From the NCBI RefSeq assembly GCF_036322585.1, contig NZ_AP024600.1:3100001-3164000 (forward strand): a stretch of 64,000 nt of DNA. Reading direction: 5' to 3'. The notes beneath the pieces are model-generated. The model was given only the letters and a program-made list of their open reading frames with translations, did not search any database and was not told where the DNA came from. Shown here piece by piece: positions 1 through 64,000 of the stretch. The stretch is from Luteolibacter sp. LG18. Its GTDB lineage: Bacteria > Verrucomicrobiota > Verrucomicrobiia > Verrucomicrobiales > Akkermansiaceae. The translations under genes were made by a program, and so were the position numbers. How positions within the stretch are numbered: the first letter of the stretch is position 1; every line of letters starts with the position of its first letter.

Positions 1-1
1 C

Positions 2-307
2 GTGCCGGAGCTCTCGACCGATCCGGATCATTTCGGCATCCGGGTCCAGCCGATGTTGTTCGGCCCGCAGTGCCAGGCCTTGGAGCTGTGCCTCTATGTG
101 GACCTCGATTTCGTGAAGGACAAGGCGGCCCGTGAGTATCTGGTGTCCGGCTATCCGCTCGACCCATGGCCCGGGCGCACGGCGTGGACCGGCATCACGG
201 GTGTCCGCTCCGGCGGGGTGTGGAGGTTCACCACGCCCGACCACCCCGCGCCGATGACCGCGGCGGAGTTCAACCGGGTTTACCTTCCGGTTTTCGAGGA
301 AGAATGA
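2..307 (+). CDS. Hypothetical protein, 5' end cut by window edge
   Basis: The reading frame is open from the first bases of the window and ends with TGA at 305-307, so this is probably the C-terminal part of a longer protein; the GTG at base 2 need not be the true start. The visible 101 residues are rich in aromatic residues and proline (for example FGIRVQPMLFGPQCQ and DPWPGRTAWTG), look globular, and show no signal peptide or membrane segment. I do not recognise a family. It is not NuoA, although it lies directly upstream of nuoB on the same strand, because it lacks the three membrane helices of NuoA. Confidence 0.55.
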   Translation: MPELSTDPDHFGIRVQPMLFGPQCQALELCLYVDLDFVKDKAAREYLVSGYPLDPWPGRTAWTGITGVRSGGVWRFTTPDHPAPMTAAEFNRVYLPVFEEE

Positions 308-451
308 GGCCCATTGGCCGCTGAAATAAGGCCCATGGGTCTCATAGGGCCTATAGGACCGATGGTTTGTGGACGGAGGCCCCCTTGTGAAATCCTTCAC
401 AAACGGCTTGAGGCGGCGGCGGCGCGGAGTCAGGGTGCTCGTATAGCCACC
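308..451. repeat. Leader before nuoB with CCTATAGG-type palindromic repeat
   Basis: This 144-bp gap holds short overlapping palindromic words (CCCATGGG, CATAGGG, CCTATAGG) at about 329-365. The same vocabulary recurs at 4865-4880, 53405-53444 and, as a perfect 9-bp tandem array, at 56169-56267. The frame upstream of nuoB is open through this repeat and would add a Met-Gly-Leu-Ile-Gly-Pro stretch. I treat that as accidental because conserved NuoB sequence begins near the ATG at 452. Confidence 0.5.
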
Positions 452-988
452 ATGGTCACTCCTTCCCAGCAGCCGCTCCATGCCGCCTACGATTCGAAGA
501 TCGAGGGCAACGTGATCTTCACCCGCGTGGATGCGGCGATCAACTGGATGCGGAAAAACTCGATGTGGCCGATGCCGATGGGCCTCGCCTGTTGCGCGAT
601 CGAGATGATGGCCGCCGCTTGCAGCCGCTTCGACCTCAGCCGTTTCGGCGCGGAGGTGATGCGCTTTTCGCCGCGCCAGGCGGACGTGATGATCGTGGCC
701 GGCACGGTGACCTACAAGATGGCGCTGGCCGTGAAACGCATCTGGGACCAGATGCCGGAGCCGAAGTGGTGCATCGCCATGGGCGCCTGCGCCTCCTCCG
801 GCGGGATGTACCGCAGCTACGCGGTGCTCCAAGGCATCGACAAGCTGATCCCGGTGGACGTTTACATTTCCGGCTGCCCGCCGCGCCCCGAGGCGCTGAT
901 CGAGGGCCTGATGAAGCTCCAGGCGAAGATCGAGGGCCAGCCCGCGCTCCAGCAGCAGAAGCAGGAGTTCTTCAACGAGATGGCCTGA
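452..988 (+). CDS. nuoB: NADH-quinone oxidoreductase subunit B (NuoB)
   Basis: NuoB is the peripheral-arm subunit of respiratory complex I that holds the terminal 4Fe-4S cluster N2, which passes electrons to quinone. The 178-residue product has the family landmarks: tandem cysteines in [10 protein letters not shown], the segment [13 protein letters not shown], a third cysteine in [11 protein letters not shown] and a fourth in [12 protein letters not shown], giving the four N2 ligands. The ATG at 452 was chosen over an in-frame start at 314 because the extra 46 residues are encoded by an intergenic repeat and have no NuoB character. nuoC follows after 29 bp. The complex I partners nuoA and nuoD do not flank the pair here, so the nuo genes of this genome are split. 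Confidence 0.96.
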
Positions 989-1017
989 GCCAGACCCTTT
1001 CCCCTTTTTTCGAAACG

Positions 1018-1584
1018 ATGTCCGCGGAAGACGTGAGCAAGGTGCGCGAGAAATTCGGCGCGCAGGTGAAGTCCAGCAACGAGTTCCGCGGCGAGCACAC
1101 CGTGACGGTGGAGCTGGCGGCGCTGCACGAGGTGATGGCCTTCGCGAAGAACGAGCTGGGCTACGGCATGGTGATCGACATCGCCAGCCTCGACCACTTC
1201 GGCGACGATCCGCGGTTCGAGATGGTCTATGAACTGGTCACCGTGGACGACTCGAAGCACCTGCGGGTGAAGTCGCCGGTGGGCGAGGACGAGTCCGTGC
1301 CGAGCGTGACCGACCTGTGGGCCGGGGCGGATTGGCACGAGCGCGAGGTGTACGACATGATGGGCATCCGGTTCACGAACCACCCGGACCTGCGCCGCAT
1401 CCTGATGTGGGAGGGCTACCCGTTCTACCCGCTGCGGAAGGATTTCCCGCTCCAGGGGCGTCCTTCGGACATGCCGGACGTCGCCTTCACGGGCATCGCG
1501 CCGCTGGAAGGCGGGCCGTTCGTGACCTGCGCGGGCGGTGACGACACCATCGGCCGCGAACCGCGGGCTCGGGTGGTCGATTGA
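1018..1584 (+). CDS. nuoC: NADH-quinone oxidoreductase subunit C (NuoC)
   Basis: NuoC is the 30-kDa peripheral-arm subunit of complex I that helps bind NuoD and forms part of the quinone-reducing module. The 188-residue protein contains the family signature HEREVYDMMGIRFTNHPDL followed by RRILMWEGYPFYPLRKDFPL. The ATG at 1018 was chosen because the open frame further upstream only overlaps nuoB. It probably forms a two-gene unit with nuoB. It is not fused to NuoD, as it is in some bacteria, and the next gene encodes a rhomboid protease. The C-terminal 25 residues after the conserved core look variable. Confidence 0.95.
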   Translation: MSAEDVSKVREKFGAQVKSSNEFRGEHTVTVELAALHEVMAFAKNELGYGMVIDIASLDHFGDDPRFEMVYELVTVDDSKHLRVKSPVGEDESVPSVTDLWAGADWHEREVYDMMGIRFTNHPDLRRILMWEGYPFYPLRKDFPLQGRPSDMPDVAFTGIAPLEGGPFVTCAGGDDTIGREPRARVVD

Positions 1585-1623
1585 TTTTTTCCTCCCCGTC
1601 CCCACCCGCACCCCTCCTGCACG

Positions 1624-2391
1624 ATGAATCGTCTGGTGGCCCGTGCCCATGGAGTGAGGCGGGGGCTGGGCCAGCTCCGCGAGGCGCGGATGCCGTGGCT
1701 GATCGCCGCGCTGGTCCTCGCCATCCAGGCGGGCGTGGAAGCCGGGGGCGGCTACCTGCGGCACCCGGAGTGGTTTGAATGGTTCGGCCTGAGCCGGGCG
1801 GGCGTCCTGCGCGGGTGGCTGTGGCAGCCGCTGAGCTACGCGCTGCTCCACGGGAGCTGGGCGCACGCGATCCTCAATGTCGTCTGCCTGCTGCTGCTGG
1901 GCACGCGGGTGGAGCACGTGCTCGGCTCGCGGAGGCTGGTGCGGGCGATGGTGGCCTCGATCCTCGGCGGGGCGGCGGGCCACCTGCTGCTGGCGGTGGA
2001 AAAGGATCTGACGCTGGTGGGGATCTCCGGGGCGGCCTACGGGCTGCTGCTGCTGGTGACCACGCTGTCCCCGGACTCCAAGATGTGGCCGCTGATGGTG
2101 TCCGGGCGCTGGCTGGGAGTCGGGCTGCTGGTGACCACCGGCTTGCTGGCGTTGATGGACCCGGCGCTGGGCGTGCCCGGGCTGGCGGACCTCGGGCGCT
2201 GGATGTCGGCGCAGGGGATGGAGGCCGGGTGGAAGTTCAGCCACGGCTGCCACTTCGGCGGCGGCCTCGCCGGCTGGCTCTACGGCCGCTGGCTGCTGCG
2301 CCCACGGGTGACACTGGCGAAGCTGCGGCGGGAACGGGAACGGCGGGAGAAAGCTCTGAGCACGAAATCCAAAATTCCAAACGGGGAGTAA
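1624..2391 (+). CDS. Rhomboid family intramembrane serine protease
   Basis: This is a polytopic membrane protease expected to cleave transmembrane helices of substrate proteins. The 255-residue product has about six hydrophobic segments. Family motifs are visible: the helix-2 pattern HxxxxHxxxN (LLHGSWAHAILN), the catalytic serine in GISGAAYG (Ser135), and the histidine in HFGGGLAGWLYG (His210), which would form the Ser-His dyad. The C-terminus after the last helix is basic and charged (LRRERERREKA), suggesting a cytoplasmic tail. It lies 39 bp after nuoC on the same strand and could be co-transcribed. Its substrate is not evident. An inverted-repeat element begins 6 bp after its stop codon. 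Confidence 0.93.
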   Translation: MNRLVARAHGVRRGLGQLREARMPWLIAALVLAIQAGVEAGGGYLRHPEWFEWFGLSRAGVLRGWLWQPLSYALLHGSWAHAILNVVCLLLLGTRVEHVLGSRRLVRAMVASILGGAAGHLLLAVEKDLTLVGISGAAYGLLLLVTTLSPDSKMWPLMVSGRWLGVGLLVTTGLLALMDPALGVPGLADLGRWMSAQGMEAGWKFSHGCHFGGGLAGWLYGRWLLRPRVTLAKLRRERERREKALSTKSKIPNGE

Positions 2392-2397
2392 GCGGAA

Positions 2398-2619
2398 GGA
2401 GTTGAGCCTTTAGGCGAGGAAGGTCTTCAGAGGGGGGCGGAGGCTTGAAAAGTTTGCTGGTTTTCAGTGTTCAGTTTTCAGGAAGAGAAGACGGGCTTAC
2501 GCGGGGCTTATTCCACGACCTCCGCTCTTCCTTTTGCGATTTCTGCGCCTCTTTGCGGCTAAAACCTCCCCAGCCTCCGCCCCTCCCTGAAGACCCTCCT
2601 CGCCTGAAGGCTCGACTCC
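2398..2619. repeat. Inverted-repeat element, copy 1 (about 222 bp)
   Basis: The ends are imperfect inverted repeats of about 33 bp. The left end begins GGAGTTGAGCC; the reverse complement of the right end begins GGAGTCGAGCC and continues with only a few mismatches. Each end contains a small hairpin with CCTTC/GAAGG arms. The element is about 85-90% identical by eye to copy 2 at 3607-3830 across its whole length. Both copies begin 6 bases after a stop codon, following the sequence GCGGAA. No transposase is encoded, so this is MITE-like or REP-like. Confidence 0.85.
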
Positions 2620-2696
2620 TCAACACCTCGGACGGATTCCGGCAACTGCTTGGCACATAGGCCCAATGGCATTACAGGATACGAAAGGTTCATCCC

Positions 2697-2963
2697 ATGG
2701 CCATCTCGCTCCAATTCGCCGCTTCGATCGACCGGTTTCACGGGCTGCTCACGACGATGTTTCCCCATGAGGGGCTGACGGCGATTGGCGGGCCGGGAAA
2801 ACTGCTCCATGGCTCTTTCCTCCGGAAGCTGGAGGAGGTGATGGAAGACCTCCGGGACGTTGCTCCGGCGGAGGCAGGGGTGACAGGTGGGGGGGGGGGA
2901 GGGGATTCTGGACGAGCATCGCCGGTGGTTCCAGCGGCTGCTTGGATTGGGCCATCGCGGTGA
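2697..2963 (+). pseudogene. N-terminal fragment of a frameshifted hypothetical gene
   Basis: An ATG at 2697 opens a frame of 88 codons that looks coding up to about residue 64 (helical, ending LEEVMEDLRDVAPAEAG) and then runs through a tract of ten G at 2889-2898 into low-complexity sequence. The overlapping frame that starts inside the G tract continues with similar helical character (DEHRRWFQRLLGLG). The simplest reading is one gene split by a single extra G in the homopolymer. This could be a real mutation, slippage-based phase variation or an assembly error. No family was recognised. Confidence 0.5.
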
Positions 2964-3600
2964 TCCGGTGGTTCTCGGCGAGTGTGTCCGGGTGTTGTTC
3001 CTGCTCACCGCGATGTTGTGGGACCGATGTGTGGAGCAGGAAGGGGGCACCAACCTGCGGCCGATGAATTGCATCGCGCCGTTGAAGCCGATGTTCGCGT
3101 ATTGCGGATTTGAAGGAATGGCGGATTGGCCGGTGGCTGACGTTTTGGCTGAACTCTCGAAGCGGAGGGATGAGGCGATGCAGTGGAATGACGTCCAAAA
3201 TCCGAAACAGGACGTGAAGACGAGGCGGCGATGGTTGGGTTGGATCGATCGAGGTTTGGGAATGGGAATTGTGGCCTTGGCTGTTCTTCCGGGGTGCGAT
3301 CGTCGGGCGGGGAACGAGGTGAAACGGGAGCTATGGGCTCCGGATGGTTCGCGTCGGCTGGTGGTGTTTTGCCGGACGGTGGACGCGACGACGGGGTTCA
3401 ACACGCAGGTTTCGATGCTTGGGCCGGGGGAGTTGCTGCCCGACGACGGCGGTAATGCGTTCATCGCGGATGACGGTGACGTGCGGGTGTCGTGGAAGGC
3501 GGACGGGGGAATCCTGATCGACTATCCGGGCGACCTGCGGGTCTTCAAACAGGAAGCCGTGGTGGGTGGGGTGGCGGTGGAATACCGGAAGCGCCCGTGA
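2887..3600 (+). CDS. Hypothetical protein with internal lipobox-like segment; probable C-terminal part of split gene
   Basis: The open frame runs from the G tract (GTG at 2887) to TGA at 3598-3600. The first ~100 codons are helical and appear to continue the fragment at 2697. From about ATG 3178 or 3262 the sequence changes: basic residues (KTRRRW), then a hydrophobic run ending ALAVLPGC, which resembles a lipoprotein signal with lipobox, then a beta-rich domain of about 110 residues (TTGFNTQVSML, GNAFIADDGD). The frame may therefore hold two fused genes, the second a small lipoprotein. The boundaries are uncertain. The gene is bracketed on both sides by copies of the same inverted-repeat element. 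Confidence 0.55.
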   Translation: MGGGEGILDEHRRWFQRLLGLGHRGDPVVLGECVRVLFLLTAMLWDRCVEQEGGTNLRPMNCIAPLKPMFAYCGFEGMADWPVADVLAELSKRRDEAMQWNDVQNPKQDVKTRRRWLGWIDRGLGMGIVALAVLPGCDRRAGNEVKRELWAPDGSRRLVVFCRTVDATTGFNTQVSMLGPGELLPDDGGNAFIADDGDVRVSWKADGGILIDYPGDLRVFKQEAVVGGVAVEYRKRP

Positions 3601-3606
3601 GCGGAA

Positions 3607-3830
3607 GGAGTTGAGCCTTCAGGCGAGGAAGGTCTTCAGAGGGGGCGGAGGCTGGAAGAGTTTGCTGGTGTTCAGTTTTCAGTTTTCAGCAAGAGAAGAG
3701 GGGCTTTCGCGGAACCGATTCCACGACCTCCGGTTCTTCCTTTTGCGATTTCTGCGCCTCCTTGCGGCTAAAATCCCCCCAGCCTCCGCTCCCCCCCCTG
3801 AAGACCTTCCTCGCCTGAAGGCTCAACTCC
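3607..3830. repeat. Inverted-repeat element, copy 2 (about 224 bp)
   Basis: This is a full-length copy of the element at 2398-2619, in the same orientation. Its terminal inverted repeats are perfect over 33 bp (GGAGTTGAGCCTTCAGGCGA and onward) and remain similar for a further 15-20 bp (GGGGGCGGAGGCTG on both arms). It starts 6 bases after the stop codon at 3600, just as copy 1 does after the rhomboid gene. The perfect ends suggest it is younger than copy 1, or better kept. Confidence 0.88.
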
Positions 3831-3835
3831 TCACG

Positions 3836-3864
3836 AAAAAGCCCGCGCCGGTGAGGGCGCGGGC
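3836..3864 (-). terminator. Rho-independent terminator of the lipoprotein gene
   Basis: On the minus strand, a 9-bp GC stem (GCCCGCGCC paired with GGCGCGGGC, arms at 3841-3849 and 3856-3864) is followed by five T residues. It lies 37 bp downstream of the stop codon of the minus-strand gene at 3901-4761. Confidence 0.85.
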
Positions 3865-3900
3865 TTGGTTCGAGGACCCCGGAAATGGGTGGTGCTGGGC

Positions 3901-4761
3901 TCAGCGGTTGCGAGCGTTGTCGACCTTTTCGCGCCAGGCGGCCTGGCGTTCGGCGGCGGCGGCTTGGTTGGCCTGCACCTTGGCGGAGAAGTTCGCCTGG
4001 TTCTGGGCGCGGGCCTCGGCGAAGTTCTGCTGGCGGGCATTGGAGGCGGAGCGCCAGGAATCGAGCGTCTGCTGGCGCTGCTGCTGGTTGTCCTGCAGGC
4101 GTTCGCGATACTGCTGCTGGTTGAACTGGAGCCGCTGCTGGTACTCCTGGCGGTTGTCCTGGTAGCGGTTCTGGTTGTATTGCAGGCGTTCGCGGAAGTC
4201 CTGCTGGTTGTTTTGGAGGCGGTCGCGGTAGGCCTGCTGGTTGTAGTTCAGGCGGTCGCGGTATTCCTGCTGGTTCGCGGCGAGGTTGCTGCGGAACTGG
4301 GCGGCATTGGCGTCGCGGCGCTCGCGGAAATCATTGGCCCAGGCGTAGTTGCGCTGGCGGAGTAGATCGAGGCGGTTCTGGTAGTTCGGGATCTGGCCGT
4401 AGTGGATGTTCCGCGGCGGCGGGCAGACGCCGCCACCCGGGCGCCAGCCGTAGGGGTGGGGCACGCCGTGGCAGAGCGGCGGGCGGTAGCCGACCGGGTA
4501 GTAGCCGTAGAGGTAGGGGTCGTAGTAGCAGCGGCGGCTGTAATCGTAATAGCAGTAGCGGTAGGGGTCGTAGCCCCAGCGGCTGTCGCTGGTGGCCACC
4601 AGCGAAACGATGGCGGCACCGGCGAGCGGCGCGCCGTAGTCGACGCCCGGTCCATAGCCACTGTAGCCGGGGCTGTAGGGGTCGTAATAGCACGACACCA
4701 GGGAAAGCGAGGAGGCGGCGGTGATCAGACCGGCCGCGAGGCGGAAGAGTGGGGTCTTCAT
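3901..4761 (-). CDS. Lipoprotein with Tyr-rich domain and Gln/Asn/Arg hendecad coiled-coil repeats
   Basis: The 286-residue product starts MKTPLFRLAAGLITAASSLS and has a lipobox (LVSC, acylated Cys about residue 24), so it should be a lipid-anchored envelope protein. The next ~85 residues are very rich in Tyr, Pro and Gly. From about residue 150 there is an 11-residue repeat of the form Y-R-x-R-L-x-x-N-Q-Q-x, with five full copies and one shortened by four residues. This is a typical hendecad for a long coiled coil. The C-terminus remains Gln/Ala-rich (ARAQNQANFSAKVQANQ). The start was chosen for the signal peptide; an in-frame upstream start at 4875 adds nothing protein-like. No family name is assigned. 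It is divergent from galE. Confidence 0.85.
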   Translation of the reverse strand: MKTPLFRLAAGLITAASSLSLVSCYYDPYSPGYSGYGPGVDYGAPLAGAAIVSLVATSDSRWGYDPYRYCYYDYSRRCYYDPYLYGYYPVGYRPPLCHGVPHPYGWRPGGGVCPPPRNIHYGQIPNYQNRLDLLRQRNYAWANDFRERRDANAAQFRSNLAANQQEYRDRLNYNQQAYRDRLQNNQQDFRERLQYNQNRYQDNRQEYQQRLQFNQQQYRERLQDNQQQRQQTLDSWRSASNARQQNFAEARAQNQANFSAKVQANQAAAAERQAAWREKVDNARNR

Positions 4762-4806
4762 GGTTCCTAGGACTCGAATGTGCGGAAATTTATTCACGCG
4801 GCCCCA

Positions 4807-4985
4807 GGCCAGATTCAAGAGCCCAGATTCCAGAACCCAGAGAAGAGGAAGAGTCTGAGGAGCGCTCTGTCCCACCTATAGGTCCTATTCTCCGGCTGGG
4901 AGGCCGTGAAGAGTGGAAAAGAACCTGAGGAGCCCTCTTCCTCCTCTCTGGACTCTGGGCTCTGGATTCTTGTGTCTGGCCGAAG
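4807..4985. repeat. Inverted-repeat element between lipoprotein gene and galE
   Basis: The left arm at about 4807-4864 (GGCCAGATTCAAGAGCCCAG and onward, ending GAGTCTGAGGAG) is roughly the reverse complement of the right arm at about 4925-4982 (CTGAGGAGCCCTCTTCC to CTTGTGTCTGGCC). Short words within each arm (CCAGA, CCCAGA) also repeat. The loop contains CCTATAGGTCCTAT, the same intergenic word seen before nuoB. The element occupies most of the divergent promoter region, so the promoters of both flanking genes must lie in or beside it. Confidence 0.6.
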
Positions 4986-5041
4986 GCCTCTTGACACCCC
5001 CATGGCCGGTTTCGTTTCTTCCGTATAGCTCATCCCATTGC

Positions 5042-6043
5042 ATGCCTGATTCCATTCTCGTGACCGGCGGAGCCGGCTATATCGGTTCCCACACGGTTCG
5101 TTTGCTCGCTTCCCAAGGTCGGAAGATCGTCGTTCTGGACAATCTCGTTTACGGCCACGAACAGGCCATCGTCGATGAGTCCGTGGTGCTTGTGAAAGGT
5201 GACGTGGGCGACCGCTCGCTGGTCGAGAGCCTTTTCGCCGAGCACGGGTTCGCTGCCGTGGTCCACTTCGCCGCCTACGCCTACGTGGGCGAATCGGTGA
5301 CCGATCCGCTGAAATACTACCGGAACAACACCGCCGAGCCGCTGGTGCTGCTCGAAACGATGCAGAAGCACGGCTGCAAGACCTTCGTCTTTTCCTCCAC
5401 CTGCGCCACCTACGGCGTGCCGGAGAGCATCCCGATCGTGGAGAGCAATCCGCAGCGCCCGATCAATCCCTACGGCCGCAGCAAGCTGATGCTCGAGTGG
5501 GTGCTCGAGGATTGCGGCCGCGCCTGGGGCCTGCGCAGCGCCTGCCTCCGCTATTTCAATGCCAGCGGCAGCTCCGCCGATGGCCTGATCGGCGAGGACC
5601 ACAACCCGGAAACCCACCTCATCCCGCGCGTGCTGATGGCCGTGACCGGGGAAATCGAGCACGTCGAGGTCTTCGGCACCGACTATGACACGCCCGATGG
5701 CACCGGCATCCGCGATTACATCCACGTCGAGGACCTCGCCGAGGCCCATGCGCTCGCCCTGGACCACCTGGTCGGCGGTGGGGAGTCCGTGAAAGTGAAT
5801 CTTGGCACCGGCGTCGGCGTTTCTGTTCGCCAAATCATCGATGCCGTGGAAGAAATTACAGGCAACAAGGTGCCGGTGAAGTATGGTCCGCGTCGTGAAG
5901 GCGACCCGGCGATGCTGATCGCGGACCCGTCCCAAGCCAAGGCGGTCCTTGGCTGGGAAGCCCGCCGCAAGGACGTGCGCGACATGGTTCGCCCGGCCTG
6001 GGCGTGGGCGAACGGCCCCCGCAAGGGGCGTTATGACCGCTGA
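5042..6043 (+). CDS. galE: UDP-glucose 4-epimerase
   Basis: GalE interconverts UDP-glucose and UDP-galactose, linking galactose use with surface polysaccharide synthesis. The 333-residue protein is the usual length for the family. It opens with the NAD-binding motif TGGAGYIGSH and has the short-chain dehydrogenase catalytic set: Ser119 in FSSTCATYG and Tyr144/Lys148 in NPYGRSK. The later motif LGTGVGVSVRQIIDAVEEI is also typical of GalE. The start at 5042 places the Rossmann motif right at the N-terminus; 43 upstream in-frame codons come from the repeat element. It could feed galactose released by the GH36 enzyme further along, though it is not in the same operon. Confidence 0.95.
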   Translation: MPDSILVTGGAGYIGSHTVRLLASQGRKIVVLDNLVYGHEQAIVDESVVLVKGDVGDRSLVESLFAEHGFAAVVHFAAYAYVGESVTDPLKYYRNNTAEPLVLLETMQKHGCKTFVFSSTCATYGVPESIPIVESNPQRPINPYGRSKLMLEWVLEDCGRAWGLRSACLRYFNASGSSADGLIGEDHNPETHLIPRVLMAVTGEIEHVEVFGTDYDTPDGTGIRDYIHVEDLAEAHALALDHLVGGGESVKVNLGTGVGVSVRQIIDAVEEITGNKVPVKYGPRREGDPAMLIADPSQAKAVLGWEARRKDVRDMVRPAWAWANGPRKGRYDR

Positions 6044-6133
6044 GCGCGTAAACCCACGTAATCGCGATGTAATGACATTCGGGCTTGCAAGGCCCGATAA
6101 AACAAGCAAGTTCTCGTAGAAAACCCAACGTAC

Positions 6134-6832
6134 ATGAACAGCCGATCCTTTTCCCGCGCGGGGAAGTCCTCCTCGCGTCCCCCCACTGGCTTCTCGCTGG
6201 TGGAGTTGCTCACCGTGATTGCGATCATCGCGATCCTTCTCACCGTGGGAGCGGTTGGATTGGGCGGCATGACGGGCGGTAAGAACGTCAACAGCGCCGT
6301 GACCACGGCGGAAGCCCTGTTTGCCCAGGCGCGTGCGGAGGCCACCGGCCGCGCCACCCGCGCCTGCGTGCTGGTGGACATCAACGACCCCTCCGACCGC
6401 GTCAACTACCTGCGCCGCATGGTGGTGGCCTACGAGGAGATCGATCCCGCCACCAACCAGCCGGTGAAGGACAAGTGGGTGGTCACCGACCGCGGCGCGG
6501 TGCTTCCGGACCAGGTGTATTTCAGCAAGACCTACAGTAAGGGCGGCGATGGCCAGACGCTCGAGGAAATCACCCTCAGCGAGGACAACGTGAAGAAGCA
6601 GTTCGCCGGGAAGTATCTCAGCTACAAGTTCACCTCGGAAGGCATCAGCTCGGCCCCGGGTTCCACCTTCGTCGTCGGCTTCGGTGTCCGCCCGGGCACC
6701 AATGGCGAGCCGCGCGTGACCGGCAGCGCCAAGCGCGACTTCGGTGGCTTCGTCGTCTGGCGGAATGGCACCACCTCGCTGTTCCGCTCGCCCGACCAGG
6801 CCGGCATTCCTTCTTCCGTGACCAATTTCTAA
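6134..6832 (+). CDS. Verru_Chthon cassette protein D; GspH-like minor pseudopilin
   Basis: This 232-residue protein carries a class III (prepilin) signal: a basic leader, then TGFSLVELLTVIAIIAIL with cleavage after Gly and Glu at position 5 of the mature protein. The following segment (TTAEALFAQARAEATGRATRACV) resembles the GspH/FimT minor pseudopilins of type II secretion and type IV pili. It is the first of three tightly spaced genes (4 bp to the next), an order known from Verrucomicrobium and Chthoniobacter as the D-B-C-A cassette of unknown function. It should be processed by a prepilin peptidase and sit in the inner membrane or a pseudopilus tip. No prepilin peptidase or assembly ATPase is encoded in this window. 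Confidence 0.88.
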   Translation: MNSRSFSRAGKSSSRPPTGFSLVELLTVIAIIAILLTVGAVGLGGMTGGKNVNSAVTTAEALFAQARAEATGRATRACVLVDINDPSDRVNYLRRMVVAYEEIDPATNQPVKDKWVVTDRGAVLPDQVYFSKTYSKGGDGQTLEEITLSEDNVKKQFAGKYLSYKFTSEGISSAPGSTFVVGFGVRPGTNGEPRVTGSAKRDFGGFVVWRNGTTSLFRSPDQAGIPSSVTNF

Positions 6833-6836
6833 GTCC

Positions 6837-7598
6837 ATGACCACTCGTCCCAACCCACGCCGCGGTTTCACCTTGATGGAAACCGTGATCGCCATTGGCG
6901 TGCTGGCCGTGCTCCTGACCGCGTTCCTCGCGGTCTTCGGCCCCGCCACCGCCGGCATCCGTCGCGCGATCAGCGCCCAGGAAGCCGACCGCCTGTCCTC
7001 GGCGCTCGAAAAGGAGCTCGCCACGCTGCGTCCCAACGAAACCTACTCCGGCGCGTCCGGCAGCAAGGGAACCGCCTTCGACAAGGCCTTCGACTGGATC
7101 AAGAACGGCGCCGACAGCAACACCAAGCCGCTGCAGGGCACGATCCTCATCTACCAGTACCGCGCCGATCCGACCAAGATGCGCGAGGACGGCACGCTCT
7201 CCGCCTACGCCAGCGCTTCCTCCGGCATCGCCGGTTCGGACTACGTGATCCAGTCCGGCGTGCGCCGCCGCGAGGATTCGAAGAACCCGAAGAACAAGGA
7301 GTATCTCCAGGAGGACCTCAAGGCGCTGGAAGGCCGCGTCTTCGCCATCCGCACCACCCAGCTCGTCTATCAATCGGGCGGTGGCCTCGGCCTCGGCACT
7401 CCGGGCACGATCAAGGATCCGAAGCCCGGCGGCTCCGGCGGCGGGGATTCCGCCAGCTACCCGGAGGCGGTCATTGCCTTCTCCGCCGAGTTCTACGGCA
7501 TCCCGAGCACCGCCTACCAGTACATCACCGGCAGCGGCTTCGAAAAATCCACCCTGAAGAATCCGATCTTCACCCGCAACCTGGCGGCCCGCCGCTGA
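6837..7598 (+). CDS. Verru_Chthon cassette protein B; GspI-like minor pseudopilin
   Basis: The 253-residue product has a prepilin signal, RRGFTLMETVIAIGVLAVLL, with Glu5 present after the cleavage Gly. The next helix (ISAQEADRLSSALEKEL) and a variable beta-rich C-terminal part fit minor pseudopilins of the GspI type. It starts 4 bp after the stop codon of gene D, so the two are very likely translated together. A Gly-rich insert (GSGGGDSASYPE) lies near residue 200. Together with D and C it would supply the Glu5-containing subunits of a tip complex. The cassette B label rests on gene order, length and signal, not on a profile search. Confidence 0.83.
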   Translation: MTTRPNPRRGFTLMETVIAIGVLAVLLTAFLAVFGPATAGIRRAISAQEADRLSSALEKELATLRPNETYSGASGSKGTAFDKAFDWIKNGADSNTKPLQGTILIYQYRADPTKMREDGTLSAYASASSGIAGSDYVIQSGVRRREDSKNPKNKEYLQEDLKALEGRVFAIRTTQLVYQSGGGLGLGTPGTIKDPKPGGSGGGDSASYPEAVIAFSAEFYGIPSTAYQYITGSGFEKSTLKNPIFTRNLAARR

Positions 7599-7620
7599 GC
7601 CCCGGCTCTTTCCACCGATC

Positions 7621-8604
7621 ATGAAAACCCAATTTCGAGCATCGCTCCGCCGCGGTTTCACCCTGATGGAGCTCATGGTGGCCATGGCCATCACCACCAT
7701 CATCGTCACCATCCTGGTGGGCATCACCTCGGTGTCCGTCGAGGCCTGGCAGCGCTCCCGTTCCGAAGTCCGCGCCACCCGCCAGGGCAAGGCGATGACG
7801 GACTCGATGGCCGCCGACTTCCAGGCGATGGTCACCCGCCGTGGCAACACCTTTGAATGGGTGTACGCGAACCTGAAGAAGGACAGCGACCTGCCGGGCA
7901 ACTCGAAGGTGAAGAGCAACAACGCCGCCAGCCTGATCTTCTTCACCGCCGCCACCGACCGCTACGCCGGCACCAACGCCAAGGACATGGGCGGCGACGT
8001 TTCCTGCGTGTCCTACAAGCTCGACTTCAAGGACCCGGTCTCCGGGAACTCCTCGAACTACGATACCTTCGCGATGTACCGCCTGCTGGTGGAGCCGAAC
8101 GAGACCTTCACCTCGCTGCTCGGCCAGGCGGACCTCTACACCGCCTTCGGTTCCCGCGATGTGGCGCAGAAGCAGAACTTCGTCTGCGAGAACGTCTATC
8201 AGTTCACGCTCAAGTTCAACGTGGAGGTCTCCGTGACCACCGGCAGCGGCGCCACCGCGGTGACGACCAAGCAGATCGTGCCGGTGACCCTGTCCCGCGG
8301 CCCGTCCTCCTCCGGCAGCGGCGGCACCGGCACCACGGTGAACACCGCCCAGTCCTTGGAAGTCTTCGGCAACACGCTGAAGGTGATGGATTCCAGCAAC
8401 TCCGATTTCAAGACCGGCACCGTGACCGCCGACCAGATCAAGGCCGGCCGCCTGGTGTCCGTGGACATCTCGCTCACCGTCTTGACCGACGCCGGCATCA
8501 ACCAGATCCGCGTCCGCAGCTTCAAGAACGACACCGAGAAGGCCCAGTTCGTGGCGAAGAACTCCTACCAGTTCTCGAAGCTGGTGGAGATCACCTCGAT
8601 GTGA
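7621..8604 (+). CDS. Verru_Chthon cassette protein C; GspJ-like minor pseudopilin
   Basis: The 327-residue protein starts MKTQFRASLRRGFTLMELMV, a prepilin signal with Glu5, and continues with a long amphipathic helix (VEAWQRSRSEVRATRQGKAM, then TDSMAADFQAM). That segment resembles GspJ-type minor pseudopilins, which are usually the largest of the H/I/J set. It is third in the D-B-C operon, 22 bp after B, and is followed by a good rho-independent terminator, so the transcript ends here and does not include gene A. Gene A lies convergently on the other strand beyond a repeat array. Confidence 0.85.
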   Translation: MKTQFRASLRRGFTLMELMVAMAITTIIVTILVGITSVSVEAWQRSRSEVRATRQGKAMTDSMAADFQAMVTRRGNTFEWVYANLKKDSDLPGNSKVKSNNAASLIFFTAATDRYAGTNAKDMGGDVSCVSYKLDFKDPVSGNSSNYDTFAMYRLLVEPNETFTSLLGQADLYTAFGSRDVAQKQNFVCENVYQFTLKFNVEVSVTTGSGATAVTTKQIVPVTLSRGPSSSGSGGTGTTVNTAQSLEVFGNTLKVMDSSNSDFKTGTVTADQIKAGRLVSVDISLTVLTDAGINQIRVRSFKNDTEKAQFVAKNSYQFSKLVEITSM

Positions 8605-8626
8605 GATCGGGAGACAACGTTTCGAA

Positions 8627-8658
8627 AGAAGCCCGGCACGTAGGTGCCGGGCTTTTTT
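8627..8658 (+). terminator. Rho-independent terminator after cassette gene C
   Basis: A 9-bp stem (GCCCGGCAC at 8631-8639 with GTGCCGGGC at 8644-8652), a 4-base loop and six T residues follow the stop codon of the cassette C gene by 26 bp. Confidence 0.92.
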
Positions 8659-8669
8659 GTGATTGGATG

Positions 8670-9294
8670 GGTAGGGTCGCACCGCCGGGGCGACCGGGGG
8701 GAACGGTTGCGTCCGTTGCCACGGGCGCTTCCGATCCTCGTGTCTGTGGGGGCGGAGTCTGGTTCGCGGACGGCGTCCACCGCCCGGTCATCTCGGCGAG
8801 ATGACCCTACCTCCAGAGGCGCGCTGCAAAGGTAGGGTCGCACCGCCGGGGCGACCGGGTCGAACGGTAGCGTCCGCTGCCACCGGCGCTTCCGATCCTC
8901 GTGTCTGTGGGGGCGGAGTCGGGTTCGCGAACGGCGTCCACCGCCCGGTCATCTCGGCGAGATGACCCTACCTCCAGAGGCGATGCGCGGGGGTAGGGTC
9001 GCACCGCCGGGGCGACCGGGTCGTGAGGTCCCGTCCGCTACCACGAGCCCGTCCCATCCCTTCGTCTGTGGGGACGACATCCTCTCCGCGAACAACGTCC
9101 GCCGCCCGGTCATCTCGGCGAGATGACCCTACCTCCAGAGGCGGGCCGCAAAGGTAGGGTCGCACCGCCGGGGCGACCGGGTCGAACGGTTATGTCCGCT
9201 GCCACGGGCGCGTCCCATCGCTTTGTTTGGTGGGACGGTGTCCTGCTTGCGCACGGTGTCCACCGCCCGGTCATCTCGGCGAGATGACCCTACC
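8670..9294 (+). repeat. Tandem array of four 161-bp BIME-like units
   Basis: There are four units at 8670-8811, 8831-8972, 8992-9133 and 9153-9294, with an exact 161-bp period (142-bp core plus 19-bp linker). Each core begins GGTAGGGTC plus a hairpin closing GACCGGG and ends with the inverse: CCCGGTC, hairpin, GACCCTACC. The left hairpin has GGTCGC/GCGACC arms; the right one is the perfect palindrome GGTCATCTC-GGC-GAGATGACC. The ~85-bp centre varies between copies. The array sits between convergent genes (cassette C and the partner of cassette A). Frames across it encode only Arg/Pro/Thr-rich shadow peptides. Confidence 0.95.
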
Positions 9295-9322
9295 TCCAGA
9301 GGCTCGCCGCGCGGGCGAAACC

Positions 9323-10006
9323 TCACGGCTTCTCCGTGGGCGCGGGCAGGAACTCGTCCACCGCGCGGAAGGTGGTGGTGCCGTCCGTGGAGGTGAAGAA
9401 GAACACGTAGCTGCGCTGGAGGTTGTCGACCGGCCAGCGGGTGGTGCTGATGACGCGGTTCTTGTCGCCTTCCTGCACGGCGAAGGCCACGTCGTAGTAG
9501 GCGTTGTTCACCGGATTGGTCGGGCGGATCTTGCGGGCCTCGCCGGGGCGGAGGCCGACCTTGGTATCGCCCACCTTGCCGAGCACCGGCTGGGCCGAGC
9601 GGTTGATGAAGAACACGTCGCCGGACTTGAAGTCGGGATCATCGGTTCGCACCACCACCGGGGCGTAGGCGGAAGGCGGGGCGAGGACGAGGATCACGGC
9701 GAAGGACTTGCCATCCTCCGGCAGGGTCACCGGGCACAGGGTCACGCCCTTGTCGGCGGTTTTCAGCGTGAAGCCGCGGGCGGCGGCGGCCTGCGGTTCG
9801 GATAGCTGGTTGACCGGCAGGGTGAAGGCGGTGGACTTGTTGTCCCCCACCTGCATGACCACGTCGCCGAGGTTCGGCGGCACGCGTTCGGCCAGGAAGC
9901 GGACCTGCGGGCCTTCCTCCTTCTTCGAGGGAGTGGCGGGCGCGGGGGCTTGGGCGGCGAGGGGCTGGACGAGCACCAGCAGGAGTCCGAGGAGGCGTTT
10001 GGTCAT
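9323..10006 (-). CDS. Secreted partner of cassette protein A, copy 1
   Basis: The 227-residue product has a signal peptide (MTKRLLGLLLVLVQPLAAQA) and a beta-rich body of unrecognised family. It follows the cassette A gene by 38 bp in an A-partner operon. A homologue follows the second A gene (14938-15645). Aligned stretches include FKSGDVFFINRSAQPVLGKV against FSKGQMLWFNLSPFPIGGQI, and the end regions STTRWPVDNLQRSYVFFF against CSTVWHHDPAARGVIFVYM. The repeated pairing implies that the partner works with protein A, perhaps as a periplasmic chaperone or assembly factor; that role is inference. The start was chosen for the signal peptide; an in-frame extension upstream overlaps gene A and is not protein-like. 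Confidence 0.8.
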   Translation of the reverse strand: MTKRLLGLLLVLVQPLAAQAPAPATPSKKEEGPQVRFLAERVPPNLGDVVMQVGDNKSTAFTLPVNQLSEPQAAAARGFTLKTADKGVTLCPVTLPEDGKSFAVILVLAPPSAYAPVVVRTDDPDFKSGDVFFINRSAQPVLGKVGDTKVGLRPGEARKIRPTNPVNNAYYDVAFAVQEGDKNRVISTTRWPVDNLQRSYVFFFTSTDGTTTFRAVDEFLPAPTEKP

Positions 10007-10044
10007 GGCGTGGATTGGAACAAAAAGCGGGCGGGCAGCAGGGC

Positions 10045-13000
10045 TCAGGACTCGCGGGAATCGACCCAGCGGAAGGAGACGATCTCGAAGCGGCGGCCGA
10101 AGCGCTGGTTGAGCGAGCTGATCTTGGTGTAGTCCTTGTCGACGGCGTCGACCGGATCGACGAAGTCGGGCGTGCGCTGGACGACGGCCTCGCACCAGGC
10201 GCGGGCGATCACTTTGCCATCGGCATCGGTGCGGTCGCCGTAGGCGCGGATCACGAAGGAGTCCGAGCGGGCGGAGAGCACCGGGGCGATCGGGGTGAGG
10301 ATGTCGGCCTGGCTGACCACGCCGGGGGCACCGGTGGAGATCGGGCCATCCTCGGCCTTCGGGAAGGCGAAGCGGCCGGAGACGGCGGAGGACACGGCGC
10401 GGCTCTGGCGGTAGTCGCTGTTGATGGTGTTCGAGCCGAAGTCCAGTGCGCTCTGGATGGCACCGCTGCGGGCGATCTCTTCATTGGAGCCGACGCGGCG
10501 GTTCACGAAGTCGGCCAGCGAGATGAACGGGCCGCGTTTGCGGACCTCGCGGACGATGTCGCGGGCGAGCGACTCGATTTGTTCGTCGGTGAGCGTGCGA
10601 CGGCCGGACCATTGGTCGGCGGCCTGGACGTCGGCGGAGGGCTTGATGAGCAGGTCCTGCGGCACGCGCAGGCCGGCCACCAGGGTGGTGCCGCCTTCGC
10701 TCTTGAGGGATTCCTTGCCGGTGGCGTCGGCGACGACCACCGGGCGGTCCCGCAGGGCACCGAGCAGGCTCTTCCATGCTTCCACGGAGGTCGAGTTCAC
10801 GTTGAACATGCCATCCACGCGGATCAGGCTGGCGATGATGGCGGTGGCCGCGGTGGAGGGGGTGGTGCCGGAGAAGTAGGTGGAGACGAGGGTGTCCGCC
10901 TTCTGGCCGCGGAGCTCGGCCTTGTAGGCGGCTACGGGCAGCGGGGTGGCACCGGTGAAGAACTCCTGGGCGACCTGCTTCTGGGTACGGCTGCGGGAGT
11001 AGCCGTCGACGGTCTGCGGTGCGATGCCCGAGCAGAACCAGGTGTCCCACAGCGCCTGGTTGGCGAGGTAGGAGTGGTCGGCCAGCGGGCGACCGCCGGA
11101 GAGGGTGCCATCGGTCTTGCTGGCGGCCAGCACCGGGGACGCGGCGGAGTTGCCGATCGCGTGGGCGATCTGCGGCAGCATCGGCTCGCGGGCATTGAGG
11201 GAGGCGTAGCCGTAGCGGGGCTTGACGATGTCGAAGCCGTTGGCAAAGGAGTGCTGGAAGGCGGCGAGCGAGACGAGCGGCTCCCGCGGGATCGAGTGGG
11301 TGATCACGGTGCTGCAACCGCTGGCGGCATCCATGCCGCCGCCGAAGTAGGCGTTGCCGGAGGTGCTGACCTCGAGCTTGGTGTTCTTCCAGCTCAGCAG
11401 CGGGTCCACGGTGTATTCGTAGGGCAGCACGTCGCGCTCCTTGTCGGTGAGATCGTAGAAGTCGACGTGGAGGGCCTTCGGGTTGAAGCGGGCGAGGCTG
11501 CGGGTGCCGCGCTCTCCGCCTTTCTCGGTCTTGGCATTGAAGGAGAAGAGGACGAAGGGCTGCTTCTGGGCCGAAAGAGCGGTGGAGGTCAGGCTGCGGG
11601 TTTCCGAGGGACCGGTGATGGTGCGGAAGATGCCGCTGAGGCGGGAGACGTTCGCGTAGAGGCGCTCGGAGGACTGCTTGGTTCCGGCGCCGGTCTCGGT
11701 GCGGATCGGGTCGGAGACCTTGAGGCGGCGGTTGCCGAAGTCCCAGTCGATGCTCATGTTGCCATAGCCCAAGCTGGCGGAGGAGGCACCGCGGTCGTCA
11801 CCGATGTAGGTCTCGTGGTGGGTCAGCGAGAAGTGGCGGGTGTGGCTCGCGCCGCCGGTGATGCTGTGGCCGCTCGAGCTGGTGGCTCCGGCGGTGAGGT
11901 CGTTCGGCTGGAGCGAATAGGTGATCGAGTCGGTGGCGGCGAGATCGACGTATTGGCTGGTACGGGTGCGCACCGGCATGTAGACGCCGCCGACGTAGTT
12001 GAAGCCCTTGTTGGCATCGAGCTTGTGGACCCCGCCCGAGATGGAGGCGCGGGAGACTTCACCGCCGGTGGATTGGGACATCTTCACCACCTCGCCTGGC
12101 TTCAGGACGATCTGTTGGGCGACGCCCATGCGCATGCTGATGAAGTTCGAGTCGCCATCGGAGGTGGTGGTGGCATCGGAGAGGCTCGCGGCCAGCGGGC
12201 AGGTCAGGGTGGTGGCGCCCTTGGTGATCACCATGTCATAGGGGATCTGCCAGTACTTCACCGTGAGGAAGGTGGAGGTGGGGAAGACCACCGGCACGTC
12301 CAGCGGGTTCCAGAGGGTGACGATGGGATCCGCGTAGAGGTGGAGGCGGTTCACCGTGGTGGTGCCGGAGGTCACGGGGCGGGTCTTGAAGGACAGCGCC
12401 ATCTGGTAGCTGACGAAGACCGGCTGCTTCAGGTAGAAGTTCTCGTCGGCGGCACAGTCGGTGGGGTTCGCGGCGAGCTGGAGGTAGGGCGTGCCGGAGG
12501 GCATGGCGCCGCCGGTGGTGTAGGTGAAGGAGCCGCCGCGCTTGAGCTGCTTGTAGATGTTGTAGTAGCTCCACAGTTCCTGCTGGTTGATGCCGTTCTC
12601 GCCGCCGACCTGATAGAGGGCGGTGGAGGCGGGATCCGGCGCGGTGTCGCGCTGGAGTTCCATCGAGAGGTCCTTGCGGAAGCCGCCGGTGCGGACGTTG
12701 GTGAGCAGGCCGCGGTTCTGGGTGGTGAAGTCGTGGTAGAGCGCGCGGGTGTTTTCCGGCTTGTCGGCGATGAGCGCGCTGCTCTGCCAGGTGGGCAGGC
12801 GGCCGAGCTTCGGATCGGTGGTGGTCACCGCGGCGAAGGGCTTGGTGGTGCCGGTGCCGGCGTTCTTCAGCGCGTAGGCCGGGGCGGCCTGCTGGTCGGA
12901 GCGGACTTCGGCGAGCGCGGTCGGGGTCTTGGCGGCGGGAGCCACCTGGGCCTTGGTGCCGAGGTCGCTGACCCACCAGCCGAGGCGGTCGTTGGTCTTG

Positions 13001-13554
13001 GCGGCGGAGGTGTCCTTGCGGGTGATCAGCGGCACGCGCACGGGCTGGCCGGTGCTGCCCACGGTGTTGGCGGTGGCGATCTCCACGGAGTCACCGGTCA
13101 CGGCGGAGATGGCGAAATCGGGGTTCTTGAGCTTGGTGGGATCACCCGACACCAGCCACTGCTGAAACTCGGGAGCCGGGCGGGCATCGCCGGGCTTGCC
13201 ATCGGCCCAGGACTTGTAACCGCGCACCCAATTGCGCTGGGCGATGGGGGGCTTCGATTCGTCCACGGTATCGCCCTGGATCTGATCGGCAGTGGTGCTG
13301 ACGCGGGTGTCCGGGCCGAGGGTCTTCTGGAGATCGCCGATGGCCATGATCAGGGCCATGCGGGCATTGGCGCGGGCCATTTGCATCGCCTCACCGCGGG
13401 TGGAGGTGCGCAGGGTGATGCCGGAGAGCCCCAGCAGGCCGAGGGCGATGGTCGAAAGCAGCACCATCATCAGCAGGGTGATGATGAGCGAGAAGCCCCG
13501 GCGGCGCAGGCCGGGTTTCTTGCCGAAGGCGGGAAACTGAGTTCGGGGTTTCAT
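10045..13554 (-). CDS. Verru_Chthon cassette protein A, copy 1; giant GspK-like pseudopilin
   Basis: The 1169-residue protein has a prepilin-like signal ending in Gly20, then FSLIITLLMMVLLSTIALG. Position 5 of the mature protein is Ile, not Glu, as in the tip pseudopilin GspK. Near residue 914 is GMFNVNSTSVEAW, comparable to the INVNTA region of GspK, followed by a helical segment (REVRKRGPFISLADFVNRR). The C-terminus ends in a conserved block (CEAVVQRT...FGRRFEIVSFRW). GspK itself is only ~300 residues, so most of this protein is extra domain. The ATG at 13554 gives MKPRTQF, like MKTQF in gene C. A 56-bp promoter-like block lies 117 bp upstream. Confidence 0.87.
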   Translation of the reverse strand: MKPRTQFPAFGKKPGLRRRGFSLIITLLMMVLLSTIALGLLGLSGITLRTSTRGEAMQMARANARMALIMAIGDLQKTLGPDTRVSTTADQIQGDTVDESKPPIAQRNWVRGYKSWADGKPGDARPAPEFQQWLVSGDPTKLKNPDFAISAVTGDSVEIATANTVGSTGQPVRVPLITRKDTSAAKTNDRLGWWVSDLGTKAQVAPAAKTPTALAEVRSDQQAAPAYALKNAGTGTTKPFAAVTTTDPKLGRLPTWQSSALIADKPENTRALYHDFTTQNRGLLTNVRTGGFRKDLSMELQRDTAPDPASTALYQVGGENGINQQELWSYYNIYKQLKRGGSFTYTTGGAMPSGTPYLQLAANPTDCAADENFYLKQPVFVSYQMALSFKTRPVTSGTTTVNRLHLYADPIVTLWNPLDVPVVFPTSTFLTVKYWQIPYDMVITKGATTLTCPLAASLSDATTTSDGDSNFISMRMGVAQQIVLKPGEVVKMSQSTGGEVSRASISGGVHKLDANKGFNYVGGVYMPVRTRTSQYVDLAATDSITYSLQPNDLTAGATSSSGHSITGGASHTRHFSLTHHETYIGDDRGASSASLGYGNMSIDWDFGNRRLKVSDPIRTETGAGTKQSSERLYANVSRLSGIFRTITGPSETRSLTSTALSAQKQPFVLFSFNAKTEKGGERGTRSLARFNPKALHVDFYDLTDKERDVLPYEYTVDPLLSWKNTKLEVSTSGNAYFGGGMDAASGCSTVITHSIPREPLVSLAAFQHSFANGFDIVKPRYGYASLNAREPMLPQIAHAIGNSAASPVLAASKTDGTLSGGRPLADHSYLANQALWDTWFCSGIAPQTVDGYSRSRTQKQVAQEFFTGATPLPVAAYKAELRGQKADTLVSTYFSGTTPSTAATAIIASLIRVDGMFNVNSTSVEAWKSLLGALRDRPVVVADATGKESLKSEGGTTLVAGLRVPQDLLIKPSADVQAADQWSGRRTLTDEQIESLARDIVREVRKRGPFISLADFVNRRVGSNEEIARSGAIQSALDFGSNTINSDYRQSRAVSSAVSGRFAFPKAEDGPISTGAPGVVSQADILTPIAPVLSARSDSFVIRAYGDRTDADGKVIARAWCEAVVQRTPDFVDPVDAVDKDYTKISSLNQRFGRRFEIVSFRWVDSRES

Positions 13555-13670
13555 TGGGGTCTTTTGGAGTCGGTCTCCGGAGTGCGAATCCGCAGGTGGG
13601 TTTTTCAAAAGGGGCTTCCGACGGAAAGGTCGGATGGGAAATGGGAAGCAGGGCTGGGAGTAGGGTTTCG

Positions 13671-13726
13671 CGACTGCTTTTCAATTCACCATGTAGATAC
13701 GATTAAAAGAATTGGATGAAATTAAT
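13671..13726 (-). promoter_or_regulatory. Conserved 56-bp upstream block, copy 1
   Basis: This block is shared by three sites, all on the upstream side of minus-strand cassette A starts (others at 13986-14040 and 19317-19372). Read on the minus strand it runs ATTAATTTCATCCAA...TCGTATNTACA...GCAGTCG. A possible core promoter is TTTCAT, 16 bp, TATTTA; in this copy the last element is TATCTA. It lies 117 bp from the ATG, leaving a long 5' leader. The promoter role is inferred from position and conservation. Confidence 0.6.
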
Positions 13727-13835
13727 AGGAAATCAAGGGAATTTTCAACCCCCTTTTCGGGTGGATTTTACAAGGAGGGGGAGGAGGGAAAGGTCGCCCG
13801 GGACGGGTCGAATCCAATCGGTGATCCTATCGGAA

Positions 13836-13916
13836 TCAGGGAGTTCCGTCGATAGGAAAACAGGCCGTGGACGGCGGGCAGGTGGTGGTGTGGCTGCCGG
13901 TGAGTTGGGTTTTCAT
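13836..13916 (-). pseudogene. Truncated start of a third cassette A gene
   Basis: A 26-codon frame begins ATG AAA ACC CAA CTC, matching the MKTQ/MKPRTQ beginnings of the other cassette genes, but reaches a stop after ThrPro and has no pseudopilin helix. Upstream of it lies a full copy of the 56-bp promoter-like block. I read this as the leftover 5' end of a duplicated A gene whose body was deleted. Translation of the short frame as a functional leader peptide cannot be excluded. Confidence 0.5.
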
Positions 13917-13985
13917 CGGGGTTTTTAGAGAAGAATCGGATTCGCCGGGATGATGGAGTGGTGCGGTCGGGTCGATTGGGTTTTC

Positions 13986-14040
13986 CGACTGCATTTCCGG
14001 TGACCCTGTAAATACGATCGATGGAATTGGATGAAATTAA
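13986..14040 (-). promoter_or_regulatory. Conserved 56-bp upstream block, copy 2 (in front of the truncated gene)
   Basis: This copy is nearly identical to the one at 19317-19372 (CGACTGC, TTTCC, GTGACC, TGTAAATACGATCGAT and TTGGATGAAATTAA in the same order on the plus strand). It lies only 70 bp before the truncated 26-codon remnant. If active it could add a second, more distant transcript into the first A operon. Confidence 0.55.
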
Positions 14041-14284
14041 ATCAAATGAGCGACGGGTTCAATATCTCATTTGGGGGGGTGAACCCCCGAGAGAAATTCC
14101 GGAAAGCGAAGATTGGGTGCATCAATCATAATACCGAGAAACCGGCGGAGAACCCGACAGTGGAAATTGCATTTCATTTCGCCGCGGCGGCGGGGGACCG
14201 GATCGTTATCCCCATTTCGGGTGTGTCCTTGAGGGCTTCGAAGAAAATCGCAGCCGGGTTCTGAGGCTAGGTGGGTGCCTCTGA
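14041..14284. other. Intergenic sequence without recognised gene
   Basis: This stretch contains a small GGGGGTGAACCCCC hairpin near 14074 and no convincing coding frame. A 77-codon plus-strand frame covering 14031-14264 starts inside the promoter-like block and has no recognisable protein features, so it is not called as a gene. Confidence 0.4.
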
Positions 14285-14847
14285 TTTGGAGTGCGGCGAG
14301 GCATCCTGCCCTTTACCCACATCCGCGGGCGCACGCTGCGTAGCCGCGCTCGGGAGAGCGTGGGTTGGGTGGGTTCACGATCTCCCTCGCAAGTCCAGTC
14401 CTCATCCGATCGACGCCTGTTTCCAAGCCCGGTAGGGCGACGCTCCGCTAGCCGGGGTGCGCAAGCCCCCGGTGACGGGCGGTGGTGGAGTTCCAAGCCC
14501 CGGCAGGGGCGACGCAACGCAGGCCGAATGACCCTCCAGATGGAACCCTGCGCCCGATGTTCAAAGAGCGCCGCATCATCCAGTGAGATCTGAATGGTGA
14601 TTCCGCTGAAAGAGCGCAGGCAGCGTCGTCCCTAGCGGGACTTGGACATTCTTCGCTGCCGATTCCCGGGGGCTTGGGCACCCCGGCTAGTGGAGCGTCG
14701 CCCTGCCGGGCTCAGAGAAAGGAGCCTTGAGAAACGCTGCGTCTGCAACGAAGCGGGCGAATCTTCCCCACCCACGCTCTCCCGAGCGCGGCTACGTTCC
14801 GCATCGTCGATGTGGGTAAAGGGCAGGATGCCTCGCCGCACTCCAAA
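14285..14847. repeat. Large inverted-repeat element (about 560 bp)
   Basis: The outer arms at 14285-14374 and 14763-14847 are inverted copies; the outermost 38 bases (starting TTTGGAGTGCGGCGAGGCAT) match perfectly in reverse complement. A second nested pair of arms lies inside: GTAGGGCGACGCTCCGCTAG near 14431 pairs with the complement of CTAGTGGAGCGTCGCCCTGC near 14689. No open frame inside looks coding. It separates the promoter region of the first A operon from the 3' end of the second. Confidence 0.85.
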
Positions 14848-14937
14848 TCCAGAGGGCCCTCTTTCGATCTACGATGGGGGATAGGGACCCGGCCACCGCC
14901 CCGAGGCCTTTGCATGACGCTCTGTGGGAGCCCTGTT

Positions 14938-15645
14938 TCAAGGCTGGGCGGTGAGTTCGACGGGCCGGGAATCGGCGAAGCCCTTGATGCGCGGGGCGCG
15001 GCTGTTCGGGGACATGTAGACGAAAATCACGCCACGGGCGGCGGGGTCGTGGTGCCAGACGGTGGAGCAGATCATTTCGGCGGGTTTTCCCTCCGCCGGG
15101 ACGTAGCCGATCTTCACGTTGTAGTCCTCGAAGCCGCTGGCGGGGGGCTCGGCGATGGCGCGGGAGTTTGCCTTGAGGTTCAGCGTCTGGCGGCCGATCT
15201 GCCCGCCGATGGGGAAGGGGCTGAGGTTGAACCAGAGCATCTGGCCCTTGCTGAACTTGTCCGGATTGGCATCGATGAGCTGGATGCGCACCGGTGCCAC
15301 CGGGTTGGCGGGATCGCTGGCGAGGAGCAGGTAGCAATCGCGGACGCCTTCCGCCAGGGCGGCGGCGGGGGCATTGGCGGGCAGCGGCTGGTCCTTCGCC
15401 GGGAGCGAGGTGAGCAGCCGCAGGGTGAGGTTGCCGGGCGGGAGCGCGTAAACGTTGGAGAAGTTCATGCTCGGCAGCTCCACTTCCTGGGTGGCGGTGC
15501 CATCGCTGAGGAAGAGGGTCTTGGGCGCATTGTCCGGCGGCGAAAGGAAGAGGACGCGGCAGGTGCGGGCGGGTTTCGGTGTTTCCGCGGCACCGGCGGA
15601 AGCCGCGAGCGTGAGGGCACCGAGGAGGAGAAGGAAGGAACGCAT
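14938..15645 (-). CDS. Secreted partner of cassette protein A, copy 2
   Basis: The 235-residue protein has a signal peptide (MRSFLLLLGALTLAASAGAA) and a beta-rich body. It is a diverged homologue of the protein at 9323-10006, sharing order and character of motifs across the last ~120 residues, and it follows the second cassette A gene by 24 bp. No enzyme motifs are visible. The matching A-partner arrangement in both operons is the main clue to its role; it probably acts in the same extracytoplasmic complex as the neighbouring A protein. It ends close to the large inverted repeat, with no clear terminator between. Confidence 0.8.
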   Translation of the reverse strand: MRSFLLLLGALTLAASAGAAETPKPARTCRVLFLSPPDNAPKTLFLSDGTATQEVELPSMNFSNVYALPPGNLTLRLLTSLPAKDQPLPANAPAAALAEGVRDCYLLLASDPANPVAPVRIQLIDANPDKFSKGQMLWFNLSPFPIGGQIGRQTLNLKANSRAIAEPPASGFEDYNVKIGYVPAEGKPAEMICSTVWHHDPAARGVIFVYMSPNSRAPRIKGFADSRPVELTAQP

Positions 15646-15669
15646 GGGACGGATGGGGATGGGACCGGA

Positions 15670-18600
15670 TTAGATTTCGTTGCGGCCGAGCCAACGGAAC
15701 GAGACGACGTCGAAATGGCGGCCGAAGGTCTTGTTCACCGTGCTGCGGAGGACCTCGGCGGAGTCGGCCTGGTCGGCCGGATCGCAGTAGTCGCGGGTGC
15801 GGCGCACGACGGCCTCGCAGGTGGCGGTGGCGATGACCTTGCCCTCGCTGTCGCGGGCGTCGCCGTAGGCGCGGATGGTGAAGGTGTCGTCGCGGGCGGA
15901 CAGGATCGGGGCCAGCGGGCGGAGCACATCGGCCTGACGGGTCCAGCCGGGGAGGCCGTAGGCACCGAGACCGGCGGCGGCCTCGGGGAACTGGTAATCG
16001 GCGCCGGGGACGTCGGTGGCGTACTTGTTCTGGGACTCGTAGTTGTCGACGAGGCCGCTGTAGAAGCTGGAGTCCTTCTCGAGCTGGTTGAGCGCGGCCT
16101 GGATGGCTCCGGCGATGGCGAGATCCTTGTCGGTGGAGAGCTGGCGGTTCACGAACTCGGAGAGGGAGAGGAACGGGCCGCGCTTGCGGACCTGCTCGAC
16201 GATCTTCTGCGCGAGCTCGTCGAGGAGCTTGTCGTCCAGCTTGCGGTAGCCGGTGAATTCGCTGGCGGCCCCGCCGGTGCCAGCCTCCACGTTGCCGGCC
16301 ACGCTGGCGCGGCTCACGGCGTGGTCGGTGTTGCCGGAGAGGGTGATGGCGCCGGTCTCGCTGTAATAGGGGACCTTCTGGTTGCGGGCGTGGCCGAGCA
16401 GGGCGCGCCAGGCGGCGACGGAGGTGGAGTTCACGTTGAACATGCCCTCGACCTCCAGGCGGGAGGCGATGGTGCGCCAGGAATTCGGGGTATCGACCTG
16501 TTCCTGGAACACGCCGTTGGCGCCGCTGCCGGACTGGGAGGCACGCACGGCATCGATCACGATCGGCTTGTAGGCGCGGTTGACGAGCGGGGTGGTGCCC
16601 TTGAGGAAGTTCACGAAATTGCTCTTCATGAGGGCGGTGCTGCCGCCGTAGCCGCCCGCGGTGCCGCCGGCGATGGAGGAGAAGAACCAGTCGTCGAAGA
16701 GCAGGTGATTGGCGCAGTAGGAGTCGTCGTGCTGGAGGTTGGTGGCGGCGGTGGAGCTGCCATTGACCACGGCGTTCGGCGGGAACAGCGGGGAGGCGTC
16801 GGAATTGCCGATGACGTTGTAAGCGAAGGGCGGCACGGGGTTGCCGAAGCGCATGTCCCAGTTCTGGAGCTCGGCGAGCGAGGCGAGCGGCTTCACGGGC
16901 AGGTCCGCGGCGATGCCGCGGGTCATGCCGCGGGCGGTCATGGCGGTGAGGATGTAGCCCTTGGTGTCCGCCACGTTCGGCACGGTGTCATCGAAGGCGG
17001 CGTGCTTCAGGAAGCTGTAGTCGATGGCCGCGTTCACCTGGGCGCCGGTGCCGGGGTAGTTCTTCTGGACGGCGGGATTGGCCACGTCCATGTCGCCCAT
17101 GGTGGAGTAGTTGGCCAGCGGGTTGGCCTGGGTGAAGCCTTTCGATGGGGCGTAGCTCTGGTCCGGGCCGAAGAGGTTGTTCGCCACGCGCAGGCCGGTC
17201 ACCAGCGAGAAGAATGGGTCGGCGGTGTTGCGGATGGCGGAGAGCGGCTTGGAGTCGGCGAGGTTCTGGAGGTTCGGATAGGTCTGGGCGGCGGCGGGGG
17301 AGATGAGCATCTGGTACTCCATCTCGTAGCCATCGGTGCCGGCCTTGCGGTAAGCCTTGTCCTCGGTGAGCTCGTCATCGCGGACGACGAGGCGGTAGCC
17401 GACGACGTCCTTGCCCTTGTAGGAGAAGGTGTTGTTGAACTTCGGCTCCAGTTTCATCTTCGCGGTGCCGTCCAGGGTGTAGATCCAGGACGTGGGATCG
17501 GAAGCCTTGGTCAGAATGAAGAGGTGGCCCATGTCCGTGCGGTAGCCGGGGGCCATGGGCAGGCGGTGGGATGGGAGGTTTTGGTTCGACGGGCTGACCA
17601 CCAGCGTCGCGCCGGGTTGGAGATCGGGCACGGTGGTGAGCTCGTAGCGCAGCGTCTTGATCGAGGAGACAGCGAAGGGGGCCACGTCGGTGTAGTTCTT
17701 GCTGCCGGTCAGGAGGCTGCGGTAGCCGGAGATCTTGTGGTCCGGATTGCCGGTGGTGACCTCATACTTGAAGGCCACCGGGAAGGGGCTGGGGTTGGCC
17801 TCGTCCCCCACGGTGAAATAGAGCGGCCCGATGTTGGTGAGGCTGACGTTGTAGGGATTCCAGAGGGTGAACACCGGGGTCATCAGGATGCCCGGGGTGA
17901 ACTGCTTGCCATCCGAGGCGATGCGGCCCCAGTAGGAGAAGACCCATTGGACGCGGGCGACGACCGGGCGCAGGCGGACCTTGTGGAGGTAGGTCGCGGG
18001 GAGGCCGACTTCCTTCAAGGCGGTGGCCTTCAGACTGAAGGGCCCGGAGCCGCCAAGCTGCTGGTAGGTCATGGCGTAGTTGCGGAGATTGGCCCAGCTC
18101 GCGACCGCGCCTTGCTGGTCCCACGCGCGATCCGAGGCGCTGCCGCGGTAGCCGGCCCACGGGTAGAGCAGGGAGCCGGCGGGGCGGACATCGGTGGCGG
18201 TGGCGCGGGAAACGGAGTCGTCCTTGTCCGGGGTGATGCGGAAGAGCTTCAGGTCGGAAGTCGGAAGGTTGTCGTAGTTCTCGGTGAAGAGGGACATGTC
18301 CTTCCGCCAGCCGCCGGTGGCGGTGTTGGTGAGCAGGCCGGTGGAAACGGTGCTGAGGTCGTGGAAGTGGGTGCGTGAGGCTTTGTCGGAGCTGGCCTGC
18401 GCGATGAAATCGGTCTGCTTCAGGCTGCTGGCCTTGGCGGCGGGCTGTGCGTCGGCGAGCAGCGAGGACATGCCGAACTCCTCGGGATCGGCGGTCGAGT
18501 GGCTCTGGAGGTTGCCGGCCCATTCGCCGTCCAGTTTCGGGGTGTAGGGCTGGGGCAGGCGCGCCTTTTCGTTCTCGCCGCCCACCCACCAGGCGTAGCT

Positions 18601-19182
18601 GCCCGGGATGGACTTGTTGTCGATCTTCACGGGAGCGAGGTGGATCTGCTGGCGGGCCTGGCCGTCGCCCACGGTGTTGGTGCCGATGAGCGGCACGGTG
18701 CCCTCGGCGGCGGTGGTGGTCGGCGGGGTGGAGCTGTCGGCCAGCGCATTGGGTGCGCCGGACACCAGCCAGCTCAGGAAACGGGAGGCCTTCTTGGTCT
18801 TGTAGTTGCCGGGGGAAACGGGGCGGCCGGCGGCGGCTCCGCCCTGCTCGTGGTCCTCGCCTTCCCAGCTCCGCCAGGCCCCGAGGACCGGCGGGCTGTT
18901 TTCCTGGAGGACATCGGCGCGGGCGGTGACGCGGGTGTCCGGGCCGGTTTGCTTCTGGAGCTCGCCGATGGCCAGCATCAGGGCCAGCCGGGCATTGGCG
19001 CGGGCCGTTTGCTGGGCCTCGCCGCGGCTGGACGCGCGCAGGCTGATGCTGGAAAGCCCGAGCAATCCGAGTGCGATGGTGGACAGCAGGATCATCATCA
19101 TCAGGGTGACGATCAGCGAGAAACCACGGGCGGATCGGGCTCGGGATCCGGTGGAGATGGGCTGCTGGGCAAGGGCTTTCAT
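15670..19182 (-). CDS. Verru_Chthon cassette protein A, copy 2; giant GspK-like pseudopilin
   Basis: This is a paralogue of the protein at 10045-13554 and almost exactly the same length (1170 residues). The prepilin signal again ends at Gly20 and is followed by FSLIVTLMMMILLSTIALG, without Glu5. The helix SSRGEAQQTARANARLALML, the block GMFNVNSTSVAAWRALLG near residue 913, and the C-terminal FGRHFDVVSFRWL all match copy 1, while the middle is strongly diverged. That pattern suggests shared assembly ends and a variable exposed centre. The ATG at 19182 gives MKALAQQ. The same 56-bp block as in copy 1 lies 135 bp upstream. No extra D, B or C genes accompany this copy. Confidence 0.87.
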   Translation of the reverse strand: MKALAQQPISTGSRARSARGFSLIVTLMMMILLSTIALGLLGLSSISLRASSRGEAQQTARANARLALMLAIGELQKQTGPDTRVTARADVLQENSPPVLGAWRSWEGEDHEQGGAAAGRPVSPGNYKTKKASRFLSWLVSGAPNALADSSTPPTTTAAEGTVPLIGTNTVGDGQARQQIHLAPVKIDNKSIPGSYAWWVGGENEKARLPQPYTPKLDGEWAGNLQSHSTADPEEFGMSSLLADAQPAAKASSLKQTDFIAQASSDKASRTHFHDLSTVSTGLLTNTATGGWRKDMSLFTENYDNLPTSDLKLFRITPDKDDSVSRATATDVRPAGSLLYPWAGYRGSASDRAWDQQGAVASWANLRNYAMTYQQLGGSGPFSLKATALKEVGLPATYLHKVRLRPVVARVQWVFSYWGRIASDGKQFTPGILMTPVFTLWNPYNVSLTNIGPLYFTVGDEANPSPFPVAFKYEVTTGNPDHKISGYRSLLTGSKNYTDVAPFAVSSIKTLRYELTTVPDLQPGATLVVSPSNQNLPSHRLPMAPGYRTDMGHLFILTKASDPTSWIYTLDGTAKMKLEPKFNNTFSYKGKDVVGYRLVVRDDELTEDKAYRKAGTDGYEMEYQMLISPAAAQTYPNLQNLADSKPLSAIRNTADPFFSLVTGLRVANNLFGPDQSYAPSKGFTQANPLANYSTMGDMDVANPAVQKNYPGTGAQVNAAIDYSFLKHAAFDDTVPNVADTKGYILTAMTARGMTRGIAADLPVKPLASLAELQNWDMRFGNPVPPFAYNVIGNSDASPLFPPNAVVNGSSTAATNLQHDDSYCANHLLFDDWFFSSIAGGTAGGYGGSTALMKSNFVNFLKGTTPLVNRAYKPIVIDAVRASQSGSGANGVFQEQVDTPNSWRTIASRLEVEGMFNVNSTSVAAWRALLGHARNQKVPYYSETGAITLSGNTDHAVSRASVAGNVEAGTGGAASEFTGYRKLDDKLLDELAQKIVEQVRKRGPFLSLSEFVNRQLSTDKDLAIAGAIQAALNQLEKDSSFYSGLVDNYESQNKYATDVPGADYQFPEAAAGLGAYGLPGWTRQADVLRPLAPILSARDDTFTIRAYGDARDSEGKVIATATCEAVVRRTRDYCDPADQADSAEVLRSTVNKTFGRHFDVVSFRWLGRNEI

Positions 19183-19316
19183 CGGAGTTCGGTTCGGGCA
19201 GGTACGGGGTGACCCGTAGGTGCTGGCGGTGGATTCAAAGCGGCGGGGCTCAACCGGCTGCATCTGGCCGCGGGGGCCAGCCGAGGGTCCGGGAGCGGCG
19301 GCGAGGACGGTGCGTC

Positions 19317-19372
19317 CGACTGCTTTTCCAGTGACCTTGTAAATACGATCGATTGAGTTGGATGAAATTAAT
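19317..19372 (-). promoter_or_regulatory. Conserved 56-bp upstream block, copy 3
   Basis: This is the best-preserved pair with the copy at 13986-14040, differing at only a few positions. On the minus strand it reads ATTAATTTCATCCAA, then TCGATCGTATTTACA, then GGAAAAGCAGTCG. It is 135 bp upstream of the second cassette A start. It is probably the promoter or a regulator site for that operon. Confidence 0.6.
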
Positions 19373-19575
19373 TCAAGCGGCGGAACGGCTCAATTACCCC
19401 TTTGAGGTAGTTAGGAAGGGTGGACCGGCAGGGCCTGACCGCCCTTTGGTTTACACGGTATCTCGATCCCGGATTGCTCCGGACCGGGCGGGGCAAAACG
19501 CTTTGAAGCCCCGGCCGATCACAGGAAATGGCGGGTCATGTCCCATTTTCTCCAACTTCCCAAACGACATCCCCG

Positions 19576-21159
19576 ATGGCTTCCCCGAACCTCTCGATCC
19601 ACGCCGCCGCCCCCGGCACGCCGCTGCACCCCCACTGGAACGTCTGCGTGGGCGCGGGCCGGGCGAACGAGGGGCTGCGGGCTGATTGGCAGGAGCAGAT
19701 GGACCTGGCGATCGCGAGCTGCGGCTTCCGCTACGTGCGGTTCCACGGCCTGTTCCACGACGACATGTTCGTCTACAAGGAGGTGGACGGGAAGGCGGTC
19801 TACAATTTCCAGTACGTGGACACGCTGTTCGACCGGCTGCTGGACCTCGGCATCCGGCCGTTCGTGGAGCTGGGGTTCTGCCCCTCCGACCTGGCCTCGG
19901 AAAAGGGCACGGTGTTCTGGTGGAAGGGGAATGGCGCGCCGCCGAACGATTACGCGAAATGGGCGGAGCTGGTGCGCCGCACGGTGCAACACTGGGTGGA
20001 CCGCTACGGCATCGACGAGGTGCGGACGTGGTACTTCGAGGTGTGGAACGAGCCGAACCTCGGGCCGTTCTTCCGTGGTACTAGGAGCCAGTACTTCGAG
20101 CTCTACCGGGTGAGCGTGGAGGCGATCAAGGGGATCGACGCGGGGCTGCGGGTGGGCGGTCCCTCGACGAGCAATTTCGTGCCGGACGCGCGCTTCGATG
20201 GCGAGCTGGAGGATTTCACCGAGCATCGCACGGTGCTGGAGGCGGCGGACCTGGACGCCCTGGACTGGCGGCCGGTGTGGGTGGAACGGTTCCTGGAATG
20301 GTGCGCGGCGGAGAAGCTGCCGGTGGACTTCATCTCGTGCCATCCGTATCCCACGGACTGGGCGCTGGACGAGCACGGCCAGGGCAGCAAGCTGACCCGC
20401 GGCGCGGGGGCGACGGCGCGCGACCTGAAACTGCTGCGCGCGATCGTGGACGGCAGCGCGTTTCCGCAGGCGGAGATCCACCTGACGGAGTGGAGCAGCA
20501 GTTCCTCGCCGCGGGATTTCACGCATGACTTCCTGCAGGCCGCGACGTTCATCGTGCGGGCGAACCTGGAATCGATCGGCACGGTGGACTCCCTGGCCTA
20601 CTGGACCTTTACGGACGTCTTCGAGGAAGGCGGGGCGGGGGATACGATCTTCCACGGCGGCTTCGGGATGATCAACGTGCAGGGGATCGTGAAGCCGAGC
20701 TTCCACGCCTATCGTTTCCTGGGCGAGCTGGGCGACGAACTGCTCCAGCGCTGGGACGGCGGGGTGGTCACACGCTGCTCCTGCGAGGAGAAACTACGGG
20801 TGTTGGCGTACCATTATCCGGCGGAGATGGCGTTGTCCGTGCCGGCGTCGTTCGAGACGCGGGACAAGGCTTATGAAACGCTGTCGCTGGGATCGCCGGA
20901 GGAGTTCGCGCTGGAGCTCACCGGCCTGAAACCCGGCGCGGTCTTCACGATCGAGACGCTGGACGCGGATCACGGCAACGCGATGGGGGCGTGGGTGGCG
21001 ATGGGCTCGCCGGAGACGCCGACGCGCGCGCAGACGGAAAAGCTCAGCGCGCTGGCCCAGGGCACGCTGCGGGAGCAGGCCACCGCGGACGTGGCGGGCG
21101 TGCTGCGGCTGCGGCGGACGCTGTCGCCGTGGAGCGTGGTGCTGGTGCGGGAGAATTGA
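19576..21159 (+). CDS. Glycoside hydrolase family 39, beta-xylosidase-like
   Basis: GH39 enzymes are retaining TIM-barrel glycosidases, mostly beta-xylosidases or alpha-L-iduronidases. The 527-residue protein has the acid/base Glu159 in FEVWNEPNLGPFF, very close to Glu160 of characterised GH39 xylosidases, and a nucleophile candidate Glu305 in IHLTEWSSSSS. Other family marks are YVRFHGLFHDDM and SLAYWTFTDVFEE, and a C-terminal beta-sandwich follows the barrel. There is no signal peptide, so it should act in the cytoplasm on imported oligosaccharides. The ATG at 19576 was preferred to one 16 codons upstream because conserved sequence begins just after it. Three glycosidase genes run in series from here, separated by repeats rather than packed as one operon. 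Confidence 0.9.
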   Translation: MASPNLSIHAAAPGTPLHPHWNVCVGAGRANEGLRADWQEQMDLAIASCGFRYVRFHGLFHDDMFVYKEVDGKAVYNFQYVDTLFDRLLDLGIRPFVELGFCPSDLASEKGTVFWWKGNGAPPNDYAKWAELVRRTVQHWVDRYGIDEVRTWYFEVWNEPNLGPFFRGTRSQYFELYRVSVEAIKGIDAGLRVGGPSTSNFVPDARFDGELEDFTEHRTVLEAADLDALDWRPVWVERFLEWCAAEKLPVDFISCHPYPTDWALDEHGQGSKLTRGAGATARDLKLLRAIVDGSAFPQAEIHLTEWSSSSSPRDFTHDFLQAATFIVRANLESIGTVDSLAYWTFTDVFEEGGAGDTIFHGGFGMINVQGIVKPSFHAYRFLGELGDELLQRWDGGVVTRCSCEEKLRVLAYHYPAEMALSVPASFETRDKAYETLSLGSPEEFALELTGLKPGAVFTIETLDADHGNAMGAWVAMGSPETPTRAQTEKLSALAQGTLREQATADVAGVLRLRRTLSPWSVVLVREN

Positions 21160-21168
21160 GAGGGGGCC

Positions 21169-21956
21169 GTAGGGTCAACACGCCGAGATGACCGGGCGGT
21201 GGAGGTGGTTCGCGGGGAAGAAGGTCGCCCGATTGGATGAGGGGATGGGACGGGCCGTCGGCAGCGGACGGGACCGTTCGACCCGGTCGCCCCGGCGGTG
21301 CGACCCTACCTTTGCAGCGGGCCTCTGGAGGTAGGGTCATCTCGCCGAGATGACCGGGCGGTGGAGATGGTTTGCGGGGAAGAGGCCGTCCCAGTGGACG
21401 AAGGGGTGGGACCCACCCGTGGGAGCGGACGGGAACGCTAGACCCGGTCGCCCCGGCGGTGCGACCCTACCTTTGCGGCGGGCCTCTGGAGGTAGGGTCA
21501 TCTCGCCGAGATGACCGGGCGGTGGAGGTGGTTCGCGGGGAAGAAGGTCGCCCGATTGGATGAGGGGATGGGACGGGCCGTCGGCAGCGGACGGGACCGT
21601 TCGACCCGGTCGCCCCGGCGGTGCGACCCTACCTTTGCAGCGGGCCTCTGGAGGTAGGGTCATCTCGCCGAGATGACCGGGCGGTGGAGATGGTTTGCGG
21701 GGAAGAGGCCGTCCCATCAGACGCAGGGATGGGATGCGCCGTCGGCAGCGGACGCTACCATTCGACCCGGTCGCCCCGGCGGTGCGACCCTACCTTTTGA
21801 AGCGGGCCTCTGGAGGTAGGGTCATCTCGCCGAGATGACCGGGCGGTGGAGGTGGTTCGCGGGGAAGAGGCCGTCCCAGTGGACGAAGGGGTGAGACGCA
21901 CCCGTGGGAGCGGACGGGAACGCTAGACCCGGTCGCCCCGGCGGTGCGACCCTACC
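21169..21956 (-). repeat. Tandem array of five BIME-like units (inverted orientation)
   Basis: Five units begin near 21169, 21330, 21491, 21653 and 21815 with a 161-162-bp period, in reverse orientation to the array at 8670. Each begins GGTAGGGTCATCTCGCCGAG with its hairpin and ends at the GCGACC side hairpin plus CCTACC. The first unit is damaged at its left end. Units alternate between two centre types (one with GATTGGATGAGGGGATGGGA, one with CAGTGGACGAAGGGGTG), suggesting that pairs of units were duplicated together. The array separates the GH39 and GH88 genes. Confidence 0.95.
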
Positions 21957-22032
21957 TTTGCGGAGAGCTCTCCGCCGTGTATGATTTCACGCGGGCTTGT
22001 ATGTATTCGCCAATTTTGATACGCATCATTCG

Positions 22033-22052
22033 CCGGTTTCCAAGGAAACCGG
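22033..22052. promoter_or_regulatory. Perfect 20-bp palindrome upstream of the GH88 gene
   Basis: CCGGTTTCCAAGGAAACCGG lies about 90 bp before the GH88 start, in the only non-repeat DNA between the BIME array and the gene. Size and symmetry fit a regulator-binding site, for example for the LacI-type protein encoded at 27779-28867, but it could also act as an RNA hairpin. No second copy was noticed in the window. Confidence 0.4.
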
Positions 22053-22141
22053 AGGCGGGGTTTCCAATCCGGTGAAGCGGTGGATGATGCCGGTGTCACC
22101 TGCTTTGTCCCCCGCATTGCGAATCCCGCAGAGGAAAACGG

Positions 22142-23341
22142 GTGACGACGACCATTCACAAAGTTATGTGCGTTACCGCCCTCCCAACCGCCAGCTTGAC
22201 CGAAGAAACGCTGAAGAGCGCCTTCGACCTGTGCGTTTCCAAGACCCGCCTGAACATCGAGGCGATGGTGGATCATCCGACGACCTGGGCCTTCGCGCAG
22301 AACGGCGACTACGCCGCCTGGCCGGAGGGCTTCTTCGAGATCGGAAACTGGACGAACTCGTTCTTTACCGGCATGGCGGTGCTGTCCTGGCTGGACACGA
22401 AGGAGCCGCACTTCCTGAAGCAGCTCGAGCGCATCGAGCCGTTCTACAACGCGAAGGTGAACGTGGCGATCCACGCGGTGGAAACCATGCACGACATCGG
22501 CTTCCTCTACTCGCTCTACTCGGTGGCGCTCTACAAGAACACGGGCGACAAGCGCCAGCGCGCGCTCGGCCTCCGCGCGGCGGAGGTGCTGGTCGGCCGC
22601 TTCGTGCCGGAGGGCAACTACATCCGCGCGTGGGGCCGGATGGACGAGCCGGACACGGATTACGCGGGCCTGGCGATCATCGATTGCATGATGAATCTTC
22701 CGCTGCTCTTCTGGGCGGCGGAGGAAACCGGTGACGCCAGGTTCCGCGAGATCGCGATCCGCCACGCTGACACCACGCTGGCGAATTTCGTCCGCGCCGA
22801 TGACTCGGTGTACCATTCGTTCCGCTTCAATGCCGACGGCTCGCCGAAGGGCGGGGACAACTACTGCGGACGTGGTATCGAGTCCCACTGGGCGCGCGGC
22901 ACGACGTGGGCGATGTATGGTTTCGCGATGGCCTACCGCTACACCGGCGACGAGCGTTATCTGGACGCCTCGCTGCGGGTGACGCGGAAGTTCCTCTCTC
23001 TGCTGGATGACGAGGTGGTGCCGGTGTGGGACTTCCGGCTGAATCCGGGTGAACCCTTGCTGCGGGATTCTTCCGCCGCGGCGGTGGCCGCCTGTGCCCT
23101 GCAGGAACTGGAGGCGCTCGGGAAATCGGAGGACGCGTTCGGCGTGGCGAAGGATAATCTGATCGCGCGGCTGTGCTCGGAGGACTACCTCAATGCCGAT
23201 CCGGCGGTCCGCGGTCTGCTGCGCGATGCCGAGGTGGGTGATGGCGTGGGCAAGGCCCGCTCCGCCTACACGAGCTGGGGCGACTACTACTTCATGGAAG
23301 CGCTCGGCCGCGAGCTGGGTCTGGCGGTGAACTGGTGGTGA
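22142..23341 (+). CDS. Glycoside hydrolase family 88, unsaturated glucuronyl hydrolase-like
   Basis: GH88 enzymes hydrate and release unsaturated uronic acids from the ends of oligosaccharides made by polysaccharide lyases. The 399-residue (alpha/alpha)6-barrel protein carries the two key aspartates in typical settings: Asp118 in HDIGFLYSLYS and Asp181 in AIIDCMMNLPLL, spaced 63 residues apart as against 61 in Bacillus UGL (Asp88 and Asp149). RGTTWAMYGFAMAYRYTGD and SWGDYYFMEAL are further family motifs. No signal peptide is seen, so it is probably cytoplasmic. The GTG at 22142 was kept because GAGGA stands 8-9 bp upstream; an ATG at 22166 is possible. It implies a uronic-acid-containing substrate for this locus. 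Confidence 0.9.
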   Translation: MTTTIHKVMCVTALPTASLTEETLKSAFDLCVSKTRLNIEAMVDHPTTWAFAQNGDYAAWPEGFFEIGNWTNSFFTGMAVLSWLDTKEPHFLKQLERIEPFYNAKVNVAIHAVETMHDIGFLYSLYSVALYKNTGDKRQRALGLRAAEVLVGRFVPEGNYIRAWGRMDEPDTDYAGLAIIDCMMNLPLLFWAAEETGDARFREIAIRHADTTLANFVRADDSVYHSFRFNADGSPKGGDNYCGRGIESHWARGTTWAMYGFAMAYRYTGDERYLDASLRVTRKFLSLLDDEVVPVWDFRLNPGEPLLRDSSAAAVAACALQELEALGKSEDAFGVAKDNLIARLCSEDYLNADPAVRGLLRDAEVGDGVGKARSAYTSWGDYYFMEALGRELGLAVNWW

Positions 23342-23346
23342 GCACC

Positions 23347-23427
23347 AAGGAGTAGGGACATTCCTGTCCCGTTCTTCATCTTTTCTTTTGATAGTCCAAG
23401 AACGGGACAGGAATGTCCCTGCTCCTT
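23347..23427. repeat. Paired GTAG hairpins (inverted repeat, 81 bp)
   Basis: The left arm at 23347-23376 holds GTAG followed by GGACA-TTCC-TGTCC, then CGTTCTT. The right arm at 23398-23427 is its reverse complement with one mismatch over 30 bp. Related single hairpins occur at 52888-52905 and, partly, near 56019. The element fills the gap between the GH88 and GH36 genes and ends 5 bp before the GH36 start codon, so it could influence translation of that gene. Confidence 0.9.
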
Positions 23428-23432
23428 GATTC

Positions 23433-25571
23433 ATGCGAGAGATCCTTTTCACCCACACCTTCGGCGACACGCTGGTCCGCTATCCCTGGGACCCGGCGAC
23501 GGGCATCATCGGCCTCGAACTGGTGCCAGCCGCTAAGGCCGGTGCCATCGTCGAGCCCCGTGAAAGCCTGCGCGGCGAGGACTTCATCGACGTGCTGCCG
23601 GGCGACGACCCGTGGCCGGCGCGGCCGGTGGAGTCGCTGGTGCAGTTGAAGCTGGTGGGTGACCAATACCCCGGTGCCTTCGCGCAGGGCCACACGCTGC
23701 GGAATTCCGGCACGGTGGCGGCGTTCCGCTATGAGTCGTTCGCGATCGTGTCGAGCGGGGACGCGGAAACGATCGCGGTGAAGTTGCTCCGCGACGATGG
23801 TTGCGAGGCCGTGCATCGTCTGACTTGGAAGAAGGGCGATGCGGCGCTGACGGTTTCGACCGTGTTCATCAATCGCTCGGAGAAACCGGTGACGCTGGAG
23901 ATGCTGTCGAGCTTCTCGCTTTCCGGAATCACGCCGTTCGAGGCGGCGGATGGCGAGGGTCGCCTGCAGGTGCACCGTTTCCGCTCCGGCTGGAGCGCGG
24001 AGGGGCGGCTGGAAACGCGCTCGGTGGAGGAGCTGCATTTGGAAAGATCGTGGAGCGGGGCGGGGGCGTTCAGCGAGCGCTTCGGCCAGCTCGGCACGAT
24101 GCCGGTGCGGCGCTGGTTCCCGTTCGTGGCCGCGGAGGACACGGCGGCGGGCGTGCTGTGGGGTGCGCAGCTTTGCTGGGCGGGCTCGTGGCAGATGGAG
24201 GTGTTCCGCCAGCACGATGACCTGTGCCTGTCCGGTGGGCTCGCCGACCGCGAGTTCGGCCACTGGATGAAGACGCTCGCGCCGGGCGAATCGTTCGAAG
24301 CGCCGCCGGCGTGGATCGCGTGCGTGGCGGGGGGCTTCGATGACCTGTGCGACCGCCTGACGGCCATGCAGGACGCGGCGGTGAACGAGCAGCCGGAGGT
24401 GGAGCAGGACCTGCCGATCGTTTTCAACGAATGGTGCACGACGTGGGGCGATCCGAGCCACGCGAACGTCACCGGCATCGCCGACCGCCTCCAGGGCACG
24501 CCGGTGCGCTACCTGGTGATCGACGCCGGATGGTACAAGGAGGGCACGAACGATTGGAGCAGCGGCCACGGCGATTGGAAGCCGAGCGAGCTGTTGTTCC
24601 CGAATGGTCTCGCCGCCACGGCCGCGGCGATCCGCGAGCGCGGCCTGATCCCCGGCCTGTGGTTCGAGATGGAAACGGTGGGCTCGCAGAGCACGGCGTT
24701 CTCGATTGGAAAGCATTTCATCGAACGGGATGGCATCCCGGTGACGGTGCGCGAGCGCCGGTTCTGGGACATGAACGATCCGGTGGCGGTGGCCTACCTC
24801 ACCGAGCGGGTGATCGACCTGCTGGAGAGCTGTGGCTTCGGCTACCTGAAGGTGGATTACAATGAAACGGCGGGTCTCGGCTGCGATCATCCGGATTCGC
24901 AGGGCGAGGGGCTGCGCCGCCAGGTGGAGGGATCGTACCGCTTCTTCGAGGAGCTGCGCCGCCGCCTGCCGGAGCTGGTGATCGAGAACTGCTCGTCCGG
25001 CGGCCACCGCCTGGAGCCCTCGATGCTCGGGCGCACGGCGATGTCGTCGTTCTCCGACGCGCACGAGCTGGTGGAAATCCCGCTGATCGCGGCGAACCTG
25101 CACCGGCTGCTGCTGCCGCGGCAGAACCAGATCTGGGCGGTGCTGCATCCACGGGATGGCGTGAAGCGCCTGCAATACAGCCTGGCGGCCACCTTCCTGG
25201 GTCGCATGTGCCTGTCCGGCGGCATCCAGGGGCTGGACGCCGCGCAGTGGGCGGTGGTGGAGGAGGCGATGGACTTCTATGGAAAGGCCGCGCCGGTGAT
25301 CAAGTACGGCACCAGTCGTAGATACGGGTCGACGGGAGCGAGCTGGCGGCATCCGCGCGGCTGGCAAGCGGTGGTCCGCGTTGCGGAAACGCGGGCGCTG
25401 GTGGTCACGCACGCCTTCGCGGACGCCCCGGCGCGGGTGGAGGTGCCGGTGGGCGAGGGCTGGCGGGTGGCGGCGCGTTTCGGCGCGGGCAGCGCGGCGC
25501 TTTCCGGCGGCACCCTGCTGGTGCAGACCGGCGGCGATTTCTCGGCGTCGGGCGTGTTGTTGGAGAGGTAG
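23433..25571 (+). CDS. Alpha-galactosidase, glycoside hydrolase family 36
   Basis: GH36 enzymes remove terminal alpha-galactose (or alpha-N-acetylgalactosamine) with retention. The 712-residue length and domain order are typical: N-terminal beta-sandwich, then a TIM barrel from about residue 320 (VFNEWCTTWGDPS, then VIDAGWY), then a C-terminal beta domain. The nucleophile candidate is Asp475 in GYLKVDYNE and the acid/base candidate is Asp542 in SSFSDAHEL, a 67-residue spacing close to Asp478/Asp548 of Geobacillus AgaA. No signal peptide is present. It is part of the GH39-GH88-GH36 series. A product of this enzyme could enter metabolism through GalE. Confidence 0.92.
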   Translation: MREILFTHTFGDTLVRYPWDPATGIIGLELVPAAKAGAIVEPRESLRGEDFIDVLPGDDPWPARPVESLVQLKLVGDQYPGAFAQGHTLRNSGTVAAFRYESFAIVSSGDAETIAVKLLRDDGCEAVHRLTWKKGDAALTVSTVFINRSEKPVTLEMLSSFSLSGITPFEAADGEGRLQVHRFRSGWSAEGRLETRSVEELHLERSWSGAGAFSERFGQLGTMPVRRWFPFVAAEDTAAGVLWGAQLCWAGSWQMEVFRQHDDLCLSGGLADREFGHWMKTLAPGESFEAPPAWIACVAGGFDDLCDRLTAMQDAAVNEQPEVEQDLPIVFNEWCTTWGDPSHANVTGIADRLQGTPVRYLVIDAGWYKEGTNDWSSGHGDWKPSELLFPNGLAATAAAIRERGLIPGLWFEMETVGSQSTAFSIGKHFIERDGIPVTVRERRFWDMNDPVAVAYLTERVIDLLESCGFGYLKVDYNETAGLGCDHPDSQGEGLRRQVEGSYRFFEELRRRLPELVIENCSSGGHRLEPSMLGRTAMSSFSDAHELVEIPLIAANLHRLLLPRQNQIWAVLHPRDGVKRLQYSLAATFLGRMCLSGGIQGLDAAQWAVVEEAMDFYGKAAPVIKYGTSRRYGSTGASWRHPRGWQAVVRVAETRALVVTHAFADAPARVEVPVGEGWRVAARFGAGSAALSGGTLLVQTGGDFSASGVLLER

Positions 25572-25587
25572 CTTTTTCGGTGGCGCG

Positions 25588-25723
25588 GGCTTTTCGGGAC
25601 AGAATTAACAGAATTTTCAGAATTTACTAAATTCATAGTAATAAATGCGCTCATGCCGGAATGACCGTTTTTCCAATTTTTGTTAATTCCGAAAATTCTG
25701 TTAATTCTGTCTGAAAAAGCCCC
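25588..25723. repeat. Inverted repeat of the ACAGAATTAACAGAATTTTC type, copy 1
   Basis: The left arm at about 25588-25625 (GGGCTTTTCGGGACAGAATT, then AACAGAATTTTCAGAATT) is matched by the reverse complement of the right arm at 25684-25723. The ~58-bp centre is AT-rich and unlike the rest of the window. A second element with the same arms lies at 43430-43560. It ends 2 bp before the ABC transporter start codon. No coding content. Confidence 0.88.
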
Positions 25724-25725
25724 CG

Positions 25726-27477
25726 ATGAAGGACTCCGAATTCAACTCCGCGAAACCGTGGCGCACGCTGTGGGCGTTGTTCCGTCCCGAGCGCCGCGCA
25801 TTGCTGCTCGGTGAGTTCACCTATCTCCTGAAGGCCAGCCCGGTGTGGGTGCTGCCGGTGGTGACCGCGAACATCATCGACGCGGTGGCGCGGCACGCCG
25901 CGGACGGACCGCGCGTGATCCTGGTGAACGCGGTGATCGGAGCGTCCCTGATCCTGCTGAACATCCCCACCGGCCTGCTCTACGCGCGCTTCACCAGCCG
26001 CGCGATCCGCGGGCTGGAAACCGGGCTGCGCTCGGCGCTGGTGCGTCGGCTCCAGGTGCTGCCGATCTCGTTCCACGGCAGCCGGGGCACCGGCGCGCTG
26101 CAGACGAAGGTGCTGCGGGACGTGGAATCGATCGAGCAGATGAGCCGCCAGTTGATCGATGGCGGGACCTTCGCGGTGGTGAGCATCCTGGTGGCGATCG
26201 CGGTGACGGCGGCGCGCATGCCGGTGTTCGTGCCGGTGTTTTTCCTGCTGGTGCCGGCGGTGCTGGTGATCCGCCGCAGCCTCAGCGCGCGCCTGCGCGG
26301 GTTGAGCACCGAGTTCCGGGAAAGCATCGAGGGCATGAGCTCGCGGGTGCTCGGCATGATCGCGATGCTGCCGGTGACCCGCGCGCACGCGGCGGAGGAC
26401 GAGGAGATCGCGCGGGTGGAGGACACGCTCGGGCGGGTGCGGCAGGTCGGCCAGCGGCTCGACCAGCACAACGGGCTTTTCAGCGCGGTGGGGTGGGTGA
26501 CGTTCATGCTGGTCCAGCTCGCCATCCTGGTGGCGGGCGCGTGGTTCAGCTACCGCGGCACGCTGGCGCTGGGACCCGGCGATCTGGTCCTGCTGTCCGG
26601 CTACGTGGCGGCGGTGGTGTCCGCGGTGATGCAGCTCAATGCGATGCTGCCGGTGATCACACGGGGCTTCGATGCGATCCGCTCGGTGGGCGACATCCTG
26701 GAGGAAACGGAGCGCGAAACCATCTCCGGCGGCGAGGTGCTGGCGGAGGTGAGTGGGGATTTCACGTTTGAACACGCGGGCTTCCGCTACGCCGATCCGG
26801 ACGGAAAGGGCGCGAGGTTGGAAGGAATCGATCTCACGGTGCGCGCGGGCGAGACGATCGGCATCATCGGGCCCAGCGGCTCGGGGAAATCCACGCTGAT
26901 GAACCTGGTGATCGGCTTCCACCAGGCGGGCGAAGGCCGGGTGCTGCTGGATGGGCACGACATGACGGCGCTGGACCTCCGCAGCTACCGGCGGCACCTC
27001 TCGGTGGTGGGCCAGCAGACGCTTCTCTTCGATGGCACGCTCGGCGAAAACATCACCTACGGCGCGGGACCGGTGGGCGCGGAGCAACTGGCCGTGGCAC
27101 TGGAGGCGGCGAACGCGGCGGAGTTCGTGGCGAAGCTGCCACACGGGCTGGAGACGCGGATTGGCGAAGGCGGCGCGCGTTTGAGCGGCGGCCAGCGCCA
27201 GCGGATCGCGATCGCGCGGGCGCTGCTGCGGAATCCCCGGGTGTTGATTCTCGATGAGGCCACCAGCGCGCTGGATGGCGAGAGCGAGCGGCTGGTGCAG
27301 CAGGCGCTGGACCGGCTGATGGAGGGACGTACGACGTTCATCGTAGCGCACCGTTTGTCGACCCTGCGGCGCGCCGACCGCATCGTGGTGCTGGAGGAGG
27401 GTCGCGTGGCCGCCATCGGCACGCCGCGCGAGCTGGCGGGAAAGGACCCGCAGCGCTTCCGCGAGCTGGCGGCGTAA
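25726..27477 (+). CDS. ABC transporter, fused membrane and ATPase domains (exporter type)
   Basis: This 583-residue half-transporter has an N-terminal exporter-type membrane domain (about residues 20-320, six hydrophobic segments) and a C-terminal ATPase. Walker A is GPSGSGKST, the ABC signature is LSGGQRQR, Walker B is VLILDEATSALD, and the H-loop is in IVAHRLSTL. It should work as a homodimer at the inner membrane. MsbA-like lipid or glycolipid flippases and drug or peptide exporters share this build, and the substrate cannot be read from sequence. It follows the GH36 gene but is separated by an inverted repeat, so co-regulation with the glycosidases is only possible, not shown. Its TAA is followed at once by a BIME-like unit. 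Confidence 0.94.
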   Translation: MKDSEFNSAKPWRTLWALFRPERRALLLGEFTYLLKASPVWVLPVVTANIIDAVARHAADGPRVILVNAVIGASLILLNIPTGLLYARFTSRAIRGLETGLRSALVRRLQVLPISFHGSRGTGALQTKVLRDVESIEQMSRQLIDGGTFAVVSILVAIAVTAARMPVFVPVFFLLVPAVLVIRRSLSARLRGLSTEFRESIEGMSSRVLGMIAMLPVTRAHAAEDEEIARVEDTLGRVRQVGQRLDQHNGLFSAVGWVTFMLVQLAILVAGAWFSYRGTLALGPGDLVLLSGYVAAVVSAVMQLNAMLPVITRGFDAIRSVGDILEETERETISGGEVLAEVSGDFTFEHAGFRYADPDGKGARLEGIDLTVRAGETIGIIGPSGSGKSTLMNLVIGFHQAGEGRVLLDGHDMTALDLRSYRRHLSVVGQQTLLFDGTLGENITYGAGPVGAEQLAVALEAANAAEFVAKLPHGLETRIGEGGARLSGGQRQRIAIARALLRNPRVLILDEATSALDGESERLVQQALDRLMEGRTTFIVAHRLSTLRRADRIVVLEEGRVAAIGTPRELAGKDPQRFRELAA

Positions 27478-27478
27478 A

Positions 27479-27783
27479 GGTAGGGTCGCACCGCCGGGGC
27501 GACCGGGTCGAATGGCTGGGTCCGCTGCCAACGGAGCGTCCCATCCCTTCGTCCAATCGGGCGGCGTTTTCCATGCGAACGAATCTCCACCGCCCGGTCA
27601 TCTCGGCGAGATGACCCTACCTCCAGAGGCGGGCCGTAGAGGTAGGGTCGCACCGCCGGGGCGACCGGGGCAAATGGCCGCGTCCGCTGCCAACGGAGCG
27701 TCCCATCCGTTCGTCCAATCGGGCGGCGTGTTTCTTGCGAACGAATCTCCCCCGCCCGGTCATCTCGGCGAGATGACCCTACC
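27479..27783 (+). repeat. Two BIME-like units between convergent genes
   Basis: Units at 27479-27621 and 27641-27783 have the same architecture and 161-bp spacing as the array at 8670. The first begins directly after the TAA of the ABC transporter gene. The last bases of the second (CCCTACC) contain the TAG stop codon of the LacI-type gene on the other strand. The two units thus fill the convergent gap completely. Confidence 0.94.
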
Positions 27784-28867
27784 CCGCCTTCGCCGCCTTC
27801 TTCCTCGCGGCCTTCTTCCCGCTGCGGTCGGGCAGGCTCGGGCCGTCCACCCACGTTCCCTCGACCAGGATCTGGCGGAAGATCTTCGGAATGCCGCGGG
27901 CACCGTCGTTGATGATCGAGTTCAGCATCAGCAGGCCCACCCGGCCGATCTCCTCGGGTTGCTGGTTGATGCCGGACTCGCACTTCGCGTCGAGAATGCT
28001 GGTGACCGCGAGGGCCACGTCGTCCGGCACCTTCAGCCCGGCCTTGGCGATGAGGTCCACGCAGCCCATGTCATCGGTGAAGATCGCGTCCGGCTGTTGC
28101 TCGTCGTACCACGACTTGAAGCGCGCGGTGACATCGCTGGATTGGGTGGGGGAGTCGGTGACGAAGACGCTGAGGCGGTCCTCCTGTGGAATGAAACGCT
28201 GGGCCGCGAGATAGCCGGCTTCGAACAGGTGGCCGCGCATCAGCGCGTCGGATTCATTGGTCACGAACGCGACGCGGCGGTAACCGCGTTCACGGATTTT
28301 CTCGAAGGCGAGCATCGTGTTCGCCACTTGGTCGGCGGTGACGAGGTGGCTGCGCGGGTTCGAGAGCGAGCGCCCGAAGCGCACCACGGAGTAGTGTTGC
28401 CACGGGAAGTCCTGCCAATCCGGCCGCGGCTTCTGCGGGGGAATCAGCAGGCCGTGGATGCCGCGGGCCTGGAGCACCTGGTGGAGGCGCTGCGGCGTCA
28501 TGTCCCGGCCCATGCGGAATTCCTCGAGGCGGTAGCCGAATTTCGCCGCCGCGGTGCTGGCTCCCTGCCAATAGGCGTCGAACTCGCGGTAGCTGCGCAG
28601 CTTGTCCGGTTCCGGCCAGGCATTGATCCAGGCGAGGCAGGAGGTGATCGGGGAATCGGTTTTCGCGCGGCGGTAGTGCGCCAGCGCGGCGAGCATCGGG
28701 TCCGGCCGGTAGCCCATCTCCTCGGCGGTCTCCTTGATCTTGATGCGCAGCGCCTCGGAGATGCGCGGATGGTTCCGCAGCGCCAGCGAGACGGTGGCAT
28801 GGCTCACGCCGATGTGCTTCGCGATGTCACGGATGCTGACGCGGCCTTGGGGTGGTTCCTGGGACAT
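27779..28867 (-). CDS. LacI-family transcriptional regulator
   Basis: The 362-residue protein has the LacI-type helix-turn-helix at its N-terminus (VSIRDIAKHIGVSHATVSLA, then LRNHPRISEALR) and the hinge-adjacent GYRPDPMLAAL, followed by a periplasmic-binding-protein-like sensor domain (GIHGLLIPPQ, RGYRRVAFVTNES, PDAIFTDDMGCVDLI). It should bind a palindromic operator and respond to a sugar. The ATG at 28867 was chosen because the helix-turn-helix starts just behind it. The C-terminal tail (SGKKAARKKAAKAG) is short and basic, and the stop codon lies within the neighbouring repeat. It is divergent from the first PATR gene, and an operator-like palindrome lies between them, so it may control itself and the PATR genes. 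Confidence 0.93.
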   Translation of the reverse strand: MSQEPPQGRVSIRDIAKHIGVSHATVSLALRNHPRISEALRIKIKETAEEMGYRPDPMLAALAHYRRAKTDSPITSCLAWINAWPEPDKLRSYREFDAYWQGASTAAAKFGYRLEEFRMGRDMTPQRLHQVLQARGIHGLLIPPQKPRPDWQDFPWQHYSVVRFGRSLSNPRSHLVTADQVANTMLAFEKIRERGYRRVAFVTNESDALMRGHLFEAGYLAAQRFIPQEDRLSVFVTDSPTQSSDVTARFKSWYDEQQPDAIFTDDMGCVDLIAKAGLKVPDDVALAVTSILDAKCESGINQQPEEIGRVGLLMLNSIINDGARGIPKIFRQILVEGTWVDGPSLPDRSGKKAARKKAAKAG

Positions 28868-28945
28868 GGCGGTAATGGGGCGGGAAATCGAAACGAGGGG
28901 CACTCTACTCAGGTTCCGGCGGTTTGATAACGAGGAACCATGAAT

Positions 28946-28960
28946 GGTTACCACTGTAAC
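28946..28960. promoter_or_regulatory. Operator-like palindrome, site A (GGTTACCACTGTAAC)
   Basis: This is an imperfect inverted repeat (GTTAC, CACT, GTAAC) 79 bp from the LacI-type start and 156 bp from the PATR start at 29116. Similar sites precede the other two PATR genes at 33676 and 39177. A shorter perfect inverted repeat, AACCAT-GA-ATGGTT, overlaps it at 28936-28949. Confidence 0.55.
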
Positions 28961-29115
28961 TGGGGAGTCGCTAGCGATTAAGGACATGGGATGGCTACAG
29001 GTGGATCACGTTCGATCAAAAATAGCCATTTGAGTGATTCTGGGTTGTTTTTGGTTTGTGTTAGAAATCGAAGAATAAACCCCGATTGGAACCGGATTCC
29101 CCCATTTGTTGACCC

Positions 29116-32100
29116 ATGAAACCCTCGAAACTTACAAAATTTCTGATGAAATCCAATCTTGGATTCCTGTGCTGGTGTGCAGTTATCGGCATGGAGGCGG
29201 GTGGCGTGGCTTCTGCCGCCACGGTGACGTGGGACGGTGAAGGCGGGGTGTGGTTCTCGGTGGCGGCGAACTGGAGCGGCGACGTCGTCCCGGTGGCCGG
29301 GGACGCGCTGGTGTTCAGCGGAAACGGCAGCTACCTCGCCAGCAGCGGCGCGCTGTACACCGGAGCGGTGGTGGTGGGTGCGACCAACGACTTGGCCGCG
29401 GGCACGGTGTTCAACGGCATTTCGTTCGACTCCCGCTGGCAGGGCAACCGCGTGCAGGGCAACCAAATCACGCTCGGCGGGGACATCGCGAATGGCCACC
29501 GCCTGATTCCGCAGATCATCTCCGCGCCGCTGGCCCTCAATGCCACCCGCACGGTGGACGTGTCCTCGCAGTTCAGCACGCTGACGCTCTCCGGCATCGT
29601 GTCCGAAACGGTGGCCGGATCCGGCCTCACGAAGACCGGCAGCGGCCTGCTGGTGCTTTCCGCGGTGAACACCTACACCGGCGCGGTCGCGGTGAATGGC
29701 GGCACGCTTTCGATCGGAGCGGACACCGGTCTCGGCACGGTGCCGGGCGCGGCCACTCCCGCCAGCATCACGCTCAATGGCGGCGCGTTGCGTTCCACCG
29801 CCAGCATCACGCTCAACGCGAACCGCGGGATCGCGCTCGGAGCCTCCGGCGGCACGATCGATGCGAACAACGCGATCGTTTACAACGGCATCCTCGCGGG
29901 CAGCGGCGGCCTGGTGAAGACCGGGGCGAACACGCTCACGCTCGGGGCCGCCAGCAGCTACACCGGCACCACCACCGTCAACCAGGGCATCCTGAAACTC
30001 GACTTCAGCCAAGCGGGTGCTCCGGCTTCGAACATCCTCGGCGGCGCGCTGGTGCTCGATGGCCTCAGCTCCGCCCTCAACGGCAGCACGTCCTCCACCA
30101 CCGCGAACCCGACGCTCAATGTCACCAGTGGCAGCGCGCTGGCGAACAGCCAGACCTTCAGCGGCACGACGATCAACGGCGGCCAGCAGAGCATCAGCAC
30201 CACCCAGACCGCGGGCGGCACCGTGCTGCTCAACCTCGGCGCGATCACGCATAACGCGGGCGTGGTGAACTTCTCGCTCGCGGGAGCCTTCTCGTCCGGC
30301 GTCAACGCCATCACCACCACCACCGCCAATGCCGCCTCCGGCATCCTCGGCGGCTGGGCCTCGATCAATGGCGCGGATTACGCCGCCAACGATGGCGCGA
30401 ACAATCTGGTGGCCTACACCGGCTACGTGGTGCTCGGGAACGCCGCCACCATCGGCAGCCTCGCCACCAGCAACGTCCAGACCCAGGCGACCGGCGCGAT
30501 CGGGCTCTCCACGGCGAACGCGGCGACCACCGACATCAACACGCTGAGTTCCTCCACCGCCTCCACCGGCGCGAAGACGGTGACGGTCGGCACGGCGGGC
30601 ACCGGCAGCACCGGCGTGCTGCGCCTCGGCGCGGATGGCGGCCTGCTGCTCGGCAGTGGCAGCGGTACCCTCACGATCGGCAACGTGGCGAACAACGGCA
30701 CTCTCACCGCCGGTGGCGCGGACAACACCGCGGGCGTCCTCCACCTCATCAACCACAGCACCGCGGGCAACCTTACTATCAACTCGAAGATCGCGGACAA
30801 CGGCACCGGCGCGGTGTCGCTGCGGGTCGGCACCTACGCCACTCCGGCGATCAACACGGTGCTCACGCTCAACGGCACCAACACCTTTACCGGCGGCATC
30901 GTGTTGAACGGCGGCCGCCTCGCGGGCACCCCGGCCGGTTTCAGCTCCGGAGCCATCACGGTGCGGAATGGCGCGCAGGCCTACCTTACGGGCACCGGCA
31001 CCTACACCAACGACTTCAACCTCGCGGGCAACGGCACCAACACCGCTGACACCAACTCGGCCCTCCGCTTCCAGGGCAACTCCGTCTCCGGGAAGATCAC
31101 GCTGATCGGCGACACCAACATCGCCCTGCGCAACTCCACAGGTAACGCCATCTCCGGCCAGATCACCGGCGGCTACAACCTGACCATCACCGGCGCGGGC
31201 GCGACCGGCGGCAACATCACCCTTTCCAACACCGCGAACAACTGGACCGGCAACTTCACCGTGGACACCGAGACGGTGAAGCTCGGCGCCTCCGAGGTGA
31301 TCCCGAACGGATCAGGCGCGGGCAGTGTGATCGTGACCGGCAACGCGGCATCGATTCTGGACCTGAACGGGTTCAACGAAACGATCAACGGCCTCGCCGC
31401 AACCGGCGCGAACGGTTTCATCCAGAACAGCGCGGCCTCCACCACCTCCACGCTCACGATCGGCGATGCCGGCATCAGTTCCCAATACGAGGGCGTGATC
31501 CGGGACAACGCGGGCACCGGTGGTGTCCTCGCGCTGGTGAAGACCGGCGCGGGCAACATCCAGCTCGCCGGCAACAACACCTTCACCGGTGGCGTCACCG
31601 TGAAGGCGGGCATCCTTTATGGCGGCACCGGCGGCGCGGCCTCCACGCCCTTCGGAGCGGTCACCAGCACTCTCACGCTGGGGGATACCACCGGCACCGC
31701 TTCGGCCACCCTGCGCCAGAGCAACACCGGTAAGACGCTCGCGCACCCGATCACGGTGGTCGCGGGCAGCAGCGGCACGAAGACCCTCGACACGCTCGGC
31801 GGCGGCCAGACCTTCACCTACTCCGGTGCGGTCACCCTCAATGACTCCGTGACCGTGGCGACCTACGCGGGCAACTCGAACGTGATGGCCCTTAGCGGTG
31901 CGATCACCGGCACCGGCGCGGTGAATATTATCGGCTTGCCGAAGGGCGGGAACGTGAACATCAGCGGCGTGGTCGCGGGAGCGAACACCGGCATCGTCAT
32001 GAGCGGCACCGGCACGATGGTCCTCTCCGGCCAGAGCACCTTCACCGGCGCGGTCACCGTGAACTCCGGCACCCTCCAGGGCGGGGCGTCGGCGGTGAAC

Positions 32101-33438
32101 AACGGCACCACCGGTCCATTCGGCAATGTCTCCGCGGGCGGTCGCTCGATCGCGGTCAACACCGGTGGCACGCTGCTGTTCTCCAGCAGCAACGTCTTCG
32201 GCAACAACACCGTGGCCGATTCCGCCCTGCCGGCCATCGCGGTGAACGGCGGCACCCTCCGCACCACCCGCTACGCCACCGTCGGCGAGCTGGATCTGAG
32301 CAACGGCGCGACGGTGACCAATACCGCCACCGACACCGGCAACTACCAGTCGCTCGCCCTGCGCGGCGCGGTGGTCGTGTCCGGTTCCGCTGCTTCCAGC
32401 ATCGTGGCGACGGCGACCTCTGCCACCCAGTATGGCTATCACCTCGGCGCGAGCACCTCGTTCAGCGTCGCGGATGTCACCGGTTCCAGCGCCACGGACC
32501 TCACCATATCCGCCGCGCTGCGCAACCAGTCCGGCGACTTCGCGAACGCCGCGGGTGGCCTCACGAAGTCCGGCGCGGGCACGATGGCGCTCACCGGCGC
32601 GAACACCTACACCGGTGCCACCACCGTGAGCGCGGGCACCTTGCTCGTGGATGGAAGCACCGCCGCGGGCAGCGCGGTGAGCGTGGCAGCCTCCGGTACG
32701 CTGGGCGGCACCGGTACTGTCGGCGGCGCTGTCACCGCCGCGGGCAAGATCGCCCCGGGCGACACCGGCACCGGCACGCTGACCACCGGCAACGCGGCTT
32801 TGACCGGCACGCTGGCCGTCCAGGTGGATGGCGCGGCCACCGACAAGCTCCAGGTGAACGGCAACCTCGATCTCACCGGAGCCACCCTCAATGTCAGCGT
32901 GCTCGGCGGCGGCTTCACGGCCGCGTCCTATGTCATCGCCGAATACACCGGCACGCTCACCGGCACCTTTGCCAGTGTGCCGTCCGGCTACGCGGTGGCC
33001 TACAACGCGGGGACGGGCGGCAAGCAGCTCATCCTCACGCAGGTGGCGAGCGCCTACAACGACTGGGCGACTTCGAACCTGTTGGACGGCACCAACAACG
33101 GTCCGTCCCAAGATCCGGACCACGACGGCATTTCGAACCTGCTCGAGTTCGTGCTGGGCGGCAATCCGCTCTCGGCTTCCTCAGACGTGCTGCCGGTGCA
33201 GATGTTGGACAACGATTACCTGTGGTTCATGTTCTCGCGGAACGGGATTTCGAAGACCGATTCGACGCTGGTGGTGCAATGGAGCACCGACATGGCGACG
33301 TGGACGGACATCGCGGTCGGCATCGAGTCGTCGGGGGATGGCACGGTGACGGTGAGTGATCCATACGTCACGGTGAAGATCCCGCGGACCCACGCGGTGA
33401 ATGGCAGGCTGTTCGCCCGTCTGAAGGCGACGCGCTGA
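29116..33438 (+). CDS. Autotransporter-associated beta-strand repeat (PATR) surface protein 1
   Basis: The 1440-residue protein has an N-terminal signal (basic MKPSKLTK, hydrophobic run, VASAA) followed by beta-helix repeats of the PATR type: 'G-x-L-x-K-x-G-x-G-x-L-x-L-x-x-x-N-T-Y-T-G-x-T-x-V-x-x-G-T-L' units recur through the length (GLTKTGSGLLVLSAVNTYTG near residue 180, LTKSGAGTMALTGANTYTG near 1150). It is rich in Gly, Thr, Asn and Ala with almost no Cys. The last ~120 residues form a separate module (DPDHDGISNLLEFVLGGNPL, then STDMATWTDI and FARLKATR) shared with two other proteins here. No outer-membrane barrel domain is present, so 'autotransporter' names the repeat only. Probably a secreted or surface fibre. 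Confidence 0.88.
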   Translation: MKPSKLTKFLMKSNLGFLCWCAVIGMEAGGVASAATVTWDGEGGVWFSVAANWSGDVVPVAGDALVFSGNGSYLASSGALYTGAVVVGATNDLAAGTVFNGISFDSRWQGNRVQGNQITLGGDIANGHRLIPQIISAPLALNATRTVDVSSQFSTLTLSGIVSETVAGSGLTKTGSGLLVLSAVNTYTGAVAVNGGTLSIGADTGLGTVPGAATPASITLNGGALRSTASITLNANRGIALGASGGTIDANNAIVYNGILAGSGGLVKTGANTLTLGAASSYTGTTTVNQGILKLDFSQAGAPASNILGGALVLDGLSSALNGSTSSTTANPTLNVTSGSALANSQTFSGTTINGGQQSISTTQTAGGTVLLNLGAITHNAGVVNFSLAGAFSSGVNAITTTTANAASGILGGWASINGADYAANDGANNLVAYTGYVVLGNAATIGSLATSNVQTQATGAIGLSTANAATTDINTLSSSTASTGAKTVTVGTAGTGSTGVLRLGADGGLLLGSGSGTLTIGNVANNGTLTAGGADNTAGVLHLINHSTAGNLTINSKIADNGTGAVSLRVGTYATPAINTVLTLNGTNTFTGGIVLNGGRLAGTPAGFSSGAITVRNGAQAYLTGTGTYTNDFNLAGNGTNTADTNSALRFQGNSVSGKITLIGDTNIALRNSTGNAISGQITGGYNLTITGAGATGGNITLSNTANNWTGNFTVDTETVKLGASEVIPNGSGAGSVIVTGNAASILDLNGFNETINGLAATGANGFIQNSAASTTSTLTIGDAGISSQYEGVIRDNAGTGGVLALVKTGAGNIQLAGNNTFTGGVTVKAGILYGGTGGAASTPFGAVTSTLTLGDTTGTASATLRQSNTGKTLAHPITVVAGSSGTKTLDTLGGGQTFTYSGAVTLNDSVTVATYAGNSNVMALSGAITGTGAVNIIGLPKGGNVNISGVVAGANTGIVMSGTGTMVLSGQSTFTGAVTVNSGTLQGGASAVNNGTTGPFGNVSAGGRSIAVNTGGTLLFSSSNVFGNNTVADSALPAIAVNGGTLRTTRYATVGELDLSNGATVTNTATDTGNYQSLALRGAVVVSGSAASSIVATATSATQYGYHLGASTSFSVADVTGSSATDLTISAALRNQSGDFANAAGGLTKSGAGTMALTGANTYTGATTVSAGTLLVDGSTAAGSAVSVAASGTLGGTGTVGGAVTAAGKIAPGDTGTGTLTTGNAALTGTLAVQVDGAATDKLQVNGNLDLTGATLNVSVLGGGFTAASYVIAEYTGTLTGTFASVPSGYAVAYNAGTGGKQLILTQVASAYNDWATSNLLDGTNNGPSQDPDHDGISNLLEFVLGGNPLSASSDVLPVQMLDNDYLWFMFSRNGISKTDSTLVVQWSTDMATWTDIAVGIESSGDGTVTVSDPYVTVKIPRTHAVNGRLFARLKATR

Positions 33439-33799
33439 GACGGCACGGATTTCCAGGCGGGGTGCGTTCGTTGCGATGAGCGCGTCCCGCTCCGTGGTCT
33501 CTGGAGGCGGGGTGAGTGCTGCGGACGGAATTCCCCGCTGGTGATCTCGGCGAGAGTATTCTGCCGTTTCCTCATTTGGTTTCCGTGGTAAGCGCGTGGA
33601 AGGCTTGTAGTTATTGGCCTTTCCGGCGTCGCAAACGTCCCATGATGCCCGTTCATCGTCGAAACGGATTTCCATGTTTACCAGTGATACTAGGGGGTGG
33701 GTTGGAGGAAGCGGAGGGTAGGGGGATGGTGCGAGGCATAGAGCTGGAATCCGAGCCCGCCCCTCGTGCCAGCGCCCCCGATCCCACCACACGACCACC
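33439..33799. other. Intergenic leader of PATR gene 2
   Basis: This 361-bp gap has no convincing gene. It holds an operator-like site at 33676-33690 and a weaker half-site-like sequence GGTTTCCGTGGTAAGC at 33578-33593. No clear terminator for the upstream PATR gene was found. Confidence 0.45.
33676..33690. promoter_or_regulatory. Operator-like palindrome, site B (GTTTACCAGTGATAC)
   Basis: This matches the pattern GTTACCASTGGTAAC with a few changes and lies 110 bp before the start of PATR gene 2. It shares TTACCAGTG exactly with site C upstream of PATR gene 3 and has the same arrangement as site A. Confidence 0.5.
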
Positions 33800-36700
33800 A
33801 TGAAACCCAAGCGCATCGCGTTCTCCCTCCTCACCACCTTCTCCCTGGCTTGCAGCCTGGTGCCCGCGGCACGCGCGGCGAACATCACCTTCACGCTCAC
33901 GCCGACCACCGGCACGTGGAGCACGGACACCTGGTCGACCGCGATCAACACGATCGCCGCCGGTGACATCGCGGAGAGCAACACGGTGGCCAGCACCAGC
34001 ACGGCGCTCGATACTCCGGTCACGCTCGGCCAGCTCCAGACCGGCACCACCGCCGGGGCGATCTGGTCCCTCACCGGCACCGCGAACACCATCACCCTGA
34101 ACGGCACCGGCCTGACCTCGAACGCCTTCGGAAACGCCGGCGTGGCCGCCATCGTTTCCCGCAATACCGGCGGAAACCTCACCGTCGCCCCGCCGCTGAG
34201 CTTCGGTGCCACGGTGCTCGACGCGGGCACGACCAGCACCGGCACGCTGACCCTTTCCGGCGGCCTCACCGCCACCGCGGCGCAGACGCTGAACATCCGC
34301 AACAACGGCACCGGCGGCACCACCATCTCCGGCCCGGTCGGTGCGACCGGCAGCGCGATTTCCATCGCGAACCGCGGCACCAGCACCGGTACCACGGTCA
34401 TTTCCGGCGCGCTCGGTGCGAACGTCGCCAGCGTCACCCAGAACAGCACCACCTCCGCGCTCACCCTTTCCGGCGCGAACGCCTCGTTCGTGGGTTCGGT
34501 CAGCGTGGTGACCGGCACGCTCAACACCGGCTCCACCGGCTCGCTCGGCGGAACCACCTCGCTCTCCCTCAATGGCGGCACCGCGATCAATGCCACGGTG
34601 GCTGGCGTGACCAGCGCGGGCAATCCCACCATCGCGCTCAACGGCAACGTCACCTACAACGGCAACACGCTGAACCTCGGCACCGGCGCGGTGACGCTCT
34701 CCGGCCTGAACGTCGGCATCATCACCAACTCGACGAACAACCTCACGATCGGCGGCAACATCAGCGGCTCCTCGTCGCTCACGAAGAACGCGCAGAGCAA
34801 CGGCTCCTTCACCAACATGGGCGCGCTGGTGCTCAATGGCACCAACTCCTACACCGGCGGCACCATCATCCAGCAGGGCCAGATCCAGTTCGGCTCCGCC
34901 GCCTCCATCCCCGCCACCGGCAGCGTGCTGCTCGCCCCGCTCGCCGTGAACTCGGTGAACTACGAGGGTGCCGCCGCGATCTTCAACTTCGGCTTCACCC
35001 AGACCGAGCTCAACAAGCTCTCCACCGCCTCCGTCGGCATCGCCGGTCTCGGCGCGAACAACGCCAGCGCGCTCGATTTCACGAACTACCCCACCGTCAG
35101 CCTCGGCACCCAGGGGAACTTCACCTACAGCGGCACGCTCACGCCGTGGTCGAACGGCACCACCGCCACCTACTATCTCGGTGGTAGCGGCAACCAGGCG
35201 GCGAACGCGAACAGCGTGCTCACCGTTTCCTCCGTGCTCGGAAACGCGGGCTCCATCGCCACCGGCCTCACCGTCGATCCCACCTTCGCGGGCTTCGGTC
35301 CGGGCAGCGTCACGCTCAACGCCGTGAACACCTACACCGGTGCCACCCGCGTGAACACCGGCACGCTGAAGCTGGACTTCGCGGGCAACGCGGGCAGCAA
35401 CACCAGCAACCTCATCTCCAGCAGCTCGGCGCTCACGCTCGCGAACTTCGGCACGCTCAACGTGGCGGGCAAGTCGGCGAACACCAACAGCCAGACCTTC
35501 GCCGGTCTCACCCTGGCGGGCAGCAATTCCACCATCAGCGCCACCCAGAACAGCGCCACCAGCCTGACCGCCGCCTTCGGCGTGATCTCCCGCACCTCCA
35601 ATGGCACGGTGACCTTCAGCTCGGTGCCCACCACCGGCGGCTTCACCACGACCAACGCGCTGGACTCGTCCGGCCTGCTCGGCGCGTGGGCCACCGTCGG
35701 CACCGGCACCGCCACCCGTTACGCCACCATCACCGGCGGCAACATCGCCGCCTACTCCGCGGGCACCGCCGCCGCCACCGCCGCGCTGCTCACCGATGTC
35801 ACCGGCCTGGTGAACTACGATCTCGCCGCCGGTGGCTCGCTTCCGGGCACCACCACGCTCTCCACCATCCGCTACACCGGCGCGGCCGGCAGCACCGACA
35901 TCGGCGCTTCCAACCTCACGCTCAATGGCGTGCTCAACGCCGGCACCGGCGCGGCCACCATCACCAGCAGCAGCACCGGCAGCGTGGTGATCGGATCCAC
36001 CAGGGACTTGGTGCTGAACTCCGCGAACGCCGCGATCTTCATCAACGCCCCGATCGTCGACAACGGCCTCGGTGCTTCCTCGGTGACCGTCACCGGCAAC
36101 AGCGGCACCCAATACGCCGTGTTCCAGAAGGCCAGCACCTACACCGGCGGCACCTTCATCAATGGCAACGTCGCCGTGCAAGCGGCCACCGGCGGCTTCG
36201 GCACCGGCACCGTCACCTTCAGCGGCGGCCAGCTCAATGCCGAGACCAACGCCATCACCATCGCCAACCCGCTGGTGTTCACCCAGGGCACCTCGACCAC
36301 GCTCAATCCCAACAACCAGAGCCTCACCCTCACCGGCGCGGTCACCGGCACGGGCACCATGTTCGTCGGCGACGGCGGCTCGTTCAGCTCGCTCATCCTG
36401 AGCTCGGACATGAGCGGCTTCAACGGCACCATCATCTTCAACGCTGGTGGCAACAACGGTGACAACTTCCAGATGGGGAACACTTCGGCGGCGAACAACA
36501 ACCTCTCCCGCACCACCGTCATCGGCCTGAACGCCGGCACCCGCCGCTGGAACCTCGGCTCGGCTCCCTGCCTCCAGGTCGGCGCGCTCTCCGGCTCGCT
36601 GACCCTGATCACCGGCGGCACCCTCCAGGTGGGCGCGCTGAACACCGACACCAGCTTCGGCGGCGGCACCGCCAGCAACATGGCCTACACCAAGGTCGGC

Positions 36701-38701
36701 ACCGGCACCTGGACGCTCAATGGCTCCGGCGGCATGGGCAACACCGGCGTCGCCGTGAACAACGGCGTCCTCCGCGTGGACGAGAGCAGCATGGGCACGC
36801 CCACCAACTTCCTGACCTCCTCCGGCCTCACCTTCAACGGCGGCACCTTCCAGCTCTTCGGCAAGGGCTCCGCCGCGCAGAACAGCTCGCAGGCCTTCAG
36901 CGCCACCACCGTCAATCCCGGTGCCTCCACCCTCCGCGTGGAAGCCAACGGCGGCCTCGGCACCGTGGCCACGCTCGCCAACATCAACCGCACCACCACC
37001 GTCGGCGTGAACGGCGGCGGCACCCTGGACTTCATCCTGCCCTCCGGCACCCAGAGCGCCAGCAACGGCATCACCACCACCTCCACCGCCAGCGTGCTCG
37101 GCGGCATCATGGTCCAGGCCAATACCAACTCGGTGGCCTACGCCACGGTGAACGCCACCGATTGGGCCGCGCTGAGCGGCAACAACGTCGTGGCCTACAC
37201 CGGCTACTCCGCGGGCTTCACCGGAAACGGCGAGATCGGAGCGGGCGCCTCCGCCACCGCCGCTACCGCGAACTCCGTCCGCTTCGCTACCGATGCCGCC
37301 ACGCTCACCCTGAGCGGCGCGAACCAGATCATCACCGGCGGCGTGCTCGTGACCTCCACGGTTTCCACCGGCGCCCTCATCACCGGCGGCACCCTCACCA
37401 CCGGCGGCGGCCGCGAGTTCGTCTTCATCGACCACGGCAAGCTCACCGTCGACTCCCAGCTCGTCAACAACGCCGGTGGCTCCACCATGCTGACGAAGAG
37501 CGGCGGCGGCACGCTGACCCTCACCAATGCCGCCAACGCCCACAGCGGCATCAACTACCTCACCGGCGGCGTGCTCAACATCGCCGCCGCGGGCGTCCTC
37601 GGCACCAGCACCGCTGCGAACGCGATCAGCTTCAATGGCGGCACGCTCCAGCTCGGCGCGTCCGGCATCGACCTCAGCGGAAAGGGCATCAACCTCGGCT
37701 ACAAGGGCGGCACGATCGACACCAATGGCTTCGCCACCACCTACGGCGGCGTGATCGCCAGCTCCCAGGCGGTGACCGGCACCACCAGTGAAAACACCGG
37801 CGGCCAGTTCACCTTCACCAAGACCGGTGCGGGCACCCTCCTGCTCACCGGCACCCAGACCTACTCCGGTGCCACCTCGGTGACCGGCGGCGAACTGGAC
37901 GTGGATGGCAGCCTCGCCGCGGCCAGCGCCGTCACCGTGGCCACCGGCGGCAAGCTGGGTGGCAACGGCACCGTCGCCGGCAAGGTGACCGCCGCGGGCA
38001 CCATCGCCCCGGGTGGCACCAGCGCGGCCGGCACCCTCACCGCCGGTGCCACCACCCTGACCGGCACCCTCGCCATCGAGGTGAACGGCGGCAGCGCCGA
38101 CGCCCTCCAGGTGAACGGCAACTTCGACATCACCGGCGCCACCTTGAGCGTGTCCCTGCTCGGCGGCGGCTTCACCGCCCCGTCCTACACCATCGCCCAA
38201 TACACCGGCACCCTCACCGGCACCTTCGCCTCCGTGCCCGTCGGCTACGCCGTGGCCTACAACGCTGGTATCGGCGGCAACCAGATCGTGCTCACCCAGG
38301 TGGCGGGCTACGATACCTGGGCCTCCGGCGCGGGCCTCACGGTCTTGAACAACGGCTTGTCCGACGATCCGGACCACGACGGTATCCCGAACCTGCTGGA
38401 ATACATCCTCGGCGGCAACCCGCTGGTTTCCTCCAGCGCCCCGCTTCCGGTCCGCAGCGAGAACGCCACCAACGTCCTGCTCACCTTCAAGCGCAGCGAC
38501 GCCTCCGAAGGTGACACCACCCTGAAGGCCCAGTGGAGCACCAACCTCTCCACCTGGACGGACATCGCCATCGGTGCCTCCAGCTCCAGCGGCGTCACGG
38601 TCACCGAGAACGGCTCCGCCGACGATGACGTGGTCGTCTCCGTGCCGAAGTCCAATGCCGTGGGCGGCAAACTCTTCGTCCGCCTCAAGGCCACGAAGTA
38701 A
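33800..38701 (+). CDS. Autotransporter-associated beta-strand repeat (PATR) surface protein 2
   Basis: At 1633 residues this is the largest product in the window. It has a signal peptide (MKPKRIAFSLLTTFSLACSL, then PAARAA), a very long beta-helix of PATR-type repeats (KTGAGTLLLTGTQTYSGATS, LVLNGTNSYTGGTIIQQG) and the same C-terminal module as PATR protein 1 (DPDHDGIPNLLEYILGGNPL, STNLSTWTDIAIG, FVRLKATK). From about residue 1370 the segment GGELDVDGSLAAASAVTV to LTQVAG aligns closely with PATR protein 1, while most of the central part does not, so the tail and last repeats were duplicated or are conserved. No catalytic motif is visible. Expected outside the cell; how it crosses or attaches to the outer membrane is not evident. 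Confidence 0.88.
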   Translation: MKPKRIAFSLLTTFSLACSLVPAARAANITFTLTPTTGTWSTDTWSTAINTIAAGDIAESNTVASTSTALDTPVTLGQLQTGTTAGAIWSLTGTANTITLNGTGLTSNAFGNAGVAAIVSRNTGGNLTVAPPLSFGATVLDAGTTSTGTLTLSGGLTATAAQTLNIRNNGTGGTTISGPVGATGSAISIANRGTSTGTTVISGALGANVASVTQNSTTSALTLSGANASFVGSVSVVTGTLNTGSTGSLGGTTSLSLNGGTAINATVAGVTSAGNPTIALNGNVTYNGNTLNLGTGAVTLSGLNVGIITNSTNNLTIGGNISGSSSLTKNAQSNGSFTNMGALVLNGTNSYTGGTIIQQGQIQFGSAASIPATGSVLLAPLAVNSVNYEGAAAIFNFGFTQTELNKLSTASVGIAGLGANNASALDFTNYPTVSLGTQGNFTYSGTLTPWSNGTTATYYLGGSGNQAANANSVLTVSSVLGNAGSIATGLTVDPTFAGFGPGSVTLNAVNTYTGATRVNTGTLKLDFAGNAGSNTSNLISSSSALTLANFGTLNVAGKSANTNSQTFAGLTLAGSNSTISATQNSATSLTAAFGVISRTSNGTVTFSSVPTTGGFTTTNALDSSGLLGAWATVGTGTATRYATITGGNIAAYSAGTAAATAALLTDVTGLVNYDLAAGGSLPGTTTLSTIRYTGAAGSTDIGASNLTLNGVLNAGTGAATITSSSTGSVVIGSTRDLVLNSANAAIFINAPIVDNGLGASSVTVTGNSGTQYAVFQKASTYTGGTFINGNVAVQAATGGFGTGTVTFSGGQLNAETNAITIANPLVFTQGTSTTLNPNNQSLTLTGAVTGTGTMFVGDGGSFSSLILSSDMSGFNGTIIFNAGGNNGDNFQMGNTSAANNNLSRTTVIGLNAGTRRWNLGSAPCLQVGALSGSLTLITGGTLQVGALNTDTSFGGGTASNMAYTKVGTGTWTLNGSGGMGNTGVAVNNGVLRVDESSMGTPTNFLTSSGLTFNGGTFQLFGKGSAAQNSSQAFSATTVNPGASTLRVEANGGLGTVATLANINRTTTVGVNGGGTLDFILPSGTQSASNGITTTSTASVLGGIMVQANTNSVAYATVNATDWAALSGNNVVAYTGYSAGFTGNGEIGAGASATAATANSVRFATDAATLTLSGANQIITGGVLVTSTVSTGALITGGTLTTGGGREFVFIDHGKLTVDSQLVNNAGGSTMLTKSGGGTLTLTNAANAHSGINYLTGGVLNIAAAGVLGTSTAANAISFNGGTLQLGASGIDLSGKGINLGYKGGTIDTNGFATTYGGVIASSQAVTGTTSENTGGQFTFTKTGAGTLLLTGTQTYSGATSVTGGELDVDGSLAAASAVTVATGGKLGGNGTVAGKVTAAGTIAPGGTSAAGTLTAGATTLTGTLAIEVNGGSADALQVNGNFDITGATLSVSLLGGGFTAPSYTIAQYTGTLTGTFASVPVGYAVAYNAGIGGNQIVLTQVAGYDTWASGAGLTVLNNGLSDDPDHDGIPNLLEYILGGNPLVSSSAPLPVRSENATNVLLTFKRSDASEGDTTLKAQWSTNLSTWTDIAIGASSSSGVTVTENGSADDDVVVSVPKSNAVGGKLFVRLKATK

Positions 38702-38750
38702 GCCAGGGACCCGGGGCCTTTCCGTCCCGTTTCCTCGATGTGAAGGCGCG

Positions 38751-38781
38751 CGGGGTGCCCCTCTCCAAGGGGGGCACCCCG
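38751..38781 (+). terminator. Strong hairpin after PATR gene 2
   Basis: A GC stem (GGGGTGCCCC paired with GGGGCACCCC, loop TCTCCAAG with an extra G) lies 50 bp after the stop codon. There is no T run, so it may block exonucleases or act as an attenuator rather than a classical terminator. Confidence 0.5.
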
Positions 38782-38905
38782 TGTCGTATGGTGGCTCTTC
38801 TCCACGTGGCCACGTTCGGGAGAACGTGGGCGGTGAAGATCCGCCAACACCCCCGCACCTCCGGTCCGCGTTATAGGCGCCGGGGTGAATCGGCAATCCA
38901 CCCAG

Positions 38906-39104
38906 CCCCAACGGGGCGTCATGTGACAGCCCGGGGCATCGCCCCGGGGACTGGACGTGGATGGCGACGAGCCCTGTAAGGGCGGAATGACGGGGGCAAA
39001 CGGCATCATCGCCAGCATTCCGCCCTTACAGGACTCGGTCCTTTCCTCCCTCGTGCCCCCAGGGCGATGCCCTGGGCTGTCACATGACGCCCCGTTGGGG
39101 CTGA
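38906..39104. repeat. Inverted-repeat element (about 200 bp) before PATR gene 3
   Basis: The outer arms (CAGCCCCAACGGGGCGTCAT and onward at 38906-38946, and its reverse complement at about 39063-39104) match over about 40 bp with one or two mismatches. Inner arms (CCCTGTAAGGGCGGAAT near 38970 and ATTCCGCCCTTACAGG near 39018) pair again around a short centre. Each outer arm also contains its own small GC palindrome (CCCGGGGCATCGCCCCGGGG). It has no coding content and is probably a non-autonomous mobile repeat. Confidence 0.85.
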
Positions 39105-39176
39105 CCATGCCGCCGATGGTTGTGGAAGCCGATGTTGCGGAGGGTGTCTTCCGGGGCAGCCGGGTGACGGGGCCAC

Positions 39177-39192
39177 GGTTACCAGTGGCACC
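39177..39192. promoter_or_regulatory. Operator-like palindrome, site C (GGTTACCAGTGGCACC)
   Basis: This differs at only two positions from the ideal palindrome GGTTACCASTGGTAACC over its length and lies 91 bp before the start of PATR gene 3. It is the third site of this pattern, each in front of a PATR gene. Confidence 0.55.
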
Positions 39193-39282
39193 GCGTGGAG
39201 GCTCGGTGGTGGCGGATGTTTTCCATAGTCCAATGAGGGTCACGGCGGTGATCGCCGTTGGCAGGATTTCTCCCTCGTTCCG

Positions 39283-41655
39283 ATGAAGCTGAAACGTTTC
39301 CTTCCGGCCCTGCTGGGCTCCACCGTGGTGCTCTCCCCCCTGGCCGCGTCCGCCGCGAGCCAGTACTTCGACACCACCAATGCCAGCGGCCTCACCGCCG
39401 GAACGGCTACCTGGGACACGGGCGTCACCGCCGCGTGGGCGAACAGCGCCGCACCGGGTACGGCGTCTCCAGTAGTTTGGATCGCCGGGAGCGACGCGTT
39501 CTTCCAGACCGGCGGCACGAACACCGTGACCGTCAGCGGCACGGTGGATGCGAACTCGCTCACCCAGACGGTGAACGGCACCGCCACCACCATCGGCGGC
39601 GGTACCCTCCAGATCGGCGCGGGCGGCGTGGCGAACACCGGCAACCAAACGCTCGTCCTGAACTCCGCCATCACCCTGACCGCGGGCCAGGCCTGGAACG
39701 CCGCCAGCGCGATCACCGTGGGCGGCGCGATCGGCGGCACCGGCTTCGGCATCACGAAGAACGGCACCGGCGCGCTCACCTTCTCCGCCGGGAACGGCTA
39801 CACCGGCGCGACCTCGGTGGCCAATGGCAACCTCACCCTCGCGGCCGCGGGCGGCACCATCGCCAACTCCGACCTGACCATCGGCACCGGCACCGGCACG
39901 GGAAACAACGTCTCGTTCACCATCGCCGCGCCGACTGCCGCCGGCTCGGTCCAGCGGACCAAGAGCCTGTCATGGAACGGCGGCGTGCTGGGCGGCAACA
40001 ACGGCAGCGCCTTCGTGGTGAATGGATCGTCGGCTGGAAACACCATCGAGAACTTCGGCGTCCTCACGCTCTCCTCCGGCGTGCTGCGCGGCTCGGTGGC
40101 GGCGAACGCGGCGTCCAACACCCGGCTCGTGTTCGACAGCGCCAGCCGCTCGGCCGGCACCACGCTCTACCTCGGCCGCAGCACCACCGCCATCGGCGGC
40201 AGCACGATCGCCAGCCAGACCGCGAACACGGCGAACGTCGTCTTCACCACCGCGCCCGCGCTGTCCGGAAACGGCGGCACCGGCACCAGCGTCAGCATCG
40301 TTCCGTGGGCGGATGTCGGCACCGTGCTGGCCACCTACGATGCCACCAATGGCCTGCGCGCGCTGAACACCTCCACCGAAATGGCCACCCTGGCCAGCGG
40401 TATGAGCCTCGGCACCGGCACCGCCGGCCAGAACGCGAAGGTCTCCGCGAACACCTCGCTGGCCGCGGACACCACCGTCAACTCGCTCTACGGCACCGGA
40501 GGCACCGTCAGCTTCGGCTCGGACGCCACGCGGCTCAACGTGTCCAGCGGCGCGATCCTCGCCAGCGTCGGCTTCACGATCGGCTCCGGCACCGCGGGCG
40601 GAAACGGCATCGTCGATTTCAAGACCGCCGAGGGCCACATCTTCGTCGAGAACACCCGCACGCTCACCGTCAACAGCGCCATCGCCGGCTCCGGCGGACT
40701 CACCGTCTACCTGGACAATTTCAACGCCAGCTCCGCCAACCTCGTCCTGGCCGGGGCGAACACCTACACCGGGGTCACCACCTTCTCGGGGAACAATGCC
40801 GCGCTCACCGTGCGCCTCACCCACTCGCTGGCGCTGCAGAACACCACGCTCGATTACAACAACTACGGCGCCTCTCTCTCCTTCGGCAATGGCGGCACCA
40901 CCGGCCAGACCGCCTACACCTTCGGCGGGCTGAAAGGCGCGCAGGGGATCACGCTGGCGAACAACAACACCACCGCCGCCGCCGTGGCCCTCACCGTGGG
41001 CGGCAATGGCGACACCACCACCTACAGCGGCAACCTGCAGAACGGCTCCGGCGGGGCCGCCGGTGGCAGCCTGGTGAAGACCGGCACCGGCACGCTCACC
41101 CTTTCCGGCACGAACACCTACTCCGGCGGCACCACCGTGTCCGCGGGCGGGCTCCGTGCCGCGAACGTCTCGGCCGTCGGCACCGGCCCGGTGTTGGTCA
41201 ATGGCGGCTCGCTCACCACCGCGGTGGCGAATCTCGGCACCGGCGCGCTCACCTTGCAGTCCGGATCGATCTCCGCGAACGATGCCGCCACCGGCACCTT
41301 CACCCTGGGCGTGAACCAGGCCTTCACCATGAGCGGCGGCACGCTGGCGCTCTCGTTCGCCTCCGCCTCCAGCTACGACCAGATCCTCGGCAGCGGCACC
41401 GGCACCTTCTCGTTGACCGGTGGCAATCTCGACCTGACCAACTCGGTCACCGACTACACCGCCAGCTATCAGGTTCTCAGCGGCTTTGCCTCCGGCTCCT
41501 CCAGCGGGATCAGCATCATCAACTACAACACCGCGAACTACCTCGCGAACCTCAGCAATTCCGGCCTGCTCACCTTCACCGCTGTCCCGGAGCCCGGCAC
41601 CTGCCTCCTTGGCGGGCTGGCCACGCTGCTCCTCCTCCGCCGCAGGCGTCAGTAG
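39283..41655 (+). CDS. PATR surface protein 3 with PEP-CTERM sorting signal
   Basis: The 790-residue protein has a signal peptide (MKLKRFLPALLGSTVVLSPL, then AASAA), PATR beta-strand repeats (KTGTGTLTLSGTNTYSGGTT, LVLAGANTYTGVTTFSG) and a classical PEP-CTERM tail: VPEPGT, a hydrophobic helix (CLLGGLATLLLLR) and a basic end (RRRRQ). PEP-CTERM proteins are processed and surface-displayed by an exosortase, usually in exopolysaccharide-producing bacteria. This makes it different from PATR proteins 1 and 2 and the PATR metalloprotease, which end in another module. The exosortase is not in this window. The TAG stop codon is part of a GTAG hairpin repeat. Confidence 0.92.
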   Translation: MKLKRFLPALLGSTVVLSPLAASAASQYFDTTNASGLTAGTATWDTGVTAAWANSAAPGTASPVVWIAGSDAFFQTGGTNTVTVSGTVDANSLTQTVNGTATTIGGGTLQIGAGGVANTGNQTLVLNSAITLTAGQAWNAASAITVGGAIGGTGFGITKNGTGALTFSAGNGYTGATSVANGNLTLAAAGGTIANSDLTIGTGTGTGNNVSFTIAAPTAAGSVQRTKSLSWNGGVLGGNNGSAFVVNGSSAGNTIENFGVLTLSSGVLRGSVAANAASNTRLVFDSASRSAGTTLYLGRSTTAIGGSTIASQTANTANVVFTTAPALSGNGGTGTSVSIVPWADVGTVLATYDATNGLRALNTSTEMATLASGMSLGTGTAGQNAKVSANTSLAADTTVNSLYGTGGTVSFGSDATRLNVSSGAILASVGFTIGSGTAGGNGIVDFKTAEGHIFVENTRTLTVNSAIAGSGGLTVYLDNFNASSANLVLAGANTYTGVTTFSGNNAALTVRLTHSLALQNTTLDYNNYGASLSFGNGGTTGQTAYTFGGLKGAQGITLANNNTTAAAVALTVGGNGDTTTYSGNLQNGSGGAAGGSLVKTGTGTLTLSGTNTYSGGTTVSAGGLRAANVSAVGTGPVLVNGGSLTTAVANLGTGALTLQSGSISANDAATGTFTLGVNQAFTMSGGTLALSFASASSYDQILGSGTGTFSLTGGNLDLTNSVTDYTASYQVLSGFASGSSSGISIINYNTANYLANLSNSGLLTFTAVPEPGTCLLGGLATLLLLRRRRQ

Positions 41656-41676
41656 CACAAGCATTCCTGCTTGTGG
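41652..41676 (+). repeat. GTAG hairpin overlapping a stop codon (CACAAGCA stem)
   Basis: GTAG at 41652-41655 is followed by CACAAGCA-TTCC-TGCTTGTG, a perfect 8-bp stem with a four-base loop. The TAG of the PATR 3 gene is the last three bases of GTAG. An identical hairpin sits at the end of the SGNH gene (44557-44580). Confidence 0.9.
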
Positions 41677-41847
41677 GAGGGAAGACTCGCGAACGTCCTC
41701 GCACGTTCAGTCCGCCGCGAATCTTCCCCGCACGCAAGGCAGGAGCCTCGCGCCACCTGGAAAATTTTCTCGCGAACTTATCCCCGGGAAACGAAAAATT
41801 ACCCGCTGGGAATGTCGCGGGCGTCCGTGGCGTTACGGAGCTTGATC

Positions 41848-41863
41848 TAGAACATTTGTTCTA
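41848..41863. promoter_or_regulatory. 16-bp palindrome upstream of glmM (TAGAACATTTGTTCTA)
   Basis: TAGAACA and TGTTCTA flank TT, 121 bp before the glmM start. GAAC-N4-GTTC is the layout of LexA boxes in Gram-positive bacteria. The motif published for Verrucomicrobia is TGTTC-N4-GAACA, so assignment to LexA is doubtful. It may be an operator for another repressor or simply a palindrome. Confidence 0.35.
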
Positions 41864-41983
41864 CCCCAATCGTTTTGTGGTCCCACCCGCGGGCCGGTAG
41901 TATTTCCGTCCCTGAGGTCTAGCCATCCGCGGATTGCTCCGCGCGGAAGGCCTCGCTCCCCGCCGAAGAATTGCATTGGAATT

Positions 41984-43363
41984 ATGAGCAACCGACTGTT
42001 TGGAACCGACGGCATTCGCGGCCGCGTGAATGAATTTCCCATCACCGCCGAGGTCGCCCTCCGACTCGGAAAGGCCATCGCCCGCGTGCTGCGTTCCTCC
42101 GGTCCGAACCGGAACCGCGTGCTGCTCGGCAAGGACACCCGCATTTCCGGCTACATGCTCGAAACCGCGATGACCAGCGGCCTGGTCTCGATGGGCATGG
42201 ACGTCTTCATGGTCGGCCCGATGCCCACCCCCGGCGTGGCCCACCTTACCAAGTCCATGGGTGCCGCCGCTGGCATCATGCTCACCGCCTCCCACAATCC
42301 CTACGAGGACAACGGCGTGAAAATCTTCGGCCCGGATGGCTACAAGATCTCCGATGAGATCGAGGACGTCATCGAGCGCCACATCCTCGGCGAGGAGCCC
42401 GAGGCCGCCCCCGTGCCGCCGCGCCAGATCGGCAAGGCCCACCGCATCGATGACGCCCGCGGCCGCTACATCGAGTTTGCCAAGCACACCGCCGACAACA
42501 TCTCGCTCCACGGCCTGAAGGTGGTCGTCGATTGCGGCCACGGCGCGGCCTACTTCATCGCCCCGCTCATTTTCAAGGAACTCGGCGCCGAAGTCATCAC
42601 CGCCGGCATCGGCCCGGACGGCACCAACATCAACGACGGCTGCGGCGCCTTGTTCCCGGAGAACGCCGGTGAACTCGTCCGCCGCTTCAATGCCGACCTC
42701 GGCATTTCCTTCGATGGCGACGCCGACCGCGTGATCTTCACCGATTCGAACGGCCAGGTCGTCAGCGGCGACCGCATCCTCGCCCTCTGTGCCATCGCCA
42801 TGAAGGAGCAGGGTCGCCTCAAGAACGACACGCTGGTCTGCACCACCATGAGCAACCTCGGCCTCCACGAGTCCATGCGGAAGCACGGCATCAAGGTGGA
42901 AACCACCGGCGTGGGCGACCGCAACGTCATCGAGGCGATGCGGAAGGGCGGCTACACCTTCGGCGGCGAGAACTCGGGTCATTTGATCTTCTCCGAACAT
43001 GCGACCACCGGCGACGGTATCCTCAGCGCCCTGCAGGTGCTGCGCATGATGCGTGACAAGAACGCCACCCTGGCGACGCTCGCCTCCATCATGCAGGAGT
43101 ATCCGAGCCAGATGGCGAACATCCCGGTGCCCTCCAAGCCGCCGCTCGATTCGCTGCCGAAGCTCAAGAAGCTCATGAAGCAGGCGACCAAGGAATTCGG
43201 CACCGAGGGCCGCCACCTGATCCGCTACTCCGGCACCGAGAAGAAGCTCCGCGTCCTCGTCGAGCACCGCCAGATCGAGGAAGCCCGCCTCTGGCTCAGC
43301 AAGTTCGCCGCCGCCATCCGCGATGAGATCGGCACCGGCACCGGAAAGACCACCGGCGTCTGA
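41984..43363 (+). CDS. glmM: Phosphoglucosamine mutase
   Basis: GlmM converts glucosamine-6-phosphate to glucosamine-1-phosphate for UDP-GlcNAc, peptidoglycan and lipopolysaccharide synthesis. The 459-residue protein begins MSNRLFGTDGIRGRVNEFPI and has the phosphoserine loop TASHNP (Ser103; Ser102 in E. coli), the metal-binding DGDADR motif (FDGDADRVIF), the sugar-binding GGENSGHL loop, and the phosphate-binding RYSGTEKKLRVLVE near the C-terminus. All four active-site loops of the alpha-D-phosphohexomutase family are intact. The ATG fits the family N-terminus. It appears monocistronic, with repeats on both sides. Confidence 0.97.
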   Translation: MSNRLFGTDGIRGRVNEFPITAEVALRLGKAIARVLRSSGPNRNRVLLGKDTRISGYMLETAMTSGLVSMGMDVFMVGPMPTPGVAHLTKSMGAAAGIMLTASHNPYEDNGVKIFGPDGYKISDEIEDVIERHILGEEPEAAPVPPRQIGKAHRIDDARGRYIEFAKHTADNISLHGLKVVVDCGHGAAYFIAPLIFKELGAEVITAGIGPDGTNINDGCGALFPENAGELVRRFNADLGISFDGDADRVIFTDSNGQVVSGDRILALCAIAMKEQGRLKNDTLVCTTMSNLGLHESMRKHGIKVETTGVGDRNVIEAMRKGGYTFGGENSGHLIFSEHATTGDGILSALQVLRMMRDKNATLATLASIMQEYPSQMANIPVPSKPPLDSLPKLKKLMKQATKEFGTEGRHLIRYSGTEKKLRVLVEHRQIEEARLWLSKFAAAIRDEIGTGTGKTTGV

Positions 43364-43429
43364 GGAGTATAGGGAGCGTCTTTTTGCCTGAGACGCTGTC
43401 TGATCATCCGCACTCACCGCTGCGGTGGG

Positions 43430-43560
43430 CCTTGATTTGACAAAATTGACAGGATTTTCAGAATTCACAAAATGGGAAAAGAGGTCGGCACGTGATGCCA
43501 TCGGAGCTTCTCCTCTTCTGTTAATTCTGAAAAATTCTGTTAATTCTGTCAAAAAGGGCC
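43430..43560. repeat. Inverted repeat of the ACAGAATTAACAGAATTTTC type, copy 2
   Basis: The left arm at 43430-43468 (GATTTGACAAAATTGACAGG, then ATTTTCAGAATTCAC) and the right arm at 43519-43560 (TGTTAATTCTGAAAAATTCT and onward) are inverted copies and match the arms of the element at 25588-25723. The centre differs from that copy. It fills the glmM to SGNH gap, whose remaining ~50 bp hold nothing recognised. Confidence 0.87.
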
Positions 43561-43615
43561 CGAGGAGGTGGGTGGAGATGACTTTTCGGACGGCTTTTGA
43601 CGCTCCCTTGCTTCC

Positions 43616-44560
43616 ATGAACCCATTCCGCCGTCTCGTCCGCGCCACCATGATTCTGGTGGCGCTCGCCAGCCCTCTCTCCGCCCAAACCGCGGCTCCGA
43701 CCGCGAAGCTCCCCGAGGGCGTGAAGCGCGTCCTCTTCCTCGGCGATAGCATCACCTACGCCGGCCAATACACGGCCTACGTCGAGACCTACTTCCTCAC
43801 CCGGGACAAGGCCGCGCGTTACGAATTCCTCGATCTCGGGCTCCCCAGCGAGACCGTCTCCGGCCTCTCCGAGCCCGGTCACGCCGGCGGCAAGTTTCCC
43901 CGCCCGGACCTCCACGAGCGCCTCGCCCGCGTGCTCCCGCAGGTGAAGCCCGACCTCGTCTTCGCCTGCTACGGCATGAACGACGGTATCTACCTGCCGT
44001 TCGATGAAACCCGCTTCAAGGCCTACCAGGACGGCTGCACCTGGCTCCGCGGCGAGGTGTTGAAAACCGGCGCGAAGTTCGCCTCCATCACCCCGCCGGT
44101 CCACGATGCGGTGAAGGGCGGCAAGCCCGGCTACAACGACGTCCTCACCCGTTACAGCGATTGGCTGCTCTCCCAGAAACCCACCGGCTGGCCGGTGGTC
44201 GATCTCCACGGCCCGATGACCGCCTACCTCGAGGCGAAGCGGAAGGACGACCCCGCCTTCTTCCTCGCGCCCGATGGCGTCCACCCCGCCGATGAAGGCC
44301 ACTGGGTGATGGCCCGCGAGATCCTGAAATTCCTCGGCGCGAAGGACGTCGCGGACGTGAAAAGCGCCACCGACATGGCCGCTGTCCACCCTCACGGTGC
44401 GGAAATCCTGAAGCTCGTCCTCCAGAGCGAGAACCTCCTCAAGGACGCCTGGCTCACCGCCACCGGCCACCAGCGCCCCGGCATGGCCAAGGGCCTCCCC
44501 CTCGACCAGGCCGAAGCCAAGGCCAAGGAAATCGCGAAGCAGATCGAGGCCCTTCAGTAG
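43616..44560 (+). CDS. Secreted SGNH/GDSL-family hydrolase
   Basis: The family consists of esterases and lipases that often deacetylate polysaccharides. The 314-residue protein has a signal peptide (to about LASPLSAQ) and the SGNH blocks: GDSITYAG with nucleophile Ser45, Gly in LGLPSETVSG, GMND, and the Asp220/His223 pair in DGVHPADEGH. About 60 Ala/Lys/Glu-rich residues follow the catalytic core and may form a helical tail. It is likely periplasmic or extracellular and may remove acetyl groups from glycans handled by the neighbouring glycosidases; the substrate is unproven. The TAG stop codon forms part of a GTAG hairpin identical to the one after PATR 3. Confidence 0.88.
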   Translation: MNPFRRLVRATMILVALASPLSAQTAAPTAKLPEGVKRVLFLGDSITYAGQYTAYVETYFLTRDKAARYEFLDLGLPSETVSGLSEPGHAGGKFPRPDLHERLARVLPQVKPDLVFACYGMNDGIYLPFDETRFKAYQDGCTWLRGEVLKTGAKFASITPPVHDAVKGGKPGYNDVLTRYSDWLLSQKPTGWPVVDLHGPMTAYLEAKRKDDPAFFLAPDGVHPADEGHWVMAREILKFLGAKDVADVKSATDMAAVHPHGAEILKLVLQSENLLKDAWLTATGHQRPGMAKGLPLDQAEAKAKEIAKQIEALQ

Positions 44561-44580
44561 CACAAGCATTCCTGCTTGTG
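44557..44580 (+). repeat. GTAG hairpin overlapping a stop codon (CACAAGCA stem), second copy
   Basis: GTAG at 44557-44560 contains the TAG stop codon of the SGNH gene and is followed by the same CACAAGCA-TTCC-TGCTTGTG hairpin as at 41652-41676. The flanking sequences differ, so this is an independent insertion of the same repeat. Confidence 0.9.
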
Positions 44581-44633
44581 AGTGGGAGCGCCCGCGCACT
44601 CCCTCCGAATGACTGTCCTTCCCGCGCACGCCC

Positions 44634-45116
44634 CTACCTCACCCACGGCGACACCACTTCGTAGAAACTGAGGGCGAGCGCCGTGTCCAGCACCGCTTGG
44701 GCGGAAGCCTTCTGGTCCGGGGTCCGGGCTTTCTCGACGGAGATGACCAGCGGACTGAGGAAGTCCTCGTCGAACTGCCGGATCTGTCGCTGCATTTGGC
44801 TTGGTTCCCGGAAGTCCTGGAGATCGTTTTCCTCCCTCAGCGCTTGAATGAAGGCCCGGTAGGCCGTTTGGACCTGGAGCTCCGCCAGTCGCTTTCCCTC
44901 TGGAGTGGTTGCTTGCTCCATGACCTCCTTCGCGTTGTGCAGGTTGAGCTTCTGGATCTCGCGGTTCCGGATGGCCTGAAAGATGGCGATGGCGTTCGTC
45001 CTCTCTTGGGTATGCCGCGCGGTCTGCAGGTCCCGCTGGCGGTAATGGTTCGTCACCAGCACGGAGAGCGTCACGGCCACCGCCACGGCTAAAACGGATT
45101 GGAATCGCGGGTTCAT
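44634..45116 (-). CDS. Small membrane-anchored hypothetical protein (second of an overlapping pair)
   Basis: The 160-residue protein has an N-terminal hydrophobic anchor (VLAVAVAVTLSVLVT) after a short MNPRFQS start, then a highly charged helical region (NREIQKLNLHNAKEVMEQAT, RQIRQFDEDFLSP). It looks like a single-pass inner-membrane protein with a coiled periplasmic domain. Its ATG overlaps the TGA of the preceding gene by 4 bp (ATGA), indicating translational coupling. The two proteins have almost the same length and layout and may be distant paralogues that form a complex. No family was recognised. Confidence 0.8.
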   Translation of the reverse strand: MNPRFQSVLAVAVAVTLSVLVTNHYRQRDLQTARHTQERTNAIAIFQAIRNREIQKLNLHNAKEVMEQATTPEGKRLAELQVQTAYRAFIQALREENDLQDFREPSQMQRQIRQFDEDFLSPLVISVEKARTPDQKASAQAVLDTALALSFYEVVSPWVR

Positions 45117-45607
45117 GGCGCGGTGGGGTGGACGGTTTGTTCGTAGGACTGGGCCAGCAGGGTCTTCATCCGGGTTCTGGCCGGGCTCGCGGGGTCGTTG
45201 CCTTCCTGCGCGATGGCATTCCACGCCGCCTCGGCCAATTGCCGCTGATAGGCCGCGAGGATCCCGGCCTCGCCCGGCGACGTGCTGTCGATATCGGCCT
45301 GCCTGCAGGCACTCAGGGCCTCCCGCTTGGCCAGCCACGCCATCAGCACCGGGCCGCGCAGGCTTGGCACCTCGATGAGAGCCTCTGCGGATTGGTTCGC
45401 CGGTATGGCGTCCCTCGCGGCGAGCAGTTCGAGTTGCCGCTGGTTGTCCAGTTGGATCGCGGCGAAGGCCTTGCGGCAGCCTTCCTGTTTGGCGGTGATC
45501 GCGCGCTGCCTCACGGACCACCCGGTCGCCGCCATGGCGACGAGGAGGAGAAGGGCAGGGATCACCACCCGCTTCGAGAGCCACGGACGCTGGGACGGCT
45601 GGGTCAT
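45113..45607 (-). CDS. Small membrane-anchored hypothetical protein (first of an overlapping pair)
   Basis: The 164-residue protein begins with a polar stretch (MTQPSQRPWLSKR), then a transmembrane helix (VVIPALLLLVAMAATGWSV), then a helical, charged region with two cysteines (EGCRKAF, SACRQAD). It is co-translated with the gene at 44634-45116 through an ATGA overlap. Shared position, length (164 and 160 residues) and a single N-terminal anchor suggest a two-protein membrane complex. Function unknown. No terminator was seen after the pair. Confidence 0.8.
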   Translation of the reverse strand: MTQPSQRPWLSKRVVIPALLLLVAMAATGWSVRQRAITAKQEGCRKAFAAIQLDNQRQLELLAARDAIPANQSAEALIEVPSLRGPVLMAWLAKREALSACRQADIDSTSPGEAGILAAYQRQLAEAAWNAIAQEGNDPASPARTRMKTLLAQSYEQTVHPTAP

Positions 45608-45668
45608 GGAGTGGTGTTAGATTGGGGCCAGCCTCATCCCCTGGCAATCCTTTCGCGCCGTTGGCGAT

Positions 45669-45691
45669 GTAGTCGAAAGCTCCGCTTTCGA
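45669..45691 (+). repeat. GTAG hairpin with TCGAAAGC stem
   Basis: GTAG is followed by TCGAAAGC-TCC-GCTTTCGA, a perfect 8-bp stem. It has the same GTAG base and TCC loop as the hairpins at 41652, 44557 and 50539 but an unrelated stem. It lies in the 163-bp gap between a start (45607) and a stop (45771) of minus-strand genes. The remainder of the gap holds another small TGGC/GCCA hairpin and nothing coding. Confidence 0.85.
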
Positions 45692-45770
45692 ATCGTCTCC
45701 GCCAGCTCCGTTGGCGGTGGCGGATGGTCCGAGCGACTTCCTTTCCGCGGAGAGAGCGAGGAGTTTTCCA

Positions 45771-46295
45771 CTACCCCGGCAGCCCGTGCCAGAACGGATC
45801 CTCCCGCCAGCCCTCCGGCAGGAATTCGAAGATCGATCCCCTGGCCGCGATCTCCTTCCCGAAGGCCGTGCTCATGTAATACGGATCGGGAATCATCCCC
45901 ACGCGCCCGAGGTCCAGCCGGTCGGCGTCCCAGCACGTGCCGATCGTCGGATCGGGATGATGCAGGCCGTCGGTGTGGCCGGTGCACGCGAGCCGCAGCA
46001 GCTCGAACCGCGCGTCATCCAGCGCGTACGCCGTTCCCCGTAGTTCCGCCGCATGTGCCGCCCCGCGCGCGCCATGCTCCGGATCGTGCCCGTCGTTCTC
46101 ACGGCGGCTGTCGTGGAACAGCGCGAACAACCGCACCACGTCCACGTCCGCTCCGGTCCGCGTCGCCAGCAGCACCGCGTTCCGCTCCACCCGCCGCCAG
46201 TGGTCCGGCCCGTGGACGGTGTGCTCCCATTCCGGGCGATGCGAGCTGGCGGTGACCCTCCGCCACAGCGCGGGAAAATCGATCATGGACTTCAT
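45771..46295 (-). CDS. HD-domain phosphohydrolase-like protein
   Basis: The 174-residue protein shows the HD-superfamily metal ligands in order: His in HGPDHWRRVERN, His-Asp in ALFHDSRREND, His in GHDPEHGARGA and a later Asp in TCWDADRLDLGRVG. The family includes nucleotide and phosphate-ester hydrolases; this short single-domain form cannot be assigned a substrate. The ATG at 46295 (MKSMIDF) was chosen because upstream in-frame sequence belongs to the divergent gene. The two genes share a 73-bp intergenic region that must hold both promoters. Confidence 0.83.
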   Translation of the reverse strand: MKSMIDFPALWRRVTASSHRPEWEHTVHGPDHWRRVERNAVLLATRTGADVDVVRLFALFHDSRRENDGHDPEHGARGAAHAAELRGTAYALDDARFELLRLACTGHTDGLHHPDPTIGTCWDADRLDLGRVGMIPDPYYMSTAFGKEIAARGSIFEFLPEGWREDPFWHGLPG

Positions 46296-46368
46296 GGCCG
46301 GCGGCATCCTTCCGAAAACACCCGTCCCCTGCAATCTTTGCCCGGCTGGACGAGTAAAGATCGTTTCC

Positions 46369-47517
46369 ATGTGGAAAGCCCTCGTTCTCGGCCTCGCGCT
46401 TGTCGGCTCCGTTTTCGCCGCACCGCCCGGGACCGTCATCGCGCACAGCCCCGCGTCCTCCGGGAAATACATCGGCTCGCCTTCGATCTGCGTGCTGCCG
46501 GACGGATCCTACCTTGCCAGCCATGATCTCTTCGGCCCGGGCTGCAAGGGCGAGCCGCTGGCATCCGGCGCGGTGTTCCGCTCCGGGGATCGGGGTGCCA
46601 CTTGGCAGCGCGTCGCCGAGCTGAAGGGCTTCTTCTGGCAGGGCCTCTTCGTCCACCGCGGCGCGGCCTACGCCATGGGCACGGACCGCGAATACGGCCA
46701 GCTCGTCATCCGCCGCTCCACCGATGGCGGCCGTACCTGGACCGAGCCACTCGATGGTGCCCGCGGTCTGCTCGCCCCCGGCCAATGGCACACCGCTCCG
46801 GTGCCGGTCGTCGAGCACGGCGGGCGGGTGTGGCGCGCCGTGGAAACCGCCGATCGCAAGGCAAAGTGGGGCGAAAGCTTCAAGGCCCTCATGGCCTCCG
46901 CCCCCGTCGATGCCGATCTCTTGAAGGCGGAGAGCTGGACGTTTTCGAATGCCCTGCCGCGCGACACCGCCTGGCTCGGCGGGAAGTTCGAGGCCTGGCT
47001 GGAAGGCAATGCCGTGGTTACGCCGGAGGGCACCATGGCCGATCTCCTGCGCGTCGCCACCCCGGGCCTGCCGGAAAAGGCGGCATGGGTCACCGTCACC
47101 GCGGATGGGAAAACGGCGTCGTTCGATCCCGCCACCGGTTTTTCCAATCTCCCCGGCGGTGCGAAGAAATTCACCATCCGCCCCGATCCGAAGGGTGGGG
47201 GATACTGGACCATCGCCTCCATCACCGGGGAGAAGGAAGCCGCCGCGAATCCTCGCGATCCCGGCGCGATCCGGAATACCCTCGCCCTCCTCCACAGCCC
47301 CGACCTGCGGCAATGGATCGTGCGCTCCATTCTCCTGCATCACGACGATGTGGCTCGGCACGGGTTCCAATACGTCGATTGGCAATACGATGGAGACGAC
47401 CTCATCGCCGCCTGCCGCACCGCTTGGGAAGATGAGGAAGGCGGCGCGCATTCGAACCACGATGCGAACCACCTCACCTTCCACCGCTGGAAGGATTTCC
47501 GGACCTTGCAGCGGTAA
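46369..47517 (+). CDS. Secreted sialidase-fold (BNR repeat) protein
   Basis: The 382-residue protein has a signal peptide (MWKALVLGLALVGSVFA) and at least two Asp-box repeats of six-bladed propellers: SGDRGATWQRV and STDGGRTWTEP. The N-terminal SPSICVLPDGSYLASHD and the later NTLALLHSPDLRQWIV resemble sialidase-superfamily exo-glycosidases. The classical arginine triad of GH33 neuraminidases could not be located with confidence, so it may act on another sugar, or only bind. It is expected outside the cytoplasm. With the sialate-esterase-like gene at 50815 and the fucosidase at 53571 it suggests a host-type or algal glycan as target. Confidence 0.78.
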   Translation: MWKALVLGLALVGSVFAAPPGTVIAHSPASSGKYIGSPSICVLPDGSYLASHDLFGPGCKGEPLASGAVFRSGDRGATWQRVAELKGFFWQGLFVHRGAAYAMGTDREYGQLVIRRSTDGGRTWTEPLDGARGLLAPGQWHTAPVPVVEHGGRVWRAVETADRKAKWGESFKALMASAPVDADLLKAESWTFSNALPRDTAWLGGKFEAWLEGNAVVTPEGTMADLLRVATPGLPEKAAWVTVTADGKTASFDPATGFSNLPGGAKKFTIRPDPKGGGYWTIASITGEKEAAANPRDPGAIRNTLALLHSPDLRQWIVRSILLHHDDVARHGFQYVDWQYDGDDLIAACRTAWEDEEGGAHSNHDANHLTFHRWKDFRTLQR

Positions 47518-47656
47518 GCCCGCGCCGCCGCCTCCCGTCACCCCAGGGCGGAATCGCCTTGCGGCTGAAACCGGTCCGGACTGGAATGGCCGGGAAACAT
47601 CCGCCACACGCACCACACGAAAGCGGTGCTCCGTTTTCCCGATGGATGACACGCTC

Positions 47657-48247
47657 ATGAAAACCATCGTCCTCCTGCTGTGCGGCACCGCCATCGCGGC
47701 CGCAGCCCCCCGCAAGATCTGGACCTGGGATCCGGGTCCCCATGGAAACGGCGGACCCAGCCCGACCTACCGGGCGCTCCACGCCACGGGCTCCGATGAG
47801 AAGGGAGACACCGCGTTCATCATCGGGGAAATCAGTTCGGATCTCAGCAGCAATTTCCGTTATCGCATCGTGTGGTTGAACGCGAAGGGAACGGTCATCA
47901 AGGACGACCCGATCGACGCCAGCAGCGAGACCTACGCCGCGGTGCTGGGAGCGGAGGATAGTTCCCGCGATTGGCAGGTGCTCTCGGTCACGGCGACCAC
48001 TCTCGTCGTGTCCACCTCCACCGAGCTGCGGACGTACAGCCTGAAGGGCAAGACCGTCACCCTCACCACCCGCACGGTGGACTCCGGTTCCGATCCCGGG
48101 TTCTCCGATTTCATCAAGCCCGCGGGAAAGTCCGAGTTCGCCGGATGGTATGAGCGGAAGATGCAGCGCGGCCCGATGTTCGTTTACACCGGAGGCACCT
48201 CCCAGGCATTCGACATTCTGGAGATCTCCGCGTGGAGCGAGAAATGA
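47657..48247 (+). CDS. Secreted hypothetical protein
   Basis: The 196-residue protein has a clear signal peptide (MKTIVLLLCGTAIAAAA) followed by a beta-rich domain with alternating polar and hydrophobic residues (ATTLVVSTSTELRTYSLKGK, VTLTTRTVDSGSD). No conserved motif was recognised. The ATG at 47657 was chosen for the signal; an ATG five codons upstream (47642) is equally in frame. It sits between a sialidase-like and a GH106-like gene on the same strand and may belong to the same export-directed cluster. A partial BIME-like unit follows its stop codon. Confidence 0.75.
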   Translation: MKTIVLLLCGTAIAAAAPRKIWTWDPGPHGNGGPSPTYRALHATGSDEKGDTAFIIGEISSDLSSNFRYRIVWLNAKGTVIKDDPIDASSETYAAVLGAEDSSRDWQVLSVTATTLVVSTSTELRTYSLKGKTVTLTTRTVDSGSDPGFSDFIKPAGKSEFAGWYERKMQRGPMFVYTGGTSQAFDILEISAWSEK

Positions 48248-48262
48248 GCCTCGCTTCAGAGG

Positions 48263-48355
48263 CGCGCAGGTAGCGTCGCACGCCGGGGCGACCGGGCCAC
48301 CACCCCCGTCCGCTCCCCGCGCTCCACCCCATCCCCCTGTCGCAACCCGTGCACT
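48263..48355 (+). repeat. Truncated BIME-like unit
   Basis: GGTAGCGTCGCACGCCGGGG, then CGACCGGG, matches the left end and hairpin of the 161-bp unit with two changes, followed by about 60 bp resembling the variable centre. The right-hand hairpin (GGTCATCTC) is missing. It lies between 48247 and the next start at 48404. Confidence 0.75.
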
Positions 48356-48403
48356 CCCGCTTGAAAACCATCCTCCTTCCCGCGGGTAACATCGGGTGCC
48401 CGC

Positions 48404-50542
48404 ATGCTGCTGCCCACCACCACCCTCCGGCGATGCCTCCTCGCGCTCGCCGCGCTTCCGGCCACGGCCCTCTGCACTCCGCCGGAGATGCCAAAGCCCT
48501 GGGACCGCATCCATGATACCCCGCTCGCCGTGGCCGCGCGCGGGTTCGCCGAGCCGCCCGCCGATTACGCGAACCACGTGATCTGGGCCTGGGGCGCGCA
48601 GGTCAACGAGCAGACCATTCCCATCGACCTCGATGCCATGCAGGCGAAGGGCTTCCACGCCGTCATCATCGAGGCCGGTTACCGCATGCCCTTCGACTAC
48701 CTCTCGGAGGGTTGGTTCAAGGCCATCGCCCTCGCGGTCAAGGAGGCAAAGAAGCGTGGCATGCGCGTGTGGATCATCGACGAGGGCAAGTACCCCAGCG
48801 GCTTCGCGGGCGGCAAGTTCACCCGCGAGCGCCCGGACCTCCGCATGCAGGGGCTCGTCCGCTGCGAGCCGATCGAGGTGAAAGCGGGCAAACCGCTCAA
48901 AGGCGCGAAGCTCGACCCCCGCGCGATCAGCGCCGTGGCCGTGAATGAAAGCGGCCAGCCGCCGCGCGCCGTCGCGATCCACGACCACCGTGTCGACTTC
49001 GATCCCGGCGCGCGCGCCTGGACCCTCGTCTCCGTGCGCCCCGGCTTCCAGACCTCGCCGACCCGCTCCGTCACCAACGCGAACGGCGAAAAGGACGCCA
49101 CCAATTCCCTCTGCGATTTCCTCAATCCCGCCGCCGTGCGCCAGTTCATCGACTGGACCCACGAGCAGTACAAGCACGCCATCGGCGACGAGTTCGGGAA
49201 AACCGTGCTCGGTTTCCGCGGCGATGAACCGGACTTCTGGAACATCGTGCCGTGGACGCCGGGCATGGTCGCCACCTTCCAGCAGCGGAAGGGCTACGAC
49301 CCCACCCCGTGGCTCGCCACCCTGCTCGCGCCGCCCACCGGCGAGCGGGAGAAACGCTTCCGCGCCGATTACTGGGATGTGTGGTCCGGCCTCTTCGCCG
49401 AGCACTTCTTCAAGCAACAGGCCGATTGGTGCGCCGCGAACGGACTGGCCTACGTGGTCCACATCAACTGCGAGGACCGCATGCCCGTCTGCGTCCGCAG
49501 CGAGGGCGATTTCTTCCGCGATCTCAGCCACGTCCAGATCCCCGGCGTCGATACCATCCGCAATCAGATCTGGCCCGGCACCGTCGCCGATTTCCCGAAG
49601 CTCGCGTCCTCCGTCGCCCACGTCTTCGGTCGCCCCCGCGTCTTCAGCGAGAGCTTCGCCGCCTACCAGGAGCCGATGACCCTGCCGCAGGCGAAATGGG
49701 TCGTGGACCACCAGCTCGCGCGCGGCATCAATTTCTTCGAGTTCATGCTCTGGCGCTCCGGAGGGAAGGGGCCCACCCGCTGGATGCAGGACCCGGGCAT
49801 GAAGGACCTCAATGCCTACACCGCCCGTGCCACCTGGCTGCTCACGCTCGGCCGCCCCGGCGCGCGCGTCGCCGTCTATCATCCCACCTCCACGATGTGG
49901 CTCGGCGATGACTCCGTGGACGCCCCGCTCAATACCCTCGCGGACACCCTGCTGCGCCGCCAGTGCGATTTCGATTTCGTCAGCGAGGACGCCTTCGCCC
50001 GCGCCCTCACGGTGGGGCAGGGGAGTCTCGAAAACCAAAGCGGCCAGAGTTACACCACCCTCGTCATCCCGTCCATCGACGTCATTTCCGAAACCGCCTG
50101 GACGAAGATCCGTGCCTTCGCCGCCAGCGGCGGCCGCCTCCTGTTCTGGGGTCGGAAGCCGCGCCTGCTGTCCGGAAAAACCTTCGCCGATGCCACCCCG
50201 TTCCCCGATGACGTGACAGCCGCCTGGGAACCCACCGCACACTGGACCCCGGTGGTCGCCGCCGCCATGCCCGTGCCGGAGGTGAAGTTCGAAGGTTCCG
50301 GCCTCGATGCCATCCGCTACCAGCGCCGCATCCTGCCCGATGCCGAGATCGTCTTCCTCTTCAACCAAGGCGACAGCCCCGCGAAACTCATCGTCACCCC
50401 CACCGCCACCGGCTCCGTGCAATCCTGGGACGCCACCACCGGCACCATCACCGACCTCCCCGCCGAACCCGTGAAGGGCAAGCCCGTCCTCCACCTCGAC
50501 CTCCCCGGTGGCGCCACCCGCTTCCTCACCATCGCGAAGTAG
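48404..50542 (+). CDS. Secreted glycoside hydrolase, GH106/alpha-L-rhamnosidase-like
   Basis: The 712-residue protein has a signal peptide (to about ALCTPP). Its N-terminal part looks like the TIM barrel of GH106-related enzymes: WAWGAQVNEQTIPIDLDAMQ, the loop WIIDEGKYPSGFAGGKF (a DE-x-x-YPSG-x-AGG pattern common to these proteins), and later GFRGDEPDFW and FSESFAAYQEP, which offer acidic residues for catalysis. A C-terminal region (TLVIPSIDVISETAWTKIRA) looks like a glutamine-amidotransferase-like subdomain as in large GH families. If correct, it removes rhamnose or a related sugar outside the cell. Assignment is by motif memory, so the exact family and substrate are uncertain. Its TAG stop codon lies in a GTAG hairpin. 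Confidence 0.65.
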   Translation: MLLPTTTLRRCLLALAALPATALCTPPEMPKPWDRIHDTPLAVAARGFAEPPADYANHVIWAWGAQVNEQTIPIDLDAMQAKGFHAVIIEAGYRMPFDYLSEGWFKAIALAVKEAKKRGMRVWIIDEGKYPSGFAGGKFTRERPDLRMQGLVRCEPIEVKAGKPLKGAKLDPRAISAVAVNESGQPPRAVAIHDHRVDFDPGARAWTLVSVRPGFQTSPTRSVTNANGEKDATNSLCDFLNPAAVRQFIDWTHEQYKHAIGDEFGKTVLGFRGDEPDFWNIVPWTPGMVATFQQRKGYDPTPWLATLLAPPTGEREKRFRADYWDVWSGLFAEHFFKQQADWCAANGLAYVVHINCEDRMPVCVRSEGDFFRDLSHVQIPGVDTIRNQIWPGTVADFPKLASSVAHVFGRPRVFSESFAAYQEPMTLPQAKWVVDHQLARGINFFEFMLWRSGGKGPTRWMQDPGMKDLNAYTARATWLLTLGRPGARVAVYHPTSTMWLGDDSVDAPLNTLADTLLRRQCDFDFVSEDAFARALTVGQGSLENQSGQSYTTLVIPSIDVISETAWTKIRAFAASGGRLLFWGRKPRLLSGKTFADATPFPDDVTAAWEPTAHWTPVVAAAMPVPEVKFEGSGLDAIRYQRRILPDAEIVFLFNQGDSPAKLIVTPTATGSVQSWDATTGTITDLPAEPVKGKPVLHLDLPGGATRFLTIAK

Positions 50543-50561
50543 CGCAAGTTTCCAACTTGCG
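50539..50561 (+). repeat. GTAG hairpin overlapping a stop codon (CGCAAGTT stem)
   Basis: GTAG at 50539-50542 includes the TAG stop codon of the GH106-like gene. It is followed by CGCAAGTT-TCC-AACTTGCG, an 8-bp stem with a TCC loop. The stem differs from those at 41652 and 44557, while GTAG and the loop are kept. Confidence 0.9.
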
Positions 50562-50604
50562 AATGGGCAGGCTCGCGAACTCCCTCGCACCTCCAGTCCG
50601 CCAA

Positions 50605-50628
50605 GTAGCGCGAGGCTCCAGCCTTGCG
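50605..50628 (+). repeat. GTAG hairpin with CGCGAGGC stem
   Basis: GTAG followed by CGCGAGGC-TCCA-GCCTTGCG: a stem with one G-T mismatch and the TCC loop. It stands about 65 bp after the hairpin at 50539. Each of the two is followed by a similar spacer (GGGCAGGCTCGCGAACTCCC and GGGCAGACTAGCGAACTCCC) and CCAGTCC, so the hairpin plus ~45 bp spacer is a tandem duplication. The rest of the gap to 50815 has no gene. Confidence 0.88.
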
Positions 50629-50814
50629 TGTTGGGCAGACTAGCGAACTCCCTTGTATGTCCAGTCCACCCTTGAAGGGTCAGGTGCCAGGAGCCAGGGG
50701 CCGGGCGCGCACAGGTCAACGAGTCAACGAGCCCCGCCGCATTTCGTGGACCACGCCACGAAAGAAATCCGTGCAAACTCCGTTTTGGGCCGTTGGAATT
50801 CATTTCCTCTCATC

Positions 50815-52845
50815 ATGGCTCCTCATCGCAAACCCATCCTCGCGGCCCTGCTCTGGTCCGCCACTCCGCTCGCCGCCTTCGCGGTGACCGGCCCGCTCAA
50901 TCCCGCCGACTACAAGGCCCCCGTTCGCATCGCCTGCGTCGGCGACAGCATCACCCAGGGCTCCGGGGCCGACCGCGGTCAGTCCTATCCCGATCAACTC
51001 CAGGACCTGCTCGGCGAACGCTGGGCCGTCAAAAACTTCGGCGTCAGCGGCCGCACCCTCCTGAAGAACGGCGACTTCCCCTACTGGAAAGAGGGCGCTT
51101 TCAAGAACGCCCAGGCCTACAACCCGGACGCCGTCGTCATCATGCTCGGCACGAACGACACCAAGCCGCAGAACTGGTCGCACAAGGCCGAGTACCGCTC
51201 CGACTACGCCGAGATGGTGAAGATCTTCCGCGACCTGCCCTCGAAGCCGAAGATCTTCATCTGCCGCCCCTGCCCGGTGCCGGAACCCGGCAACTACGGC
51301 ATCAATGAAGCCGGCGTGAAAGAGGAGATCGTCATCCTCGATGACCTCGCGAAGGAGCTCGACCTCGGCGTCATCGACATCCACGCCTCGCTCGAGAAAA
51401 CGCCCGAGCTGCTCCCGGACCGCGTCCACCCCAGCACCAAGGGCGCGGCCGTCATGGCCTCCACCGTTTACGCCTCCCTCACCGGCACCAAGGCCCCGGA
51501 CCCCGCGCTGCAGGTGAAGCCGAACAGCTACTTCCGCACCGGCGCCGTCCTCCAGCGCGGCGCGCCGATCCCGGTGTGGGGCACCGCCCCGGATGGCAAG
51601 ACCATCACCGTCGACTTCGCCGGCCAGAAGCTCGCCACCACCGCCCAGGGCGGCCATTGGAAGGTCACCCTGAAGCCCATGGACGCCAGCACCCAGCCGC
51701 GCACCATGACCATCACCGGCCCGGACAACACCGTCACCGCGGAAAACGTCCTCGTCGGTGACGTCTGGGTCGCCAGCGGCCAATCGAACATGGAGCGCCA
51801 GCTCGGACCGCGCGGCGGCCAGAAGGAGATCCTCGGTTGGAAGGAAGAGGTCGCGAAGGCCGATCACCCGCTCATCCGCCAGTTCTACGTCCCGCTCGCC
51901 AATGCCGCGAAGCCCGTCGAGGAACCGCGCGGCCGCTGGAGCGTCTGCTCGCCCGTCACCGCCGCGGACTTCACCGCCGTCGGCTACTTCTTCGCCCGCG
52001 ATCTCCAGCCCTCCATCAAGGTGCCCGTCGCCCTGCTGTTCTCCGCGTGGGGCGGCACCGTCGCCGAGGCCTGGACCAGCCCGGAAACCCTCAAGGACAT
52101 GCCGGACTTCAAGCCCGCCGTGGACGCCCTCGCCGCCCCCGGCGCGAAGTTCAACCAGAACACCCCCACCGCCCTCTACAATGCCATGATCGCCCCCGTC
52201 CTTCAGGTCCCCGTCAAGGGCGTGATCTGGTACCAGGGCGAGGCGAACAACCTCCGCGCCAAGCAATACCGCAGCGTGCTCCCCGCGCTCATCGCCGACT
52301 GGCGCGCGCGTTGGAACAACCCGAAGCTGCCGTTCCTCTTCGTCCAGATCGCGCCTTACAAGGACATGACTCCGGAGCTCCGCGAGGCCCAGCTCCTGTC
52401 ATGGAAATCCACCCCCGGCACCGCCATGGTCGTCACCGCCGATGTCGGCGATGCCGCGGACATCCACCCCGCGAACAAGGGCCCCGTCGGTGCCCGCCTC
52501 GCCCTCGCCGCCCGCGCCCTCGCCTACGGCGAAAAGCTCGAATACTCCGGCCCCGTCTTCCGCGAGCTGAAGGTCCAGGGCAAGGACGCCTGGCTCGCCT
52601 TCGACCACGTCGGCAAGGGCCTCGAGGCCAAGGATGGCCCGCTCAAGGGCTTCACCCTCGCCGGGGCGGACGGAAATTTCGTCCCCGCCACCGCCGAGAT
52701 CAAAGGCGACAAGGTCGTCGTCCGCGCCGAGGGCGTGGCAGCACCGGTGGCTGTCCGCTACGGCTGGGCGAACGTCCCGGACGTGAACCTCTTCAACCAG
52801 GCAGGCCTCCCCGCCACCCCCTTCCGCACCGACGTCGAACCCTGA
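50815..52845 (+). CDS. Secreted double-SGNH esterase (GDSL domain fused to sialate O-acetylesterase-like domain)
   Basis: The 676-residue protein has a signal peptide (MAPHRKPILAALLWSATPLA) and two complete catalytic units. The first (about residues 30-225) is a GDSL hydrolase: GDSITQGSG with Ser45, LGTND and DRVHPSTKG. The second (about 240-676) is like sialate O-acetylesterases: GDVWVASGQSNME with Ser324, WYQGEANNLRA, and Asp549/His551 in DIHPANKG. Both belong to the SGNH superfamily and would remove acetyl groups from sugars, possibly at two different positions. It is probably periplasmic or extracellular, preparing acetylated glycans for the neighbouring sialidase-like, GH106-like and fucosidase enzymes. 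Confidence 0.9.
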   Translation: MAPHRKPILAALLWSATPLAAFAVTGPLNPADYKAPVRIACVGDSITQGSGADRGQSYPDQLQDLLGERWAVKNFGVSGRTLLKNGDFPYWKEGAFKNAQAYNPDAVVIMLGTNDTKPQNWSHKAEYRSDYAEMVKIFRDLPSKPKIFICRPCPVPEPGNYGINEAGVKEEIVILDDLAKELDLGVIDIHASLEKTPELLPDRVHPSTKGAAVMASTVYASLTGTKAPDPALQVKPNSYFRTGAVLQRGAPIPVWGTAPDGKTITVDFAGQKLATTAQGGHWKVTLKPMDASTQPRTMTITGPDNTVTAENVLVGDVWVASGQSNMERQLGPRGGQKEILGWKEEVAKADHPLIRQFYVPLANAAKPVEEPRGRWSVCSPVTAADFTAVGYFFARDLQPSIKVPVALLFSAWGGTVAEAWTSPETLKDMPDFKPAVDALAAPGAKFNQNTPTALYNAMIAPVLQVPVKGVIWYQGEANNLRAKQYRSVLPALIADWRARWNNPKLPFLFVQIAPYKDMTPELREAQLLSWKSTPGTAMVVTADVGDAADIHPANKGPVGARLALAARALAYGEKLEYSGPVFRELKVQGKDAWLAFDHVGKGLEAKDGPLKGFTLAGADGNFVPATAEIKGDKVVVRAEGVAAPVAVRYGWANVPDVNLFNQAGLPATPFRTDVEP

Positions 52846-52860
52846 AGGTAGGGCTGCAAA

Positions 52861-53358
52861 GGTAGGGTCGCACCGCCATGGCTGGGAGTAGGGACATTCT
52901 TGTCCCGTTCTTCCTTCTCGTCGAAAGGCCCCGTCCGCTCCCCCGGGCTCGTCCCATCCCATCCTCTGTGGGGGACGGCGCTCATCCCGCGAACGATGCT
53001 CCACCGCCCGGTCATCTCGGCGAGATGCCCCTACCTCCAGAGGCGCGCTGCAAAGGTAGGGTCGCACCGCCGGGGCGACCGGGTCGAGCGCTCCCGTCCG
53101 CTCCCCCGGGCGCGTCCCATCCCTTCGTCCAAGGGGACGGCGTTCATCCCGCGAACGCCCTCCACCGCCCGGTCATCACGGCGAGATGACCCTACCTCCA
53201 GAGGCGCGCTGCAAAGGTAGGGTCGCACCGCCGGGGCGACCGAGTCGAGCGCTCTCGTCCGCTCCCCCGGGCTCGTCCCATCCCATCCTCTGTGAGGATG
53301 ACCTCATCCCGCGAACGCCCTCCACCGCCCGGTCCAAACACGGCGAGATGGCCCCACC
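52861..53358 (+). repeat. Three BIME-like units, first interrupted by a GTAG hairpin
   Basis: Units lie at 52861-53035, 53055-53196 and 53216-53358. The first has lost most of its left end to an inserted sequence that includes GTAG-GGACA-TTCT-TGTCC (52888-52905), so one repeat family has landed in another. The third is eroded at its right end. A stray GGTAGGG stub precedes the array at 52847. This array lies between the double-SGNH gene and the GH95 gene. Confidence 0.92.
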
Positions 53359-53404
53359 TTCACCCGCCCCGCCCCGGTTCCCACCGGCGCGGGGCTTCTT
53401 CGTT

Positions 53405-53444
53405 CATAGGCCCTATACGTCCTATAGGCCTTATAGGACCTATT
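53405..53444. repeat. CCTATAGG-type palindromic repeat
   Basis: A 40-bp run of overlapping words (AGGCCCTATA, GTCCTATAGG, CCTTATAGGACC) with near-palindromic symmetry. It is related to sequences before nuoB (329-365), at 4865-4880 and to the 9-bp array at 56169. It lies 127 bp before the GH95 start; the DNA between contains no other recognised element. Confidence 0.6.
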
Positions 53445-53570
53445 CTTCCAGTCCTCACCAAATATCGCCATCATTCCAGCGGATCGTCTCCATTATTCGT
53501 CACGCATTCCACTGGAAATAAGGTCAAAAATAGATAGGTTCTGCCTCCGCTCCCGTAAAACCTCATCCGC

Positions 53571-55961
<2,391 letters not shown>

Positions 55962-56168
55962 AATCGAAGCGAAGCGGAGATGGCCCGCCTCTTCCCCTCA
56001 TCCAACCGCGGGCAAACATTCCTGTCCCGTTCTTCATTCTTCCCATCCCAACGGGATGGCCCATCCCAGCCCGGGGTCCACGACCCCGGGTGACGTGCGT
56101 GAGAGGCACGCACCCTGAAAGGGTGCCCGATGCAGAGAGAGTCCTCACGCTCCTCTCCGCCCCCATTC
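55962..56168. other. Intergenic spacer after GH95 gene
   Basis: This stretch holds a partial GGACATTCCTGTCC-type sequence (ACATTCCTGTCCCGTTCTTC at 56019-56038), a CCCGGGGTC-CAC-GACCCCGGG hairpin near 56077, and GTGCGTGAGAGGCACGCAC near 56095. These hairpins could end transcription of the GH95 gene. No gene seen. Confidence 0.45.
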
Positions 56169-56267
56169 GTCCTATGGGTCCTATGGGTCCTATGGGTCCT
56201 ATGGGTCCTATGGGTCCTATGGGTCCTATGGGTCCTATGGGTCCTATGGGTCCTATGGGTCCTATGG
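56169..56267. repeat. Tandem array of about eleven 9-bp units (GTCCTATGG)
   Basis: Eleven nearly perfect copies of a 9-bp word run head to tail. Because 9 is a multiple of 3, every frame encodes a tripeptide repeat (Met-Gly-Pro on plus, Ile-Gly-Pro on minus), giving false collagen-like frames. Short relatives occur before nuoB and at 53405. It is likely to vary in copy number by slippage. Confidence 0.95.
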
Positions 56268-56279
56268 ATGTCCTCTCCC

Positions 56280-56313
56280 TTTGAAATCTCAAATCTCAAA
56301 TTTCAAATCCCTC
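56280..56313. repeat. AT-rich repeat TTTGAAATCTCAAATCTC
   Basis: Short words (TCTCAAA, TTTCAAA) repeat with dyad symmetry around TTTGAAAT. A matching sequence lies at 62272-62301. Here it sits just beyond the stop codon of the regulator gene; there it lies between a PATR protease and a GH43 gene. Confidence 0.65.
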
Positions 56314-56323
56314 TTCCCGCCTC

Positions 56324-57421
56324 CTACCTCCCACGCTTCACCTCCGCGGACACACTCCCGCCTCCCAGATACCTCGGCGTGATCATCGTCGATTGCACCC
56401 ACCCCATGCCGTGCCGGATCTGCTTCAGGATCGCGTCCGCCATCTTGTGTCCTTGCACCGACGCGTTGGTCCCGTAGCGCGCGATCGTCGGATACGTCGA
56501 GTCCAGTACCTCGTCGTCCCACATCGCGATCACGTTGGCCTCCTCCGGCACCTTCACCCCCGCGCCCAGCAGATGGCACAGCACCGTGATGGACGCCTCC
56601 GGATCGCCGGTGACGAAACCCGTGATCCGCGGCCGCCCCGCGATCAGGTCCAGCATCGTCCGCTTCATCGTCGCGGAGCCCGGCTCGTATTCCACGATCC
56701 GGGCCTGCCCCCCGAGCCGCAGCGTCTCCTCCCGGAACGCCTGCGCCGCGAGCCGGTCATTCAGGCTCGTGATCCGCGCGATCAAATAGACCACCTCACG
56801 ATGCCCGCGTGACACCAGCAGTCCGGCCGCGTGGCGTCCCACCGCCACCCCGTCCATGCTCACCTGGGATAGCTTCACCCCCGGCACCGTCCGCCCCGCC
56901 ACCACCGTCGGCCGCGGCCGGGAGGCGAACCACTGCTGCACCTCCGGACTCGAGTAAAACAACAGCCACGCCGCCGTGTCCGGCAGCGCGTCGAGGTGCT
57001 TCAGCTTGGCGGCGCTGAAGCGTTCAAACACCCCCGGCCGATGTTCGATCTCCAGCCGGTAGCCGGCTGCTGCCAGCCGTTCCGTCATATGCCCCGTCAG
57101 CGTCTGCAGGTTCGAACCCCACCGTGCCAATCCGATCGGCGTGAGCAGCCGCACCGTGCGCGCCGTGTCTCCTCCCTCATGGCGAACCCGCCGCCGCACC
57201 TGGTGGAACCGTCCGCGTCCCCCGGCCTCGATCCACCTGTCCTGGATCAGCACCGCCAGCGCCTTCCGCATCGTGTCCCGGCCCACCTGCGCCTCGCGGC
57301 ACAGCTCCGCCTCGCTCGGCATCTCCTTCTTCCACCGCCCGGAAGTGATCCCGTGGCGGAGAAATTTCACCACCTGGTCGGTCAGCGGGTTCCGACGGGG
57401 CAGGGGAGGATCGAGTGACAT
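56324..57421 (-). CDS. Transcriptional regulator: GntR-type DNA-binding domain with LacI-type sensor domain
   Basis: The 365-residue protein begins with a GntR winged helix (PLTDQVVKFLRHGITSGRWK, then EMPSEAELCREAQVGRDTMRKAL) joined to a LacI/periplasmic-binding-protein-like sensor (GVAVGRHAAGLLVSRGHREV, ITGFVTGDPEASITVLCHLL, VIAMWDDEVLDSTYPTIARY). AraR of Bacillus has the same domain order. It probably binds a sugar released by the local enzymes. The ATG at 57421 was chosen because the DNA-binding domain starts just after it. It is convergent with the GH95 gene and divergent from the pair at 57583-62241, with 161 bp between the starts for shared control. Confidence 0.9.
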   Translation of the reverse strand: MSLDPPLPRRNPLTDQVVKFLRHGITSGRWKKEMPSEAELCREAQVGRDTMRKALAVLIQDRWIEAGGRGRFHQVRRRVRHEGGDTARTVRLLTPIGLARWGSNLQTLTGHMTERLAAAGYRLEIEHRPGVFERFSAAKLKHLDALPDTAAWLLFYSSPEVQQWFASRPRPTVVAGRTVPGVKLSQVSMDGVAVGRHAAGLLVSRGHREVVYLIARITSLNDRLAAQAFREETLRLGGQARIVEYEPGSATMKRTMLDLIAGRPRITGFVTGDPEASITVLCHLLGAGVKVPEEANVIAMWDDEVLDSTYPTIARYGTNASVQGHKMADAILKQIRHGMGWVQSTMITPRYLGGGSVSAEVKRGR

Positions 57422-57582
57422 GTCGTGCACGATCTGCGACCACCGATCCTCCGTCAAGAAGCCGGGGCCAAGGTTCAGGTTGTTTGGAAAACGGACATCC
57501 CCTCCCGCGCTAACCACCGTTGCCGCGTTTCGCGGGAATGCGCGACGTTCATGGGAAACCCCGAACCCGACAAACCCATCGC

Positions 57583-58290
57583 ATGAACCTCTCGCCCCAG
57601 GGAAAAGCCTCGCTGTGTCTCCTCCTCGCCGCCGCGGCCATTACCGCGCTCTACTGGCTCCCGTCGCGGCGTGCGACCCCCGCTTCTATCACGCCACCGC
57701 CGCCCACGGCACCGGTGACGATCGCCACGGCAAGCCCGCGGCCCGCCATGCTCGATCCGGATCACGTCGTCCTCCGGCCCCTCGCCGTCGCCCGCTCCAG
57801 CCGTTCGCATCAATGGACCGCCGCCAATGCGATGGACCCGGAGGTCATCAAGGACATCGCCCACAATCCCGATGAGTTCATCCGCATGATCGAGGAGAAC
57901 GACCGCATCAAGCGCCGCCAGCTCGTCTACCGGAACGAGACCGTCCCCATGCTGCTCCAGCGTGTCGGCGGCGATGCCGCCTCCCTCCGCTCCCTCATGC
58001 TGCCCGCCCTCGATGGCCGGGAAGTCGAGATCGAGGTCACCGGCACCCAGCTCCTGGAGGGCCTGCGATCCGGCACCGTCACCGGCCGCGTGAAGGGCCG
58101 TTTCAACTCGATGGCCACCGTCGGTTTCTACAACGGCTGCGAGTCCTTCAACATCATCTCCCCCGACGATGGCCTCTACCTCATCGCCGATGCCCGCGAG
58201 CCCGGCGAGGTCTTCCTCAAGGAAATCGATCCCGACCGCTACGCCCCGCTGCCCTGCGGCTCGAACGCCGTCACCCAAGCCAGCCACTGA
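57583..58290 (+). CDS. Secreted or membrane-anchored protein upstream of metalloprotease, possible propeptide-like partner
   Basis: The 235-residue protein has an N-terminal hydrophobic anchor (ASLCLLLAAAAITALYWL), a Pro/Thr-rich spacer and a folded part (RQLVYRNETVPMLLQRVGGD, GREVEIEVTGTQLLEGLRSG, ISPDDGLYLIADAREPGEVF). This resembles N-terminal pro-domain regions of some secreted metalloproteases, which often carry such a beta-rich fold with a late Cys (PLPCGSN here). It lies 27 bp before the metalloprotease gene, which itself has almost no pro-region. I infer a propeptide, inhibitor or chaperone encoded separately. That is a hypothesis from position, not homology. Confidence 0.65.
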   Translation: MNLSPQGKASLCLLLAAAAITALYWLPSRRATPASITPPPPTAPVTIATASPRPAMLDPDHVVLRPLAVARSSRSHQWTAANAMDPEVIKDIAHNPDEFIRMIEENDRIKRRQLVYRNETVPMLLQRVGGDAASLRSLMLPALDGREVEIEVTGTQLLEGLRSGTVTGRVKGRFNSMATVGFYNGCESFNIISPDDGLYLIADAREPGEVFLKEIDPDRYAPLPCGSNAVTQASH

Positions 58291-58317
58291 ACTCCTCACC
58301 TTGGAAAACCCAGGATC

Positions 58318-61300
58318 ATGCATCATGCCTGCAAGGCCCCGGCCTTTCTCCTCGTCGCTTTCGTCCTGCTCGCCACCTTCGCCACCGCCCGCGGTGCCGC
58401 CGAGTCGGACATCGCCGTGGGCTACAGCTACACCTACATGAGCGGTGCCGGTGGCAGCGATCAGATGAAGGCGAACGTCCTCAACCAGTTCGCCGGGGCC
58501 AACAATGTCTCTGCCGTCAGCGGCTCGCCCCACCGCCAGAAGGTCGTCGGCTTCTACCAATCCAGCCAGGACAATACCAACCGCACCTCCACCGGCGGCA
58601 TGGTCGGCTGGCTCTCCGGGAATGACTCGCGCATCTCGGACGTGGTCGCCTACGGAAACTCCGTCGGAGCGGACCTCGTCACCTACATTTGTGCGAACAA
58701 CGACAGCGGCTCGATCGGTGCCGTCGCCCAGCAGCCGGGGAAATACTCGGCCTACAATCCCGGCTCCGTCTACTACCTCGTCTTCGCCCACGAATCCGGC
58801 GGCCACAATTTCGGGCTGAACCACGGCGACGCCACCGTGAGCCCGAAGACCATCATGGCCCACAACTACTGCGGCGGCGGCGCGCAGGGCTACTACACCA
58901 ATCCGAACATCTGGCTCAATGGCGTGAAGCTCCTCGGCACCGGCAATTGCACCGGCGGCACCATCTACGGCGGCGACGATGCCTACAGGGCCAGCACCTC
59001 CGCCCAGGGCCGCGCCGATGCCACCGAGCGACTGGTGTTCGGCTCCTCCCGCGGCTCCATCACCCACCGCTGGCAGTTCAATCGACCTGCCGCGGCCGCC
59101 CCGGCCGGAACCGTCATCACGGACGATGTCGCGGGCGCGCAGGCCATCGTCCGCGGCCAGGGCGCCACCTTCACCGGCACCGCCTTGCGCCTGCCCGGCG
59201 GCACCACCGGCAATGCCGCCGCCGACTCCATCGCCGCCTACCTCGATCTGCCGAATGGCATCTTCTCCGCCATGCCGAGCTTCACCATCGAGGTGTGGGC
59301 CACCCCGCGCTCCGCGCAGAACTGGATGCGCGTGATCGACATCGGCCGCACCACCGACGCTGGCGATGGGCTCGGGGCCGCGGGCGAATACACCGGCACT
59401 CCCGGCAGCGCCGCCCCGGGCACCACCACCGCCTACGATGACCTGATGCTCAGCGCCGCCATCGGCTCCAATCTCGGCAGCCAGCGCTTCGAGGCGAAAC
59501 TCGCCGGGGCCTCCACCGTCACCGCGGATTCCTCCCTGGCCACCATCGCGGGCGATCTCCACCACTACGCCATCACCTTCGCCGATACCTCCAGCGGGGC
59601 CACCATCAAGTGGTTCCGGGATGGCGCGCTCATCAAGACGCTGAACGCCGCCTTCCACTCCGCGTCCCTACAGGACGTGAACAACTGGCTCGGCCGCTCG
59701 CTCTACAGCGCGGACGCGATGGCGGACATCGACTACCTCGACGTCCGTATCCAGAGCGTCGCCCTCGCCGATGGCGAAGTCACCGGCAACTACCGCATCG
59801 GTCCGAACGACGCGAAGGCCACCCTCTACGCCAGCGATCCGCTCGGCAGCTCGGGCTTCGTTTCCGGAAGCTGGGAGTTCGGGGCCGCCCCTGTTTCCAC
59901 CCGCGACTACGACACCGCCGATTGCCGCCTCCGCACCCCGGCGAACGGGGCGAACAACACCTTCCCCGGCAAGTCCCTCACCGTCTCGAATGGTTCACTG
60001 CTCCTGAAAGGCACCGCCGCGAACACCACCACCATCGCCGACCTGCGCCTGTCCGGCGGCACCGTGATCCAGGCCGGCGGCAATTACACCCAGAGCCTCG
60101 CCGGCACGCTCTCGGTCATCAATTCCTCCACCAACCACATCCGCGGCGGCAATGGCCGGATCGACCTGAAGTCCACCATCACCGGCTTCGGCACCCTGCT
60201 TTACTCGGAGAACGCGGTCACCCTCGGCGGCACCAATACCGGCTACACCGGCCAGACCATCATCGGCGATGGACGCTTTAGCACGCTGGTCATCGGCAAG
60301 GAGGAGAACCTCGGGGCGAATCCACCGTGGTACGGTGGTGCCTGGCTGGAACTCAACCGCGGCATCCTTTCCACCACCGCCACCCTGACCCTCGATGATG
60401 CCAACCGCGGCATCCGCATTGGTCCCGGCGGCGGCTTCCTCTCTCCCGTGGCCGGCACCACCCTCACCATCGCCACCCCGGTCAACAGCCCCGCCGCCGG
60501 GGACACCCTGAAGACCGCGCCGATGGACAGCAATCCGATCGTCGGGATCCTGTTCAAGGACGACAGCGGCACCGTGGTGCTGACGAACCCGAACAACTCC
60601 CACAATGCCGAGATGCAGGTCCTCAAGGGCGAGCTGCGCCTCGCCGGAAACGGCCGCTTCAACAACGGCGACCACTGGATGCCCGTGACTGTCAATGGCA
60701 CCCTCACCGATGACAGCGCGCTGGACCAGACCTTGCGCGGCGTTCTCTCCGGCAGCGGCGCGATCGTGAAGAGCAACGCCGCCACCCTCAACCTGAACGG
60801 CGCGAACACCTTCACCGGCAGCGTCACCGTCAACGGCGGCACCCTTTACACCAACCCGGGCAACGCCGCCACCAACCGCGCCCTGAGCTACGCGGGCACC
60901 ATCACCGTGAACAACGGCGGCACCTTGCGCTCCGGGCCCAATGGTCTCTTCGGCTGGGATGGCACCAAGGAAAAGACCATCACCGTCAACAGCGGCGGCA
61001 CCCTGGTCGCGAATGGCGGGCTCACCAGCGATGTCGGCGTCGGCACCGTGATTCTCAATGGCGGCACGCTCGCCACCCTCGCGACCGGAGCCACCGACTA
61101 CGGCTCATGGCGCTTCGACAACGCCACCGACAAGCTCTCGGTCACCGCCGATTCCACCGTCAGCGCCGCCAATGTGAAATTCGGCCACACCTCCGCCGCG
61201 ATCGATGTGGCCACCGGCAAGACGCTCAATTTCACCGGCACCATCACCGACACCACCAGCGGCGGCATCAGCTACCTCACGAAAAGCGGTGGCACCGGCA

Positions 61301-62241
61301 GGCTCGTCCTCGCCGGTGCGAACACCTACACTGGCTCGACCGCGATCCAGTCCGGCGAGCTCCGCGTGGATGGTTCCCTCGCCGCGGGCAGCAGCGTGAC
61401 GGTGGACGGCGGTGCCACGCTTTCCGGCACCGGCACCCTTGGTGGTGCCGTCACCTTCGCCGCCAATGCCATCCACGCCCCGGGCGCGGCCACCGGCACC
61501 CAGACGATCGGCGGCGCGCTCAGCTACGCGTCCAGTTCCCGTGTGAAGTGGACCCTTGCGGCCAATGGCACGGCAGCCAACGACGCCAGCCGGATCGCCG
61601 CCGCCACCGTCGGCATCACGGCGGGGGCCGCCCTCGATCTGGTGTTGAACCCCGCCGGTGGCACCGTCGATTTCACCCAGGCCTTCTGGAACCAGCCCCG
61701 CACCTGGACTGTGATGACCGGCAGCGCGATCACCGGAGCCTTCACGCTCGGCACCGTCACCGCCGATTCCGTGGGCCATCCGGTTTCCAACTACGGCTCG
61801 TTCTCGCTCCAGCAGACCGCCACTGCCATCACCCTCGCCTACACCCCGCAATCCGCCGCCGTCACCTGGCAGCAGGCCTATTTCGGAGCGCAGTGGAACA
61901 ACTCCGCCATCGCCGGCGATGCCGCCGATCCCGACTCCGACGGCATCCCGAATCTCTGCGAGCGCGCCTTCGGCGGGAACCCCAACACCGCCGACCCCGA
62001 CATCCTGCCCCGCGTCGATCCCTCCGCCCCCTTGCTGAGCATCCTCTACCGGAAAGGCCCCGATGCCGCCGACCTCACCTTCTCCGTCATGGAGTCCACC
62101 GGCTTCTCCGGTGCGTGGACCCCCGCCGCCGGCCAAAGCACCATCCTCGGCACCGAAAACGGCATCACCCGCATCCGCTTCACCGCCCCCGCCAACGGCG
62201 CCACCCGCAAGTTCCTCAAGGTCGTCGTCTCCCAGCCGTAA
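58318..62241 (+). CDS. Secreted zinc metalloprotease on a PATR stalk
   Basis: The 1307-residue protein combines, after a signal peptide (to about ARGAAES), a catalytic domain with the metzincin zinc motif HESGGHNFGLNH (His158, Glu159, His162, His168; HExxHxxGxxH) and a Met in the following turn (TIMAHNY), as in reprolysin-type M12 peptidases. Next comes a concanavalin/LamG-like domain (about residues 240-480, FTIEVWATPRSAQNWMRVID), then PATR beta-strand repeats (LVLAGANTYTGSTAIQSGEL), and finally the C-terminal module also found in PATR proteins 1 and 2 (DPDSDGIPNLCERAFGGNPN, then FLKVVVSQP). It should work at the cell surface on proteins or glycoproteins. Confidence 0.88.
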   Translation: MHHACKAPAFLLVAFVLLATFATARGAAESDIAVGYSYTYMSGAGGSDQMKANVLNQFAGANNVSAVSGSPHRQKVVGFYQSSQDNTNRTSTGGMVGWLSGNDSRISDVVAYGNSVGADLVTYICANNDSGSIGAVAQQPGKYSAYNPGSVYYLVFAHESGGHNFGLNHGDATVSPKTIMAHNYCGGGAQGYYTNPNIWLNGVKLLGTGNCTGGTIYGGDDAYRASTSAQGRADATERLVFGSSRGSITHRWQFNRPAAAAPAGTVITDDVAGAQAIVRGQGATFTGTALRLPGGTTGNAAADSIAAYLDLPNGIFSAMPSFTIEVWATPRSAQNWMRVIDIGRTTDAGDGLGAAGEYTGTPGSAAPGTTTAYDDLMLSAAIGSNLGSQRFEAKLAGASTVTADSSLATIAGDLHHYAITFADTSSGATIKWFRDGALIKTLNAAFHSASLQDVNNWLGRSLYSADAMADIDYLDVRIQSVALADGEVTGNYRIGPNDAKATLYASDPLGSSGFVSGSWEFGAAPVSTRDYDTADCRLRTPANGANNTFPGKSLTVSNGSLLLKGTAANTTTIADLRLSGGTVIQAGGNYTQSLAGTLSVINSSTNHIRGGNGRIDLKSTITGFGTLLYSENAVTLGGTNTGYTGQTIIGDGRFSTLVIGKEENLGANPPWYGGAWLELNRGILSTTATLTLDDANRGIRIGPGGGFLSPVAGTTLTIATPVNSPAAGDTLKTAPMDSNPIVGILFKDDSGTVVLTNPNNSHNAEMQVLKGELRLAGNGRFNNGDHWMPVTVNGTLTDDSALDQTLRGVLSGSGAIVKSNAATLNLNGANTFTGSVTVNGGTLYTNPGNAATNRALSYAGTITVNNGGTLRSGPNGLFGWDGTKEKTITVNSGGTLVANGGLTSDVGVGTVILNGGTLATLATGATDYGSWRFDNATDKLSVTADSTVSAANVKFGHTSAAIDVATGKTLNFTGTITDTTSGGISYLTKSGGTGRLVLAGANTYTGSTAIQSGELRVDGSLAAGSSVTVDGGATLSGTGTLGGAVTFAANAIHAPGAATGTQTIGGALSYASSSRVKWTLAANGTAANDASRIAAATVGITAGAALDLVLNPAGGTVDFTQAFWNQPRTWTVMTGSAITGAFTLGTVTADSVGHPVSNYGSFSLQQTATAITLAYTPQSAAVTWQQAYFGAQWNNSAIAGDAADPDSDGIPNLCERAFGGNPNTADPDILPRVDPSAPLLSILYRKGPDAADLTFSVMESTGFSGAWTPAAGQSTILGTENGITRIRFTAPANGATRKFLKVVVSQP

Positions 62242-62271
62242 CCCCATCACCGCCCGATCCCTCTTCTTCCT

Positions 62272-62301
62272 TTGAAATTTCAAATCTCAAATCTCAAATT
62301 C
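62272..62301. repeat. AT-rich repeat TTTGAAATTTCAAATCTC
   Basis: Second copy of the TTTGAAAT/TCTCAAAT repeat seen at 56280-56313, about 30 bp after the metalloprotease stop codon. Its dyad TTTGAAATTTCAAA could form a weak hairpin. Nothing else was found in this 120-bp gap. Confidence 0.6.
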
Positions 62302-62361
62302 TTCCCCCTCTCTCCCCCTCGTCCAATCATCCAATAGCCCCCGCCTCCCCGATCCGGCACC

Positions 62362-63963
62362 ATGTCCCCCATGGCGACGCCCGTGATCACCAACCCCGTC
62401 CTCCCCGGTTTCCACCCCGATCCCTCCTTCGTGAGGGTGGGGGACGATTACTACCTCGCCACCAGCACCTTCGAGTGGTTCCCCGGTGTCCAGCTCCACC
62501 ACTCCCGTGATCTTGTCCACTGGCGCACCCTCGGCCACGCTCTCACCCGCACCTCCCAGCTCGACCTCCGCGGCATCGCCGACTCCGCCGGCGTCTGGGC
62601 ACCGTCCCTTTCTTATGCCGATGGCAAGTTCTGGCTGATCTACACCAACATCCGGAACACCGGCATGGGCCGGCCCTTCAAGGACATCGGCATCTACCTC
62701 ACCACCGCCGAATCCATCGAGGGTCCCTGGTCCGATCCCGTCACCCTCGATTCCATCGGCTTCGATCCCTCGCTCTTCCACGATGACGACGGCCGCAAGT
62801 ACCTGCTCAACATGCGCTGGGACTTCCGCAAGGGCCGCTACCGCTTCGCCGGCATCGTCCTCCAGGAATACGACCCCGTTTCCGAAACGCTCGTCGGCCC
62901 GCGCTCCGAGATCCTGGTGAAGGAGAACATCCTCACCGAAGGCCCGAACCTCTACAAACGCGACGGCTGGTACTACCTGATGCTCGCCGAGGGCGGCACC
63001 GGCTGGAACCACGGCATCTCGATGGCCCGCTCCCGGAACCTGCTCGGCCCCTACGAGCTCGATCCCCAGCCCTCCGTCCTCACCACCCGCGACGACGAAT
63101 CCCAGCCGCTCCAGAAGGCCGGCCACGGCGAACTCGTCCAGACCCAATCCGGCGAGTGGTACCTCGCCCACCTCGCCAGCCGACCGCTGGGGCAGGGGGT
63201 CGACCGCCGCTGCATCCTCGGCCGCGAGACCTGCCTCCAGAAAGTGACCTGGTCCGAAGACGGCTGGCTGCGCCTCGCCCACGGCGGCCACCACCCGCTC
63301 GTCGAGGTCCCCGCGCCCCCGGAGCTCCCCGCCACCCCGTGGCCCGCCGTTCCCGCCCGCGAGGACTTCGCCGACCCCGCCCTCGGCCCGGAATGGAGTG
63401 CCCTGCGCCGCCCGATCACCGACGACTGGGCTTCCCTTTCCGCCCGCCCCGGTTGGTTGCGGTTGAAGGGCGGCGATTCGCTGCATTCCTGGTTCCACCA
63501 GTCCCTCGTCGCCCGCCGCCTCGAATCCACCCGTTGCCGCATCACCACCCGCCTCGATTTTTCCCCCGATCACCACACCCAGATGGCCGGGCTGGTGTGC
63601 TACTACGACACCCGTAGCCACTACTACCTCCGCGTCACCGCCGACGACCACGGCCGCAGGATCCTCGGCCTCGTCCTCACCGACGACGCCACCTACGACG
63701 AGCCCGGCGACGACCTCGATGTCAGCGATTGGCCACCTGTTTGGTTGCGCGCCGAAATCCACGACTCCGCCCTCCAATTCTCCGCCTCCCCCGACGGCGA
63801 AACATGGGTAAAAATCGGTAAAATCCTCGACGCCACCAAGCTCTCCGACGACTACGGAAACTACCTCCACTTCACCGGCGCCTTCGCCGGCCTCTGCGTC
63901 CAGGACCTCGGCGGCACCCACCGCACCGCCGACTTCGACTTCTTCGAAATGACCCCGCTCTAG
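62362..63963 (+). CDS. Glycoside hydrolase family 43, beta-xylosidase/arabinofuranosidase-like
   Basis: GH43 enzymes are inverting five-bladed propeller glycosidases acting on xylo- and arabino-oligosaccharides. The 533-residue protein shows the three acidic positions in typical context: Asp in LPGFHPDPSFVRVGDDYYLA (general base), Asp in GFDPSLFHDDDG (pKa modulator) and Glu in LTEGPNLYKRDGWYYL (general acid). A C-terminal beta-sandwich from about residue 330 (FADPALGPEWSALRRPITDD, FDFFEMTPL) matches the usual GH43_C2 accessory domain. No signal peptide, so it is probably cytoplasmic. Met-1 and Met-4 are both possible starts. Its TAG stop codon overlaps the stop codon of a convergent gene. Confidence 0.94.
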   Translation: MSPMATPVITNPVLPGFHPDPSFVRVGDDYYLATSTFEWFPGVQLHHSRDLVHWRTLGHALTRTSQLDLRGIADSAGVWAPSLSYADGKFWLIYTNIRNTGMGRPFKDIGIYLTTAESIEGPWSDPVTLDSIGFDPSLFHDDDGRKYLLNMRWDFRKGRYRFAGIVLQEYDPVSETLVGPRSEILVKENILTEGPNLYKRDGWYYLMLAEGGTGWNHGISMARSRNLLGPYELDPQPSVLTTRDDESQPLQKAGHGELVQTQSGEWYLAHLASRPLGQGVDRRCILGRETCLQKVTWSEDGWLRLAHGGHHPLVEVPAPPELPATPWPAVPAREDFADPALGPEWSALRRPITDDWASLSARPGWLRLKGGDSLHSWFHQSLVARRLESTRCRITTRLDFSPDHHTQMAGLVCYYDTRSHYYLRVTADDHGRRILGLVLTDDATYDEPGDDLDVSDWPPVWLRAEIHDSALQFSASPDGETWVKIGKILDATKLSDDYGNYLHFTGAFAGLCVQDLGGTHRTADFDFFEMTPL

Positions 63964-64000
63964 CGCGCCTCCACGAAGCTCTCCCGCTTCAGCACCCGTT
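63960..64000 (-). CDS. C-terminal end of a convergent gene, possible regulator
   Basis: Read on the minus strand, the last 12 codons before a TAG at 63960-63962 give RVLKRESFVEAR. The two convergent genes overlap by three bases in the tetranucleotide CTAG. Endings of this kind (basic, R-E-S) are common in LacI/PurR-type regulators, and a regulator beside a GH43 gene would be usual, but 12 residues cannot establish the family. Confidence 0.35.
   Translation of the reverse strand, partial: RVLKRESFVEAR

Follow-up and report, generated by a model that had tools for sequence, protein, structure and literature searches.

Organization of the locus

The window, by which we mean the whole 64,000-nucleotide stretch of Luteolibacter sp. 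LG18 DNA analyzed here, carries three prepilin genes, D, B, and C, and facing them a very large gene, A, with its downstream neighbor X1 (Table 1). In each of D, B, and C, the type IV prepilin signal includes a Glu at position +5 (Glu5), as expected from an earlier sequence-only reading. That reading had also described a D-B-C-A cassette, but A is on the opposite strand, and a tandem repeat array and the X1 gene lie between C and A; since A is convergent with D-B-C, the window has no D-B-C-A operon. A second A-X pair is present at positions 14938 to 19182, in which A2 is 31% identical to A over the alignment. With no shared operon, and with two close copies of A elsewhere (88 and 83%), the position of A beside D-B-C may be a matter of chance.

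Table 1. Genes and other features of the region containing D-B-C and the two A-X pairs (window coordinates)
Feature	Coordinates	Strand	Description
D	6134..6832	+	232 aa; Glu5 prepilin, Verru_Chthon-D-like, weakly GspH-like minor pseudopilin
B	6837..7598	+	253 aa; Glu5 prepilin, Verru_Chthon-B-like, possibly GspI-like
C	7621..8604	+	327 aa; Glu5 prepilin, Verru_Chthon-C-like, GspJ-like; single copy in genome
161-bp tandem repeat array between C and X1	8669..~9310		End approximate
X1	9323..10006	-	227 aa; signal-peptide-like start; directly downstream of A
A	10045..13554	-	1169 aa; GspK-fold pseudopilin without Glu5 (predicted model)
Long helix at the N terminus of A (pilin alpha-1), residues 22-79	13318..13491	-	AlphaFold2 model and GspK profile match
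Variable region of A containing Ig-like beta-sandwiches, residues 373-726	11377..12438	-	Weak structural rows, Z 2-3.3
Conserved C-terminal region of the GspK-like core in A, residues 811-1169	10048..11124	-	Boundary inferred
FNVNSTS motif, A residues 917-923	10786..10806	-	Likely counterpart of GspK xNVNTA motif
X2	14938..15645	-	235 aa; X homologue downstream of A2
A2	15670..19182	-	1170 aa; second A paralogue without Glu5

Protein A has a predicted GspK fold

AlphaFold2 gives a confident model of A as a single chain (pLDDT 88.6, pTM 0.90), and VIA-align comparison of the model gives two GspK chains as the leading matches, XcpX/GspK (5vtm_X; Z 11.8, 3.3 Å, 224/259 residues aligned) and Escherichia coli GspK (3ci0_K; Z 11.5, 3.1 Å, 240/280 residues aligned), with the next-best chain at only Z 3.3. 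The rows besides those of GspK mainly cover A residues 373 to 726, and the lack of other families in this comparison thus means little. Chain 3ci0_K is also the top Foldseek match of A among 350,542 chains, with an E value (0.13) that is not significant alone. We conclude from the model that A contains a GspK fold, predicted as a pilin core with an inserted helical domain; GspK itself is described as a pilin with an inserted alpha-domain (PMC8179133). In the predicted structure, several hundred extra residues, including Ig-like sandwiches, sit inside this fold; the Ig-like matches over residues 373 to 726 reach only Z 2 to 3.3, and the extra beta-rich part is clear in the model. The proposal that A is an enlarged GspK equivalent of about 1,170 residues is therefore supported by these structural matches.

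By HHalign, the N-terminal helix of A (residues 22 to 79) matches GspK with E 1.1e-5 and a probability of 82%. Profile-profile comparison of the C-terminal region matches GspK weakly: the C-terminal strands align at E 3e-4 and 39% probability, and at E 1e-3 and 21% when the GspK helix is left out (column-reversed decoys, 0.43 and 0.73). The NCBIfam GspK model matches 17/20 A proteins of alignment A1 (19 from the LG18 genome and a truncated one from G040) at E≤0.01, the one match shown being N-terminal. At 18.1 bits, A is far below the curated NCBIfam GspK cut-off of 130, and we refer to it as GspK-like, not as GspK. We note that this cut-off is harsh in the phylum, where any protein exceeds it in only 2/115 genomes and the ordinary-sized GspK of LG18 itself scores 73.5. 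Pfam matches to A are absent at E<1 (scanned without the first Met), and with them any Pfam prepilin N-terminal signature; PDB sequence searches with A returned nothing useful, and a PHROGs search gave nothing for A, X1, or X2. PF03934 was rejected as a finder of GspK or A, most of its matches being, by eye, other HhH-type proteins.

Variation in A is concentrated in its middle: mean pairwise identity is 0.56 for residues 20 to 80, 0.39 for the C-terminal part (811 to 1169), and 0.16 for residues 373 to 726, the lowest of five blocks. The lack of Glu5, claimed earlier for A, extends to all readable homologues. Profile reading of 114 A open reading frames (ORFs) finds Glu5 in 0/99 that are readable at this position (20/20 from LG18 and 79/94 from relatives), the others being 14 ORFs from relatives without an N-terminal match (9 cut by a contig end) and one with a gap at the position. 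The 74 relatives' A proteins referred to below are those of the 94 ORFs that pass a start filter forbidding Glu at position 5; this set underlies the HHalign comparison with GspK, the block identities, and the counts of X by position, of prepilins within 6 kb, and of FN[VI]N, and one further analysis used the 74 together with two window proteins. The FNVNSTS motif is present as reported, at residues 917 to 923 and not near 914. All 93 A proteins tested contain FN[VI]N, and of 24 GspK proteins collected, 20 have an xNxNxA-type motif, one has a looser match, and three have none; FNVNSTS is likely the counterpart of the xNVNTA motif of GspK.

A genes are multiplied and paired with X

The LG18 genome (G000) has 20 A genes, counted from 23 matched pieces, and one match to C at E≤0.001, and thus a single D-B-C trio. 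Two or more Glu5 prepilins lie within 6 kb of 1/20 LG18 A genes and 0/74 A genes of relatives, and for 18/20 LG18 A genes the same distance includes no other Glu5 prepilin. A tip dedicated one-to-one, as envisaged from the sequence alone, is not supported in a genome with one C, 20 A genes, and such sparse prepilin neighbors. The isolation of most A genes, like the confident folding of A alone, would suit stand-alone, membrane-anchored modular prepilins that act outside any filament and whose adjacency to D-B-C is historical. We consider this very unlikely, given that the helix is the best-conserved part of A and that Glu5 is absent in all readable copies, features that a mere anchor would hardly need.

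The A genes are paired with X. An ORF is in the X position at 20/20 LG18 A genes and at 70/74 in relatives, where two have none and two are at contig edges. A profile built from relatives only finds an X homologue downstream of 20/20 LG18 A genes (E≤1e-3), X2 among them, and matches 66/70 of the relatives' ORFs, 65 of these 70 having served to build it. X was not found at E≤0.01 in G233, nor in the sister-genus A regions L340 and L342. The AlphaFold2 model of X1 (pLDDT 92) has two predicted Ig/transthyretin-like beta-sandwich domains. Its best fold matches are to the extracellular part of PepT1/2 (Z 8.2 to 13.7, the highest over 178 aligned residues of PepT2 chain 7pmy_A), followed by the common Ig/transthyretin-like sandwich; these matches were not used to assign a function.

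D-B-C and A are found together on one strand in five other genomes, in the order D-B-C-A-X in G051 and G232, A-X-D-B-C in G040, and D-B-C-A in G227, whose contig ends inside A, and in G233, where B is weak. Among 112 genomes, 35 have both A and C, 2 have A only, 3 have C only, and 72 have neither, a co-occurrence that is partly shared ancestry; both A-only genomes show D-B-C beside A when the locus is read. C occurs without A (E≤1e-40) in G088, G153, and G231, three genomes of one sister genus, and G031 has D-B-C and no match to the window A, such that D-B-C may have work without A. Within a 59-genome set, six A-bearing genomes have no C match at E≤1e-15 (G012, G020, G021, G024, G027, and G029), of which five are less than 90% complete and G029 is 92% complete. 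Our home-made gene calling, trained on the LG18 genome, missed genes in low-GC relatives, and tblastn and profiles were used there.

D, B, and C resemble minor pseudopilins

The one-to-one mapping of D, B, C, and A onto GspH, GspI, GspJ, and GspK is supported for A and C and is only suggestive for B and D. C scores 90.7 against GspJ by HHalign, with GspI next at 45.7, and the GspJ match survives removal of the helix (31.4 versus 11.1 for the decoy; probability 22%). It reaches 20.5 of the 64.85 bits of the curated NCBIfam GspJ cut-off, and we therefore call it GspJ-like and do not file it as GspJ. B scores 54.5 against GspI and 47.1 against GspJ, and without the helix it scores 13.9 versus 10.5 for the decoy, leaving nothing clear beyond the helix; a helix-free B profile has no clear HHalign match to anything. 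The XpsI model matches 19/30 B family members and the GspI model 2/30, and the sequence comparisons are only suggestive of a GspI equivalent. The GspH model weakly matches 24/26 D family members at E≤0.01, and the HHalign score of D against GspH, for which the profile holds only 2 sequences, is 39.1, lower than the 52.1 against GspJ; the window D is below both the TIGR02596 and the GspH cut-offs, and its equivalence to GspH is likewise only suggestive. PDB sequence searches with D, B, and C gave at best helix matches to pilins.

The PilV model also matches 7/30 B and 21/33 C family members, and a model of HpsC, a cyanobacterial pseudopilin of polysaccharide secretion, matches 32/33 C members. 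These matches would be consistent with D-B-C-A as a type IVa pilus tip of the FimU-PilV-PilW-PilX kind, in which the module of A, perhaps with X, takes a PilY1-like adhesin role; a secreted partner and a variable module may suit display better than a piston, as the modular pilins suggest (PMC8179133). The fold of A matches that of GspK, and A lacks Glu5 as GspK does, and on balance a type IVa tip seems to us a possible but rather unlikely identity.

Relationship to the Verru_Chthon cassette

Membership of the Verru_Chthon cassette, also proposed earlier, is reflected for D, B, and C only at the level of families, which match the same-lettered models (D, 26/26 for TIGR02596 at E≤0.01; B, 18/30 for TIGR02598; C, 33/33 for TIGR02599), but the window proteins themselves fall below every curated cut-off (D, 23.5 of 70 bits; B, 15.1 of 51.4; C, 30.4 of 256.5). 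TIGR02600 does not match the window A at E<1, and A was rejected as a member of that family. Weak TIGR02600 matches (E≤0.01) are seen for 14/20 A proteins of alignment A1, and nearly all of the genus matches, among those listed, cover the first 60 to 80 model positions and are far below the cut-off; a true TIGR02600 protein is present in G023, one genome of the same genus.

The TIGR02600-type and window-type A proteins are both giant and without Glu5, and their N-terminal helices match at E 1.7e-9, but beyond the helix their similarity is weak (C-terminal HHalign E 0.13, probability under 1%). Window-type D, B, and C profiles score best on the corresponding gene in 6/6 TIGR02600-type loci, where genes are labelled D, B, and C by size and order, and the helix-free D profile scores 17.4 (decoy, 11.6) against TIGR02600-type D in one direction and 31.1 (decoy, 11.0; probability 37%) in the reverse. 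With the same labels, the D-B-C-A order recurs at the TIGR02600-type locus L278, and a one-strand order is not strict, the prepilins being opposite A in 2/11 linked TIGR02600-type loci (L279 and L290). Most TIGR02600-type A genes are accompanied by prepilins of their own (11/15 with at least two Glu5 prepilins inside 6 kb), whereas window-type A genes mostly are not. No paper on the Verru_Chthon cassette or its TIGR numbers was found in the open-licence literature, a scope that makes the absence weak, and the open-licence papers on pseudopilins in Verrucomicrobia include none on D-B-C-A as judged from titles and the starts of abstracts.

Assembly machinery and the ordinary type II secretion system

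Related genomes have parts for pseudopilus assembly, as the earlier reading would predict, with a T2SSE-family ATPase in 59/59 and a prepilin peptidase in 57/59. The LG18 genome also has an ordinary pseudopilin operon, G-H-I-J-K, of the type II secretion system (T2SS) type, with an ordinary-sized GspK (G000:C1:4730987-4731730; E 4.2e-20). This GspK label rests on a family search, with prepilin signals searched separately, and the labels galE, GspG to GspJ, L, M, and secretin come from sequences, order, and size, not from family searches.

As the genome carries this G-H-I-J-K set, A could instead join the ordinary T2SS as an alternative GspK, pairing with its GspH, GspI, and GspJ, and D-B-C would then be a separate minor-pilin set with another job. 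The relatives with C and no A, and G031 with D-B-C and no match to the window A, would fit such an arrangement, as would the one LG18 A gene that adjoins an ATPase-ATPase-platform-pilin operon (L064). We regard it as improbable, since D-B-C adjoins A on one strand in five genomes and no A lies within the 19 kb read around the LG18 T2SS pseudopilin operon. A is also beside the ATPase operon in 0/20 relatives' stretches chosen at that operon (L321 and L330 stop no more than 0.5 kb past the pilin gene, and the pilin of L325 is unmatched), and we reject a general link between the two. A GspK-type subunit need not be essential, as Pseudomonas aeruginosa xcpX mutants are reported to have grown on lipid agar, whereas xcpV and xcpW mutants did not (PMC6211770).

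A genes and PATR proteins

The suggestion that A handles the giant PATR proteins encoded nearby finds no support in gene positions. A PATR match lies within 10 kb of 5/20 A genes versus 4.05 expected under rotation (P 0.38) and within 20 kb of 11/20 versus 6.9 expected (P 0.075), and the median A-PATR distance gives P 0.068 under rotation; the PATR positions are 150 scored of 477 candidates, and the A positions are approximate midpoints. Large ORFs other than A are no commoner near A than in control regions (7 in 17 A regions versus 10 in 20 control regions, with the window left out), and we therefore reject a partnership of A with PATR proteins.

A candidate shared base for many caps

Type 4 filament tip complexes are described as capped by a subunit without Glu5 (PMC10191384). 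Our favored interpretation, which we think probable, is that the D, B, C, and A proteins serve as minor subunits in a type 4 filament and make up a tip of the H-I-J-K kind, with one base and many giant K-like caps. The filament bearing this tip complex may resemble either a type II secretion pseudopilus or a type IV pilus, and A, with its GspK fold and no Glu5, the latter a trait of capping subunits in such tips, would be the cap. The extra residues of A, between the N-terminal helix and the conserved C-terminal part, would project in front of the filament. The D-B-C-A(-X) operon, which occurs in several lineages, may represent the older state, and in the family to which LG18 belongs, A-X pairs would have multiplied and scattered while D-B-C stayed single. 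The shared, H-I-J-like D-B-C base would then accept any of the many A caps, which would differ in their variable modules and would each have a dedicated secreted Ig-domain partner, X; from a tip position A may be displayed at the outer membrane or push through it, and X may have some role there. Whether D-B-C in fact takes any of about 20 GspK-fold caps, such that the cap gene expressed could switch the tip, a form of tip variation in which the cap position alone is multiplied, we rate as an even bet.

Among the closest known counterparts is GspK/XcpX in the GspH-I-J-K tip, with which this system shares the fold, the lack of Glu5, the xNVN motif, the Glu5 companions, and the resemblance of C to GspJ. 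GspK has about 300 residues, whereas A adds several hundred, including Ig-like parts, and A further differs in its 20 copies per one C, its secreted partner X, and its score far below the curated GspK cut-off. Modular pilins such as PilB of Streptococcus sanguinis carry a functional module on a pilin core and are suited to the tip (PMC8179133), as A may be, but the module of PilB follows the pilin part, whereas the extra residues of A are within the GspK core and A is encoded by 20 gene copies. In the Kil pilus of Myxococcus, too, one filament can take different tips that vary at their ends; it is described as having four complete minor-pilin sets (PMC12075869), whereas here the base trio is single and multiplication is confined to the cap gene and its partner.

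This interpretation offers a concrete, testable function for a large family related to one that NCBIfam names merely as cassette protein A. If the shared-base model is true, bacteria can vary a filament tip by multiplying the cap gene alone, and the A proteins provide a natural series of enlarged caps for probing the role of the extra domain of GspK. Many of the genomes sampled in the phylum encode very large frames headed by GspK-like N termini, and the idea may thus reach beyond the genus.

Organization of the locus

The window contains a D-B-C trio, three prepilin genes likened to GspH, GspI, and GspJ, facing two A-X pairs, in which a gene for a giant GspK-like protein is followed by one for a secreted protein. 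D-B-C-A had been read from the sequence as a single cassette; both A-X pairs lie on the minus strand, opposite the trio, and the window thus has no four-gene operon.

Features of the D-B-C and A-X locus and other features of the window
Feature	Position	Strand	Remarks
galE-like gene	5042-6043		just upstream of D-B-C; label from protein start
D	6134-6832	+	prepilin signal with Glu5
B	6837-7598	+	prepilin signal with Glu5
C	7621-8604	+	prepilin signal with Glu5
161-bp tandem repeat array	8669-9310		between C and X1; dispersed intergenic repeat
X1	9323-10006	minus	downstream of A, same strand
A	10045-13554	minus	1169 aa
X2	14938-15645		partner of A2
A2	15670-19182		second A-X pair, just upstream of first pair
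Further copies of dispersed repeat	21283-21956, 27479-27668, 53055-53243		intergenic
Large repeat proteins	29206-33438, 33800-38701, 39283-41655, 58318-62241		at least one PATR match each; third ends PEP-CTERM-like, by eye

The galE-like gene is also found just upstream of D-B-C in many relatives. Four models match C members equally often (32 of 33 each), among them HpsC, a pseudopilin of polysaccharide secretion; a connection with polysaccharide export is possible. The dispersed repeat has a period of 161 to 162 bp, and its 28-base core is present in 13 copies in the window (12 exact and one with a single mismatch) and absent from 100 shuffles.

A has a predicted, enlarged GspK fold

The AlphaFold2 model of A (76 sequences) has a mean pLDDT of 88.6 and a pTM of 0.90. 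A Foldseek search with it among 350,542 chains placed GspK of the GspI-J-K complex at the top, although insignificantly (E 0.13), with XcpX at rank 40. Full structural alignment gave Z scores of 11.8 with XcpX (3.3 Å over 224 of 259 residues, between positions 57 and 1166 of A) and 11.5 with E. coli GspK (3.1 Å over 240 of 280 residues, between positions 49 and 1166); the next-best row after both GspK chains reached only 3.3. The predicted fold supports the match of A to GspK that the sequence-only reading had proposed. Because the ∼240 aligned residues span almost the entire chain, the remaining residues must, in the model, be additions within the GspK core, which from conservation probably comprises roughly residues 20 to 80 and about 811 to 1169.

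Sequence comparison gives independent support. The GspK model matches 17 of 20 A proteins (19 from this genome and a truncated one from genome G040), and HHalign relates A to GspK at two places. The helix match has an E of 1.1e-5 and a probability of 82%; for the final strands the values are E 3e-4 and 39%, or E 0.001 and 21% once the GspK helix is left out, with column-reversed decoys at 0.43 and 0.73. The motif FN[VI]N is present in all 93 A proteins tested, at the place of xNVNTA, itself present in 20 of 24 GspK proteins. Glu5 (Glu at +5 of the mature prepilin), whose absence from A had been noted earlier, is in none of 99 readable A proteins, drawn from 20 in this genome and 94 open reading frames (ORFs) of relatives. 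Pairwise identity along A is 0.56 in the helix, 0.16 in the variable middle, and 0.39 in the C-terminal part.

Identity of D, B, and C

C is, with good agreement, GspJ-like: HHalign scores it 90.7 against GspJ, 45.7 against GspI, 33.4 against GspH, and 19.1 against GspK, and without the helix the GspJ score is 31.4 versus 11.1 for a decoy (probability 22%). B scores 54.5 against GspI versus 47.1 against GspJ, a preference arising through the helix only, suggestive of a GspI-like protein. The GspH model matches 24 of 26 D members, which suggests that D is GspH-like; our own HHalign GspH profile, of two sequences, gave no placement. The one-to-one mapping to GspH-I-J-K proposed earlier is therefore firm for A and good for C, and only suggestive for B and D.

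Against the curated Verru_Chthon models, the window proteins score only below cut-off. At the family level, TIGR02596 matches 26 of 26 D, TIGR02598 18 of 30 B, and TIGR02599 33 of 33 C members, and in each of the six TIGR02600-type loci read (those with an A gene of that Verru_Chthon model), the D, B, and C profiles of the window type all give their top score to the same-lettered gene; the letters there were set by size and order, and the margin for B was narrow in one (L278). The window trio is thus, by these profile matches, a relative of the catalogued trio outside its formal limits. Window-type A matches TIGR02600-type A well in the N-terminal helix (E 1.7e-9), whereas the C-terminal match is collinear and insignificant (E 0.13, probability <1%); A therefore appears tied to its namesake less strongly than D, B, and C are to theirs.

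Linkage of A with D-B-C

Of 15 TIGR02600-type A genes, 11 have at least two Glu5 prepilins no farther than 6 kb away, versus 1 of 20 A genes in this genome and 0 of 74 window-type A genes of relatives (those of the 94 ORFs passing a start filter; mean total flank, 9.4 kb). In 2 of the 11 linked loci the prepilins are on the strand opposite A, and opposite strands alone are therefore no bar to a cassette.

Among 112 genomes of the order (thresholds, 1e-40 for A and 1e-25 for C), 37 have A and 38 have C; 35 have both and 72 have neither. The two A-only genomes, G232 and G233, proved on reading to have D-B-C directly beside A; C occurs without A in G088, G153, and G231, with a full trio read in G153 only. 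In the 19 trio regions read, A is contiguous in G051 and G040 and about 10 kb away at most in G032; the remaining 16 regions, some being short contigs, showed no A. On one strand, the order is D-B-C-A-X in G051 and G232, D-B-C-A in G233 and, up to a contig end, in G227, and A-X-D-B-C in G040; G237 has A-X-C and a separate trio, and G031 has D-B-C with window A unmatched. The co-occurrence counts are not independent because the genomes share ancestry; stronger evidence comes from the operons of families f2, f4, and f5.

Amplification of A-X

This genome has 20 A genes (grouped from 23 pieces) versus one C match. Across 59 related genomes, the number of pieces matching A, not to be read as a number of genes, ranges from 0 to 26, whereas a single strong C match, at times in two or three pieces, is present in most genomes of the genus. 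The A homologues in related loci are from Verrucomicrobiota, many from Akkermansiaceae and allies (Luteolibacter, Haloferula, and Roseibacillus). Genes 88 and 83% identical to window A lie at 2.74 and 3.40 Mb, and these two close copies suggest recent duplication.

An X homologue follows all 20 A genes of this genome, by position and by a relatives-only profile. The family is fast-diverging and secreted, with a two-domain beta-sandwich; for X1, two domains of an Ig/transthyretin-like kind are predicted (pLDDT 92). X1 matched nothing above threshold in NCBIfam, Pfam, or PHROGs, and X2, scanned in PHROGs alone, matched nothing there.

In type 4 filaments, minor subunits H, I, J, and K are described as a tip complex from which the filament is built, with a cap subunit lacking Glu5 (PMC10191384). 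The type II secretion system (T2SS) tip is reported to recognize substrates as well, although growth on lipid agar persisted in xcpX mutants (PMC6211770). Going beyond the fold, copy numbers, and operons, we infer by analogy that A would be cleaved by the prepilin peptidase, for which one gene was found in this genome, would join C and B via its helix and sheet, and would be carried by a filament that a GspE/PilB-type ATPase powers; this ATPase family is represented in 59 of 59 genomes. The variable middle would be the part presented, and X may be a chaperone or partner of this module.

Modular pilins and GspK itself are already described (PMC8179133), as are exchangeable complete tips in the Kil pilus (PMC12075869) and in Myxococcus, with three clusters of PilY1 and minor pilins (PMC13190605). 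Amplification of a GspK-like cap alone against a single base trio was not evident in the open-licence literature searched.

Neighboring systems

The suggestion that A handles giant PATR proteins was not borne out, with no clear preference of A for PATR neighbors; PATR matches number at least 150 in this genome. Elsewhere in the genome (G000), a conserved ATPase-ATPase-platform-pilin operon has one A-X pair downstream (G000:C1:516000-535999), an arrangement rejected as a general link, being seen in 0 of 20 relatives, two of the stretches being too short to tell. A T2SS-type pseudopilin operon (G000:C1:4724000-4743000) contains pseudopilin genes G, H, I, J, and K plus one resembling a secretin gene, labeled mostly from order and size, and its GspK is ∼300 aa. 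Four small tandem prepilin genes (139 to 146 aa) lie at about 8619-10563 of a further stretch (G000:C1:3686000-3703000), and their N-termini are nearly alike.
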